From positions 1,876,001 to 1,940,000 of the forward strand of contig NC_089458.1 of assembly GCF_026210795.1 (NCBI RefSeq): a stretch of 64,000 nt of DNA. Reading direction: 5' to 3'. Source of the stretch: Rhizophagus irregularis. Its lineage: Eukaryota > Glomeromycota > Glomeromycetes > Glomerales > Glomeraceae. Positions 1 to 64,000 of this stretch are shown here, piece after piece (positions within the stretch are counted from its first letter, which is position 1; each line of letters begins with the position of its first letter). The notes beneath the pieces were generated by a model that saw only the letters and a program-made list of their open reading frames with translations, had not been told where the DNA came from and made no database searches. The position numbers were made by a program, and so were the translations under genes.

Positions 1-93
1 ATGTCACGAAAACAAGTTGAAGGTTTTCTTGGGGTTTTGGAACGAAGGTGTGATATCTTGAAACAGGTTTTGTCTGAAGATCATGAATGTTGA
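1..93 (+). CDS. 3' end of an unidentified protein-coding gene (partial)
   Basis: An open frame runs from the first base to a TGA at 91-93. It encodes 30 residues with a coding-like, charged, helical composition (for example VEGFLGVLERRCDILKQVL). The first codon is ATG, but the frame is open to the window edge, so the gene or its last exon probably starts upstream. The sequence after the stop falls at once into A/T homopolymers, as expected for a 3' flank in this genome. I do not recognise the family. The heptad-like spacing of leucines suggests a helical or coiled-coil C-terminus. That this is coding is inferred from composition only. Confidence 0.5.
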   Translation: MSRKQVEGFLGVLERRCDILKQVLSEDHEC

Positions 94-1694
94 ATTATAA
101 TAATAATAAAAGGAGTTATTGTGACGGTGTTTGAATTTAGAAAAATTAAGAATAATAATAATAAAAAGAAAAAAAAAAAAAAAAAAGAAAAAAAGAAAAT
201 GAAAAAAATTAGAAAACATGATGTAGATATGTAGATATTTTTTTTTTCCTTTTTTCTTTTTTTAAAGCATATTCACGAACAATTTTTATTTTATTTTTTT
301 TTTTACATATTATTCCATTAGCGAAGCAATTTTTTTTTTTTACTATTTACGTATAAAATATAAATATTATGAAGTTTAAGATTAAAGATTTATACGGTGT
401 ATAGCAAATTATTATTTTTTTTAAAAAACTTGTATGTCTTTTTTTTATAAATTTATACTTGCATTTTTTTCTTCCCTTCTTGATTGTAAATTTTTTTTTC
501 CTTTCCAAATATATCAATTTAATGCTTAAGTTAAACAAATCATTCTTAAATTTGTTCATTTTAAGCATTTTGAATTCACTTTTTTTTCTTTTCTTTTTCT
601 TTTTGCATGTAGTTATTTTCTTTTCTTTTCAGTATACAAATTATATAAATCAAATTCATTTTTTTCCTTTCTCCCACACCACCACATCATCACTTTTACT
701 TGTTGATGTAAATTTCAACCAAAAAATACTAAAATACAAAGTAAATATAATTCTCAAAAAAAGATGAAAATTTTAAGTTATTTAATTGAAAGCTTTTTTC
801 CAAGTGAAAATATTATCGTGAATAAACCACGTGAAGTTGTATAAAATTAATACATAAATTAAGTTTAAGTAAAATTTAAATAATTCCGGTCATAATTTTA
901 TTATAACCAACTTGAACAAATTAAACGAAGATTTACTATAATCCAAAAGATTTACGTGATTTCTGATATTAAAAAAACAACTTTCAATTTTTTTTATTTT
1001 AAAAATTGAAAAACTTCGTTTTTTTTACTTTTACAGGATATACATTAATCAATATTACAATATTAAATCCAGCCTACTCAAATTCTGATTAAGTACCATT
1101 ATTTACGTATATATGGATTTTAAAGTTAAAATTAGAAGTAAAAGATTATTAGGATTGAATATATCTTTTTTTTTTTTAATTGTTGTATAAACTTTGTTTT
1201 TTAAATAATAAAATTAAAATTATATAAATTATTAAATAAAACTAAAATATTATTAAATTGCAAAACAGTTTAAATGATATTTTATCTAATAACCAATATT
1301 TATAATAATTATACTATTATATATATATTATAGTATTTTTATTTTTCCTTTACAACTTTTTTTTACATTTTTTTTTTATATTTATATATTAAAAAGTAAA
1401 AGAAATAAGAAATTATATATTTAGTTTTTTTAATAATATTTATATTTTTATATTTTAAATAATTTGAAAATAATTATAAGCTATTGTACTTTGCAATATT
1501 TAATTTTACAATTATTAATCAATAATATCAAATAATTAACAAAGATTTGGCTATATAGTAATTAAATCTGTTAAATCAGAATGCTAAAATTAGCTGTTAG
1601 TTAATAATTATAATATCTATCTAAAGTTACTGGAAAAATTAAAGGGTTTTGATAAGTTGGCAAAATGCTGAAATAGTAAAACTAAAGCTCTAAT
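94..1694. other. Intergenic A/T-rich DNA, no gene seen
   Basis: Long A and T homopolymers and TA-rich DNA. Short open frames here are low-complexity F/L/I or K/N strings, which is what such composition gives by chance. I see no RNA gene, TIR or coding relic. Confidence 0.6.
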
Positions 1695-2185
1695 TGGTCT
1701 GGTTTTAATCTGGCAATTTGGACTGAAAATTAGGATTGGTTCAGTCTGAATTGATATTTCAACCCAAACCAAAATATTTGGTCTAATCTGATCCAGTCCT
1801 AGATTATAAATTTAACCTGAACTGAATTAAACAGGTTGGGACTGAACTGGATCAAGTAATTGTTTTTGCAATAATTTTATATTAAAACCATTGTAGTTGT
1901 TTAATTATTAAATAAAAAAATGTTGAAAATATTTTTTCAAAATAATTTAATTAAAATATATTTTTGCAATATTATTTTAAAATATTTTTCAAAGTAATTA
2001 TAATTAAAAAATATTTTTGCAATATTTTTTATTATAGAACCAGATCAGACTGAATTAAATAATTGATCCGGTCTAATCCTAGATTATCTTTTAACATAAT
2101 TTGAATTAGATTAAAATGAAGCAATTTTTTTGGTCTAGTCCTGAATTACTTTTCAATCTGAACCAATCTGGACTATTTAAATAAA
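1695..2185. repeat. Clustered CTGATCCAGTC/CTGAACC motifs, possible hAT-like element ends
   Basis: Two clusters (about 1695-1850 and 2040-2180) are filled with variants of GTCTAATCTGATCCAGTCCT, AACCTGAACTGAA and their complements, separated by A/T DNA. The phrase TAATCYNATCCNGTC(C)TAGATTAT occurs on both sides. Dense short motifs in both orientations are the subterminal style of the better supported hAT ends at 11.35, 12.4 and 37.03 kb. No clear TIR pair or 8-bp duplication could be placed, so element identity is inference. Confidence 0.4.
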
Positions 2186-3090
2186 ACTTTAAGTGAAATT
2201 TTGGCAAAATTATATGGTTTATTAAAAAATTGGCAAAATTAGATCTAATATTTTGTAAAATTTTAATTAGTAGTTGCAAATAAATTATTAAGCCACTTGG
2301 AATAATTGTCAAATCAGTTTTATTTTTATAAAATCTTTGCTTAACTATATTAGTTTATATATAAAAAAAATATGAAATATTATATATTAATCAGACAATA
2401 ATTTTTAGTTAAGTATTATAGTTTTCCAATAATCAATTTTTTTATCCTAAAAGCATAATTTAATTTGATTGAATGTTTTATTATATAATATTTTAATATG
2501 AGTAATTAAGTTCTATTTATTTGTTAATATATAAAAGTATTAGGGTAGATTTACATGTGAAAAGATATGAAGATTTCATTTTGCATGTGCCTTTATAAAA
2601 CTCTTAGCATCATATAATAATATTAATTATGCCTCATACCTCCTTATCTTTTTTCCAGCAAAATATAAACCATGTAAGAGTATGTGGAAGTTCAGCCAAC
2701 TTTCTGCAAAAAAGCTTTTCTGTAAAATAACGTAAAATAAGGTATGTATATGTTTTAAATTATGTATATATAGAAGGATTCCTCTGGGACTAAAGATGTA
2801 GTATGTAATTGATAATTACTACCTTATGTTGTAATAGTAAAAGTTGCAATCTATTACTACTTTTAAAGTTAAAGTGTTTTAATATTACAATACTTATGAT
2901 TATTCAAAAATTTTCTTTTTGAAAAATAAAAATTACAAAAATAAGATTTTATAGAATAAATATTATCATAAAAAGAAATAATTAATATATTATAATACAT
3001 ATTTGTATAATTAAAAATAATTACAATACTATATAATAATTACAATACTAATAGTATTATAATAATACTATATAATAATTATAATATTGT
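2186..3090. other. Intergenic A/T-rich DNA, no gene seen
   Basis: A/T-rich DNA without a supported gene. A short phrase CTGGGACTRA occurs at about 2786 and again at 3691, flanking the TIR element between them. This may mark an older, larger inverted element. Confidence 0.5.
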
Positions 3091-3649
3091 GTTGCAATTA
3101 CAACAAAAGTGTTGTATGTATGTTGTGCGTCAAGTGTCGATTTGCGTCAGATGCAGCTGACGTGCGTCAGATGTAAATTGATACTTGACGCGCGTCACTT
3201 GAATCACACAATAAAGTTCTCCTATAGTAAAAAAATTTTTTTTACTAATAAAATTATTTTTTATTACGTAAGTAAATTTGTTTGTTACAATAAATTACAC
3301 ATACTATTGCGAAATTTTATGGCTATTTAATCTATGTTTAATTAAATATTGTAAATTTACTTGAAAAAACTTATAATTTATTAATATTTTGAATGAAGTG
3401 TTTTCCATGAAACTGAGTCTAATCAATTTAATATTACAGGGTTACATATTTTTTAACAAGATTAATAAACTTATTTAATAAAGAAATTTAGTTTAAGTTT
3501 GAAAATTTTAATTTAATTATAACTTAATTTTGCATATTTTATATCACAAGTGACGCGCGTCAGGTATCAATCTACGTCTGACGCACGTCGGCTGCATCTG
3601 ACGCAAATTGACACTTGACGCACAACATGTATGTTGTAATAGTTGCAAC
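3091..3649. mobile_element. MITE with about 105-bp G+C-richer terminal inverted repeats
   Basis: The left arm (about 3091-3201) and right arm (about 3546-3649) are inverted copies. Both carry the unusual phrases TTGTGCGTCAAGTGTC, TTTGCGTCAGATGCAGC and TTGATAC.TGACGCGCGTCACTTG. The ends are GTTGCAA on both sides. The roughly 340-bp centre is plain A/T DNA with no open frame. A TIR pair with a non-coding centre is a MITE layout. The repeated RCGTCA hexamer inside the arms resembles a CREB/ATF-type site and could be a transposase binding site. No target duplication could be assigned, so the superfamily is unknown. Confidence 0.7.
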
Positions 3650-3734
3650 CTTATAACCTTCTAAAAATAATTATATATCACATCTTTATCTGGGACTGAG
3701 TGAATTTTCTCACTATGTGCTTTGTATTTAGGAA

Positions 3735-4010
3735 ACAAAAAAATGGCCAATATTATTGATTTCAGGTTTAAAGTCCATAATAAATCAGATGATAAAATTT
3801 TTATGATCAAAATAGTCTAGTAAATATTAGTCAAAGATGTCATACCCATTATTAAAAAAGAAATGGCAACATAAAATAAGCAGGTTTCTGATGATATTAA
3901 GTTTTATGTGGATGATTCAAGAGGGACGGCAAAAGCATTAGAATAAAATGATATAATTTCTAAGTATTTCAATATTGATCACATTGAAGAGGGTCTTATC
4001 ATCAGTAGTT
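3735..4010 (+). pseudogene. Decayed coding fragment, possibly N-terminal part of the 5640-8100 relic
   Basis: Broken frames read as protein rather than chance sequence: VHNKSDDKIFMIKIV, VIPIIKKEMAT and ISKYFNIDHIEEGLI, separated by stops. The last phrase resembles the end of ubiquitin-like header domains of Crinkler-like fungal proteins, where a 'dYF...p..hIHi' pattern is common; this is from memory and weak. It lies upstream of the SAM-domain relic in the same orientation, separated by an inserted repeat cluster, so both could be pieces of one dead gene. Confidence 0.3.
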
Positions 4011-4422
4011 AGGTTTTTTTATCTATTTTCATTATCACGTAGTCGTTATACGTAATTTTATTGATTATTACTGACAAATTCCGCAACTATTTTATTTTAT
4101 AAATAAAGTATTATTATTTTATGAGAAGCAGGTCATGTATAATAATGTAATTGTTTATGCAATATAAAAATCTATATTAATACTTGCATTTTTTTCTGGA
4201 TGTAACACTATTTTATATCTAAGCTAATAATTCTATAAAAATGTAACATTATGTTTACCTCAATAGCTGAACACGACTCTTAGAGGCGTGCCAGAAATCT
4301 GCTGATTTCTCTTAATTAGTAGCCTTAACCCTTCACTCCTACCTGATTGAAATCTGATTGGCTAAAAAAATTATTACTATTAAATATTAAATATTATATA
4401 TAATAATTAGTTTTATATAATT

Positions 4423-5482
4423 ATCTTGGCTTCTAGTGATTCAATTTGAACAAACTTTTTTTTGTTTTGTAAAGCTAGATTTATAGAACTAAATAAGAGC
4501 TATAAATTAAAAAAAAAGTTTATTAAAATTGGATCACTAGAAGTCAAGATAATTACATTATAATAATTATTATCCCTTAAACGGTAGAAAACATTGCTGC
4601 AAATTTGCCTGCAATTTTACCGAAAATTCAGTTCTCATCTAATTTTATGAAAAATGAAGTTATTCTAATAAAATTTTTTTTCGCAAAGAGCTTAAATCAT
4701 AATTTATGTGACAATAATCATTATTTATTAATTACATATTATAAGATTGAAGATTGACCATTGGTTAAAAGTTATATTTTTTAAATGACAAAAAATTTCA
4801 AAAAATTTGCATTTAACTTTGACGATCTCATTAGGATTTGATTGCAGCTATATTAAAGCTTAGTTGAATATGTAGAAATTTCTATGATGAACAACTTTTG
4901 TTATGATGATTTTTAATATTTAGAAGTGGCATTTTGACTTTACATAGAACCCTAAAAAAAGAATTATTTTTGTGAACTTGTAAAAAATGCATAAAGTTAA
5001 ATTTTATCATCTCTATTTTGTTCATTAGAGTGTGAAGTTTCATAATAAAAATAAAAAAATATATTAAAATGCTTTGTAATGAAGCAGAATATTATAGTAA
5101 AGAAAATTAATTTATTATATAAAAATTCTGATGTTATTTTTTTGAGGTTAATTTGCACTAATTTCGGTGATTAGCAGTTATTAACTACATATCAAAACCA
5201 TACAATTGATGCTAAAAATGTAGATCAATATAGCTGCGGAATTATAGGATAATCCAAATCATATTGACAAACTTTATATTTGGATATAAATTTATTTTGA
5301 AAAATTGCAGGCAAATTTGCTGGCAAAACTGTTTAAGGGATAATGTAAATACAAATATCTTGGCTTCTAGTAATTTAATTTGAACAAATTTTTTTTTGTT
5401 TTGTAAAGCTAGATTTGTAGAGCTAAATGAGAGCTATAAATTAAAAAAAGTTTATTAAAATTGGATCACTAGAAGTCAAGAT
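4423..5482. mobile_element. TA-flanked TIR element between two copies of a palindromic repeat
   Basis: The inner element (4573-5340) has the inverted ends TCCCTTAAAC.GT and shared subterminal phrases (GCAAATTTGCCTGCAATTTT), flanked by TA on each side. It sits between two near-identical 125-130 bp palindromes (4423-4550 and 5357-5482). Each palindrome begins ATCTTGGCTTCTAGTRATT and ends with the complement GATCACTAGAAGTCAAGAT around a T/A-rich loop. Outside them, GGCGTGCCAGAAATC at 4284 and its complement near 5606 form another inverted pair, so this may be a nest of three elements. There is no coding sequence. Confidence 0.6.
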
Positions 5483-5639
5483 AATTGCATTATAATAATT
5501 ATATAAAAATAATACTTTTAAATATATAAATGTCACATGATATATATAAACTTGATCTGAAGCTTGACTCCTTCTACCTCCTTTCAAATCAGCTGATTTC
5601 TGGCATGCCCCTTTATACTTAGTTGAGAACTGGATACAG

Positions 5640-8100
5640 AAACCCTTATCAATTTTTTGAAAGAGCAGAACCTTAAGTTCAATGATGATGACTTCATAGG
5701 AAAAAAATCACTGATCAAAACTTACTTGATATGACAGAAGAAAGGTTTAAGAGATGTAGGTTGAAAATGGGATCAGCTATGAGACTTGCAAAAGAGGTCC
5801 AGACCTTTAAAGAAAAGCTGAAGCATGTGTTTTTCTCGTATAAGAATTTGAAGGAGATGTTAACGAAATACGGTATTAATGGCAACGGTATAAGTACTAT
5901 TTATTAATTTCTGCTGGTAAGTTTATTAAGCACCACATAGTCTTATAATTTATATGCAAATCACTAATTTCATACAACCTTTTAGTGACCTACAAATTCA
6001 AAAATGATGATGAAGAATTGGTTCAGTGTATAAAGAAAGTAAAGCATAAGTTGGAAAATATGGAAACTATGCTTGCGAATAGTAATAAAGTCATGCGTTG
6101 CGAGAAGACCCCACTTACTTATAAGATAGGTCACCCCTAAATCTAAGGTAAAAATCATATATAAAATTCTTTGCAGATTCTACTATAAAAAAAAATTTTA
6201 TATTACATTGTTATAATTTTTTTCCTTTTTAGCTAACATATGGGCTGATTTGTTTACTCTGCATTAAAAAGAGTTATTGATTGATTTTCACAATTTTTGT
6301 TACTCAAAATTGTTTTGTAATACCAAAAAATCATCTGATTGATGATCACTTGACTAAATAATAAGTTGAAACTTAAATTATTAAATGTAAAAGAGCTGTG
6401 AAAAAACCCATTTCACTAATAAAAAACCCATTTCTCATATATATGGAATTTTTAACATATATTATTAAAAAGTAAGTATATTTTAATAAAAAATAAAGTA
6501 AAATAAAAATTTATATAGCCTTAGTAGCTATAAATGTTTATAAAAGTATAATAAAAATATCATATAAAAGATGGTATCATAATAGATATTTTCAAACAAT
6601 AAAAACAATTATTTTATGTTGGAGTTTGTATTACCATCTTTAAACGTAAATATATCAAGATTCACTGATCCGTTTTCTATAATTTTAGGCTCGTTGGAAA
6701 GCCCTTATTCTGGACTTTATAGGCGAAAAAAGAGCTCGCCAATTGAATCATTAGATCTGGAGATATTTACGTTTAAAGTTGAGGTACGAACCTTTTAGCA
6801 TGCTTAAATGCAAATATCTTGGGATCCACTGATCTATTTTGTATAAATTTAGGCTCTTTGGAAAGCCCTTAATCTGGTCTATATGAACAAAAAAAGAGCT
6901 TGCCGATTGGATTACTGGATCTGGAGATATTTACGTTTTAAGTTGAGATATAAATTTTTAACATATATAGTAAGTGCCAAGAATTATATTAATTTAAAAG
7001 AAATATTCACCAAATTATAGTATAATAACATTAAATAAAAATTTTTTAATACTCATTCCCAATTTACTGTATATTATATAGTATTTTGTGTAATAAAAAT
7101 GTAATAAAATTAATATTTTAATTAAAGATAGACAAATCAGCCTATATGATTAACCAATAGAATTTAAGAAAAAAGTAAGATAAAAACTATTAGTAAAGGG
7201 CTAATTTTTTACGGTGACCTTTATTATAAGTAAGCAGGATCCTGTTGCAAGTATATCTCAGTCATTCTTTATGCTTCACTCTATATCATCAAAAAAATAA
7301 CAGATAAAAAGCTTACTTTAATTCCTTAACTTGAAATTGTTGGAGAAGAAAGTACTAGTCAGGTTGGCTACACAATCAAAGTCATTGAGAAACTTCTTTG
7401 CATCATGGAAGGAAAGGTACATCAAATGGTTATAGGTTTCACTTAGAATCTAGTTCAGTAAAAATGCTCTCCAATTTAATAAAAAGAATAGAAAACATAA
7501 ATCAAGCGAAGTATTTAGAAAAGATTTTGACTATATTTACGAGATCATTACAATAGCCTTAGAATGATATTTTATTCTTTTTACCTCAGATGGGATATCA
7601 AGCACAAGCAAGAATCCCCTCAATATTCGAGTTTCAGAATTTACTTTGAAGGAAGGATCAGAGGAAAAAAAGAATTTGTATAAAAATGTGAAGCGGGTTA
7701 TGAAGGTCATCGTTAGATTGTTAAAGGATAGGCTAAAGTGCGTGGATGAAAAACCTGATAGGAAGAGGGCTAGAATAGAAGGATATCATTCAAAAAAATA
7801 ATTATATAGTCACTAGCCTAGATATTATGTATCACAGGTATAGTTCTGAACATTTGTATTTATTTTTTGCATGTATTAATAAAGTGATTTTACATTTGCA
7901 CATAATATTAAATAATTCTTTCGTATATGAAAATATTATCTATTATAACATCTGAGTTTGAAGTATTTATCACTGAGCTTAAGACTAAGAAAACTGATAA
8001 GAAAGCTAGGCTCACCAAGCTTGAAGCTAGAATTTTAAAACTAGAGCAGGATCACGCATAAAGAAAAGCTAAGAAAAATCGCAAATTTCAGTAACCTAGG
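5640..8100 (+). pseudogene. Decayed SAM-domain family gene with a PD-(D/E)XK-like C-terminal region
   Basis: Several plus-strand blocks read as one dead protein. 5648-5908: a SAM-like helical segment (INFLKEQNLKFNDDDF ... MTEERFKRCRLKMGSAMRLA) followed by FFSYKNLKEMLTKYGINGNG. 5985-6160: YKFKNDDEELVQCIKKVKHK. 7325-7801: LEIVGEESTSQVGYTIKVIE, IMEGKVHQMVIGFT, then DFDYIYEIITIALE, YFILFTSDGISSTSK and LYKNVKRVMKVIVRLLKD, ending RARIEGYHSKK and TAA. 7960-8095: a coiled coil rich in K/E/L. TAG replaces a likely Gln codon after IGFT, and TGA replaces a likely Trp before YFILF. The order matches a large Rhizophagus family that I recall, in which 'MEGK' is an ExK motif of a nuclease-like fold; that assignment is from memory. 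A palindromic repeat has inserted at 6640-6960. Confidence 0.6.
6640..6960. repeat. Pair of fold-back repeats with GATCCACTGATC/ATTACTGGATC cores
   Basis: Two related units (about 6640-6790 and 6815-6960) each run from AATAT.T.R.GATYCACTGATC through GGAAAGCCCTTA to GGATYA.T.GATCTGGAGATATT. The two ends of each unit are imperfect inverted copies. They belong to the same loose family as the palindromes at 4.4, 5.4, 9.1, 37.3, 54.1 and 55.2 kb. Confidence 0.5.
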
Positions 8101-9045
8101 TTGATACAGATGGTTAAATTAGCCATCTGTTCAAAAATATGTTAAAAAACTATGTTCTCATTGAATATGAGCCATCAGCATGTATTCTGACTATAAATCG
8201 ATTTGCATGTATATAAACTCAGATTATTATTATATCAGTAAAAACATTTCTTACAGTGACAATTGATAAAATAGCAAATAGTGTGAAAATAATTTGATTT
8301 AGATGCATTACAAAAACTTGTATAGCTATGTACTGTATATATTTTATACATGTATGGTAATTAAGAATAAATTTATACTATCATATATCATTGATTTATA
8401 TGATCCATTAAGCATTTTAAGATCCAGTCAGAGAATAATATTCTGAGATTGAGAAAGTTTAAACTTGAGATTACTTTATATTTTCTGACCATTATTACTA
8501 CAACTGTAATCAAGAGAAAATAACTTTCTGATGCTGATGTATAACTTGCAAAACGAAAAAATTTTTTATTGATACCCAAATTCCAATACAAATCCAGAAT
8601 AATAGAAATATATTGTGAGAAATAAATGATGAAATATGAAATTGCTTGATATATTTCATTCTTTGATTTTACGTTACCCACAAACATACCAATAACAATG
8701 GCAAAGATGACTGTATTTCTAAGTAGTTTTATGACAATACTCTATTAAATAAGATATAAAAAATTGAGAATATATAAAATCTATAGCATATGGGCCGATT
8801 CTTGGAATCTATTTTTTTACACAAAAATAATTTTATTAAAGCAAATATAAATTATCATTTATATAAGAATAATAAATTTATACTAGATAATGCAAAAAAA
8901 ACTAATTAATTATATAATTTTTAATTTTTTTTTAATATAAGATATCATTAAAATTTAAAAGATCAAATATAACTCTCATGACAAAATCATTGATAATTCT
9001 TTGTAGAAATAAGCTATACAAATAAATTTACATTCATTTGAAAGA
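8101..9045. other. No supported gene
   Basis: A/T-rich DNA. An open frame of 99 codons on the minus strand (8388-8687) has hydrophobic low-complexity content and no recognisable motif; I do not call it a gene. Confidence 0.5.
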
Positions 9046-9560
9046 GAAAATCGAGATCTATCTAATGAATCTAAAATCAAGTGAATTGAATCACTAGTTG
9101 TTCAGTAGTCACGTTCAGTATATTTATTGAATTTTATCTAAATTTGATCATTAATTACTTTACATGTAGTGATTCAATTTGAATGATCTTTGCTCCCTAA
9201 GGTGATGCCAACCTTTATCTTTAAAATAAATTTAAAATAATTCGTTTAATATATGTAGATGTTTAGGAATCATCAATTATATTATTAATATAAAATTTTA
9301 TAAGTTTGATAAAATCTGATATAAAAAAATTTATTAAATACCTGTAGATGCAAGCTACACGAATGAAATTATATTCATTTGAAAGAGAAAATTGAGGTCT
9401 ATCTAATAAGCCTAAAATCGAATGAATTGAATCACTGGATTGTGAATAATTATGTCTAATATATTTATTTTTAATTTTTAAATTTGATTTGACTTTGATC
9501 GTTAATTACGCCTCATCCAGTGATCCAATTTTCCTGATCTTTGATTCTTACGATAGAGCA
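9046..9560. repeat. Fold-back repeat family, two units around GAATTGAATCACTRG
   Basis: About 9046-9205 and 9355-9555 share the phrases CATTTGAAAGAGAAAATYGAG, CTATCTAATRARYCTAAAATC and GAATTGAATCACT, followed by the complementary GTGATYCAATTT and a second half with TTAATTACTTTACAT. Each unit has inverted-repeat character. There is no coding sequence. This is another member of the GATCACT-core palindrome family. Confidence 0.45.
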
Positions 9561-10369
9561 AATTCTCAGCTTTCAAATGAATGTAAAATGATGACGTTAG
9601 CATATCTCCAGGAATAATAATGCACGATTTTGTCACCTGCATAAAGTCCGATCTGAAAATTTTATTTCTTACCAAAAAATGCTTTCATAAGAGAATCCCA
9701 AATTCTTTTACTTTATTTAAAAGATTTTATTTGCCATTTAAGGATTTTAGTAGAATAAATCTAATAAAATAATTTTAAAAGATAAAAAACAAATATATAA
9801 TTAGTTATTTTGAAAAAAAAAGAATATCTTATTATTCATTTTACAACTATTTTACATCATAATTATTTTTTATTTGCATGTATTTTTTACAAAAAAAAAA
9901 AATAAATTAAAGCTAAAAATTATGAAAAAATATGTCTTATCTATGTATATAAAATATTAAGTTTTTCTTTTACTTACCACTTAAAAATAACTGCTATATT
10001 TGCTTATAAACTTTTTTGTCATATTTAATAAAAGTGAATAGAAAAATGATGGAAAAGTGATGGGCAGTGATGGGGAAAAAGAAGTGGTTATTACCATTAT
10101 TTTTGAATATTGATTAAAAAATTTTTTTTTATTTTTTATTAAATCTGAATTACGTAAATATGTAACACATATTTAATTTAGATTTGTGTAATGTTAATCT
10201 TACTAAAATATTAAATTTTTATAAAAATCTTAATTTAGACTAATTCCAAAAATCGGCATATATGGGTTATTTAAGTAAAAAATCTCTGTGATGAATATAA
10301 ATAAAAGCAAATTATAGAAAAATAAAACAAATCATATTCCTTTCCTACAAGCTCTCAAATTTTGTTCTC
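9561..10369. other. No supported gene
   Basis: A/T-rich spacer. I see no open frame, RNA gene or clear repeat. Confidence 0.5.
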
Positions 10370-10600
10370 AGATTGATTTTAAATAAGCTACTTTGTCTTC
10401 ATTATTATTAAGATTATTGTAAAATACATGCGAAAATTTAGTCAAATTATCAAGAGTTCTTTGTAAATCATCTGATAAATCTGATCCAGTTGAATCATCT
10501 GATAGTCCAATTGGAACAGGTGTTTTTTCAGAACTTTTTACATTTTTATTTGCATTAGTTGCAGAACCTTTCTCTAATTGTATATCTGAAATGATAGAAT
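10370..10600 (-). pseudogene. Coding fragment of an unidentified multicopy protein
   Basis: Read on the minus strand, this gives a clean stretch: SDIQLEKGSATNANKNVKSS, then KTPVPIGLSDDSTGSDLSDD and LQRTLDNLTKF, with a following EDKVAYLKSI in another frame. Acidic, Ser/Thr-rich linkers ending in a helical stretch of this type are familiar from Rhizophagus multigene families, but I cannot name a function. No start or splice signals complete it, and it is isolated. It is treated as a broken exon. Confidence 0.4.
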
Positions 10601-11047
10601 ATTGTTATTAACAAATTAAATAAACTTTATACATTCCCTAGATCTTACCATTCATATTGTTTAATTAAAAATATTATATTAGAGTTAGCTTATAAATTTT
10701 TATGTTAAGCCAAGTTGAATAAATTTAATTTTACTTGACTAATTGGCTTATAAGATACTGAAATATATGATTAAGGTTAATGTTAAAGAAGTGAGAAGGA
10801 AGTGATTGATTTTTTTAAATTAACAGAGAAATGCATATCATTATATATTATATCATATAATTGTAGTTTAAGATACTTTTATTTTTAGATTTGGGAATAC
10901 AATAGTCTAATCAATAGTCATATGAAACTGACTAGTGAATAGGGGGCTTAAGGGCTATATGATATGTGAATCTTGCATTATTTTTTTTCATGTTATTTAA
11001 AATGGAATTTGAGCCTGCCTTAATACAATTGAATATAATTTCTCATT

Positions 11048-11205
11048 TAAAAAAAAGGTGATGGGTAAAAGATCATTGAGACTCGAGGCAAGGAATGCTA
11101 AACTTATAGAAAAAGTTGCGAAATTGGAAAAGAAGCAGTTGGAGAATATAGTAATAAAAAACTTATTATATGCATTATGCGTAAATGCTTCTGGCCAAGT
11201 ATCAT
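11048..11205 (+). pseudogene. Broken exon with a short coiled coil, upstream piece of a gene split by the TE nest
   Basis: From ATG near 11060 the frame reads GKRSLRLEARNAKLIEKVAK followed by LEKKQLENI, a short basic coiled coil like that at 7960-8095. It ends in a stop soon after. Coding-like sequence resumes at 18640 on the same strand, directly after the nested transposons (11263-18576). The simplest reading is that one gene was split by the insertions. No complete protein can be built. Confidence 0.4.
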
Positions 11206-11349
11206 GAAAAACATAATCATATCAATAAAACAGGGTATAGATATTTTTTCCAGCAATCTATACATGCTGCCCAAATTATTTTAGGATGCCATAATTATAA
11301 TTTGGGATGTTGTAATTCATTCAGTTTATATATAATTTACTATGTAAAG

Positions 11350-12317
11350 TAGAGTTCCGAATAGGTTGACCAAATTCAGGTAACCTGACAGGTTGATCTG
11401 AATTTATCAGTTCAGGTTTAGCAATTGCAATTCAGCATCAGTTCAGGTTGTAACATCAATATAACCTGAATGACCTGTTGACCTGAAACTATGATTTTAT
11501 ATAGTATAAGTAAGTTATGGTATTATAATTCACTTTTTATATTGATTTTATATAATAAAAGTGAGTTGTGATATTGGAATTCACTTTTTTATATTGATTT
11601 TATATAATAAAAGTGAGTTGTGATATCAGAATTTACTTTCTTATATTAATTCTATATATAATAAAAAGTGAATTGCGGTATTGGAATTCACTTTTATATA
11701 TTGATTTTATATATAAAAAGTGAATTGCGGTATTGGAATTCACTTTTATATATTGATTTTATATATAAAAAGTGAATTGCGGTATCGGAATTCACTTTTA
11801 TATATTGATTTTATATATAAAAAGTGAATTGCGGTATCGGAATTCACTTTTATATATTGATTTTATATACAAAAAGTGAATTGCGGTATCAGAATTCACT
11901 TTTATATATTGATTTTATATAAAAAAAGTGAATCGCGGTATTGGAATTCACTTTTTTATATTGATTTTATATAAAAACAGTATCAGAATTCACTTTTTTA
12001 TGTTGATTTTATATAAAAAAAGTGAATCGCGGTATCAGAATTCATTGATTTTATATAAAAAAAAGTTAGTTGCGGTATTGTGATTCACCTTTTTATATGA
12101 TTTTAATATAAAAAAATGAATCGCAATATTTCAAAAAAGAATGGTTTGTACCATTTTTTTTGATATTTTAATAAAAATCCTGAAAATTTTCAGGTTTCAG
12201 TTCAGGTTAGGTTAAACAGATAATCTGATATAATCTGACCTGACCTGACCTGAAAAATTTCAGGTCAGGTTTATCAATTAACCTGACTCCGACTTCCCAT
12301 TCCCATTCAGAACTCTA
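11350..12317. mobile_element. Non-autonomous hAT element (968 bp) with perfect 8-bp target duplication
   Basis: The ends are TAGAGTTCCGAATAGG and, on the other strand, TAGAGTTCTGAATGGG. The 8-bp direct repeat ATGTAAAG lies immediately outside both ends (11342-11349 and 12318-12325). An 8-bp duplication with TAGNG-type ends is diagnostic of the hAT superfamily. Both subterminal regions (11360-11480 and 12180-12290) are packed with CAGGTCAGGT/ACCTGACCTGA motifs, which are likely transposase binding sites. The centre is a tandem array with no coding sequence, so it must be mobilised in trans. A second, inverted copy begins at 19547. Confidence 0.88.
11495..12115. repeat. Tandem array, 52-54 bp period, of a palindromic unit
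   Basis: About eleven copies of a unit reading GTGAATTGCGGTATYGGAAT, then TCACTTTTATATATTGATTT and TATATAAAAA. Each unit contains GTGAATT...AATTCAC, so each can form a hairpin. Units drift toward the right end (GTGAATCGC, TCAGAATTC). The same units, in the other orientation, occur at 19740-19985 and 36814-36990. Confidence 0.85.
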
Positions 12318-13204
12318 ATGTAAAGTACCAAAATAATTTGGGATGTCATAATTGAATTTAGAATTCTACTTATAATTATGGCAGCTCAAAATAATTTGAG
12401 TGGCATTAGAGATGTGCTCCGGTGAAATCTGTTCAATCCATCATCCGATCCGATCAAAAAACGAATCATCTGGATTAAGAATGAACGGATTGCGGATAAT
12501 CCGGATGGATCTGTTGGATAACATCAGATTGATTGGATGTTACACAGATGACCAGATTGACCGGATTGATCAGATAATCTGGTCAAATTCAAACCTTTTT
12601 TTTTTTTAACATAAATGTTTTTTTTTTTAAAAAAAACACCTTTTTTTCTTGACTGGACTTTGACGAATTTTGAACGACTTGGACGGCTTGAATTTCAAAA
12701 AGTAACATCAGCAAGTTTGAAAAGTGTTGATTCACTCCAATATACGCGTTGATCAACACCAGCTAGTTGTTCAATGCGTTTTACAATATTAATCAACACT
12801 CGTATACTGGAGTATATCAACGCTTAATGTTAATATACACGTCATTCAACTCTAATGTGTAGTTCAACACATTATGCATTGTTGTTCAACGCCATATATT
12901 AACATATATTATATATATTTTAAATTAAATCAAAATTATATTTATTTTTACTTACCTTAGGAACCGAACCAAACACCTCAACTTACACTATTATTTATTT
13001 CACGATCTTAACCACTGCACTATTTAATTCAAGTATATATTTATATATATTAAACTTAATATTTAAAAAAAAAATTATTTCGGCAATTGCGTAATGTACT
13101 CTATATCTATCACGTGATACTAGAGTAATAATTACCGCTGCGGCAGCGCTGCAGCTGCAGTATAACAAAAAAAAATCAAGCTTTTTTTGGCAAAGCTTAA
13201 TTTT

Positions 13205-13375
13205 TTTTTTGCTTCGTTCTCCCCCTTCCCTTTCATTTTTTCATTACCCTTTCGTTATCCCCTTCCCATTCGTTTTCCCATAACCTTCTCTCTTTCCATT
13301 ACACTTTCGTTCTCCCCTTCGTTCTCCCCTTCCCTTTCGTTTTCCCATAACCCTTTCGTTCTCCCCTTCATCCCT
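13205..13375. repeat. C/T-rich minisatellite (CCCTTTCGTTCTCC-like)
   Basis: Pure pyrimidine runs with recurring TTCGTTCTCCCCTTCCC and TTTTCCCATAACC units. It lies just before the hairpin array. A similar C/T-rich tract precedes the array at 44.23 kb. Open frames through it are low-complexity artefacts. Confidence 0.7.
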
Positions 13376-13539
13376 ATAAAAAGTTTTATCCAAAAACTAT
13401 GTTAACTCCGTAATATAAGGTCATTAATTCCTGAAATATGAGCCTTATACGGAAAAATGAACTTTTGGTAAGTTTCGCAACGAAACTGCGAAACTACTTT
13501 TTCATTCTTTAACGAAACATTTTTTAACGTTTCGAAAAT

Positions 13540-16180
13540 ATTATTCTTTTTTTTTTTAATCGGAACGTTGGCTAACGTTCCGATTTATTATTTTTTTTAT
13601 TAATTTTTTAAATCGAATGTTGGCTAACATTCCGATTTATTATTTTTTTTTAATTTCTTTAATCAACGTTGGCTAATGTTCTGATTAATTTTTTTTTTTC
13701 ATTTTTATCCAGAACGTGAAAACGTTCCGAAATTTAATTATTTTTTTTTAATTTCTTTAATCGGAACGTTGGCTAATGTTCTGATTAATTTTTTTATTTT
13801 CATTTTTTATTCAGAAAACGTTCGAAAAACGTTCTAATATTTTTTTAATTTTTAATCGGAACGTTGGCTAACGCTTCCAATTAATTTTTTTATTTTCATT
13901 TTTTATTCGAACGTTGAAAAACATTTCGAAATAATATTTTTTTAATTCTTTAATCGAACGCTGGATAACGCTCCGATTAATTTTTTTATTTCATTTTTTA
14001 TTCGGAACGCGTTGAAAAACGTTCTGAAATAATATTTTTTTTTTAATTTTTAATCGGAAGCGTTAAGGTTGCGTTCCAATTATTTTTTTTATTACATTTT
14101 TTTAACGTAAACGTTGAAAAACATTTCAGTAAATAACTTTTTTTTCTTTTCTTTAATCGGAACATTGGCTAACGTTCCAATTATTTTTTTACTACATTTT
14201 TTAACGAAAGCGTTAAAAAAGCGTTTAAAATAAATAACTTTTTTTCATTTTATTTAATCGGAATGTTCTAACGTTCCAATTATTTTTTATTTCCTTTTTT
14301 TAACAAACGTTGAAAAACGCGTTTCATTTAATCTTTTTTTTAATTTCTTTAATGGAACGTTGCTAAGCGTTCCGATTATTTTTTATTTCCTTTTTTTAAC
14401 GAAACGTTGAAAAAGCGTTTCATTTAATCTTTTTTTTAATTTCTTTAATCGGAACGTTCATAACATTCCGATTATTTTTTTTATTACATTTTTTAACGAA
14501 ACGTTGAAAAATGTTTCGTAAATAACTTTTTTTTTCTTTTTTTTAATCGGAACGTTGGCTAACGTTCCGATTTTTTTATTTTTTATTCTTTTTTTAACGA
14601 AACGTTTTTAACGTTTTGTTAATAACTTTTTTTTCATTTTTTTAATCGGAACATTGGCTAACGTTCCAATTTACATTTTTTTTCTTGTTTTAATGAAACG
14701 TTTTTAACATTTCGTTAATAACTTTTTTTTTCATTCCTTTTAATCAGAACGTTGGCTAACGTTCCGATTTTTTCATTTTTTAACGAAACGTTAAAAAACG
14801 TTTCTAAAATTTTTTTTTTAATTTTTTGTTTTTTAATGAAATGTACCTAACGTTTCAATTTTTTATTTTTTTTTAGGACCGCGGCTTTCTGGATGGCTCA
14901 CGGACGGGAATTTTGAAGGTAAACCTTTAAAATTTTTTTAATTGTTTGTCTTTAATGAAACGTGTCTAACGTTTCGATTTTTTGTTTTTTTTAGGACTGC
15001 GGCTTTCTGGATGGTTCACGGAAGGGAATTTTGAAGGTTTACCTTCAAAATTTTTAATTTTTTATTTTTAACGAAACGTATCTAACGTTTCATTTTTTTA
15101 TTTTTTTAGGACCGCTTCCTGGATGATTCACGGACAGGTAAAATTATTTTTTTTTAATTTATTTTAACGAAACGTGACTAATGTTTCGTTTTTCTTTCTT
15201 TTTTAGGTCCGCAGATTTCTTTTTCTAAACGGGATTTCGAAGAACTTTAATGTTATGGTAAGTTTCGCAACGAAATGTTGTGAAACTTCATTTATTTTTT
15301 AATTTTTTTTTTAGAAACGTTTACTAACGTTTCTTTAAATTCTTTTTGTGGGTCTTTTTTTTGGGAAGCAGGAAAAAGGGTAAGTTTCGAAGCATTTTGC
15401 TTCAAAATTTTTTAAAAAATTTTTTTTTTTTAAATTTCTTTTATAAGGAAACGTTTTTAACGTTTCCTATATTTTCTTTGTGTAGGACTTTCGGCGTGTT
15501 CAAACTTTGGATCTTGGATATTGTAAGTTTCGAAGGGTTTCCCTCGAAATTTTAATTTTTTTAATTTTTTATTAGGAAACGTTTACTAAATGTTTCCTTT
15601 ATCCTTTTTTTAGGATCGGAAAGTTTGGAACAGAAGAATGATTGGGTAAGTTTCGTAATGTTTCATTACGAAACTTAATTTTTTTTATTAGGAAACTCTT
15701 ACTAATGTTTCCTTTATTCTTTTTTTAGGTTTCAGGAAAGTTCTAACTGAACGTTTCTCCTTTTTTTATAGGTTCGGTTTCTGGGAATATGGAAATTCAG
15801 ATAATGTAGGTTTCGTAACATTTTTTCGTTACAAAACCCATTTTTTTTATTTTTTTAATTAGGAAATGTTTACTGACATTTCCATTTTCTTTTTTTATTA
15901 AGCTTCGGATTTTAAATTGCGGATGGTAATGGGTAAGTTTCGCAACGAAACGTTGCAAAACTTTATTTTATAATTTTTTTTTTAAGAAACGTTGACTAAC
16001 GTTTCTTTTCTTATTTTTGTAGGTCTACGGATTTTCTGGTAGACAAAATGGTAAGTTTTACAATTTTTGCGAAACTTAATTTATAGTTGACTTTTTTTAG
16101 AAAACGTTTGTTAACGATTCCTTTTTTCTTTTTTGTAGGCTTTTTGAAATATGAATCAGATTGTGTAAGTTTTGTTAACG
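13540..16180. repeat. Array A: hairpin and mini-intron-like tandem repeat
   Basis: Roughly 100-bp units. The first half (to about 14860) alternates T-rich tracts with perfect hairpins such as CGGAACGTTGGCTAACGTTCCG and GAAACGTTGAAAAACGTTTC. In the second half, most units add the run TTTTTTTAG, then about 40 bases (for example GACCGCGGCTTTCTGGATGG), then a GTAAGT- or GTAAAC-like donor. The hairpin loop often holds GGCTAAC or TACTAAC, placed a few tens of bases before the AG. This is intron grammar repeated in tandem. No long frame runs through it. Confidence 0.75.
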
Positions 16181-16719
16181 AACCTTTTAATATTGTATTT
16201 TTTTTTAATCGAAACCCTACCTTGTTATGGTTGTATCACTAGGGGCGCTATGTCAACGGAAATTTAGTACGTTGATCGCTTAAAAATCCATGGCAATCCA
16301 ATTATAACAAGAGTTTTAAACATTTGACAATTTACATTACTGAGAAATATCAATTTGTAGTGTAGTTAGATAGATAATGAATGTATTTTTATTGTACTAT
16401 TACTACTATATATATAAATAAATTTACAATATTTTACGATTAATAAAATTTATATGTTGCTATACGCATTTTTAATATCGATATACGCGTTTTTATACAA
16501 TGTATACACGTTTTTAAACTATCGTTATTTTACTATGTGTAGTTTTACACTTAAATGAGTGTTGATTTACGCGTTTTTCAATGTTTTTAAGTGGCGTTGA
16601 TTGACAAAGGGTTCGTTTCCCTACGTTTTTTGGTGTTGAGCAACACATGGCGTTTTTCAACACTTTATACGCCTGTTTAAAACTTGCTGATGAAGTGTAA
16701 ATTTCTTTTTCTTTTGTCT

Positions 16720-18200
16720 TGGGAACGTCACTAAACGTTCCTTTACTTTATTTCTTTAGAAGACGCCTGCCTGGAACTCAATTTCGGCTTGGGCTATAAA
16801 GGTAAGTTGGGGAGGGTAATTTTGATTTTTTGTTTGTCTTTAGGAATGTCATTAACGTTTCTTTTGCTTTTTTTCTTTAGGGGACGCCCTCCCAGATTTG
16901 GATTTCGGTTCGGATTATAGAGGTAAGTTGGGGGAGGGTATTTTCAGGTTTTTTTTGTCTTTTGGAACGTCATTAACGTTCCTTTTGCTTTTTTTCTTTA
17001 GATGACGCCCTTCCTAGACCTGGATTTCGGCTTGGGCTATTAAAGTAAGTCGGGGAGGTTATTTTTGGAGTTTTTTTTGGTTTTGGAAATGTATTAACGT
17101 TCCTTTTGCTTCTTTTCTTTAGGTGACACCCTTCCTAGACCTGGATTTTGGCTTGGACTATTAAAGTAAGTTGGGGAAGTTATTTTTGTTTTTTTTTTGT
17201 CTTTAAGAACGTCATTAACGTTCCTTTTGCTCTTTTCTTTAGATGACGCCCTTCCTGGACCTGGATTTTGGCTTGGGCTATTTAGGTAAGTTGAGAGAGG
17301 GTGTTTTGCTTATTTTTTTTTTTAGGAACGTCATTAACGTTCCTTTTGCTTTTTTCTTTAGGTGACGACCTTCCTAACCCGGATTTCAGCTTGGACTATT
17401 AAAGTAAGTTGGGGAAGTTATTTTTGGGTTTTTTTTTGTCTTTGGGAACGTAACTAACGTTCCTTTTGCTTTTCTTTAGGTGACGCCCTTTCTGGACCTG
17501 GATTTTGGCTTGGGCTATTAAAGTAAGTTGAGGGAGGGTGTTTTGCTTATTTTGTCTTTGGGAACGTAACTAACGTTCCTTTTGCTTCTTTTCTTTAGGT
17601 GACGCCCTTTCTGGACCTGGATTTGTTTCGAGCTTATTAAAGTAAGTTGGGAAAGGGTTTTTTATCTTTTTTTTGTCTTTGGGAACGTATTAACGTTTCT
17701 TTTTTTTTTTCTTTAGGTGATGCCCTTCCAAGACCCTGGATTTTTGAGTTGATAACTTTATTAGTCTCTATTACTGCGAAAGTCGAGAGGATCTTCTCTG
17801 AAATTAATGGTAAACTTATCGCAAAACTCAATACCAAAATCTCTAATTAATTCACCACACGTCTATCCTTGGCTTGGGTTATTAAAGTATGTTGGGGAGA
17901 GTATTTTTGGTTTTTTTTTTGTCTTTAAGAACGTAACTAACGTTCCTTTTGCTTCTTTTCTTTAGGAGGACACCTCTTGGACCTGGATTTCGGCATGGGT
18001 TATAAAAGTAAGTTGGGGGAAAGGTATTTTTGTTTTTTTGTTTTTAGGAACATAATTAACGTTCCTTTTGCTTCTTTTTTTAGGAAGACACCTTCTTGGA
18101 CCTGGATTTCGGCATGAGTTATAAAGATAAGTCGGGGAGGAGATTTTTTTGTTTTTTTAGTCTTTGGATAGTCTCTTCTTTTTTTTCTTTAGGGGTCTTC
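16720..18200. repeat. Array C: about 118-bp mini-intron/micro-exon-like units
   Basis: About twelve units. Consensus order: GGAACGTCATTAACGTTCC hairpin, T-rich tract, CTTTAG, then about 43 bases (GTGACGCCCTTCCTGGACCT, then GGATTTYGGCTTGGGCTATT), then AAAGTAAGTTGGGG, then the next hairpin. The GTAAG-to-TTTAG distance is about 75 bases, the same size as the real introns of the kinase gene here (72-111 for most). The 43-base segment is not a multiple of three. One unit is interrupted at 17745-17868 by a piece of hAT coding sequence. Confidence 0.8.
17735..17855 (+). pseudogene. hAT transposase dimerisation-domain fragment inside array C
   Basis: The frame reads from the array unit (DALPRPWIF) straight into ELITLLVSITAKVERIF, SEINGKLIAKLNTKIS and a stop at about 17850. 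The pattern 'hydrophobic-VSIT-A-VERIFS...N' matches the conserved C-terminal dimerisation motif of hAT transposases (usually 'A.SERvFS'). Only about 35 residues remain. A GTAAAC follows within the coding part, so this could once have been an exon end. The array unit and the hAT sequence being in one frame is a direct observation; its meaning is inference. Confidence 0.55.
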
Positions 18201-18639
18201 AAACCGGTTCGATCCAAATCTTAAACTTTTTATAAATATTGTGTCAACTAATTTGTTAAAAACCATTTGTAATAACGTAAAAATAAATACTATGTTTATT
18301 ATTAAAAAAATTCTAATTGTTAATTAATATTAATAAAAAGTATTATTAAGTAGAAAAAACTGAATTCGGATTCATCGGATTTACCGGATTGACCGGATTA
18401 TTCAGATATCTGGTCAACCATCCGGTCAAATTGGTGAGCAAGTATTGACCGGATATCCAATGATCCATCCGGTCAATCCGATGAATCATCCGGATCAATC
18501 TGAATCCGGTCAAATTTCGGATGGATGACCGGATATCCGGATTGACCAGATTCAGAGTATACCTCTAGGTGGCATATATACAGCAATCCTTATTTCGCAT
18601 ATGGGATTTGGAGATGTGTATGCTTACTCTTCATCATTT

Positions 18640-18915
18640 TTATCAATTTGCAGGTTGATTAACAGAAAGTACATAATTGCTAGTAAAAATCTGGAGAATG
18701 TTTTCTCCTACGAAATTTACAAGTGATATAAAATTCTATCTTTAGCTTTAGCCAGAAAGATAGCTAACTACGAAAGTGATAAGCACTAGTCGAAGTGGCA
18801 TAATGTGCATAATATTTATGGCTCAGAAATAGCTGATAAAATGATAAATTTTGTTATCCCAATTGCAATTAAGAAATCTCCATTAAATTTGATTTATAGA
18901 TTGAAATGGTAATAT
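18640..18915 (+). pseudogene. Broken exon, downstream piece of the gene split by the TE nest
   Basis: The plus strand reads INRKYIIASKNLENVFSYEI, then YK, a stop, YKILSLALARKIANYESDK, a stop, and SKWHNVHNIYGSEIADKMIN, then FVIPIAIKKSPLNLIYRLK. This is clearly former coding sequence: TGA and TAG interrupt an otherwise continuous frame. I recall similar sequence in Rhizophagus multigene families but cannot give a function. It starts about 65 bases after the outer MITE ends and matches the orientation of the piece at 11048-11205. Confidence 0.5.
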
Positions 18916-19546
18916 TTATTGTAAATTTTATGATTTTAAATTTAATTTACTAGTAATTTATAATGTGGAAATTCCAAATAAATTTTTGTTAAATTTAATA
19001 TTTACGTATACTGCACATATAATAAAATTTAATTAAATTATGAAATTATGATAATTAATTTACAATGCATAAATTTCAAGTAAATTTTGAAATTTCAATT
19101 AAATGCAAGTTGAAATTTATGTGAAATGTAAAAATTATCTATTATACGAATAGAATTATATTAGTTTATGCTTAATAAAATATATACAGGAATTATAATC
19201 ATTTTACTAACCTTATAAGAATTATCTGTAACTTTATTTGGCCGCTTTAGAACGTGTATTTTAAAAAACTGGTTTTAAGTTTGATTTTCATTTTTTAGTA
19301 GTCTTTAGAGCAGGTTTTGATAGTTTTACTAATTCCTAATAATGCTGATCATTTGCGTTTCAATTAACTTGCTTGAATAATGATTGATCACACATATTAT
19401 TTAGTTCAATATCAAGTTTTGTAAAACTCGCTAATAATGCTTCTTCAGAAACTGTCATTATCTATAAAAATAAAACTGAATTTAATAATTTAAAAATTAA
19501 CTTAACTTGAATCTATTTTAACTGACCTGATTATTATTGTCCAACA
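18916..19546. other. A/T-rich spacer with one short minus-strand coding relic
   Basis: The only coding-like stretch is on the minus strand at 19360-19465 (MTVSEEALLASFTKLDIELN, NMCDQSLFKQVN, stop). Nothing completes it. The rest is A/T DNA. Confidence 0.35.
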
Positions 19547-20219
19547 TAGAGTTCTGAATGTGTCAGGTCTAGGTCAGGTTAATTGATAAATCTGACCTGA
19601 AATTTTTTTCAGGTCAGGTCAGGTCAAGTTATATCAGGTTATCTGTTTGACCTGACCTGAACTGAAACCTAAAAATTTTCAGGATTTTTATTAAAATATC
19701 AAAAAAATGGTGCAAAACATTTTTTTTGAAAATATTGTGATTCATTTTTTCATATTAAAATCATATAAAAAAGTGAATCGCAATATCACAACTAACTTTT
19801 TTTATATAAAATCAATATAAAAAGTGAATTCTGATATCGCAATTCACTTTTTATATATAAAATCAATATAAAAAAAGTGAATTCCAATACCGCAATTCAC
19901 TTTTTATATATAAAATCAATATAAAAAAGTGAATCCCAATATCGCAACTCACTTTTATTATATAAAATCAATATAAAAAAGTGAATTTCATCAGGAAGTT
20001 ACGGGAAAAATGTGTATTACATGTACATTTATGCAAATTATGTACATTGTAATATTCATTTTTTTTAATGTACAAGTAATATTATTTATTGATAATATCC
20101 ATCATTTGCAACATCTAGTAATAAATATTTGCTGTATATAATACTGATGTTGAGTGATGTACATTATAATATAATTATACTATAAATACTATAATTTTTA
20201 TTTTTATTTTTAAATCACA

Positions 20220-21200
20220 AAGTGAACCGAGTTACAGTAAAAAATTACAAGGACCCTATCACTACTAAAGCCTAAAGTAATTATAACAACTAATAATCAA
20301 AACACAACTGATAGACCCTTGCGGAATCAGGATGTTGCCACCTTGGTGCAAAATAGGAAAATAAGTGGAAGCTAGATCATGAACCCTCTTCCGGACATAT
20401 AGATCAAGGAAAATACTAACAAAGAAAGGGTGATTAAAAAACACTAAATTATATAGACAAATTACATATAAAAGAAATATTATAATATAAATCTATTTTA
20501 AAAGTAATAAAAAGTAGAAATATCTTTATAGTTATTAGTCCAATCACCAGCATTACTAGAGATCCAATGTATGTAAGCCAATTCATTAATACATGGAGAT
20601 TTGTTTGTGTATGGCTGTAATGTTTTCTTTTAATATAGGTTACGTGACATCCAATTAGTATTACGGTTGTAGTGTACTAATAGGATGTGAATTAATGATC
20701 ATCAATATCATTGTTGAATTTGTTGAAGTTTTCTTTTTAACTTTAGAGATCCCTATAGATTGCTTCCATTGTTTGACTGCTGCAATAAGTTCTCACCAAA
20801 TGTGAAGGTTTATATCTTACATCAGAGGTGTTATAAATTTATTGAACACTAAATCATATACTCTTTTGTGACCTATATAATTATATAAGAGGCAAGTCAA
20901 TTCAGTAGATATCAGGTAGTGAATTAGTAAATAAAAAGGGGATTATTGATTGAATCTAATTTGAATAGTAGAAAAGTGTCAATACGTGATTTTAGATTAA
21001 AAGTCATTCCAATTGCGTGTTTGAGAAGGATATTGTAATTTTGTGTTTGTTTTTTTAATTCTGTGAGTATGTTATTGTGTTTCAGATATAAGTCTATGTG
21101 AGTATTTGTAGCTGTGTTCATTGCATTGTTTGCATGGTCGAAAGATAGAATTTTGAATAGTTTCTTTGAAATATGTCTAAAGTATATAAGTACTATTATA
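20220..21200 (-). pseudogene. Coding-like relic, possibly retrotransposon-derived
   Basis: The minus strand gives broken but protein-like phrases: DHANNAMNTATNTHIDLYLK and HNNILTELKKQTQNYNILLK (20924-21140), CINELAYIHWISSNAGDW (about 20540-20600) and VHDLASTYFPILHQGGNILI (about 20310-20390). The second and third resemble pieces flanking the endonuclease or spacer regions of Rhizophagus LINEs, but I cannot anchor a catalytic motif. Stops and shifts interrupt every stretch. Confidence 0.3.
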
Positions 21201-21289
21201 AGTAACTCTTTAGTTTAGTTATAAAAAAATATAAAAAACATCGTTATAAAAAAATATAAAAGACATCATTATAAAAAAAACTAAGATAT

Positions 21290-21740
21290 AAAAATGTCGT
21301 TATAAAAAAAAAAAAGATTTTGATCAGTATCATGCTGATCGATCTTTTTTTTCAATTCGATAAAAAAAAAGTCTAAAAAAAAAGATCTTTACTTCTTCGT
21401 AAAGTATATTTCTTTTAAAAAAAAAGTGTTAACATTTTGTTAGAAATGTTTCTTAATACATTTAGAAAAATAAAAATAAAAAATTAAAGAAATAAAAAAC
21501 CTACCTTTCAAAATTTTATTACTTTTTGGAATTAAACGAACTGTATTTTACAGATAGGTATATAAGTAGGGTGACATGCGTGCATTTTTTTAAAAAAGTT
21601 TTTTAAAATTTTTCTCTTATTTTTTGTAAATATCAGTCCTTCGGCTTTGAATTTTGGATATTAACTTTTTGGATTTCGGTTGGATTTCTTAACGTTAGGA
21701 CCTTTTTTTGTAAGTCGCAATGAATTGGTAACACAGGTCA
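21290..21740. other. Hairpin and T/A-rich start of an internal repeat region
   Basis: Contains the hairpin AAAGATTTTGATCAG.ATCATGCTGATCGATCTTT (about 21313-21352) and, further on, CCTACCTTTCAAAATTTT and TTTTTTGTAAGTCG. The analogous position in the 43797 element has a similar hairpin (about 44077-44102) just before its array. There is no gene. Confidence 0.4.
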
Positions 21741-22040
21741 AAATCGAGGCTATCGGTTGCATATCGGATACCAGATATATGTAGGATATGTATATGATAT
21801 GTATACGATATGCAACAATTACACAAATATCGGGTACCTGATATTTGTAATGTTTATGCAGAAGTTCGGTGATATATATTATAGATATCGTGCACATATT
21901 ACACATATATCGGGTAGTATAATATCGGGCACATATCTTATACATGTCGTATAAATATCATATAGATATTGGTCAGTATAATATCAGACACATGATATAT
22001 ATATATCGGGTAAATATGTGATACATATCGTACATTTATC
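21741..22040. repeat. Cluster of ATATCGGGTA / GATATGTATA motifs
   Basis: About 300 bases of variants of CATATCGG, ATATCGGGTACC, GTATACGATATG and complements in both orientations. A weaker cluster (GGTACCCATATG, ACAAATCGGGGTACCC) occurs at 35100-35300. This is the same subterminal-repeat style as the hAT ends, so the two clusters may be two ends of one element. Open frames on both strands here are artefacts of the repeats. Confidence 0.5.
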
Positions 22041-22854
22041 TGACAATACGATAGATAATTTTTTCATATAATATTATAATTTAATCTGGGCAAAATTATA
22101 ATTTCAGATTAATTTTTAATTTTAATTCAGGCTAAAGTAAAATTTTATTACACAAATTTTATTATTTTCAATTAAACTAAAAGTTTTATTGTTTTTTAAT
22201 TAATAATAAAAAAGATTACAAAAAAATATATTATTCTATATAGCTATATAAATAATTAGATATCTGTTATCTACAAATAGCGCTTATTTTTATCTGTTTA
22301 ATATTTAAAAGAAAGAAATAGTATTTTAGTAATAAAGATATTAGTATGAATAATGTATTCGTAAAAGAAAAAGAATAGTATTAAAAAAATGTTAGTAAAA
22401 AATGGTTAGTAATAGAAAATGTTATTAGTATGTTTAGTAGTAAAATATATTAGTAAAAACAAACATTAGTAGGTTAGAAAAAAAGAAAAGAAGTGTATAA
22501 TATAAATAAAAATTAGTAAAAAATATACCTTTGTATTTATTTCACCTCTTTTTTGAAGTTTGCTATTTAAAGAGAAAATAGATCTTGTTAATTATTTTTC
22601 TTTAATAAATAAAAAAAATAAATATTTAAATTACCTTGATGTGCGTTACTCTCATATTCTTCTGAAGATATATGATTAGATCTTCTTTTTCTTGAGTTTA
22701 CTATATATAAACCAAATTAATTTTTGATTAAATTTTTTTTAAAAAGAATGCTTAGATTACCTTGATATGTGTTGCTTCCAAATTCTTTTGATTTAGAGTT
22801 TTTTTTCTTGAATTCGCAGATATAGGATTACCATCTTGACGCACAGTATCAAAA
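22041..22854. other. No supported gene
   Basis: A/T-rich DNA with repeated TTAGTAAAAA/GTTAGTA phrases. Two related phrases CTTGATRTGYGTT..TC...TTCTT at about 22639 and 22762 suggest a small local duplication. Confidence 0.4.
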
Positions 22855-23060
22855 AATGTCCGCCCCCTTGATGTGGAAGGTACTTAGGAACCACCTCGTC
22901 TCCCGATTAATGAGACCCTAAGTCGAGGAGGAGGTTAGCCTATCGGTACAATGCTCCCTACAACTTCATCCTTAGGTAGTCAAAAATCTCGGGTGGTTCC
23001 AGACCACAGCGTACTACATGATTAGTCTTTGGACATGTTGGGATTTGATAAGTGAGAGAA
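22855..23060 (+). mobile_element. tRNA-like SINE candidate with A and B boxes
   Basis: A G+C-richer island in A/T-rich DNA. TAGCCTATCGG (22936-22946) differs from the Pol III A box TRGCNNAGYGG by one base. GGTTCCAGACC (22995-23005) differs from the B box GGTTCGANNCC by one base. The spacing of about 59 bases fits a tRNA-derived promoter. No cloverleaf or acceptor stem can be drawn convincingly, so it is not a functional tRNA gene. Upstream is an inverted stretch (ACCTCGTCTC...CGAGGAGGAGGT) that could be part of the SINE head. The right boundary is unknown. Confidence 0.4.
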
Positions 23061-23308
23061 AAAATAACTCCAGCGCCAGCGTTTTGTAAAGAATAATAAA
23101 ATAATATTTTTAAGTTAGTTCTTTCTTTATTAAATTTTTGAAAAAGTTTTGTTTCTTAAAATCGTAAAAAAATGCTGGTTGCTACAACTGACGGACAACG
23201 ACAAATTGTCAGGCTACCCCCGGACAAAGTAATTGGAAGGCAGAAAATGTCATAAAATATCCAGCCCTATTTTATAACATTTTCCTCCAGGCTAAAGCAA
23301 ATATTACA

Positions 23309-23464
23309 AAAGAAATTGCAAATATATTTAACAAGCAATAGATACATGGCAGTTGAAAAATATATTCACACTTCATATTGTAATACCACAGTCTAACAAA
23401 GAAAGCAAATACATTTAACAAGCAATAGATACATGGCAGTTGAAAAATATATTCACACTTTACC
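23309..23464. repeat. Two direct repeats of about 70 bp
   Basis: Two near-identical blocks (about 23309-23381 and 23398-23464) share AAGCAATAGATACATGGCAG and TTGAAAAATATATTCACACT. It is a simple tandem duplication. The frame through it on the minus strand repeats the same peptide and is not evidence for a gene. Confidence 0.8.
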
Positions 23465-23962
23465 ACAAAGAAAGACTCAAACCACTATTGTAAAGAAAAA
23501 TATGAAAAATACGCGTATATCCTATTTTCATACCTTGCTTAACAGTTCCACTATTTATTTAAAAGAGACTTTTCTCTTTTTTGTATGTGGGTAGGGGTAC
23601 ATTTTTTCCTTTTTTTATTCTTTTCTTTTGTATATGGTAGATGAGTACGTCTTACTATATTAAATATATAAACTAAAGTGCCAAAGTATTGTTAATATTG
23701 TAAAAGATAAGTAAAGTATACTTGGATAAAAGAGAAAAGAAGAGACGAACCGTAAAGCGTTAATAAAAGATAAGTAAGAAGAGAAAAGTGTATTTTTGAA
23801 AATAAACAAAAAAAATCGCGCATTAATTTTAGATATCACATGTATGTAATCAAAGCGATTTTAATTGGTTATTAATATACATGCATAAATGTCATGTGAT
23901 TTTAGTGACCTATACAAAAGATAAAAATTATTTTACAAAAAATATGTTTCCAACCTTCCAAC

Positions 23963-26684
23963 CAGTGTATAAAATCTGAAAAAAAAATGTGCTCACGTGC
24001 ACATAAGAATAATTTTTTTTTTGTGCACGTCACGAACTCAATTTTTAAAAATTTTTGTGCACAAAAATGTGCACTATATTAATTTATAATATAAAACGTC
24101 CTAACTTTTAAATCCTAAATTCCTAATTATATTATAGATTTTATTTATAAAATATAATTAATTACACTAAAATGTTCCAAAAAAATGAAAAATAAATCAC
24201 TATAATTATTAAATTGCCCGATCTTTAGAAGCCCAATGATTGTAAGCTGCTAAATAATTGAAATTTTCAAAATTTTGAGGGCCATTTAAAGAAACATGTA
24301 AATGCATATTAAGAGTATCAATATGCACTCTGTTTCGAATGTCAGTTTGTTTTGATTAAATTTTGCCTAGAAAATACACGCTCCACCACAGTGTTAGAAA
24401 AAGGTATAATTAATGACAAATCAATAAGAATAATAAGATTAGGGAATTGGTTTCAGAAATGAGTAGTATTAAAGATCTTATACCAACATTCAGTAAATTT
24501 ACATCCTTTGGCAAATCTATATGACGCAATTAGATTTTTAGCCAAATCCCATTCTTTCTTAACTTCTTCGTCATCAATTAATGAATGCTCATCATTATTA
24601 ATTCTTTTTTTCTTTCCATAAAAATGTATAAGATCTGAAAGCTCTTCTTCACAGTTTTGTAAAGCATTTTTATGCATTTTTATCAAGCGGCACTTCATGA
24701 GGATCAAAAATTCATAAAGAATAATATAAATTTTCATTAGGAAATCTTTTTCACAAATTTGTAATAACTTTTTCAGCATAATGTTTAATAAAATCTAATT
24801 AACAAACATAATTGAGCAAAAATTTATTAGTAATTAATTTAATAAATAAGTTAAAAATAAACTAGCCTGGCAAATCTTCAGGGTGTAATTCTAACTCATC
24901 TATTAACTTTCGCAAATGGGTACCATACTTCGGTAAGACATCTGCAGATCCAATAAAATTTGCGGTTATAGATTCATATGCCATTTCGAGTTGTGATCAT
25001 AAAGAAATATAATCAAATTGAAAAACCAATATAATTTTTTTTAAAATAAAAAAAATATCAGCAAAAAATTTCGTAATAATAAGAAATTCGGTATCCACAT
25101 TGCGTTAAATAAGAATTTAGCCGTATTAGATGAATTAACATCACGTTGTAATGCTTTTTGAATGGGTTCAATTATTTGGTGAAAATTGTTAATTACATTA
25201 GACCATGATAGCCATCGCGTATCACATACATTAAGAATTGTTAAATCAGAAACTTCCATATCTTCTTTGATTTTTTTTAATTCATACATTCACTTATATG
25301 AATTAGAAAAATAAGAATAAATTCCTTTAATTATAGTTTTATAATGTGCGAAATATGGTGTTTCATTTGCAGCTTCTTCTGAAGCTAAGTGTAAGCGATG
25401 TGCAACACAATGTGTTGATGTAATAAAATTATTAAGTTTTTTTAGTTGAGTTGCAACACCATTACGAATGCCTAAGTAAAATGATAAAATATATATATAT
25501 ATATATTATTAAATTATATATTTTTGATTAATTAATTATTATTTAATAATTACCTGTCATGGTTGCAGCTCCGTCACTACCAAAATGTCTTAATTTCGTT
25601 ATATCCAGTTCTTTTTGAGTTATAAAAAGGTTTATTACATTCATAATTCCATCAGCCGATGCATCTGTTATTTGTGTCAATCCAAGAAAACGAAAATAGG
25701 TCCACCATTTACTAAATGTTTCGAAACTAATGCAATAGTTTTTTCAGATATAACATTTGTATTGCTTTCATCATAAGTAAACTCTAACATGGTGATTCTT
25801 TAACCTCAGCAACAACGCTTTCTTCAACAATAGTAAATATAGAAAAAAGTAATTCTCCTTTCTGGAACTGCATTTTTATAAAGTGCATAATTATTAGTTG
25901 AAGATGATGAAGTTGTAATTTCAGAATGATTTTGAAGAAGAGGTGGACGAAGATTTTGGATAAAATTTTCATCCCCAGTTTGATATTGATAATTAATTTG
26001 ATATGTAATTAAATCACAAAGAGATCCATAATTATTTAGTGCTATATTACGTTGTGTTAAATAATATACATTACGCATACAACAAATAATTAATGCTTGA
26101 TTATGGTTCATTTGTTGCATAAAGCCTTCTTTAATTGTCAACTGATCTGAATTTTTTGCATTAATTGCTTTTATATGCCTTTCAATACAATCTTCCTTAA
26201 CCACTCCAAACCAGTATGTCTGTTTAGCCACGTAATCCATTTGCATTTTTGCATATTTTACAAAACATAACTTCTTTTCCATTTTTCACAATATAAATCA
26301 CATATTTTAAAGGCTACATGTATTCCATTGGCGTTTATTTTTCTAAACGTGATTATTATTTTTTTATTTTATTTTTCTTTTGCCTTAAATAATCTCGTAT
26401 TTAATTCTCCTCTCACTATTAATTACTATCTTCAACACTACCAATTTGAATAACTCCTGTATTTTTATCATTTCTACTTTTTGTTGGTTCACAGTTTTTT
26501 TCTTGGAGAGTATAATTATTTAGATATTTTGTGATATCTTCCATTCTTATTACGCTTTTGAAAAAAAGAAAATTAGATTAATACTGCTATTCCAATAATA
26601 ATATATATACGATGTATATCAAATTTTTTTGTGCAACAGAATAAATTTTTGTGCACGAAAATGTGCACTAATATTTATGCACTA
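23963..26684. mobile_element. hAT element (about 2.7 kb) with GTGCAC-motif ends
   Basis: The left end CAGTGTATAAA and right end, other strand, TAGTGCATAAA bracket a decayed transposase. Both ends carry subterminal GTGCACRAAAATGTGCAC-type palindromes (23989-24075 and 26631-26670), a likely transposase binding site. The 8 flanking bases do not match, so the exact termini or the age of the insertion are uncertain. Confidence 0.6.
24180..26285 (-). pseudogene. Decayed hAT transposase, ZMYM6/DUF4371-like
   Basis: Minus-strand order from the N-terminus (26282) down. 26282-25850: MEKKLCFVKYAKMQMDYVAK with HNQALIICCMRNVYYL and NYGSLCDLITYQ, a DUF4371-like region. 25620-25560: ITKLRHFGSDGAATMTG, an acidic catalytic-core motif. 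25470-25380: GVATQLKKLNNFITSTHCVA and HRLHLASEEA. 25289-25041: MEVSDLTILNVCDTRWLSWS. 24779-24450: the insertion region. 24370-24180: RVHIDTLNMHLHVSLNGPQN followed by NYLAAYNHWASK, the C-terminal dimerisation part. An A/T-rich stretch at 25471-25553 with a GTAATT start and TTACTTAG end looks like a retained intron. Many frameshifts and stops make it non-functional. Confidence 0.75.
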
Positions 26685-26689
26685 TGGAT

Positions 26690-27439
26690 AAAACCACGTT
26701 AAAAAATAAAGTATGGCAGTCTGCCAGATGATCAGTAATGAAAGGGACCAATAAATTAATAGTACAAATCAAAACAATTTTTAAGAGCATTGGATATCAT
26801 TTAAGGATCTTATAGAAAAGGCTTTAATTTCAGCGGCGCTCAGAAATTCTCTGGATGATAGTCACGTATCAATTATTAAGTATTATTTGATTCTTGCATC
26901 AAATCATTAAGTTTAGCATTATTTGAAGATTTTTTATTGAAATATAATAATTACAAACATTGCCATTATTTTATGTATTTATTGCTAGCCAAGGATATCG
27001 AATGGACTGTTATTATTCCGCCAATGAAAATAAAAATCATTCATCAGGGCTATTTTAATTAAAAAAGGAAAGAAATTAATAAATTTGTATTTACGACTTA
27101 AAAAAAAAAAAAATTACAAATTTTGTTAATGAATACGATCTTTCTGTATTTAGAAATATTCGTATTTTGAGTATTCCAGCTCCCACGTGCTATAGCATTA
27201 AGAAAATCAATAAAAATTTATAATTTGATTTAAACTTATACGTATGTACCATCTTTTGTTTTGCCTGCGTTGAGTTATATTAACACCAATTGAAGCCTCG
27301 TACAAACTGATCATCTAACATATTAAAGTTCATATTAAATAAAACAATTTACCTCTTTAATATAATCATTTTGCTGATTGTGGTGAATGTTGTTAGATTT
27401 CTAAAGTTCTTACCTCGGTTTCTCCCAAAACCGCGTATT
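26690..27439. other. No supported gene
   Basis: Mixed A/T DNA between the hAT element and the Myb/SANT-like relic. Short coding-like phrases are too broken to name. Confidence 0.4.
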
Positions 27440-27860
27440 CATGACTTCAAAAAAAATGGCACCGGCACAGCTTCTTGCCCCTCAGATCGTTTGCAATCAC
27501 TAATAATTCATCCTAAAGTATTGGAAAGAAAGGCTAAATAAGTATTAATAAGTATTAAAATTACTATTACAACAAATTTTTATTAATATTTAACTCACGT
27601 GATAACCGGTCACACTAATCCATTGAATTTTGTTTGGCACTGTTTGCCCGAATAATTGCTCCGTACACCTCTCATTTACTTTATTCGCAACGAATTTGCA
27701 TTTTTCTACTTCTTCTACCTGGATAATGGTAATTTAAGTTTAATCTCCGTTTGCTCAATCAAAGCAAACATTTGGTCATCTGACCACTCCACCTCGGCCG
27801 GAAGAATAAGTTATAGTGTCGAAATGGAGGTATTGACATTGATGGATGGTATCAATACTG
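27440..27860 (-). pseudogene. Myb/SANT (trihelix)-like DNA-binding domain fragment
   Basis: The minus strand gives LPAEVEWSDDQMFALIEQTE (about 27815-27755), then after a frame change VEEVEKCKFVANKVNERCTE and QLFGQTVPNKIQWISVTGYH (about 27720-27600), and further down ANDLRGKKLCRCHFF. The order (W..D....Li, then a helix with 'fvA.kVNE', then 'T..G...pNKi.W') fits the three-helix Myb/SANT-like DNA-binding fold that is common in fungal transposon-associated genes. At least one frameshift is present. It lies just downstream of the Plavaka-type relic on the same strand and may have been a partner gene of it. Confidence 0.4.
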
Positions 27861-27869
27861 CGGTTTAAT

Positions 27870-28589
27870 TGCTGAAAATGGCACATTGTTTGAAATTTTA
27901 AGGTACCGTTTAGAATACGGAAACATATTTGATAAAAAATAAGATTATAAAATATGTTTTTGATTATTAATTAGTATTGATTATCAAAAATGCGAGAAAG
28001 TTCTTGTAACAATTTAATTATTGATTCAATTATCATGATATTACATCATTTCATTTTTTAATTATTAGTACAATTTTTAATGTAACACCATTTCAAAATG
28101 ATTTCTTGATTCATGATATTATATCATAAAATTCACAAAATACAGAATTCGTAAAACTCTGTCTCTTGTCCATTAAAAGTGATTAAAACGTCGATCTTTC
28201 CATTGTTTTCCATCGTATAAAAATTAGCCATTAAAAAGATTGTACTGTAAATTAGGCCCGTATGCCTCACGTAAAAATTAACATTTATTTATTACGACTT
28301 ACTAATGCGAAAAAAAAATTAATTAATTTTATTAATTTTACATCTTCAGATTGATTTAATGTTAATTTTCAAACAAGAATTAATGTTGAGCACGGTAACC
28401 TAATTCGTTGAGCAAAAATTATGCTTATGTAATACGCGATTAATAATTTTTCATTTATCAAAGTCACGAGACATACTTGTCTTGCATATTATACAATTGA
28501 TTATCACCTCTGTAAGTTGAAAATGGAAATCAAATGTGTCATCATTTTCTTTATTTGGTGTGGCATACTACAAGTTAAATCTTCTATTC
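27870..28589. other. No supported gene
   Basis: A/T-rich spacer. Short inverted phrases around ATCATGATATTA occur at 28032 and 28120. No gene seen. Confidence 0.4.
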
Positions 28590-31480
28590 ATGTATAATCG
28601 ACAAATATTTTTGTTTTCCTACCATAAGCATTTTCAACTTTTGTGTCGACATAATATCCTAAGAATCATGAATAGAAATCATAAACTTTGGGAAAGTATT
28701 CTGCTTTCCATACCTGTATTTGATATTTCTTATTCCATAAAACTATGTTTAAACCAAATACTAGAAGAAGGTGCAGGTTTATACCACTTGATTAGCATGC
28801 TAGGAGGTGAGTTTTCGTTCCTTCTGGAAATCTAAGGGCATGCTCGAAATAATATTGACTTCACCCTTGGATAAGTGTCAACTGAATCATCATACAAGTC
28901 ATTTTGCAAATATATTCGCATTTTTTTCAGCGCTGATCAGAAACTTCCAGATCCAAATGCTTTCGGCGCCAATTTTATGGGCCTTGGAAGATTCATATGT
29001 GAACCACAAATTCTAACACATCTTCTTCCCTTCATACATAATACGGTACCATTCACATAGAAATCCTCGTAACCCAAAAGTACAACGACATTGATATATG
29101 ATGGGTTAAGCATTGGCCAGGTAATGTTCAGCCATATATTTTGAAAATCATAGAATGATATTCATGAATAGAAAAAATGCTGCAGTTCCTCCTTCTGCTA
29201 CGATTGCTAAACCTCCTACAGCTTTTTGGCAATAAAAGAAGGATGGAGAGATTCCATCTAGAAGGCCAGGATGTCCATTGAACATGATAAGGATAATCCA
29301 CCAGCAGCCAAGAACAGAATTTCACAACGTCTCTATTTGTCGGTTACTATTATGATAGGTGATCCTCAAATAACAGGAATTTTTTTATCAATAAATGCAT
29401 TTAAAGCATCTGAAAGACACTGAAGTAAATTTACCTATATATCCATTAAGTTTTTCAACTGAAAAAGCCAAAAACTATATATAGGACCATAATCACGACA
29501 GCAATCAGGATAATGGCAAGGAGATGTATATTGTCACAGAAATTTATCTATATGTATATTCTATAAGGCAGGCCATATCTTAACCTCTTCGCGCCTCCTT
29601 TAAATCATCATCGTGGCCAAATCTCCATACTAAAAGATTACAAGTCAAACAAAATGCCCGCATCTTTTCTATCATTATCATCTAGCATATCCTATAATAT
29701 GTATGTAATAAATCATAATAAAGGTCTTCCATCGATCAGCAGTTAAGCGAAAACCCATCATTTCCGATTGCAATCTTTGGAGGAATTCTACTAATGTCAG
29801 AAGGTAAATCAATATTATCCATTCTGTTTTGTGCTACACGAAGTTGTTCCATAGTTAATTTTTTGGTTTACAAAAATGGATTTCGATTATCCATTTTGCA
29901 ACACCTAGGAAAAGATAAATTTTACAGGATCCACCACAGCAAACGTATAGGATCCATGTATGGTAGGCGAAGCACTTCAATCCATCTTATACCATGTACT
30001 TTAAAATGCTTCTGAGGACTTTGAGTTTACATTGCAACCATTCACAAAGATATCAGTTTACGTAATAAAAGATCTGGTATACTTTCGTTTACCCATTCAT
30101 TATAGTCTTGCATTCCTCTGTAATGAGTTTTTCTAAATTCCTCGCTATAAGTGGTACGTTTATCACACCTATAGCATTTCATTACTGCAGATCCACGACC
30201 AAATAACTTTTCGTGTAGCTGGAGTATCAGACGATCCAACAATTAACGCAACTTTATTTCTTAAATCATTGAAATTCACAGCTTTTGGTACTTTCCACCT
30301 CCAAAGTTCTAATAACCTATCTAATAGGAGCTAGATAATGATTAATGCGTTCCAACCCTGCCTCTTTTGTCCTGGTAAGAACTCCAAATATATAATATTT
30401 TCGGGCTTATTCCTTTCTAACCTCAAGATTGCAAATGAGACGCATAAATAGCGCCAGTACTATTGCTGCGTGTAGGAGAATAGTTGGAACCAATCAAGAT
30501 TAAGGAGAAGACCTAGATGGGTTGTGACAGTCTCTGTTGTAAAAAAGGTACTACCATCATCAGAAAATTTTTCCATACTCTTACCATCAGAAATATCTGA
30601 ATAGATATTATTTTCGTTTTCAGCCCCGATAATTTTAAATACGTTCTCAAAATCTGCCGTTGATATAAATGCTCAATTGTTGACGAATGTTTGGCTTAGG
30701 ATAAGCATGCGAGGTATCGCAATTGTTGTATTTATTTTTTTGAGAATTATGGATTATTGTACTAAGGACATGACTTTATTATCGATTAAGCGATACTTTT
30801 TTATACGGGTAATTCATTATAGCAACTTTTCCTTCTTCCTTATATGCAATAATATCTTTAACATTGCAATTTCTATGGCAATCGGTACATGCAGCTAATT
30901 GCATTTTCGGTTGAAAAATGTTTAACCATATTTTTGCATATATATAATTTATGAGGAAATTTTCAAATCGCAACTTATCAAATGCCGCATAAGAATTTAT
31001 ATGAAAAAATTTTATTAAGGATTCATGCAATATCAGGCAATCGAAATCTTTGTTGAAATTTAAATATATTATAATCTCAGTATTAAATAGAATTCTACTT
31101 AAGCTTTCCACTATAAATGCTTCTTCATTGTCATTGTCAAATCTTATGGCATGCGAAAAATCTTCTGTGTATCATCATTCTCCTCTCCTTCATCCACATC
31201 ATCATTCTCTTCCTCATCCATATTTATCTACACTATCATTCTCCTCTCTCCTTCATTCACATCATCATTCTCTTGCCCATCCATATTATTTACATCATCA
31301 TTCTCCTTCTCCTCATCCACATCATTCTCTTCCTCATCCATATTATTTACATCATCATTCTCTTCCCCTCATTTATATTATCTATATTATAATTTTCACC
31401 AAAATAATTACTTTACCATTATTTTCATCAATTGTAGGTGCTGGAATACGAAAACATGAAGGTTTTGATGGTGCAGAATG
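28590..31480 (-). pseudogene. Decayed CACTA-superfamily (Tnp2/Plavaka-like) transposase
   Basis: Minus-strand order. 31480-31150: a long acidic D/E/N region. 31111-30779: LHESLIKFFHINSYAAFDKL and MQLAACTDCHRNCNVKDIIA, a Cys-rich N-terminal region. 30300-30180: RWKVPKAVNFNDLRNKVALI then SSDTPATRKVIW. 30190-30060: KCYRCDKRTTYSEEFRKTHY, a CxxC knuckle. 30000-29870: VHGIRWIEVLRLPYMDPIR then VVDP and YLFLGVAKWIIEI. 29860-29750: LTMEQLRVAQNRMDNIDLPS, DISRIPPKIA. 29500-29450: DYGPIYSFWLF. 29060-28600: C-terminal part with DSVDTYP and IKWYKPAPSSSI. The DTPA, DPIR...DP and YGP.YSFWLF motifs are those of Tnp2/Plavaka transposases. The frame changes many times. Element termini (CACTA ends) were not found. 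Confidence 0.8.
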
Positions 31481-31519
31481 TTATATTTTCTTCAATATAT
31501 TGGAAACAGTGACTATGAT

Positions 31520-31984
31520 GTAAGAGTTTCCGATCTGGACTAGATGTACCGGAGTAATTATTTTCTCGCTTTTTGATATGTTCAATTTTATTTCTGTATT
31601 TATATATGTATTATTAACAGATGATGTTTTTTCTTCTTTATCATGATGGTATTTTCCTGATTTTTTCTAGAATCTTTGGATCTCGATTTCCACAAACTAT
31701 CATCATACGTATGTTTCTCTTGAGTTGCGAGTAGTAGAATCAACTTCTGCACCTTGCACCATAATAACTAAAATATAATAAATACTTTTTTTTGGGCTTT
31801 ATTAAATCAGCCACAAAGGTTTCAGAGGTTTCCAACTTTACGTTTTTTTATTACCTTTTATTAATTCAGACCATAGGTTGTATTTTTATTTACTCTATTT
31901 TATTAAAATGTATAAAATATATTTTTATTCTATCACTTAATAGATAGTAATCAAGACGTCTGAAGAACAGCTTTTAATAATCCT
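31520..31984. other. No supported gene
   Basis: Mixed-composition DNA upstream of the Plavaka-type relic. No open frame or repeat is convincing. Confidence 0.4.
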
Positions 31985-31986
31985 TA

Positions 31987-32190
31987 TCATACAAAAGAAT
32001 TGCACAAGAATTTTATGAGCGCGTTACTTTTACCTGGTGAGAATTGCGCAAACGCGTTGCTACCTCTGAAACTTTCGATCTGCATCCTGAAATCTCCGAA
32101 ATCATTATAAATTTGCACACAATCAACTCTTTTCTCACGTTCTGAAATTCCTACTTTATACTTTAGATTTTTTATTTTACAAAATAACAA
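31987..32190 (-). CDS. Coding-like fragment, unidentified
   Basis: The minus-strand frame reads KVGISEREKRVDCVQIYNDF, GDFRMQIESFRGSNAFAQFS, PG and on to a stop at 31987. Codon use and base composition are richer in G+C than the surroundings. AAATCTAAAG just before KVG could be an acceptor and CCAGGTAAAAG after FSP a donor, so it may be an internal exon of about 130 bases. No homologue recognised. Confidence 0.25.
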   Translation of the reverse strand: MLFCKIKNLKYKVGISEREKRVDCVQIYNDFGDFRMQIESFRGSNAFAQFSPGKSNALIKFLCNSFV

Positions 32191-32547
32191 AAAGATTTTA
32201 TACTTCGTAGCACGAATAGTGATAGCGTATCATCTATGATGAATATCATCATCATCATCCTCCCTCCTCCTCTTCTTCTTCCTTTTCTAAAAGTTCTTAT
32301 AAATAATTTTGCTAAAAGCAAGTATTTGATTATTTTATATATATTACTTTTGCTTTTATCCTATTTACATTTATCTATTATTTTACAGAAAGAAGTGTTT
32401 ATTTGGCTTTAAATTGCTAAAAGACGTATACAGTATTAACTAATATCTCACATGGGCTGAGCAAAAAGATAACATAGTCACCAAGTTGTCACACACCACT
32501 TTACAAACTTGTAAATAAAAACAGTCTCAAATAGTGATTTATTAAAG

Positions 32548-32995
32548 ATGTTATATGGACTTACATCTACACGCGTTAGCAATATTATAGCAAGGTAAGT
32601 CCAAATAAAACGTAACAAAAGAAGAGCAACTAAGAATTTAAGGATGCAGGATGTAAATTATTTAATTAACAGAAGGATAATGAGTTTTTTTTTAAATAAT
32701 TATTGTACAGAAATTAACATTGTTAGAAAAAAGAAGACTAAACGCGGCCAATTACCTAATACAAAACAAAGATAAAAAGACATTTGCCGATATCCTAGTA
32801 CATTCCAGTAATTCAAATTTTAAAAGATTCAGGCTACCATTCCGCACGGGAGAACCGACGAAAATACGCTATGCCAGAAATGAAGATGATGAAAAACTAT
32901 GAAGAAGAAGTAGTCACAAAAAAAATTCGATATATATTTATGAAAGATGGTGAGATCTCCGCCGTACGTATATACTTTATTATTTTTTATCAAAG
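32548..32995 (+). CDS. Possible small multi-exon gene, unidentified; structure unsure
   Basis: Candidate pieces: ATG at 32548 (MLYGLTSTRVSNIIA) ending at a GTAAGT; a block after TTGTACAG at 32711 (LTLLEKRRLNAANYLIQNKD, KKTFADILVHSSNSNFKRFR, LPFRTGEPTKIRYARNEDDE) with a stop at 32902; and MKNYEEEVVTKKIRYIF, MKDGEISA ending at a GTACGT near 32965. Each is protein-like and more G+C-rich than the flanks, but the splice phases of the first two do not join in one frame, so the model is incomplete or the gene is damaged. I see no known domain. Confidence 0.3.
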
Positions 32996-32999
32996 TATA

Positions 33000-35329
33000 A
33001 ACACTAATTTATAGTTTAATTTCTTTATTTAAGCTTCAACGCATACGATCGTATTGATCCAACGGCAGAGTTATTAAGGAAAAAACCACCAAACTTAAAA
33101 TGTAAAAAGATTTCAGATAAATAAACAGTTAGGTAAAAGTTACCCAATGGCACACCAAGCGCTATGTCAATATAGGCACTTGAAAAATTCAACCGTTTAA
33201 CCAAAAATATCCCGGCTTATGACATACTGACGAAAAGCATTATTCAAGACAACATGAAATAATGATGATGTTGATAATAATGTCGAAATAACAAAAAAAG
33301 AATAAACAAAAGGAAAAAAGAAAAATAAATTTAAATCAAAAAATAAAAATCAAAAATAAATTTTACAATTATTACACTTTTGCCTAAATAGGTTTATCGT
33401 AAAAAATACTTAACTGTATCAATAAATCAGAATTCAAACATTTTCATTTAATTTTTTTAAAAATTGATTGATTAAATTAAAAATATCATTGCTCGATAAA
33501 GTTATGATTATAGCTATTTTTTATTAATAAACAAGTTACGGTACTGATTACTTTATTACAAACAATTTAATTACTTGATAAGGTATTTAATAAGATATTT
33601 CAAACTGATTAATAAAATTTTCTATATTAACATACGATAAATTAGATACATGAGCTAAATAATGAATATTATTTTTTTCAAAAAAATTAAATGAAAATAT
33701 ACACAAATTTTTTAAGTTTTTGCATGTAAGTCAAATTAAATTACTATATGCTTAAATCAGTAATCATAACCCAAAGTTGAAGATTAACCGGGTGGCCTTT
33801 GTTTAGATTCAGCGACACTTCCTGTTTCGATGAGGTGCCACAGGTACGCTTTAAGAAATCCCATGATAATAAAGGATAAAAGATATTCGAAAATACTGAT
33901 GGGCGAATGAACATAGGATACGATTTAATAATCTCAAATAGAAAAATAAAAATAAAAATAAATAAAATAAAAATAAAAATATAAAAAATAAAATAAAATA
34001 AAAAAATATTAATTGACAGCATCCCTCGTTCCTTTCTGGAATTTCATTTCCGACTAAATTATTATTGTTTGTAATTTGATCCATTTGAATCCACCATAAA
34101 TTTCTCGTCGCAGGGCGAACTCTTTATTAGATTAAATTTATAGCTTCATCACCAAATGGCTGCGATGTGTTTAATGATACGGCAACCTGTTTAATTCATT
34201 TTTAAATGAAAGAAACGTGGCCATAAAACCCATTAAAAAGGTAGGCTACAGAAAGTAATGCAACCTACCTAACCTAACAAGTAGGTCTAAGGGTTAGGAA
34301 TAAAATATACCCTAAACCTACGCAGTTGGTATGGAAATAAAAAGTTTACAAACGGAAGTTTCAGGGACTGTGCCTGACGACAAAATGGGTGAGGTAATCA
34401 GGACTTTTTTCCTCTAATCCGTTCTGAATTATGTAGAAAAACATTGTTATCGTACAAAGCATATCAACGAAAACGTCTCTCAAAGAAATTAATCAATAAA
34501 GAATATACTTGGGCAATAGCCGATCTTCATCGTCACCCTATAAACTCCAAAAGGACAGAGATCAGCGCAGGCATTTTGGCTTACGTATTTCTTTAAAGAT
34601 TAATTAAATTGAAAGATAGGATCCAAATTCAATTACGACTGAATCGACCTCTCCGGTTATCAAACTTCCATCAGAAGTGCATCGCTAGAATCAAAGATAC
34701 CAATAATCACCCTTATCAGTAACGATCGAACTAAAGATGTTGGAGAAATAAAATCCGTCATTTATATGAAATTAGTTTTCATTACAATTTATTAATGACT
34801 GCAGAAAAATATCTCCTTAAAATTTATTTTTTTTCAGGTATCCTGGCTATATGAAAAGATTCCAATATGGTATTAGTACAATACACCTTATACGCCATTT
34901 TGCAAATTCGCAATAGTTTACAAAGAAAAAAGCAAATCGTATTTATTTTTCATTATAATTAATTACAATGTTGGCTTCCAGAAAATCGCGTAATTTGAAT
35001 AATTTGTATATGCTTTGGATAACGGGTTTGAAGTTTAGGTATTCTCTGGCCGCACTATGATAATATTAAATAAACACACAAATTTTTTTAAAGATCGTAC
35101 AAATATCGGTAACCCATATATATTATATCTGATTCGCGACTAATAGTTTGGATATCTAATAATTTGCAATTTACATTTTTTTAACCATATATTTGAAATT
35201 TACATTATGTGACAAATCGGGGTACCCATATGTTGTTAATATGTAAAAATGCCCGATATGTACCTAATTATCACCATATATGTGCAAATTCGATACGTGC
35301 GTGTGTGACATGCATCGTTTTTCGAATTC
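33000..35329. other. Mixed region, short unexplained coding-like stretches, no gene model
   Basis: 33190-33740 is A/T-rich. 33744-34084 (minus) holds TCGTSSKQEVSLNLNKGHPV and WWIQMDQITNNNNLVGNEIP. 34330-34480 (plus) holds MEIKSLQTEVSGTVPDDKMG. 34500-34720 (plus) holds WAIADLHRHPINSKRTEISA and LKDRIQIQLRLNRPLRLSNF. None can be linked by splicing or assigned to a family. 35100-35300 contains GGTACCCATATG-type motifs related to the cluster at 21741-22040. Confidence 0.35.
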
Positions 35330-36480
35330 CATGTAAGTTTTTAAAAATTTCAAACTTTTTAAATTTATTTATTTTTGATTTTTTATTATTTAATTTTATT
35401 TTAATTTTTTTTCTTTTTTTTTGCAGGTATTGAACTTTCTGAACTCTGAATGACGGATATGATCGGTAAGTTTTGAAAGTTTAGTTTACTTTTGAAATAT
35501 TTCTTGAAATTTTTTTTATTTTTGTTTTGAAGAAACTAACCATTTCTTCTTTTGTCTATTTTGTAGAAATTGTCTTTAAGATTTTTTGAATCAGCTTTTC
35601 AAGTAAGTTTCAAAGTTTTTCTTCAAAACTTTTTTTAAAAATTTTTTTTTTTAAATTGATTTTTTTATCAGTAGGCCAGGATTTATAAATTAAACGTTAT
35701 AACTCATAATGGATCAGTAGTTGCCGAGAATTGCACTCAGTAAGGCACAGAAGCATATGACGATGAAGATGAACCTGATATATTTTGATCCAACTTGAAA
35801 CGAAACTTAATTTTAAGGTAGTGGAGAATGGAAAGCGGGGTTTTTTTTATTTTAACTTAAGAAATAAACTAACATTTTTTTCATTATTTTTTTGCAGTGA
35901 TGTATCAGAGCTTATTGGCTTGAATACTACAGAAACTGGACTTTAAAGTAGTGAGAAATGGGAAAGGGGAGAATTTTTTGTTATTTTAAATTTAAGAAAT
36001 TAATTAATATTTTCTCATATACCTTTTGCTTTTGTACATGTGAAGTGATGATGTAGTGATTTTGTTAGAACCAAAATTTTTATCTTGGTTTACGTATTTA
36101 TTTTTTTATTTTATAAATTGGTTTAATAACTCTGCCTTTCTTTCTTTTATATAGACTGGCAACATCTGACGAATCTGGAACTTTTATCTGCATAAGTATT
36201 CGAATTTTAGTTTTTTTCTTTTTTTAATATTACGAACTACTAACCGTTCCTTTTCTTTTTTTCATAGATTCGAAAGGGGGTTTCCAAAGAACTGAAAGAA
36301 GTAACCAAGATTCGTAAGTATATACAAATCTTAACAGATTGGTAAGTTTCAAAGTTTCACTTCGAAACTTTTTAATTAAATTAATTTTTTTTATTAATAC
36401 TTTTATCTTTTTATCATAAGTTGTATTTTCTGGACATGAAGATTGGTAAGTTTCAAAGAATAAGTTTGAAACTTCTCTTT
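35330..36480. repeat. Array with mini-intron-like units, copy inside the 16.8-kb element
   Basis: Successive segments sit between T-rich tracts ending in AG (TTTTTTTTGCAG at 35427, TTGTCTATTTTGTAG, TTTTTTTGCAG near 35898, TTTATATAG, TTTTTCATAG) and donors (GGTAAGTTTTG, AAGTAAGTTTC, GTAGTGAGAAATGGG, GTAAGTATA). The segment GGCTTGAATACTACAGAAAC is shared with the 44.23-kb array, which identifies the family. Hairpins such as GAAGAAACTAACCATTTCTTC carry CTAAC. Units are more diverged than in the 44-46 kb copy. Confidence 0.65.
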
Positions 36481-37301
36481 ATCCCAAAGTATTGAGTTAA
36501 TTTAATAAACTTTAGTATGTAGATTGTTATACTAGTGTAATTTAATGTATATAGATTGTTTAATATAGTGCAATTTAATAAAATAATTTGTTATTTAATA
36601 ATATTTAGCATTGTTATATTAACATATATAAATAATAGTAAAATATTGATATGTACATCGTAATATATAGGCAATGAACATTTTGAATTGGCGATAAATA
36701 TCAAATATTATACATCAGTAAGACATTGCAAGTGTCTGGCGTATCAGCATTTTTACGATTACACTGTTTCATTGATGTATATTTGATGAATATTTTTCCT
36801 GCGACTTGATATGATACCGCAATTCACTTTTATATATATAATCAATATAAAAAAGTGAATCCCAATATCGCAACTCACTTTTATTATATAAAATCAATAT
36901 AAAAAAGTGAATCCTAATATCGCAACTCACTTTTATTATATAAATCAATGTAAAAAGTGAATTATAATACCATCACTTATATTATATAAAATTATATTTT
37001 CAGGTCAACAGGTCATTCAGGTTATAATTTAGTGCTCCTAACAGATCAGATCAGATCAGATTTTACTTAAATTCAATCTGATCTGAAATTAATTAAATCT
37101 GATCTGATCTGATCTGAATCAGATCGGTTTTAAATTTAATATGAATCTGATCAGATCTGATCTGGTCTGAATCTGATCTGATCTGATTTGAATCTGACCA
37201 AATCTGATCTGATCTGAATCTGATCTGAATCTGAAATAAATATAAGACTCCTCAGATAACTTTTTGCAAATCGACTCTAAATTTCAAAAAACAAGTAGAT
37301 T

Positions 37302-37412
37302 ATCTTGGTATCTAGTGATCTCGATTCATGCGAACTTTTTATTTTGTAGCTCTCGTCGAGCTTCTACAAAATAAAAAAAATCCGCATGAATTGGATCACT
37401 GGATACCAAGAT
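37302..37412. repeat. 111-bp near-perfect palindrome
   Basis: ATCTTGGTATCTAGTGATCT and its partner GGATCACTGGATACCAAGAT form long arms, with an inner GTAGCTC/GAGCTTCTAC loop stem. It belongs to the GATCACT-core fold-back family and sits inside the hAT element just after the GATCTGATC array. Confidence 0.7.
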
Positions 37413-37789
37413 AATCGCAAAAAACCGAAAAATAAAAAAAGAGCAACTGTATCTTTGCAAAAAGTTAGTTAGTTATGAATTATATAAGAGATGTCCAGGG
37501 TCCTATGAATATATTATAAAATTAAAAAAATACATTTATTAAATATCTTACTATTTAGTAATTTTAAAAAGTTGAAATACAGTCCATTTAAATCTTAATA
37601 AAATGTAGCCTGGAAATGGGTAATGGGTTGTATTTTTAAATGTAATAAATAGTATTATTTAATAACTATTATTTTACAATTAATTAAACTAAAATTACTT
37701 AATTTATTTAACTTTAATTTTGAAGTTAAAGTTTATTTTATTTAAAATTTTAAAATTTTAAAAAAGTAATAATATATATGTTATTCACT

Positions 37790-40130
37790 TAAGAAAGTAA
37801 ATACCGCACTGTAAACATACAAATTCTCATTGTTTTACATGCTAAACAATTTCGTTTATCTGTAATTAAATTTTTTCCTACTGAAAAACTTTGTTCAAAA
37901 AGAACACTAGTAGCAGGTATTGGTAAGTAATCTCGAGCCATTTGGTGCAGCATTGATGAAATTATGATTCATTAACTTTCCACCATTCCAATTGATTCGT
38001 TTCTTCATTCATTAAAGATAAGGAAAGGTATGTTTGAATTTCATCAATATATTCTATATTATTTAAGCAAATACATGCGACATAACTGATTTTCCTTTAA
38101 TTTCAGAAGTATTATTAAGAACTTGTGGCTTAGTGTGGCGATAAAATTTGTTGTAAATATTAACAAATCTAAAAAAAATAATAATAAAAATAATATATTA
38201 TATTAAAAAAAATATTAAATTTATATTTACTTTTGATAAATAGTATTAACTAATAATGTTTCTTCCCAATTACGTATCTTTTGTAATATTTTAATTTCAA
38301 TCTTGGATCCAAAATTGTTGAAATTAAATATGTATCATCGGTTTTATTATAATACCTGCATTTACTTTACACTTTTTTTCGTTTTTTTTACTATTTGATT
38401 CCATTTTTCATTATCACTATTTTCTCCCATTATTTTTTTCATTATTTTCTTCATTTTCTTCATCATCATCTTCATCATCATCATCTTCTTTATCATTACC
38501 GATAACATCTTCAAATACGATCAATAAAAGATATTATAAGGAAGCGTACAGTTAATGAAAGAGTTGGATAATGACTTCCTGACATAATTATAGTAATCAC
38601 CTCTTAAAAATTTCTAAGAAAATTTTTGGATTTGTTCAAATATAGCTCATTTTTCTTCTGGAAAATGTATATTTTTTAAGATCTTTATCATGAAATACAA
38701 TATATTCAAACACACAAATTTAAATTTATAATAATTAATATTTAAAATTATTTAAAATATTAAAATACACAAAACTTACAACTTTTAATTGTAAAGCTCT
38801 CTTTATCATGTCAAAGTTGAGTTCCATCTTGTAGGAACATCCAAGATGTGGGCTTAAATCATTAATATCATTATTTTTAAAATATTACTTAATTTTTCTC
38901 TTCTTGCAGTTAAGCACGAATTTTAATAATTAGTTCTCTAAGCTAAATAACATGAATGAAATTTTATTTTAATTATTAAAAAAATTCAATAAAACAAATT
39001 AATAAAATAATTAATAAATTTACCAAAGAAATTTCACCATCCAAACAACTTAATGCTTCTTTTACACTTAAATTGATTGAAAGGAGCAAAACACCTAATA
39101 TGCTGTTCTTTTTTATTAAAATTAACAACATTTTCTGCTGCCCAAATTGATAAAGAAGTCATAAATGTTGAATTATTAGAAGCATTATCTGTTGTTATTC
39201 CCATAATCTAAATAAAATAAAATAAATAAATATTAATATAATTAATTAATCTATTTAATAAAAAAAATAAATAAAATAAACATTAATTTACCTTACTTTC
39301 AAGCCGACATATTACTTATACCTAATAAAAATGCATCCTTTATATTACTCTCCCGTATGTGAATCTTGTGTTTGAATAAAATCAATTATAATATTTTGTA
39401 AGTTCCATTCTTTATTGATAAAATGTGCAGTTATTAAAATGATTTGGTTGAAGTGGCTGTCCAACAATCCACAGTAAAAGAAACTTTACCAGAAAGATCC
39501 TTAAGAAGTGCTTTCATTTTTACTTTATCTTCCTCATGATAAGTCATAATTTTATTTTTATCGTATCAGCACTAGGAATTTTTGCCGATGGACGAAGCGG
39601 AATGTACAAAATTAATAAAATAATTTTCTTCAACAATCGCACGAATGTCAATAATAACAATCCATCTAATAAGAATTTTCATCATTGAGCATTCTTTACT
39701 ATATTTAATTAATTAGTTACAATATAAATTTGTTATTAAAATTATTAAAATAATTTTTTTATAAAATAAAAAAATGGTGTATTTACCTTTGATTCATTTA
39801 ACATATCTAAAATACTTTTATTGACTTTTTGATTACCTTCAGTTAGTAATTTTGTAGGCTAAACTTCTTTAAATGCTTTGAAATTCCAGAAGTAGTGCAT
39901 CAGCAGAACATATATATGTTTTATAGCAGTAATTACAATTAGCTTTTTTATTATTTTTATAATCTGGATCTTTTGTAAAATGATTCCAAACATAACTTCC
40001 TGAACTTGCTGTAATTTCTGACAATTGCAATTCCATGACATCACTTAACCTTCTTGGAGTTGTAAACTTTTGATTGATCTACTTCATTATCGGAAGTAAT
40101 GCTAACCTTCACCATTATCTCAATCCATAA
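37790..40130 (-). pseudogene. Decayed hAT transposase with N-terminal BED zinc finger
   Basis: Minus strand. N-terminal part (40060-39860): ITASSGSYVWNHFTKDPDYK then ANCNYCYKTYIC and, after a one-base shift, SGISKHLKKF. This gives W..F, CxxC and the distal His of a BED finger. 39580-39420: DKVKMKALLKDLSGKVSFTV then DCWTATST, with the first catalytic Asp of the hAT DDE core. 39220-39060: GITTDNASNNSTFMTSLSIW then HIRCFAPF, with the second Asp. 38040-37840: LSLMNEETNQLEWWKVN, MARDYLPIPATSVLFEQSFS and VGKNLITDKRNCLACKTMRI, the C-terminal dimerisation domain. Frameshifts, stops and A/T-rich gaps interrupt it. Domain order and length (about 750 codons' worth) fit a once complete hAT transposase. 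Confidence 0.82.
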
Positions 40131-40199
40131 TATCTTTAAATGAACAATTAAAAGTATATTTGTACCAATTAAAAAAAGAATAAAGCGGACAAAATGAAA

Positions 40200-42124
40200 A
40201 AAAAAATAAATTTTTTTTTTTAATTTTAGAAAAGACATGGAATGGAGATCAATCCGAAAAAAAAAATTTTTTTTTTTTTTAAAAGATAAAGGGAAATGAA
40301 AATATATATAAAGTATATTTTTAAAGATGAGAAAAAAAAAATAAAACGTAATGGTTTAAAAAATTTTTTAAAAATTTTTAAAGGAAAAACGAAAAAAATA
40401 AAATATTTTTTTTTAACGATAATTTGGAGGAGAGAAAGAAAACTGAAATAAAAAAACGAAATTAAAATAAAAGAAAAAAATAAAAACTTTTTTAAGAAAA
40501 GGAAACCCGAAAAAAAAATATTTTTTTTAAGAAAATTTTTTAACGAATGGAGAGGAACTTAAAAAAAGATTGAGGACAAAATAAAAAAATAAAAATTTTT
40601 TTTTTAAGAACGAGAAAAGCAGGATGCTCAGAACAGCACCAAAAAGATGCAAAGCAACAGAAAGATTGCTCAACATAAAAATAGATGAATAAACAAATGA
40701 AAAGAAAATACTTTTCTAGCAGAATAACTAGAAAGCACATAAAAAAACCCTTTGAAAAAACTCTTAAATCAATGAACATACAATTTCAAAATGGAAAACT
40801 ACTGGCAAAAGAAAAAATAAAAAAAAAAAGCCAAGAAATAATTGCAAGAAATAAAAAATAAAGAGAGAGAGAGAGCAGAGAGAGCAAACTAGCAAAATGG
40901 AAGAAAGGCAAACTAGGAAGATGGGATAGGCACAAAGCAAATGGACACAGAAAAATTTTTGCATGCAAAATTCATGAGAAACAAGAAAACCAACAAAGTT
41001 AAAAAAGGATGGAGAAATACTGCAGAAAGAAATAAACAAGGAGAAGAGACACTTTGACACCAAGGCCAAGAGAATAAAATAAAAGGGACAAAAGAAAAAA
41101 TAATGCAGCGGAACTATTCATAAACTATATGAAAACTATTTAAACAAAATATTTTTTAAAGAAAGAATCTGCAAAAGAAGAAATAAAAGAAGATATCAGA
41201 GGATTTTGAACAGCTGATGATAGGAGAAAAAATAAAATGGGGTAAAAAGGGCAGCCAAGAAAAAAGAAGTAAAAATTTTTGCCCACGGAGAATTGCAGAA
41301 AGGCAACCAAACAAAAGAAAGTGTTAAACTTTTAAATACATATGAGAAAGCACTGGAAGGCAATGAAGAATGTGTGTATATTTTTATTATACCCGTTTGG
41401 CATAGTGCTGAAAGCGCTAATATATATTTTTTAAAAATTAACAGAATTTACTCACTGAATAAACACAAAGGTATGTTCTTTGTGTCTGTGTCAGTCAAAA
41501 GTCCGATGGAAGAAGTGTTCTTGAATTCTTCAAATGAAAGCTTCACAAAGCGAAATCAGATTCAAACCGCTTGATTCCACCGGATCCATCCACAGATCGG
41601 ATGCAGAAGTTTCACTGAATCCATCTGGATGATTATCTCCATCCTGTCCAAAGGGTCCCATCTATGCTTGAATGTGCTCTGGATCTGAATTGAATGTACA
41701 TCACAACAGCACATCTGATCCCAGTTCTATCTATCAGACTTGATCAAATCCATCAGATCGAATTTTTCAGAATGCTCAAATAAGTCTGTTTGAAAGGTGA
41801 CATTCAATTTGAGTCATTCATTCAAAGCAACTAGAAACGCTAAAGTGGATTCTGGAAACAAAGGCAATGATATATAAACATAAATGAGCTATCTAAGCCA
41901 AAGAAATAAAATGAAGTCCCATTATCATAAAAAGGCAGCCTTTTTCTTTAGTTTACAAAGAAGTCTTCATGAAAATTTTTCATGGCAAACCATGACATTA
42001 ACATAATGAGAGCTGAATTAACATCCATATTACACACTGAGTGAGAAATAACATAGTCAATCCGAACAAAGTTCTGTCCAAAACTCAGCCCTAAACTCAG
42101 CTGAAACTCCTGCTCTAAACCGTA
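40200..42124. other. Purine-rich A+G tract (40200-41290) and mixed DNA, no gene
   Basis: 40200-41290 is almost all A and G on the plus strand, with AAAAAACGAAA and GGAGAGAAAG phrases, so minus-strand frames are F/L/S low-complexity. 41400-41425 holds TAGTGCTGAAAGCGCTA, a short palindromic sequence resembling a hAT end. 41560-41770 is rich in CCGGATCCATC/CATCAGATCGA-type motifs, like a subterminal cluster. No coding relic recognised. Confidence 0.45.
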
Positions 42125-42364
42125 ATGTACCCAGAAGAAGCCCATTCAAAACCGTCTGGGGGGGGGGGGGGGGGGGGGGGGGAACCAAATCCTAAATTCT
42201 ACGAGAAAACGCCCCAAAACATTCCGGGCAAAGTCGGCTGGTACCAGCATCACCAGCGCCATCGCAGTTCGTGTTACAGCAGTTCGACCAGCCGAGCTAA
42301 CGGGAGAGAATCTATTCACCAGTTACAAAACCAACAAATAAGCTTGTTGGAAGAACAGAGGTAA
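42125..42364 (+). other. G25 homopolymer followed by a G+C-rich open stretch
   Basis: A run of 25 consecutive G (42158-42182) is followed by about 170 bases of unusually balanced composition, open in one frame as PNPKFYEKTPQNIPGKVGWY and on to LQNQQISLLEEQR, where CAGAGGTAATAT could be a donor. A second frame is open for much of the same span (KTFRAKSAGTSITSAIAVRV), so the true frame is unclear. The run would encode polyglycine in one frame. It could be an exon relic, an inserted processed fragment or a collapsed low-complexity locus; I cannot decide. Confidence 0.3.
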
Positions 42365-43796
42365 TATAAACCTCTGAATGATTCTAGTTCTAGTCACTGT
42401 TTCAATCAATCTACATTCAGCTCCTGAATAAATCACGATTTAATTTATTAGTTTTGACCATTTTTGCTGAGGATATCCCAAAATCCATTTTTGGTCAGTA
42501 CCAGTTTTGATTTAAAATATAGCCCATGCTATAAATCTATAAATCAATTTAAATCATGTTTAATTTGGGTACATGGTTCCATTCTACTTGATTTACCAAT
42601 TAGAATAATCAATTTCCAACCCATTCCATTTGATTGCATTTTTCACTGATTTCATCTGGTCCTGAATTTGATCTTGGGTCCTGGAACAGTTGAATTTTCC
42701 AATTCCGTTGAGTATCCACAAAGATAAATTCTAAACATTTTTCTGTGTCACATTTATCATAGAGATTTTGTTTTAAACCATGTATTGGTGGTCCTGTATC
42801 CCACACTGATTATTAAACGCTTTAAATAATAAATATTTTAAATTGCTATAACTATAAATCAGTTCAGTGTGTTCATGCCAGTTTCAATATAATAAATTGA
42901 TTATCTTATTTGTTTGTCTGTTTACTGTCTGTCAAATGATGCAAATCATATTTTCTAATACCATATAACTGTGTCATTTTGTAGCACTGGCTGTTCTTCA
43001 GTCTGGCTTAAAATAGTCCTCATTGTATATATTTACCCTGCAAACCCATGTTATGCTTAAATAAAGCATGATGTTTTTACAAAATAGCCCATCAGTCAGC
43101 ATTCCTTCCTTTCCTGCCTCCTTACCCTGACTTCAAATTCTGAATGTACTTAATACAACCCCACACATAAAAAAATAAATCACATTCTAATTGTCTGTGC
43201 CACAACGAACGTCCTTCATCCTCAATTAATCCAGAAATCTATCACATTTTCTGCCTTGGTAACCCCATGCACCAAAAACACAATTAGCAAAATTATTAAA
43301 TGCACAGGTTCCTCCCAGTCCTCCCTACCCCACCCAGTAATAAGTCATTGCACCAAGCAAAATGAAAAAGAAATGAATAAACAAAAAAAAATAAATAAAA
43401 ACCCTCTCATCTTTGTCACACTTTAAAAACCATCAAAAAAGTTTCAAAAGAATTCAATGAAACAAAAAAATAATAAAGACACAAAAAATAATTTAAAACT
43501 CCTCTCAATTTCCCTTAAATTTGCAGCTTTTCAACCAAAAATACTACAAAATGAAAAAAAATAAAATTAAAAAATAACAAAATCCTTCCCGGTCCTTCTC
43601 TTACCTCAATTTCAAAAGTCCGGCCATACTTTTCGTCCGGCAACTTACAAAATCAAAAAAAAAAAAAAATTTCTATTAAAAACAACTTGCCGTCCGGTTC
43701 TCCTTATCTGGCTACGACTCCATTTTAAAAAGTTCAGTCATAATTTTTGTCCGGAAACTTCAATAAAAAGAAAGAGATCATCAGACGATTGTACTA
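42365..43796. other. Less A/T-rich DNA with C-rich plus strand, no gene recognised
   Basis: Composition changes here: 42900-43750 is richer in C (CCTCCCAGTCCTCCCTACCC and similar) and lacks the long T tracts seen elsewhere. Three phrases GTCCGG..A(C/A)TT near 43620, 43690 and 43750 repeat at about 60-70 bp. No coding or RNA gene found. Confidence 0.4.
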
Positions 43797-44099
43797 CATC
43801 ATAAGTCACGGGAAAATGTTTATTACATGACATTTTTTTGTGTATCATGCAGATATAATATTCATTATTTTAAATGAATATGTAATATTTAATATTAATG
43901 AAAGATCATCAATTTTAGATTTTTATCATGATGTGCAGCATTAAATAATGATAATTCAATATTTATCAAATTTATAATTTTTTTTATATTAGCGCACTAG
44001 TCATGATCTACGATTAGACATTGGTCAAATAGTGCACTAATTAAAACGTCACGCGTTACGCGTATTAAAGTTTAAAAAAGGATCATGATCATCTTTTTT

Positions 44100-44225
44100 T
44101 AAACTTTTCATTCTCTTTCATCCTTCCCCTATCGTCCTTCCTTTCCCCCTTCCATTCCTTATCTTCCTTTCCTTTCCTTTTGTCCCTCCCTCCCTTTCGT
44201 CCTTCCCTCCTTTTCTCACGCCTCT
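44100..44225. repeat. C/T-rich tract (TCCTTCC, CCCTTTCGTCC)
   Basis: Nearly pure pyrimidine on the plus strand, positioned between a small hairpin and the array, as in the 12706-16692 element (13205-13375). The equal placement in two elements with different sequences suggests a functional part. Confidence 0.65.
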
Positions 44226-44229
44226 TTTT

Positions 44230-45920
44230 CTTGGAAGTAATGTAAGTTTCATTTCGAAACTTACATATTTTTTTTTAATTTATTTTTTTAATTTTCTTTT
44301 TTTTTTAATTTAAGAAACAACTTAACATTTCTTTTATTGTTATTTAAAAGTACACTATAGAGGACGCCGGCTTGAATACTACGAAACCAGACTTTAGGTA
44401 GTGAGAAATGGGAAAGGAGGGAGATTTTTGTTATTTTATTTTAAGAAACGAACTAACGTTTCTTTCATTATTTTTTTTTTGTAGAACGAGGACGCCGGCT
44501 TGAATACGAAACTGGACTTTGAGGTAAAAAACTGGGAAGGGGGGATTGGAGGATGGGGACTTGAACCAAGATCGTAAGAATCTTGGTTTTATTTATTTTT
44601 TTTTATTATTTTGAAACGGTTACTAATAACCGTTCTTTTCTTTTTAGATTTCGGGTGGACTTCTGATTTTCGGAAAAGGAGAAACCAAGATTCATAAGTA
44701 CGTACGAATCTTGGTTTTTTATTTTTATTTTTTATTATTACGAACGGTTACTAATAACCGTTCTTTTTTTTTGTTTAGGTTCGGGTGGGCTTCTGAGTTC
44801 CGAAGAACGGAAGACCAAAGATTCGTAACGGTAAGTATAAATCTTTTTTTTTATTTTTTATTTTATGGAACGGTTTACTAACCGTTCCTTTCTTTTTTTT
44901 ATAGGTTTGGTGAGCTTCTGATGAATGGAAACTAAGATTCGTAAGAATCTTGGTATTTTTTTATTTTATGGAACGGTTTACTAACCGTTCCTTTCTTTCT
45001 TTTATAGGTTTGGTGGGCTTCTGACGAACGGGGAACCAAGATTCGTAAGAATCTTGGTTTTTATTTATTTTTATTATTATTATGGAACGGTTTACTAACC
45101 ATTCCTTTTTTATTTTTATAGGTTCAGTGTCTCGGAAGAATGGAAAAACCTAAAGATTCGTTGGTATTAGTACGAATCTTTTGGGGTTTTTTTTTATTTT
45201 TTTTAATATTACGAACGGTTACTAACCGTTCTTTTCTTTTATTTTTTTTTTATAGGATCGGGTGGTCTTCCAAGGAACGGAAAATAATAAACTGAGGTTA
45301 GTAAGTATTTTACTACAAACTTTAGGATTTTTTTAATATTACGAACAGTTTATTAACCGTTCTTTCTTTCTTTTTTTTAGAGGATCAGGTGGATTTCCGA
45401 AGATCAGAAAAAGGAGAACTAAGGTTCGTAAGTATTATATTACGAACCTTAGATTTATTTTTTTTTAATACTATGAACGGTTCTAACCGTTCTTTTTGTT
45501 TTATTTTTTAGGTTTCGGGTGGGCCTCCAATCTTCGGATAAAGTGGAACCAAGATTCGTGAGTACGAATCTTGGTTTGTTTATTATTTTTTTTTAAATAT
45601 TATGGAACGGTTACTAACCGTTCTTTTTCTTTTTTTTAGGTCTCAGGTAAATTTCCGAAGAATGAAACAAGAAGATCAAGATTTGTAAGTATATACAAAT
45701 CTTAACCGAACGGATTAGTAAGTTTCGAAGTTTTACTTCGAAACTTTTTTTAAAATTTTTTTTTAAATTAATTTTTTTATTAATACTTTTTTTATCTTTT
45801 TATTGTTAGGTTGTACTTCTTGGACAAGTTTCGAAGAATAACTGAACTTCAAACCTTTTTTTGTAGGTCCTGGAGTATTTAGTTAATTAATATAAAGATT
45901 GTAAGTTTCGTTGCGAAGCC
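44230..45920. repeat. Array D: mini-intron/micro-exon-like units, 100-132 bp period
   Basis: About eleven units. Typical order: GGAACGGTTTACTAACCGTTCC (perfect stem, loop TACT, containing TACTAAC), T-rich tract ending in ATAG or TTTAG, then about 45-60 bases such as GTTCGGGTGGGCTTCTGA..., then AAGATTCGTAAG-type donors, often inside a second hairpin (ACCAAGATTCGTAAGAATCTTGGT). Starts of the AACGGTT stem are at about 44612, 44743, 44869, 44971, 45085, 45213, 45343, 45475 and 45606. TACTAAC is the strict branch-point consensus of budding yeast and a good match to fungal CTRAY. Confidence 0.8.
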
Positions 45921-46239
45921 TACTGTCTTTTTTTCATTTTCTTCATTTAACAGTTGTTACTTTTAATAATAGAAAAATTTAGCTAATATTATTGTTATAG
46001 TGTATTTAATAAAATAAATTCAATAATATTATAAATTTAATATGATGTTTATTATCTTTAAATAATGTACATCGTTAATAAACATTAAAATTAGGTGATG
46101 CACATCAAATATTGTGATATCGGTAGTACATTGCAGGGTCCGATGTTCAGCGTTTCTTTATAATGTACATCTGTGACCGATATACATTTGATGAACATTT
46201 TTCCCGTGACTTCCTGATGTACGCAATTCATCTGATAAT

Positions 46240-46490
46240 CTGTGTCGGACTGGCGGACTATAATTGGCAAATCTGCAAATCCGCAAATGTTCTGCAATTT
46301 CGTAAAGTATCGCAATTGTACCACAATTGAATTGCGGTACTTCAGATTATTTGCAGAATTGCAGAATATTTGCGGAATTGCGAACAATTGCGAATTGCGG
46401 ATTTGCGGATATTTAGACTTCAAAATCTGCAATGTTCCTCAATACCACAAATCGCAATTATTCCGCAATTATCTATTTGCGGCGTCATCC
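46240..46490. repeat. Cluster of GCAATTGCGG/TTTGCGGA motifs, hAT-like end
   Basis: About 250 bases of ATTGCGGATTTGCGGA, GCAATTGTACCACAATTG and complements. It runs to GCGGCGTCATCC at 46492, whose complement GGATGACGCCGC could be a terminus. A related theme (CTGCAATTTTGCAG) recurs at 52325-52560. Open frames on both strands here are repeat artefacts. Confidence 0.5.
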
Positions 46491-46492
46491 TT

Positions 46493-46654
46493 AGTTACAG
46501 GCTCGAGCTTTTTTGATTGCCTGACCCTTAATAACTGGCTTGAGTTTTCCTTGCCGCTGGCCGCAGCTACCCACCAAGCCAATTTAATCATGGCTTGGCT
46601 TAGCTCAGCTTGAAAAGCTTGAGCCAGCTCATGAGCCAGCTTGGCTCGTGTAGA
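46493..46654. repeat. Cluster of AGCTTGGCTC/GAGCCAGCTTG motifs ending in a hAT-like terminus
   Basis: Motifs AAGCTTGAGCCAGCTCATGA, GGCTTGGCTTAGCTCAGCTT and others fill the stretch. It ends GTGTAGAGCACTA at 46654; on the other strand this reads TAGTGCTCTACACGAGCC, sharing TAGTGCTC with the 37030 hAT end. The LINE remnant begins immediately after. The other end of this element was not located. Confidence 0.5.
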
Positions 46655-49600
46655 GCACTACTTACAACACTTAATCAAGAAGCTTGTGATCCCTTTATCT
46701 TAAAATCCTCTGCATTATTGGACTATTCTCCAATTGAATATGAACAACATAATCTTCCTATTTCACATATTACATTTATGGATGATTCTACTTTGATTGC
46801 TTCATCTAAACGAGAAATTGAAGATCGTCTTTCCATTACTGCTGAATTTTATACTTTAAATAATACTCAAGCCAATTCAGCAAAATATATCCTTCTTTCT
46901 TCTGAACAATCTTCTCAAACTATAATGTTTGATCTTTTCCCATCTCCTTTAATCCCCATTTGTTCCCTTACTTTAAAGGCGTTAGCCTTATCCAAGTCTT
47001 TCCATTTTTTAGGTGTCTGGTTTTGCCTTTTGGCTTCCTCTCATTTTGTTCACGATCAATGTTCCTCCATGGTTAAAGACATGGCTATTTTACTTAGTCC
47101 TAAAAAACTTTTGGCACAACACGTGGCTTACCTTTATAATGTTGTTTTACTTCTGAGATTAGAATTTCGCCTACAAACCACATTATTTGTTGAATCTACC
47201 ATTAATCGCATGGTTTCTCCAATGCTTTCTCTTATTCGACAGAAGGCTGGTTTTGCTTCAGTCACTCCTCTTTCTGCGCTCTTCACATTGTTATCATTCT
47301 CAATCCAACAAGCATTTGGTCGATTTTTATCATCCCATGTGGCTTCATGGCAAAGAATTTTTTCTCACCCTTTATATAAAACCTTTGCCAATTATATGAT
47401 TACTTACCTCCAAGGTTTTCTGGATTGTGATGCCTGTCCTTCTACTATTGATTTAGAACCATGGTCTCATACCTTTTCCCTTCAAACACATTCTTTATTT
47501 AATTCTCTTCTCGATTAAATATCACGTGGTCTCTATTGTTCCGACCTCTGAGAAAAGATCTACATCCAGCGATTCCATTCCGGTTTATTTTACCAAAAGA
47601 ATTATTTACTTCCATGAAAAATGTTTGGAAGAATTTCGGCACTTGTTTTCTTGTTCAATTGATTACTCCATGTGGCTCTCGACTCCTTTCATGGAAAGAT
47701 TTACACTTTCTTAAACGAGTTTCGAACAAAGGATCTGTGCCTGCTTGGTTAACTTATTTATTTAATTTTGTTGTTATTTCTAATTCTTCTTCTTTTTTTG
47801 TTTTACCGCAATTTAGAATATCTAATTCCTATACTGTAGCTTCTATCCTTTCTATAGATATAAGTTGAAATTATTTGTTTAATCCACAATGGGCTATTTC
47901 TTTTAATCGCAATACTAACTCTTTTCTTGTTAGCCGTGTGATCATTACCTATCCTGCTCCGCAAAATGAAGCTCTTATTTCACATTGGATTGCGTCATCT
48001 GTTGATGACTTATTATCCGATTTTACTGCATGCCAAGGTTGTGCCTCTGCTATCCCGCGATCTTCTACTTCCAAGACATTGGTTAAACGATGTCCCTCTG
48101 AAAAGTGCTTTTCTTATGTGCCTTTATTCACTCTTATCCGTTACCCTACGAAACCTCGTACATATATACATGCGGACACTCGTTCAGTTTTACTTTCCGC
48201 CTCGTTAGGCTATGCCAAATCTCTATTGTTATTTCATCTTTTTGCTCCAGTTCGACCACTTCCTACGAGCAATCAAGTGTCTAGGATTTCCGATATCCAA
48301 CTTCCTTCTTCAGTGTCTACACTCTATATCGATGGCTCTTTCCTTCCTCTTTCTAGTCCTTCGATATCTTCGATGGCTTATGCATGGACTGCTATCGATT
48401 CTGATGGATTTATTCTTGAATCTCATTATAACACCATTCCTTCTCTTTTTCCTTCTGCATTGCGTTCTGAAATTTTTGCTTTATTGCATGGATTGGACTC
48501 CTTCCCTCAAAATTCCAACGTTACTGTCGCCACTGACTGTGCTCAATTAATTTCCTTATGGTCTATGTATGTGGACGCTCCCTTCATTCCTAGAATGCTT
48601 AAAGAATCCAACCATCTTTTATGGTCTTCGGCATGAGCTATTATTTCACAAAAAAATCTGGAAGTTACTTTATTTAATTAAGGTTCCTGCTCATGCTAAC
48701 GATTCTTTGAATAATCACGTTGATGTATTAGCAAAAGCTGCTCATACAGACTCGCGTCTTTCCTTTCAGTCGCCTGCACTTTTGGCTCCTTGCATTTTAC
48801 AATTTAATTCTTTACCTGTGGATATGAATATTCAGAAATTCATTGGAGAAATTTTTAATGCCAAGAGCCTTTTGACTCTTGCTTTACTACCAAGATTCAA
48901 TCTTAATTCCTCTACTTCAGACATCGATTGGGCTTGTACTAAATTTTGTTTTAATAATAAACAATTACAATTTTCCCATCGAAATGGCCGCTCTGAATTT
49001 TGTGCTTTCTGTATCAAGATTTTATTGGATATGCTTCTGACACTCACAACTCTTCAGAAACGAAAGCCTCATGATGTCTATGATTCAAGTTGGTTCTGTC
49101 CTCAGTGCAACTCTTCTCCTGAGACTTTAGACCACTTATGGACTTGTCTTTATATTTTACCTGAATTTAGTCCTTTTAATACCTTCAAAACCCTTTTACT
49201 GGACCTTCAAACTATTTATTTAGAAAATTTTCTTTCCGCGATTCCTTTGAAACCTTTACCGGACTCCTTTATTGCGGAATTTACAACTATTGATTGTTGG
49301 GAATGTAACCCTCCTTCAAATTCCTATTTACGTCTTGCACGTGAACTTATACCGATGTCCCTTACAAGTTTTCTTAGAACCTATTTTTCACTGCCAAATA
49401 TTTGGTCTATCCTTGATACACCTTTATACAATTTTCATTTTGACCTTTATATCCAAATCTGGTTGTGCCGCTCTGTTTTCTTTCATCATTGGGAATCAGC
49501 TCAAGGCATTACTAATAAAATGAAATCGTCCGCTATTGGACCTTCTTCTATTTTTCATCCTTCCTCACAAATTTCTCTTGATTTTTTGACACCTTCCCTG

Positions 49601-49975
49601 GTGACAGTTTCCTTGGATTCCTGGGTTTCTTGGGTTTCCTCTTATGTAATCCGTGGGGGATCTTGGATTTCGCACTTGGATTTTTGGTGCCGCTTAACAG
49701 TTCAGCCTCTACTTAGAGTTTCTTTTTGGTAACGGATTGGATCTTAGGGCATGCTGGATAGTTGACTCACACTGGCTTTTGGGTAAAGTTGGGGTATGCG
49801 TTTCTGTAATAGTTTAGTTTTTCTTTACTTAATTTTATTTTGTTTAAATTTCTTTACTTGTATGAATCGTGAAGCTAGTTCATTTTATTTTTTATGTTTA
49901 TTTTTATATATTTAAAATTTGTAATATTGTTCAATTTGTTTCTTGTACTTTTCGTTTAAAATTATAATAAAAGAT
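46655..49975 (+). mobile_element. 5'-truncated non-LTR retrotransposon (LINE) remnant
   Basis: The coding part begins inside the reverse transcriptase domain right after the hAT-like terminus at 46654, and continues to the ORF end at 49732 plus a 3' untranslated stretch of about 240 bases ending near TAATAAAAGATAAAATCATA. 5' truncation is typical of LINE integration. No long poly(A) is present. The target duplication could not be set. Confidence 0.7.
46660..49732 (+). pseudogene. LINE ORF2 remnant: reverse transcriptase C-terminal part, RNase H and zinc knuckle
   Basis: 46660-47518: reverse transcriptase palm with FMDDSTLIA (the F.DD catalytic box) and FHFLGVWF. The endonuclease and N-terminal RT are absent. 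47500-48636, frame changed: LYIDGSFLPL, SALRSEIFALLHGL and VTVATDCAQLI carry the D-E-D residues of RNase H. 48680-49732, frame changed again: IKVPAHANDSLNNHVDVLAK supplies the last Asp; then CPQCNSSPETLDHLWTC, a C-X2-C-X8-H-X3-C knuckle. Breaks: a frameshift near 47505, an in-frame TGA at 47866, a TGA at 48634 and a frameshift near 48675. Restoring these would give one ORF, so decay is modest. The retained domain order fits RNase H-bearing LINEs abundant in Rhizophagus. Confidence 0.85.
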
Positions 49976-50039
49976 AAAATCATAAGACTGTTTGCTCATA
50001 ATCACCAAATATGGACTGTTCCAAATGTGTGACTATAAA

Positions 50040-50205
50040 GAGAGTTGACTGTACATGTCATGTATAGAGGCCTGTATAGTGATCAAAGTACAGTATGTAT
50101 GGTCATTTTTACCATACTGTAGGGTGGATGATGTATACTGTAGGGTGATGTATACTGGACGTTGACCACTATACGTATATACATAGCATGACATGTTTTC
50201 TATAT
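50040..50205. repeat. Fold-back MITE-like palindrome
   Basis: ACATGTCATGTATAG...GTATAGTGATCAAAGTACAGTATGTATGG on the left pairs with the complement of CCACTATACGTATATACATA and GCATGACATG on the right. ACTGTAGGGTG.ATGTATACTG repeats in the centre. The arms are about 60 bases. There is no coding sequence. Confidence 0.55.
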
Positions 50206-50419
50206 AATCTGATATCATGATGATTGATGATTATAAACCTGTCACTGATCATTACATGATCGTTATATAATATAACTTTTTTTTTTCATCTATTTATGGA
50301 AGAGAACAAGTACACCACAAAATTTTTACTTCAGTATTCACTTATTTGTGCAATATCTTCAAAATCTCAAACAGCCAGCCAGAATATTATTACCGGTAGT
50401 TTGAAAAATTAGAGGAGCT

Positions 50420-51576
50420 ATGGATGAGAACGTTAATTGCAGATTTCATTTACCCTTTCAAGTATTTATTGATTTCTCTAGGTGTAAAAAAGTTATTTTG
50501 TTCTTTATTAAATGCAAAGTACATTATGTAGGTATCAAAAGATAGTAATTCCAAATGGCCCTACAGGGAAATTGGTGGACCTTCCAGGCTTTCGAACGAC
50601 TTTAGTTATAACCGTCTGGAACGTCACATCGCTTCTCTGAACCTTTCACACTCAAAAAACTTTCGTGATATTAATAGACAAAGAGAAAATTACGTATCTT
50701 TCGAAAAGTCTGGAACAGCTAGCAAAGATCATAATGATGATAGAACCAATGGAAATGCACCACTCTCAAACTGTGAATCTAACATGAGAATGCTCTCAAG
50801 AAAGGGAAAAGATAATGAAATATATGTTCAGTGCTTTAATTTATTGCAGATTAGCACAAACACGGAAGAAAATGAAAACCAACAGTGTCTTGGCAATAAA
50901 ATCAAGAAGGGAAAAGATGCAAATATTGCAGTGGGCTTCAGAAATTGTTCTAATTCTGGAAGAATTAATGAATTGCAGTCATCTTTTGGGGAATTGCGCA
51001 GAGTTGGTATCATGGGAAGTGTTACGTGGAGAAATGAACTTCCAAGAGAAGCCTGCCATCTTGTTCACGCATACCCTTGTCCTGTTAAAAATCAAGTATC
51101 TATGTGCCTGGCATCAGAAAGTGTTGAAAATGATGTCTTACAACAAGATTGCAAAAATATACTCATGGTAGTAGAGACATTTTCAAATAAACAAGTCTGC
51201 CGTCGAGTTGCATCTAGTTATGGCTATAAGCTTCCTGCTGATAGCTGCGATCCAAGAGAACTTGTTAGCTATATTAAGCAGGTTGCAGAATTTGGATTTA
51301 ATCATATAATAATAATTGGAGAGCTTGATTATGGAATGGCTTTTATGGACTGTTTTGGACGCCTATTTCAATGGGATGATATGATGCTAATGCTATGGCC
51401 ACTTTACAATTATTCTTCAAAGGAGGCGAACATCAAAAATAATAAGTTTGCATGGTTTGTAGAGAATGATAGAGTTGTATATGAAATGGCACCTCTAGGT
51501 ACGTATAAAATCTTGTCAATATGTGCTGTATTGCTATTTTACTTAATTTTGTATCTATTTTATTTCAGATGTATGA
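50420..51576 (+). CDS. Uncharacterised protein, about 340 residues, possible NYN/PIN-like fold
   Basis: Model: exon 1 50420-50481 (ATG, MDENVNCRFHLPFQVFIDFS), exon 2 50546-51498, exon 3 51569-51576 (ending ..PLDV, TGA). Intron 2 (GTACGT...TTTCAG, 70 bases) is well supported; reading through it would add a false hydrophobic tail. Intron 1 (GTGTAA...GATAG, 64 bases) is less sure: the exon-2 frame is open back to 50532, and an alternative acceptor exists there. The middle is Ser/Asn-rich. The C-terminal third is ordered: SVTWRNELPREACHLVHAYP, VCRRVASSYGYKLPADSCDP, then FGFNHIIIIGELDYGMAFMD. VFIDFS near the start and IIIIGELDYGMAF resemble the first and a late acidic strand of NYN/PIN nucleases. 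That fold is inference only. Upstream exons may be missing. Confidence 0.5.
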
Positions 51577-51782
51577 TTACAAAAAAAAAATGAATCTGAA
51601 GAATTCAGGGAATAATTATTAGTATGCATAAATTACTAGCTGTATTTATTCAGCATTAAAAAAACCAGCGAAATAACACTTAATATAATAAATAAGTAAT
51701 ATATAAAGCATTTTTGACTTTTAAAATTAAATTTTTACAATCTTGTGATATATTAATCTTGATCTTATGTTATTTTGATTAA

Positions 51783-52065
51783 TTATTAGCAATATCTCCA
51801 TCTTCTGAATCTTCATATTCAACATCATCATCAAATGCAGTATTTGGTTTAGTAAAATCTACAACCTTCACTTCATTAGAATTAGAATTACTTGGTTTTA
51901 CATCTTTTATTATTACATTAATTGCAGGATATATAAAACTTATAGTTGTGTATTGGCTACCACCTAATAATTCAGTTGCATTAGAAAAGGTTCAAGAATT
52001 GGAATCAACTCACTTATTGCATTTCACTTATCTTCAGTAGATTGATATCTTTGAGCCATTTTCTA
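51783..52065 (-). pseudogene. hAT transposase fragment
   Basis: The minus strand from about 52062 gives MAQRYQSTEDK, a stop, then NAISELIPILEPFSNATELL after a one-base shift, GGSQYTTISFIYPAINVIIK and VDFTKPNTAFDDDVEYEDSE, stop. The pattern 'L.P....T..L.GS.Y.TiS...P.i' is the conserved stretch before the insertion domain in many hAT transposases. The acidic end is normal for linkers in this family. Confidence 0.6.
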
Positions 52066-52324
52066 TCTTTTTTTGTTTATTTATCTAAATCAATACAAAG
52101 TACTGTTATTATAATATTAATAAAATCCTTTATTACAATTAACTACTTTCAGGCAAGATATGACGAATTTCAACAAGTTTTCACATCAGTAATAACTCAA
52201 AAGTATTAATTATTTTCTTAAAGATTCTATTTAAATATAGATTTTTAATTAATTATAATAATTAAAAAAATTATCATTCAAATTAATTAATTAAATTATT
52301 TATTATTAATTACATTAGAAAATT

Positions 52325-52560
52325 TTTTAAGATGTAGAACTGCAGAGATCTGTAAAATTAGCAGATCTCCATATTTTTTATATAAATTTATGTGGAAGTC
52401 TGTGATTTTGCAGATTTTCACTTTTTATTTTTTACAAAATTATGCAATAATCTGCAATTTTGCATGTTTCTGATTTTTTATGTATGCATTTCTGCAGAAA
52501 GTCTGCAATTTTGCAGATTTTTGCTTTTTTTCATTAAAATATCAATTTGATCTGCAATTT
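52325..52560. repeat. Cluster of CTGCAATTTTGCAG/GCAGATCT motifs, hAT-like subterminal region
   Basis: AGTCTGCAATTTTGCAGATTTTTGC-type units occur at least five times, alternating in orientation with GAAGTCTGTGATTTTGCAGA. It lies about 260 bases from the hAT fragment at 51783-52065 and may be an end of that element. ATAATCTGCAATATGCAGGA at 52890 may continue it. Confidence 0.5.
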
Positions 52561-53029
52561 CATCATTGATTTAATATTTAAACTTTGATTAACTTTAACT
52601 TGATTTAATACCTAAATGATTTTTTCTACAATACTCTTTAAAAAAAAAACTTTACAAGACTTTAAAAAAATTATTTTTTCTACAACACTTATTATTAAAA
52701 AAAAAAACTTTGTGAAATGATTTTTTCTACAACACCTTTTAGAAAATAATCTGTTAAAGATTCCAAAGAAAAAATATTTCTATTATTTTGTAAGCTTCGA
52801 AGCTTATCAGAGAAATTTTTTTTTTTAAAAAAAAATTTATTTGCAAAGTTCAGAATCTTTAAGGCAAATTCGTCCAATATTTGGCACATAATCTGCAATA
52901 TGCAGGAGTTTTGGACTAAAAAGATGTCAGACTCTTTTATCTCCTTTCAAAAAATACATTTTACAGAATGTCAAATGTATTCTATTTCGAAGGTATTTAT
53001 TACTTTGATATTAATATTATTTAATGAAC

Positions 53030-53960
53030 ATTAGAAAATGTTCGTTTTATTAGTTCAGAACATAAAAGGTACGTCCTGGACTCCATTTAAAAAAAAAAAT
53101 TTAATGAAACATTAGCTAAAGTTCGTTTTATTTTTTTTTTGTAAGTCCAGAGCGCTGAAAGTACCAGTTCTGGACTCTATTTCAAAGGTAAAACTTCAAA
53201 ACTAATATTTTTTATATACCAGACATTGTCCAATGTTCAGTTTTATTATTTTCTTATCCTGAATGCTAAAGAACGGATCTGGACTCTTATTTTGAAGGTA
53301 AAACCTTTACCTTTGAAATTTTTTTATATTTTTGTTTAACGAACGTCACTAATGTTCATTTTTCATGTTTTTAGGTTCTGGCATTAAAAAACAGCTCTGG
53401 ACATTTATTTCGAAGATAAAGACATTTGAATAATTTTATTTATTTAACAAATTTATTTTTTATTTTTTTTTAAGTCCTAGACGCCAAAGTACAGCTCCAA
53501 ACATTTATTTCAAAGGTAAAATTTACCTCCAAATTTTTTTTATTTTTATTTATACCTATGAACGTTAATTTATGTTCGTTTTTACATTTTATAAGTCCTG
53601 GATGCCAAAGAATGGCACCAGATTCTAATTTCAAAGGTAAAATTTACCTTCAAATTATTTTTTTTAATTTCATTTCAACAAACATTACTAAACGTTCATT
53701 TTTATATTTTGTAGATTCTGAACGTCAAAGAATGACTCTAGACGTTAATTTCAAAGATAAAACCTTTATCTTCAATTTTTTTTAATTATTATTTAACAAA
53801 TGTTAATTAATGTTCGTTTTTATATTTTATAAGTCCTGGATGCCAAAAAATAGTTTCAGACATTAATTTTGAAGGTAAAATCTTTACCTTCAATTTTTTT
53901 TTATATTATTATCTAACGAACGTTAATTAATGTTCGGTTTTGTATTTTATAGGCTCTGGA
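53030..53960. repeat. Array E: mini-intron-like units, about 115-bp period
   Basis: About eight units. Order: AACGAACGTTAATTAATGTTCGTT hairpin (loop region TTAAT or CACTAATG), T-rich tract ending in TATAAG, GTAG or GTTTTTAG, then about 45-50 bases (TCCTGGACGCCAAAGAACGG, CTCTGGACTCTTATTTCAAA), then GGTAAAACCTTTACCTT, a donor inside a second hairpin. Units are degenerate (TAAG in place of TAG in some), so several predicted acceptors would not work. No coding frame crosses units. Confidence 0.7.
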
Positions 53961-54129
53961 CATCAAAGAATGCTTTACTAAAAATGGCCAATTTTTTGAA
54001 ATATTTTTATAGACCTAGATACAATAGCTTTCAAAACAATTGTGCAATTATTTTGTAAAATTTTTAAAATATATCAAGATATATTTGAGGTATTTTTGAG
54101 ATTAAAATATTAAAATAATATCAAAGTTA

Positions 54130-54597
54130 AGGTATGATCTGCCTAAGAATGGCAGCAAACTACTATATAAATTCGGGGGAAAAATTTAAAACCAAAAAAA
54201 GGCATTATCTCATGATCCAGTGATTGGATTTTGATGATCCCTTTTCGAGTTTATAGCTTTCGATGCACTCTTCAAAACAAAAAAAAAAATTCGAAATTGG
54301 ATTGGTATATCACAATATAATCACAAAAAATGATTTTTTCCAGGTAAATCTTCCGACGCCCCGATAAATCTTCTGTTGCCCAGAAAAAATTATATTTGCA
54401 ATTATCTTGTGATATATTGGTCCAATTTTAAATATCTTTTTTTTATTTTAAAGAGTACATCAAAAGCTATAAACTCAAAAAGGGATTATCAAAATCCAAT
54501 CACTGGATCACGAGATAATGCCTTTTTTTGGTTTTAATTTTTTCTCCTGAATTTATATAGTAGTTTGCTGCCGTTCTTAGGCGAATCATGCCTTAAT
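54130..54597. repeat. Large inverted repeat (arms about 190 bp)
   Basis: The left arm begins AAGGTATGATCTGCCTAAGA and the right arm ends with its complement TCTTAGGCGAATCATGCCTT. Inner landmarks pair throughout: CCAGTGATTGGATTTTGATG with its complement, and GAGTTTATAGCTTTCGATG likewise. The roughly 90-bp centre holds TCTTCCGACGCCCCGATAAA. It is the best preserved member of the GATCACTGGATC-core fold-back family. Confidence 0.8.
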
Positions 54598-55130
54598 TAT
54601 ATTATAATAATAAAATAATAAAAGTTTAGTTAATAAAACAAAAAAAAATTCTACAAAAAAAAAGTAACAGAAATATTTACCTGTGAAAAAAAAATATCAG
54701 TATTAACGTATATATCAGTTGCATTATCATGCCTTTCTTAATCTTCTATATTAAATATTAACACATTTGATATTTTTTGCAAGTTTGATATTTCTTGCAG
54801 CATTTCAATAAATATTTGGTTTTGTTTAAAGATTTTTTTTCATTTTCTCAGTTTGGTAGAAAAAAAAGAGAAGAGAAAAGTCATAAACAATAATATCAGA
54901 ATCAAATGTTAATAATAAGCATGTAATGTAACCATACCTAATAGCAAAATTCATTTCCTTTTAAGGTAAGAAGTATAATTACACGTGATTTATGTATAGA
55001 CATAAGTTGTATAATAAGAAATTTTCTATTAAATAATAAGTTATTTGTAAAAAACAATTTTTTATTTAAAATCCTATAGGTATATTTTATTATAATTATA
55101 CTATTATTAGGTACTACAGAAAATTACTAT

Positions 55131-56430
55131 ATAAATTTAGAGAAAAAAATTAAAATCAAAAAAAAGCATTATTTCATAATCTAGTGATTGGATTTCAATT
55201 ATTCTTTTTTTTTTACTGATTAGTAATTAGTGGTATTTTCTTCAAAATAAAAAAAAATATTTAAAATTGTACTAATATATCATAAAATAATTGTAACCTA
55301 TAATTTTTTTTTTGGACAGTAAAAGATTTGTTTGGAATTTCAGAAAATTTAACTAAAAAAAAATCATTTTTTGTGATATACCAATGATCAGTCTAATTTT
55401 GAATATTTTTTTTTTGTTTTGAGAGTGTATTGAAAGCTATAAACTCAAAAAAGGATCATTAAAATTCAATCACCAGATTATAAGATACAGTACAGTAATG
55501 CCTTTTTTTGGTTTTAATTTTTTTCCTTAATATTTTAATTTGTTTTTTTTTTAATTGCAGTACGTTTATGAATTTATTAAAACAATTTTAAGTAATGTAA
55601 AATATAAAATGGAAATAACTATATAACTATTCTATAAATTATTTGTTATATTATTTAAATACTTCACATATATATATATGGTTAAATGATCCATTATACT
55701 TTATATATAAAATAAGTTTTTTTAGCCAGGAACTTTGTTTTTTGATTATATAATCTACAATATTTTAATTTAAATATATAATATTTAGAGAAAAAAATTA
55801 AAATCAAAAAAAAGCATTATTTCATAATCTAGTGATTGGATTTCAATTATTCTTTTTTTTTTACTAATTAGTAATTAGTGGTATTTTCTTCAAAATAAAA
55901 AAAAATATTTAAAATTGTACTAATATATCATAAAATAATTGTAACCTATAATTTTTTTTTTGGACAGTAAAAGATTTATTTGGAATTTCAGAAAATTTAA
56001 CTAAAAAAAAATCATTTTTTGTGATATACCAATGATCAGTCTAATTTTGAATATTTTTTTTTTGTTTTGAGAGTGTATTGAAAGCTATAAACTCAAAAAA
56101 GGATCATTAAAATTCAATCACCAGATTATAAGATACAGTACAGTAATGCCTTTTTTTGGTTTTAATTTTTTTCCTTAATATTTTAATTTGTTTTTTTTTT
56201 AATTGCAGTACGTTTATGAATTTATTAAAACAATTTTAAGTAATGTAAAATATAAAATGTAAATAACTATATAACTATTCTATAAATTATTTGTTATATT
56301 ATTTAAATACCTCACATATATATATATGGTTAAATGATCCATTATACTTTATATATAAAATAAGTTTTTTTAGCCAGGAACTCTGTTTTCTGATTATATG
56401 ATCTACAATATTTTAATTTAAATAAAAATT
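55131..56430. repeat. Recent direct tandem duplication of about 650 bp, each copy a decayed fold-back unit
   Basis: 55131-55780 and 55789-56430 are nearly identical over their length (same AAGCATTATTTCATAATCTA, GTGATATACCAATGATCAGT, TTAAATGATCCATTATACTT), differing by scattered substitutions and about 10 bases of indel. Each copy contains both arms of a diverged relative of the 54130-54597 inverted repeat. The duplication is therefore younger than the decay of the repeat. Confidence 0.85.
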
Positions 56431-57012
56431 AATATAAATATAAAATATTTAGGGTATTGTTAAATATTACCAGTAATGATAAAGTTAAAAAAACACATCG
56501 TAATTTTTTTTTATTTAAATAATAATAAAACACGGTTTTGGTTTTATTTTAAATTTATATAATAAAATTCCAATAATGAATAAAAGAATGATTTTTAAAC
56601 ATTTATTAAGTCTCTTGTGATTACTGTAATAAAATTACATAATCAATATACAATTAAAAATCTAGCATTAATTATAATAATATTTACATCAATCGTTATC
56701 TAAATAAAGCATATAATAATGAGTTAGTGTAATATGTTAATTTTTGTAATATATGTATTAAAATAATCCTATTTTTTAATTCGTTTTTGTACAATAGTAT
56801 GTTGAGTAATATTTTTTTTTTTTAATGTAAAAAAAAAATAAAATAAAACGGGTAAATAAATAAAAACGAGAGCTAATCAACAATAATTTTTTTTTTAAGA
56901 ATATGTAAAGATATAACCACAACAAACTAAATATTACAACTCATTTCCCAAAAAATAGTCCATTAGATGCCAATGCACCCTTTTTATTATTATTACTTTT
57001 TTTTAAAAAAAA
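56431..57012. other. 3' flank of the kinase gene
   Basis: A/T-rich DNA downstream (on the minus strand) of the kinase stop codon. TTTATT motifs at about 56845-56870 read as AATAAA on the other side only, so no specific poly(A) site is assigned. No other gene seen. Confidence 0.5.
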
Positions 57013-60000
57013 CTAACTCTCTTCATCTTCTTCCATAATCATTGCTGGCTGTCTCCGCGAACTTCTCGATGTTAAAGGACTACCACGCCGTGGATTTATC
57101 CCATTATTATGTAAGAACATCATCTGTGAAACATTAAATGGCATATTTGGTGGTGAAGGTGAAGAATCTCTTCTAAAACTAGATTCACTACGTCTACTAC
57201 TAATTGGAATGTCTATACCATTGTTCATTGCTCCATTTGTATTACTACTACTATGATGATTATCTTCAATATTGTCTTCATTAACAATGTTCAATGATGA
57301 AGCTGTTGAAGGTAAAGAATGAGAGCGGGAATGTAATAATTTATTAAAAGGTTTTGACAAATGTGGTGATGAAGGTGTTGGTGAAGATGATCTCGGTGAT
57401 TCTGGCGGTGTTGACATTAAATGATTCATTACAGATTTTGTAGTAGTTAGCGGTTTTTCAACAGGTGATACTTTCTCTTCTAATTGTTTACCTCTTCCAG
57501 ATGATGTCTGTAATACATCGGAGTGAACTGGTGGATATGACGCTAGACGATTATGACTCTTTTTATTACGAAGTGGAATATCTACATCACAATCTGTTGG
57601 GGATAAAGGTGGTGAAACCGGACTTGTTGGGGATTGTGATAAATTTCTTGGTGGTGAAATACTTATCTGAATAGGTTGACGTGATGGTGGTGAAGGGAAT
57701 GCAGGTGGGTTCATGGTGGTATCATCGGGTTTGATTACTGGTGAATCATTCGGAGATGATGAGGCTGAAGTTGACGGTGAGGGTGATGCTGTACGCGACC
57801 TTGGATTAGATGTAAAAGTGCTTGCAGCATCAACATATTCTGATTCGTCACCATCGTCACTTGATGCTAAAGTCTCTTCTGATATCTTGTGTGGAGATAC
57901 ATCAATTTTGTGTAATCCTATATATTCTTGTTTAGATATTTGAGATGGATTAGTTCTGATATTATTAGGTGGTGGTGTTGGTGGAGGTGAAGCTAATATT
58001 ATTGTTTTAGATTTTGAAGATTCTACAACCATTAATTGTTCATCTATTGTGGATTTTTCTTTTATAATCTTGGATTCAAATCCATCAAGAATAATGTTTT
58101 CTATCGCTCTTTTCTCAAAAGTGTCCCTATTTTCCTGATTATTAATAATATTATTTTCAGATGAACCAGAACCGGAAGCAGCATTAAAATTGTCCACTAA
58201 AATATTTATTGAATTAGCTCCTATGCTTCGTCGTTTAACCTGCTTACGCCCCCAGGATGAACCTGGATATGCAAATGGATTTCGACGATTTTTAGTAAAC
58301 AAAGTAGTTGTTCTAGGTCTCGCTGCCGGTGGTGTTCCGGGTATCGGTAACATACTTGTAGGTGAATTCTGTGAAAGCACAACAGAAGGTGTAACAGGAG
58401 ATATCGTTATAGGTGCAGGTGTAGTACGTTTATTCCCTTTGCTTCCTTGTATTGAGCCTCTCTTCTTCTTTTTATCTCTCAATGAATTACGATTTATTGA
58501 TGATCTTCTTGATAGGTTAATATTTGTACCATCATAACCTGGTGGTGTTTTATTACCACTTCTTCTGTTGAATCGCGATTTTGTATGTACTAAATCAGCT
58601 GGGACTACTACACCACTTTCCGCCCAATTTAGCATACTTTTCTTATATGCATTATTAGCGTCTTTTGGATTATTTGATCCGACCCACCATCCCTTGATCG
58701 TTGACAACGTTGACAAAAATCCTTTCTTCCGATGATTACTCTTCCCATTAGGTATAGGCATTGGCGCGGTATTACTAAGCGGTATTGGACTAACTGAACG
58801 TGAACTTATAGGGCTGGTAAATGAGGAATATTTTTTTGGTGATAAAGGAGGAGAAGCCATGGCAGTAATTGTGGTTAAAACGGGCTCAACAGCCTCTGGA
58901 TGCGATAATATTAACGATTTACGCCTTTCACGTGAAGCAGGAGCTGCATGATAAGTTTTTGGTGGTGGTGTTGGCGGTATTATTTCTTCTGAGTTTTCCA
59001 CCACTTTTTCTTCTTCTACGTGATATGTTCTATCAAGTTCAGCATTATTTATTGGTGAATCAACTTCATTTTCCTCTTCGGATTCTTCCTCTATATTTAT
59101 TTCATCATCACTCGTACCAACAGCTACATCTACTGTTGTTACAGAACTCTGTGCTCCTTCAATTTTTTTCTTTTTTCTTAATTTAGTTAGCAAAAGCCAC
59201 CAAAGTCCACTTGCGGAATCAACTTTACCTTCCAAAACACTATTTTTAATCCCTGCTATGTCAAATCCTAAGCTGTCTAGTTTTTCTAGTAATTCTTTTT
59301 CTTCGGGCGTTGTAAATAAAACTTTTTCATTAAAAGCCTTACTATCGATTGAAGATCTTCTAGATGTTTTTGACGTTGAAGGTCCCCAAGTTTTTTGCAT
59401 CGATGAACTAGGTGCAGGTGTAAAGACTTTCATTCGACTTTTAAAAGCTGAGGGTGCAATGTCATTATTATTATACCGACCATATCGAGTATATGTCATC
59501 GGATAATTATTTTGAGATGAAGTGTTTTGTTTTGTTAAAAAAATTTCTTGTCGTTGTCGTTCAAGATGACTTGTTGCATCTAGATGACTATCTTTGGAAT
59601 GTGAGATAACTGTTATTTCTTTTGTAGGTTCCTTCACACTATTTTCTTCTTCGATTGATGATATTGATTCGTCATCGGCTACTTCATCTGTAGCCCAATC
59701 ATCATCATCATCATCGTTGTATTCTTCTTCCTCATCTTTTATTGTAAACCATGCATGTTGCAAAATCTGTTTTAATGTTGGTCGCTCCGATGGCTCCAAT
59801 TGCAATATCGATCGTATGAGGTCTTTTGCTTCTGTAATTATAATTGTAATAAAAAATCAATTATACAAATTATCACACACTGTTCGCATAATTCGACTTT
59901 GCCTCTTTGCTTTTTTACTATAAATACTATAAATACCGTTTGATAAAAACTCTTCCATTTCATATTCGCCCTTTATTATTTTGTGTTTCATTTCATTTTC

Positions 60001-61513
60001 GTCATCGTCGTCAAAAGGAAGTGCTCCGCAAAGTAATGTGTAGAGAATGACACCGAGAGACCATATGTCAACCTCTATTTACGCAATGATAATGAGTACT
60101 AATTTAAACATACACTTGTAACTCGATATTTAAATTATTAAATTAATTTACCTAAACCAGAGTATTTTTTGGCAAGTAACATCTCTAAAGAAAAGAAAAT
60201 TAAAGGTTATACGAATAAATTGAGTACAATAAACAATAGTATCTAGAGAAACTCAAAGTTCTTAAAGAAAAGTGAAAGTAAAAAATCTATGAAAAATAAA
60301 TAGCACACTCTATTATATACCGAGTGTAGACTATCAGGAAAATGAGGAGAAAACTTTGAGAATTTATTAGTAACACTAATAAATTTCACCTTTTCAGATT
60401 ACTTGAAATATTCGTTTACAGTAGTAAAATTTCCCTAAGCTTTGACTAATAGATTTCACTATCGAGACTCGTATGCTTGAAATTAAATCTCTAATATAAT
60501 ATCCTGCAAATTCCACTATTTTTTTTTCTTATTTTTTCTATAGAGAATATGCACGTACCTGGAGCAGAATACCCGGTAGAACCGCAAATTGTTTCCAATA
60601 ATTTTTTGCTTTCACACTCTCGTGTGAAACCAAAATCACCCAACTTAATATTATTGTAAGCATCGAGGAGAATATTTTCGAGTTTCAGGTCCCTACATTA
60701 CAAATTCGTTAAATCTACTATAAAGCATAATGATTTACAATTGTAAATCGAGCGTAATTCGTACCTATGAACTACTCTTCTGTCATGACAATATTTGACC
60801 GCCCTACATAATTGGCCAAACATTTTTCTCGCCAGATTTTCTCTTAGGCGCCCACGTTCAACTAAAAAATCATATAATTCGCCACCTTCGCAATATTCCA
60901 ATACCATATAAATTTCGGTTTCTGTTGGTATAACTTCGAGTAAGGATATAATATTAGGATGATGCAAATAGCGGTGGTGATGTATTTCACGAGTGAGATT
61001 CTCAGCATGAAGTTTTGGTATTATTTTTATTGCGACCTGAACAAGAAACAGTGTCACGTTGTCAGAAAAATTCATATAAAAATGGAATAGTTAAATAATT
61101 AACAACTTTACTTTTTGACCGGTCAGTTTATGCGTTGCAAGTTTTACTTTTCCGTATGTTCCTAATTAAGTTGAATTGAAATTATGTTATTATAAAACAT
61201 AAATTAATAATTGTATTGAAAAAAAATCATATTTTTACTTACCTTCACCCAGAGTATCCTCTAGGGCATAATTACCGACTGACCGTATATTTTTTGTTGA
61301 AAGTTCTTTTAATAATTCTTGGTAATCGGCGGCGAGCTAATTGTAAATCGTTAAATCGCATAAATGGAAATTGTTATGTGAAGTTTATAAGCAAAGTACA
61401 GCAATGAGAATAATAAATTTCTTATTTTTAATATTTATTGAACTTACTTTTGCTCTTTGATTTCTTGTATTCGGAACACCTGCCACACGCGTTTTCCCAT
61501 AAGACATATGCAT
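57013..61513 (-). CDS. Ser/Thr protein kinase, CAMK-like (Kin4/YPL150W/Ppk16-like), 1201 residues, 8 exons
   Basis: Exons: 61448-61513, 61243-61336, 61112-61161, 60765-61036, 60559-60692, 60152-60184, 59937-60074, 57013-59831. All introns are GT-AG and phases agree; 3606 coding bases including the stop. The ATG at 61513 follows an in-frame stop. Kinase domain about 43-291: LGEGTYGKV (Gly loop), VAIK (Lys74), Glu87 of helix C, HRDLKLEN (Asp162), DFG (180-182), T-loop [13 protein letters not shown] with Thr195 at the usual LKB1-type site, [14 protein letters not shown], and a final [13 protein letters not shown]. All catalytic residues are present. After an acidic stretch (about 294-325), 440-485 ([15 protein letters not shown]...[16 protein letters not shown]) resembles a UBA-like or family-specific segment. 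The rest is Ser/Pro-rich and probably disordered, with many SP/TP sites. DFGFTRE and the long tail suggest the fungal YPL150W/Ppk16 group; the subfamily is an inference. Cytoplasmic signalling is likely. Confidence 0.9.
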
Positions 61514-64000
61514 GTCGTCCAGCAACGTTTATTATGAAAAATGGGAGCGTTATATTTGCATATAAGTTATAAAAGGAGGTAAAATAATTTTAAAATAATA
61601 ATAATATAATAATATAGTGGATAGTATTTATACACAAGCGGGACAAAGGGTTATATTGTTCTGTTCTATGCCACAAAAAACTCTATTTCTCCGACTTAAT
61701 CCGCAGTCAGTAGTTTATTCGGTTTTGTGTTATATATAGTTCCAAAGCCACCTTGCCGGGCGGGCAAATTCTAATGCAAGGTCTCTAAGGTGATGAGACG
61801 AACGTATAGTGAAGAGTTAATAATATATAATAATATTAAAATATGTATAATATAAAAATTATATTGGTCAATAGGGAAAGACCACAGGTGTGGCGCCTCA
61901 AAGGACAAATTATGCGGTAAAAAATACAAAGGGATGAAGGAAAAAGATAATAGGAAGAGATATACAAAAGAGAAAAAGGTTAAGGAACGAAAATATAGTT
62001 GGGTTAATATGATGAAAAGGGAAAGGAAAATTAGAAGCGGGAAAGGTTAAAGGCTTGTTTATCCCGATTTTTTAGCAAACAGGGGCTCCTCTACGGGTGC
62101 CTGAATAATATTTCTTTTTTACTTTCTGCTCGTTGGGGGTAAAAGGAAGGGGGAACCGTAAAATTTGAGGGTCCGGTAAAAGTCTTTGGCCCTAATATGA
62201 ATAGCTGGGCGAATGGGGACATCCCGTTTTGTGATGGTCATCAATTAAAATTATTATTATCTGTGACCATCCTACATACGTCTGTATGTGTCGACATTAC
62301 CGACGTCCTTTGGTTGACCTTTCATATACTCTCATTTGTAGTACAAATGAAAAGAAAAAAAAAAATTCAAAATTACCAGCAACGAAAGAAGGATATTTTT
62401 CCTTTTGATAAGTGGTCTAATGTAAATTCTAAAACAATTTTAATAAATAGAAAGTTATGGAAAGTTTGTAAGATGGAAAAATTTAGAAATTGATGAACAA
62501 ACTTTTATATATTTATTTATCGGCGAATTTTTTTTATACACTGCCACATTTGATGCCACGCGGAATGTGTCAAGTTGTCAATTAAATATTTTTTTCTTTC
62601 CAATCGTACAATGATTATAAAAAATCTGACTACTAATACAATCGAATAACGTATTTTTCTTATTATAAAAATTTTGTTTTGTTGGCACGATTCGCTTTTT
62701 ATTATACAGACAAGATGGATAAAAAGAAATTTAAGAAAAGGGGAATTTTTTTTTTTTAAAAAAAAAGGACCTATTAACTTGAAAAGAAGGGTTAAAAATA
62801 TTTTAATTAACAAAAAAAAAATTCCTCAAAAAGGTGGAAAGAACCAGTTTTCTTATATATTGCATGCAGACAATATTTCCTGCTTAAACTGAAAATTTGA
62901 TTGTAGGACAATAATCATCAGAAAGATCTGTTATTTTCATATGAATTCCCGAAATTGTAAAGAACTACTAAAATGGACGAAGTATTTTCCCCAACCAAGT
63001 AGATCATAATACAATTTCAATTTGACGCATTTGGAACGCAAATCGCAAGTATTTAACTATTTTGGCATCATCTGCTTTTTAAGATGATTTTGACTGACAA
63101 ATATCCGGATATTTTAATTCAAAAAAGTTCCTGCATGCAGTTTTATATGAGCCTACTTAGTTTTAATTTTTGTGTTATAGTGATATTATATTAAAATAAA
63201 TTCCAGTAGAAACAATGTGTCGGATTGAAATTTGAAAGCGAGAGAACAACGAATTGAGATGTGAATACAAAATATTGTTTCTATAGTTTCTATAGAGGGA
63301 TAAAATTGTAACAATCAGAGAACCCACGTGGATGTGCAGTGTACATCATTTCTTTTGCATTGGGGACCAAAATGTACATTTTAATGATAAACTTTGGGGT
63401 AAAAAATAGAGATTTTTTAAAATTGGGATTGATGCATAGTTGTTTTTAGAATATAAATATTTCATCAATTTTTACGAATAATCTTTGATTTTTTATTTAG
63501 CGCATATTTATAAACAGATTACGTAATTGAAAGACAAAAATGGTGAAAGGCGGTGATATGTGTGTTATTCAAATCCTGTATCATTTCTTGTCTGTTTCAT
63601 CGTTTATAAATAATATTTCTTACCTATGATCTAATTTGATACCACATGAAAGGCAAAAATTCAAACAGTGTTACTTTTACTATTAGTATTCGGACAAAAA
63701 AATTGCCTTGGACAAAAATTTTTTTATCATTTTATTTATTAGTACAAAAAATTTATGACCGAATCGTTGCGTGTGTAACGTCATTAATCTTGCCTACAAT
63801 TTACAATTTCGGCTGAAATAAAATCTTTATTACAAATTTCAATGTTTTCTTTTTATAAAAGGAGGAATTGAATTAAATTATTTCACTATTCATACCAAAT
63901 AATCAAATTAATCACTCATATATATATATATATAAAATATCTAGTAATAGTTTACATACAAAGAATAAATATTATTATTACGCCGAAGAGAAAAAGAATT
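61514..64000. other. Upstream flank of the kinase gene and A/T-rich DNA, no second gene modelled
   Basis: 61514-61810 probably holds the kinase 5' untranslated region and promoter (no clear TATA; a G+C-richer patch CCACCTTGCCGGGCGGGC at 61750). 61900-62330 is more balanced in composition and could be regulatory or an unrecognised transcript; the 98-codon plus-strand frame at 62197-62493 has no family features. From 62500 to the end: A/T-rich DNA with no supported gene, RNA or TIR element. Confidence 0.45.

Follow-up and report, generated by a model that had tools for sequence, protein, structure and literature searches.

Trains of predicted spliceosomal introns carried by non-autonomous DNA transposons in Rhizophagus irregularis

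The locus described here raises the question of why one strand of fungal DNA should repeat, unit after unit, the signals of a spliceosomal intron. The window, that is, the whole stretch analyzed, comprises 64,000 nt of Rhizophagus irregularis DAOM197198 and holds tandem arrays of this kind (A to E), whose relatives were sought in the genome (146.7 Mb, 32 contigs). The best explanation, to which we assign a probability of about 0.6, is that non-autonomous DNA transposons carry one-way trains of spliceosomal introns between non-coding micro-exons, and that these trains are read and spliced as non-coding RNA. Judged from sequence, a train would comprise ~9-20 introns, mostly of 67-110 nt, with micro-exons mostly of 24-65 nt, and would be the main cargo of its element.

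Intron grammar of the arrays

Array D agrees with its description in the first-pass annotation: its units hold GTAAG-type donors, TACTAAC or CTAAT branch sites within perfect palindromes (e.g., GGAACGGTTTACTAACCGTTCC), a T tract and TAG. The units measure ~103-130 bases and yield 13 predicted introns of 67-109 nt, mostly with GTAAG-type donors, between exons of 36-91 nt; the first and the last two introns are the least certain. The same order of donor, branch site, T tract, TAG and short exon, on a single strand, characterizes array B and the second half of array A, and the micro-exons of these three arrays measure 24-65 nt, with some longer. Within element A, the stretch 13540-14860 contains paired palindromes with few clear acceptors, and intron chains run from ~14900. 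The claim that four other arrays share the architecture of D stands for B and the second half of A; C and E are decayed and score weakly.

Arrays were evaluated with a chain-of-introns score, whose position weights were made by hand from the fungal consensus and not trained on host introns, and each window array was compared with 25 dinucleotide shuffles, a control that the first-pass annotation had proposed. On the sense strand, D scored 178 (shuffles: mean 34, standard deviation 13, maximum 71), B 160 (33, 11 and 67) and A 138 (23, 13 and 55), all above their shuffles. The result was weak for C, at 37 (15, 7 and 27), and for E, whose score of 30 ties its best shuffle (10, 10 and 30). Antisense scores of the five arrays were 5-31, and both these and two control stretches lay at about the shuffle level. 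Furthermore, 258 non-array strands of 1.5 kb scored 15 ± 13 with a maximum of 66, compared with 125-151 for 1.5-kb windows in A, B and D.

The scoring was extended to 12 complete elements with CATCAG ends (A and D of the window, L019, L020, L022-L024, L026-L028, L031 and L032; 20 shuffles each), which reached 106-196 in sense against a best shuffle of 72 and 5-40 in antisense. Predicted introns number 9-15 in these elements, and the extracted sequences of three B elements gave 12, 19 and 21, L040 having the most. Thus, a GT donor, a branch motif and an AG acceptor occur together at fungal distances above chance in A, B, D and their complete relatives, and weakly in the window copies C and E. 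The distance from the branch A to the AG downstream is 21-30 nt in 11/13 predicted introns of D, 10/10 of B and 8/11 of A. Many predicted donors have no G at position -1 (ATTC/GTAAG), and some read GTACG or GTGAG.

It is important to consider that units picked by their splice score make a measure of splice-column conservation circular; these were discarded, and units anchored by exon similarity were used instead. A donor-like motif with a branch-to-YAG pattern anywhere in the unit was present in 77/90 of the B units and 55/79 of the D units, the other 24 D units failing this loose check. Identity at the donor columns of B was.94 for G, 1.00 for T,.97 for A,.97 for A and.97 for G, the median column being.91. 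In D, donor column +5 fell to.56, the other donor columns stood at.92-.99 and the median column at.85. These exon-anchored units, together with the grammar, the strand polarity and the spacing, support at the level of prediction the earlier reading of the arrays as introns of 60-85 bases strung around micro-exons. A genome search found one 20-mer of D 78+76 times and its reversed-pattern control 0 times.

A host gene in the same window offers a comparison. The protein kinase gene at 57013-61513 (minus strand), with a long low-complexity tail, has four trusted introns of 72-111 nt, a size similar to that of the train introns; three of the four lie inside the Pfam kinase match obtained once they are removed. 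Their donors are GTAAGT, GTAAAG or GTACGA and their acceptors TAG or CAG, and they have no strong T tract. Six further predicted introns of the gene are untrusted, and the four trusted ones are too few for training a splice model. Elsewhere in the window, 46604-49732 (plus strand) contains open-frame fragments that look by eye like reverse transcriptase and RNase H; none of the three pieces compared with Pfam gave a match.

Transposons that carry the arrays

The carrier transposons, which the first-pass annotation did not mention, are identified here (Table 1). Element D ends in CATCA..AAGTCACGGGAAAA with TA on either flank, and a 95% copy lies at C1:4081351-4083598. Scoring of D-type ends in the genome gave at least 40 5' ends and at least 40 3' ends; 27 pairs on the same contig and strand were recognized by eye, 24 of them spanning 2.3-4.4 kb and three ~6.7, 9.5 and 18.3 kb. 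Of the array-bearing elements with CATCAG ends, 12 were read at both ends, A and D included, and in all 12 the 2-bp flanks were identical. Target-duplication and whole-element counts exclude the one-ended loci L001, L008-L011, L021, L025, L029 and L030, and L002, L004, L005, L006, L007, L012 and L013 are duplicates of other loci. The C+T-rich stretch before the first donor of D and the AATAAA after its last unit would fit a Pol II transcription unit.

Table 1. Positions of the carrier elements, arrays and predicted introns in the window
Feature	Position	Strand	Description or basis
Element D	43797..46219	+	Non-autonomous DNA transposon carrying array D; termini, flanks
Target duplication of D	43795-43796 / 46220-46221		2-bp TA
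5' terminal inverted repeat of D	43797..43825	+	CATCATAAGTCACGGGAAAATG...
3' terminal inverted repeat of D	46180..46219	-	CATCAGGAAGTCACGGGAAAAATGTTCATC on minus strand
C+T-rich stretch	44110..44232	+	Right before first D donor; possible fungal-type core promoter
D intron train	44242..46000	+	13 predicted introns; chain score
D predicted introns 1-7	44242-44350, 44401-44484, 44574-44647, 44698-44778, 44831-44904, 44941-45007, 45045-45121	+
D predicted introns 8-13	45170-45255, 45301-45380, 45428-45511, 45558-45639, 45718-45809, 45901-46000	+
AATAAA	46008..46013	+	After last D unit; possible polyadenylation signal
Array C	35333..36420	+	Decayed D relative; 3' end of its element near 36824
Array E	52313..53970	+	Decayed; CATCGG-like ends of a further family; L046 is an intact relative
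Element A	12706..16692	+	Non-autonomous; Plavaka-type ends CATCAGCAAGTTT...; target duplication AA
Element A intron train (core)	14919..16138	+
Element B	12407..18567	+	A nested within; hAT-like ends TAGAGATGTGCTCCG / TAGAGGTATACTCTG
Target duplication of B			8-bp, AGTGGCAT / GGTGGCAT, 7/8 matching
B intron train	16802..18083	+	10 predicted introns, 75-79 nt each; one 170-nt exon, the others 42-43 nt

Element A sits inside a GTAAGT donor of array B and splits it, and locus L014 represents the empty site, with the same B-array donor uninterrupted. An A-type end (TIR_A) was found 4.9-5.7 kb upstream, on the same strand, of 8 of the 123 Plavaka (PF18759) matches in the genome. The two of these eight regions that were examined, L048 and L049, hold 7.8-kb intact Plavaka elements with A-type sequence at both ends; the L048 element (81-7919) is 99.3% identical to the L049 copy, and their target duplications (AA in L048, AT in L049) are of 2 bp, as in the array elements. 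Of its 3987 bases, element A matches them solely through 1-371 and 3511-3987, and its middle, which contains the array, has no match in L048/L049. With the L048 element, identity is 88% in 379 columns at one end and 81% in 478 columns at the other. L048 contains Plavaka frames and an accessory frame on the opposite strand. The strand opposite the transposase reached a score of 143, its 9.9 kb holding 19 predicted introns, but the densest 1.5-kb window of L048 or L049 scored 40, below the maximum of 66 in the controls, so that this strand may have introns but no train. Since the intact Plavaka has no train, a train is not needed for transposition itself. With termini common to a PF18759-encoding element and a 2-bp duplication, element A is, by sequence criteria, a non-autonomous Plavaka derivative.

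The 3' end of D (173 nt, 94%) adjoins a second Plavaka gene set, L029, whose three transposase frames are 47-65% identical to those of L048 and whose accessory frame is 29% identical; the other D-type end was looked for at this gene set and not found. Element D is probably also mobilized by a Plavaka transposase, the link being through one end only. Other candidate partners were rejected. The long D-type elements (19989-36824 and C1:5317913-5336254) match each other in their interiors only in terminal array stretches, and the C1 interior looks nested and, by eye, Maverick/Polinton-like. The abundant Plavaka copies L033/L034, and likewise L035/L036, have no CATCAG[CG]AAGT end at up to one mismatch, apart from two CATCAGGAAATT sites in L035. 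L037 and L038 (C1:5318600-5335500) show a D-type element split by a stretch of this Maverick/Polinton-like appearance, with polymerase, helicase-like and packaging-ATPase-like frames, also by eye.

Element B belongs to a different kind of transposon. Its family ends are TAGAGGTRTGCTCCG, and the 8-bp duplication is exact in L014, L015, L042 and L043 and matches at 7/8 positions in the window copy and L040, these six being the copies with both ends; the one-ended loci L016-L018, L039, L041 and L044 stay outside the count. An 8-bp target duplication, TAGAG ends and short YARNG-type inverted repeats are what we take to be the hAT pattern, and we accordingly call B hAT-like. A 35-aa frame inside array B was considered as a hAT dimerization domain and rejected, having no hAT Pfam match; it has 8 matches, the window copy included, and links B to no hAT transposase. 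At least two kinds of transposon, Plavaka-type with 2-bp and hAT-like with 8-bp duplications, thus carry intron trains as cargo.

The element of array C has its 3' end near 36824, and a D-like 5' end lies at 19989, so other repeats are probably nested between. These two ends adjoin a 52-bp tandem repeat found at 11492-12121, 19731-19990 and 36814-36992, whose first block runs in the opposite orientation to the others. Beside the D-type array of L003 lies another tandem repeat (1740-2280), T-rich, CTTCCCCTTTCGTTTTTAG-like and of ~18-19 bases. The intact relative of E, L046, has 17 predicted introns and, with the antisense strand as its control, a score of 159 against 16. A CATCGG/CATTAG-like 5' end is common to L050, L051, L052 and the window copy of E; in L050, the sole copy with both ends, the flanks (TA and AA) do not match as a target duplication. 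In L052 (C3:60500-67800, reverse complement 5502-7230), array F has 13 predicted introns of 81-96 nt and exons mostly of 32 nt. Nearly all of its donors read CAG/GTGATTG, its branch sites are GCTAATTC-like and lie 27 nt from the AG in 13/13, and donor, branch and acceptor keep a fixed spacing.

The trains could nevertheless be neutral. A deletion derivative may have captured one or two introns that were then duplicated in tandem, giving units that splice in a train useless to the element. The units are indeed tandem duplicates with regular periods, their predicted number differs among copies, and window copies C and E have decayed. However, elements that differ in their ends and target duplications carry the same cargo, and in the B units anchored by exons the columns of the splice signals rank with the best conserved, the +5 donor column of D being an exception. 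On balance, we regard neutrality as somewhat unlikely.

Hairpins and the predicted RNA

Perfect palindromes enclose the donor and, separately, the branch site in array D and, by eye, in A; the second hairpin, around the donor (AACCAAGATTC-GTAA-GAATCTTGGTT), is an addition to the first description. Across all families, a branch stem score of at least 8 was reached by 37% of 204 unique contexts against 0% of shuffles, and a donor stem score of at least 8 by 27% of 233 unique contexts against 1% (one shuffle per context). These statistics leave out 15 duplicate or non-array loci (L002, L004-L007, L012, L013 and eight more). At 44927-44954, a C(GUAA)G hairpin has as its loop the first four bases of a D donor, GUAA, which we take to be of the GNRA tetraloop form. 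With the donor in such a loop and the branch site in another, the hairpins may tune the timing of splicing, and stable hairpins over both sites, as in D, could also hinder or block it.

Selection on the hairpins at the RNA level was looked for as a wobble bias in the stems, and none was seen. G-U and A-C mismatches numbered 15 and 16 in branch stems, 24 and 18 in donor stems, and 27 and 26 in another count; without a clear G-U excess, there is no clear sign of pairing kept at the RNA level. This bears on whether the hairpins are a source of structured RNA that feeds Dicer or works as a structured non-coding RNA, the introns being secondary. Three D stretches fold at z values of -6.1, -4.1 and -6.2, as such a source would, and small RNAs from young loci are abundant in R. 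irregularis according to the available text of PMC10234402. The stem mismatches speak against it, as do the z value of -0.1 for one B unit and the lack of any Rfam match in the window at the gathering score, and we consider this origin quite improbable.

Little credence is likewise given to the palindromes being sites at which a transposase or host factor binds the DNA, with an accidental resemblance to introns on a T-rich strand, although they are perfect, have several different arm sequences and carry stem mismatches that reveal no clear wobble selection. Dinucleotide shuffles that keep the T-richness give no chain, the B unit has no structural excess, and array F has its grammar at fixed spacing with no branch palindrome by eye. 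The first-pass annotation had offered a transposase-binding repeat as its alternative. Subterminal repeats of that type lie near the ends and are shared with the autonomous element; the arrays are central, not terminal, that of element A is unmatched in L048/L049, the related intact Plavaka has no dense array, and the same architecture is found in hAT-like elements, whose ends and target duplications are different, all of which disfavor the proposal. Since array F shows no branch palindrome by eye and the B unit no structural excess, hairpins are common but not defining, and the defining feature is the intron grammar.

Under our preferred reading of the arrays as intron trains, their splicing, a prediction from sequence, is strongly implied. 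When the predicted exons are joined, the longest frames reach 53-65 codons, no longer than in shuffles (mean 60-74), and the 42-43-base exons of B shift the frame, so the predicted product is non-coding. The earlier suggestion of a multi-exon non-coding RNA fits these frames. Conversely, the idea of self-removing DNA that hides an insertion in transcripts is unlikely, because the inverted repeats, several hundred terminal bases and the micro-exons would stay in the RNA. Among the best candidates scored with spliced-exon queries, there was no contiguous intron-less copy; matches longer than one exon were mostly of ~160-172 nt at 70-74% identity, and are read as two adjacent exons aligned across an intron.

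We infer the following course of events. A transposase encoded elsewhere would cut and paste the element via its ends (Plavaka for A, probably also for D), Pol II would read the train from the T-rich strand, and the host would splice the transcript into short exonic RNA without coding capacity. As the preferred reason for persistence, intron-dense transcripts would withstand RNAi or heterochromatin, leaving the element open. A silencing-resistant cargo is a reasonable explanation and the one we prefer, a plain by-product of tandem duplication being nearly as likely. The further proposal that trains are an adaptive cargo of unrelated DNA transposons, in which ten to twenty introns make a spliceosome-dense transcript, block RNA-directed silencing and hold the locus open for an outside transposase, is tentative and, as a whole, unlikely.

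Relation to known systems

Many introners derive from non-autonomous DNA transposons (Gozashti et al. 2022, PMC9860276). In the available part of that work, they share with the elements described here a non-autonomous nature, terminal inverted repeats, target duplications and spliceosomal splice signals; in contrast, an introner copy is one intron in a host gene, whereas one element here has ~9-20 introns and its own non-coding micro-exons. An introner as a whole is a precise intron of its host gene, while in the predicted structure of our elements the splice sites are internal, and terminal repeats and micro-exons are exonic and would stay in the RNA. Each unit might instead be a mobile intron that inserted repeatedly beside others, given the transposon origin of many introners and the hairpin-bearing ones described in Amoebophrya (PMC7789003, partial text). 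Nevertheless, each exon is repeated along with its intron at a single period, as tandem duplication predicts, and the signatures of mobility belong to the whole element, which makes repeated insertion very improbable.

The hairpin-bearing repeated introns of Amoebophrya and the stwintrons of Xylariales, in the latter with near-terminal inverted repeats, also have such repeats close to the splice signals, as here, with arms that join intron start and end (PMC7789003 and PMC12403724, partial texts). In D, by contrast, donor and branch site have separate hairpins, and the units stand in tandem within transposons. The Plavaka transposons of the CACTA/CMC/EnSpm group are prevalent in R. irregularis, and the available text of that account makes no mention of an intron-train cargo (PMC11075540). 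Element A has the same termini and 2-bp duplications as an intact Plavaka element, with the transposase region replaced by an intron train that the intact element does not have. Element B has the 8-bp duplication and TAGAG ends of non-autonomous hAT elements, and its body is an intron train. Among the matches listed for titles and abstract beginnings in the open-licence literature, intron trains inside transposons were not described, although an account of them may exist elsewhere.

Single introns are a known product of transposons. If RNA data confirm it, a transposon that consists largely of introns would tie selfish DNA to splicing in a new way. For annotators, intron trains could yield false multi-exon genes. 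Finally, because the trains recur in elements with different ends within one genome, they provide a testable case of introns shielding transcripts from RNA-based silencing, and this case arises in a fungus that has many unclassified repeats and makes small RNAs in abundance.
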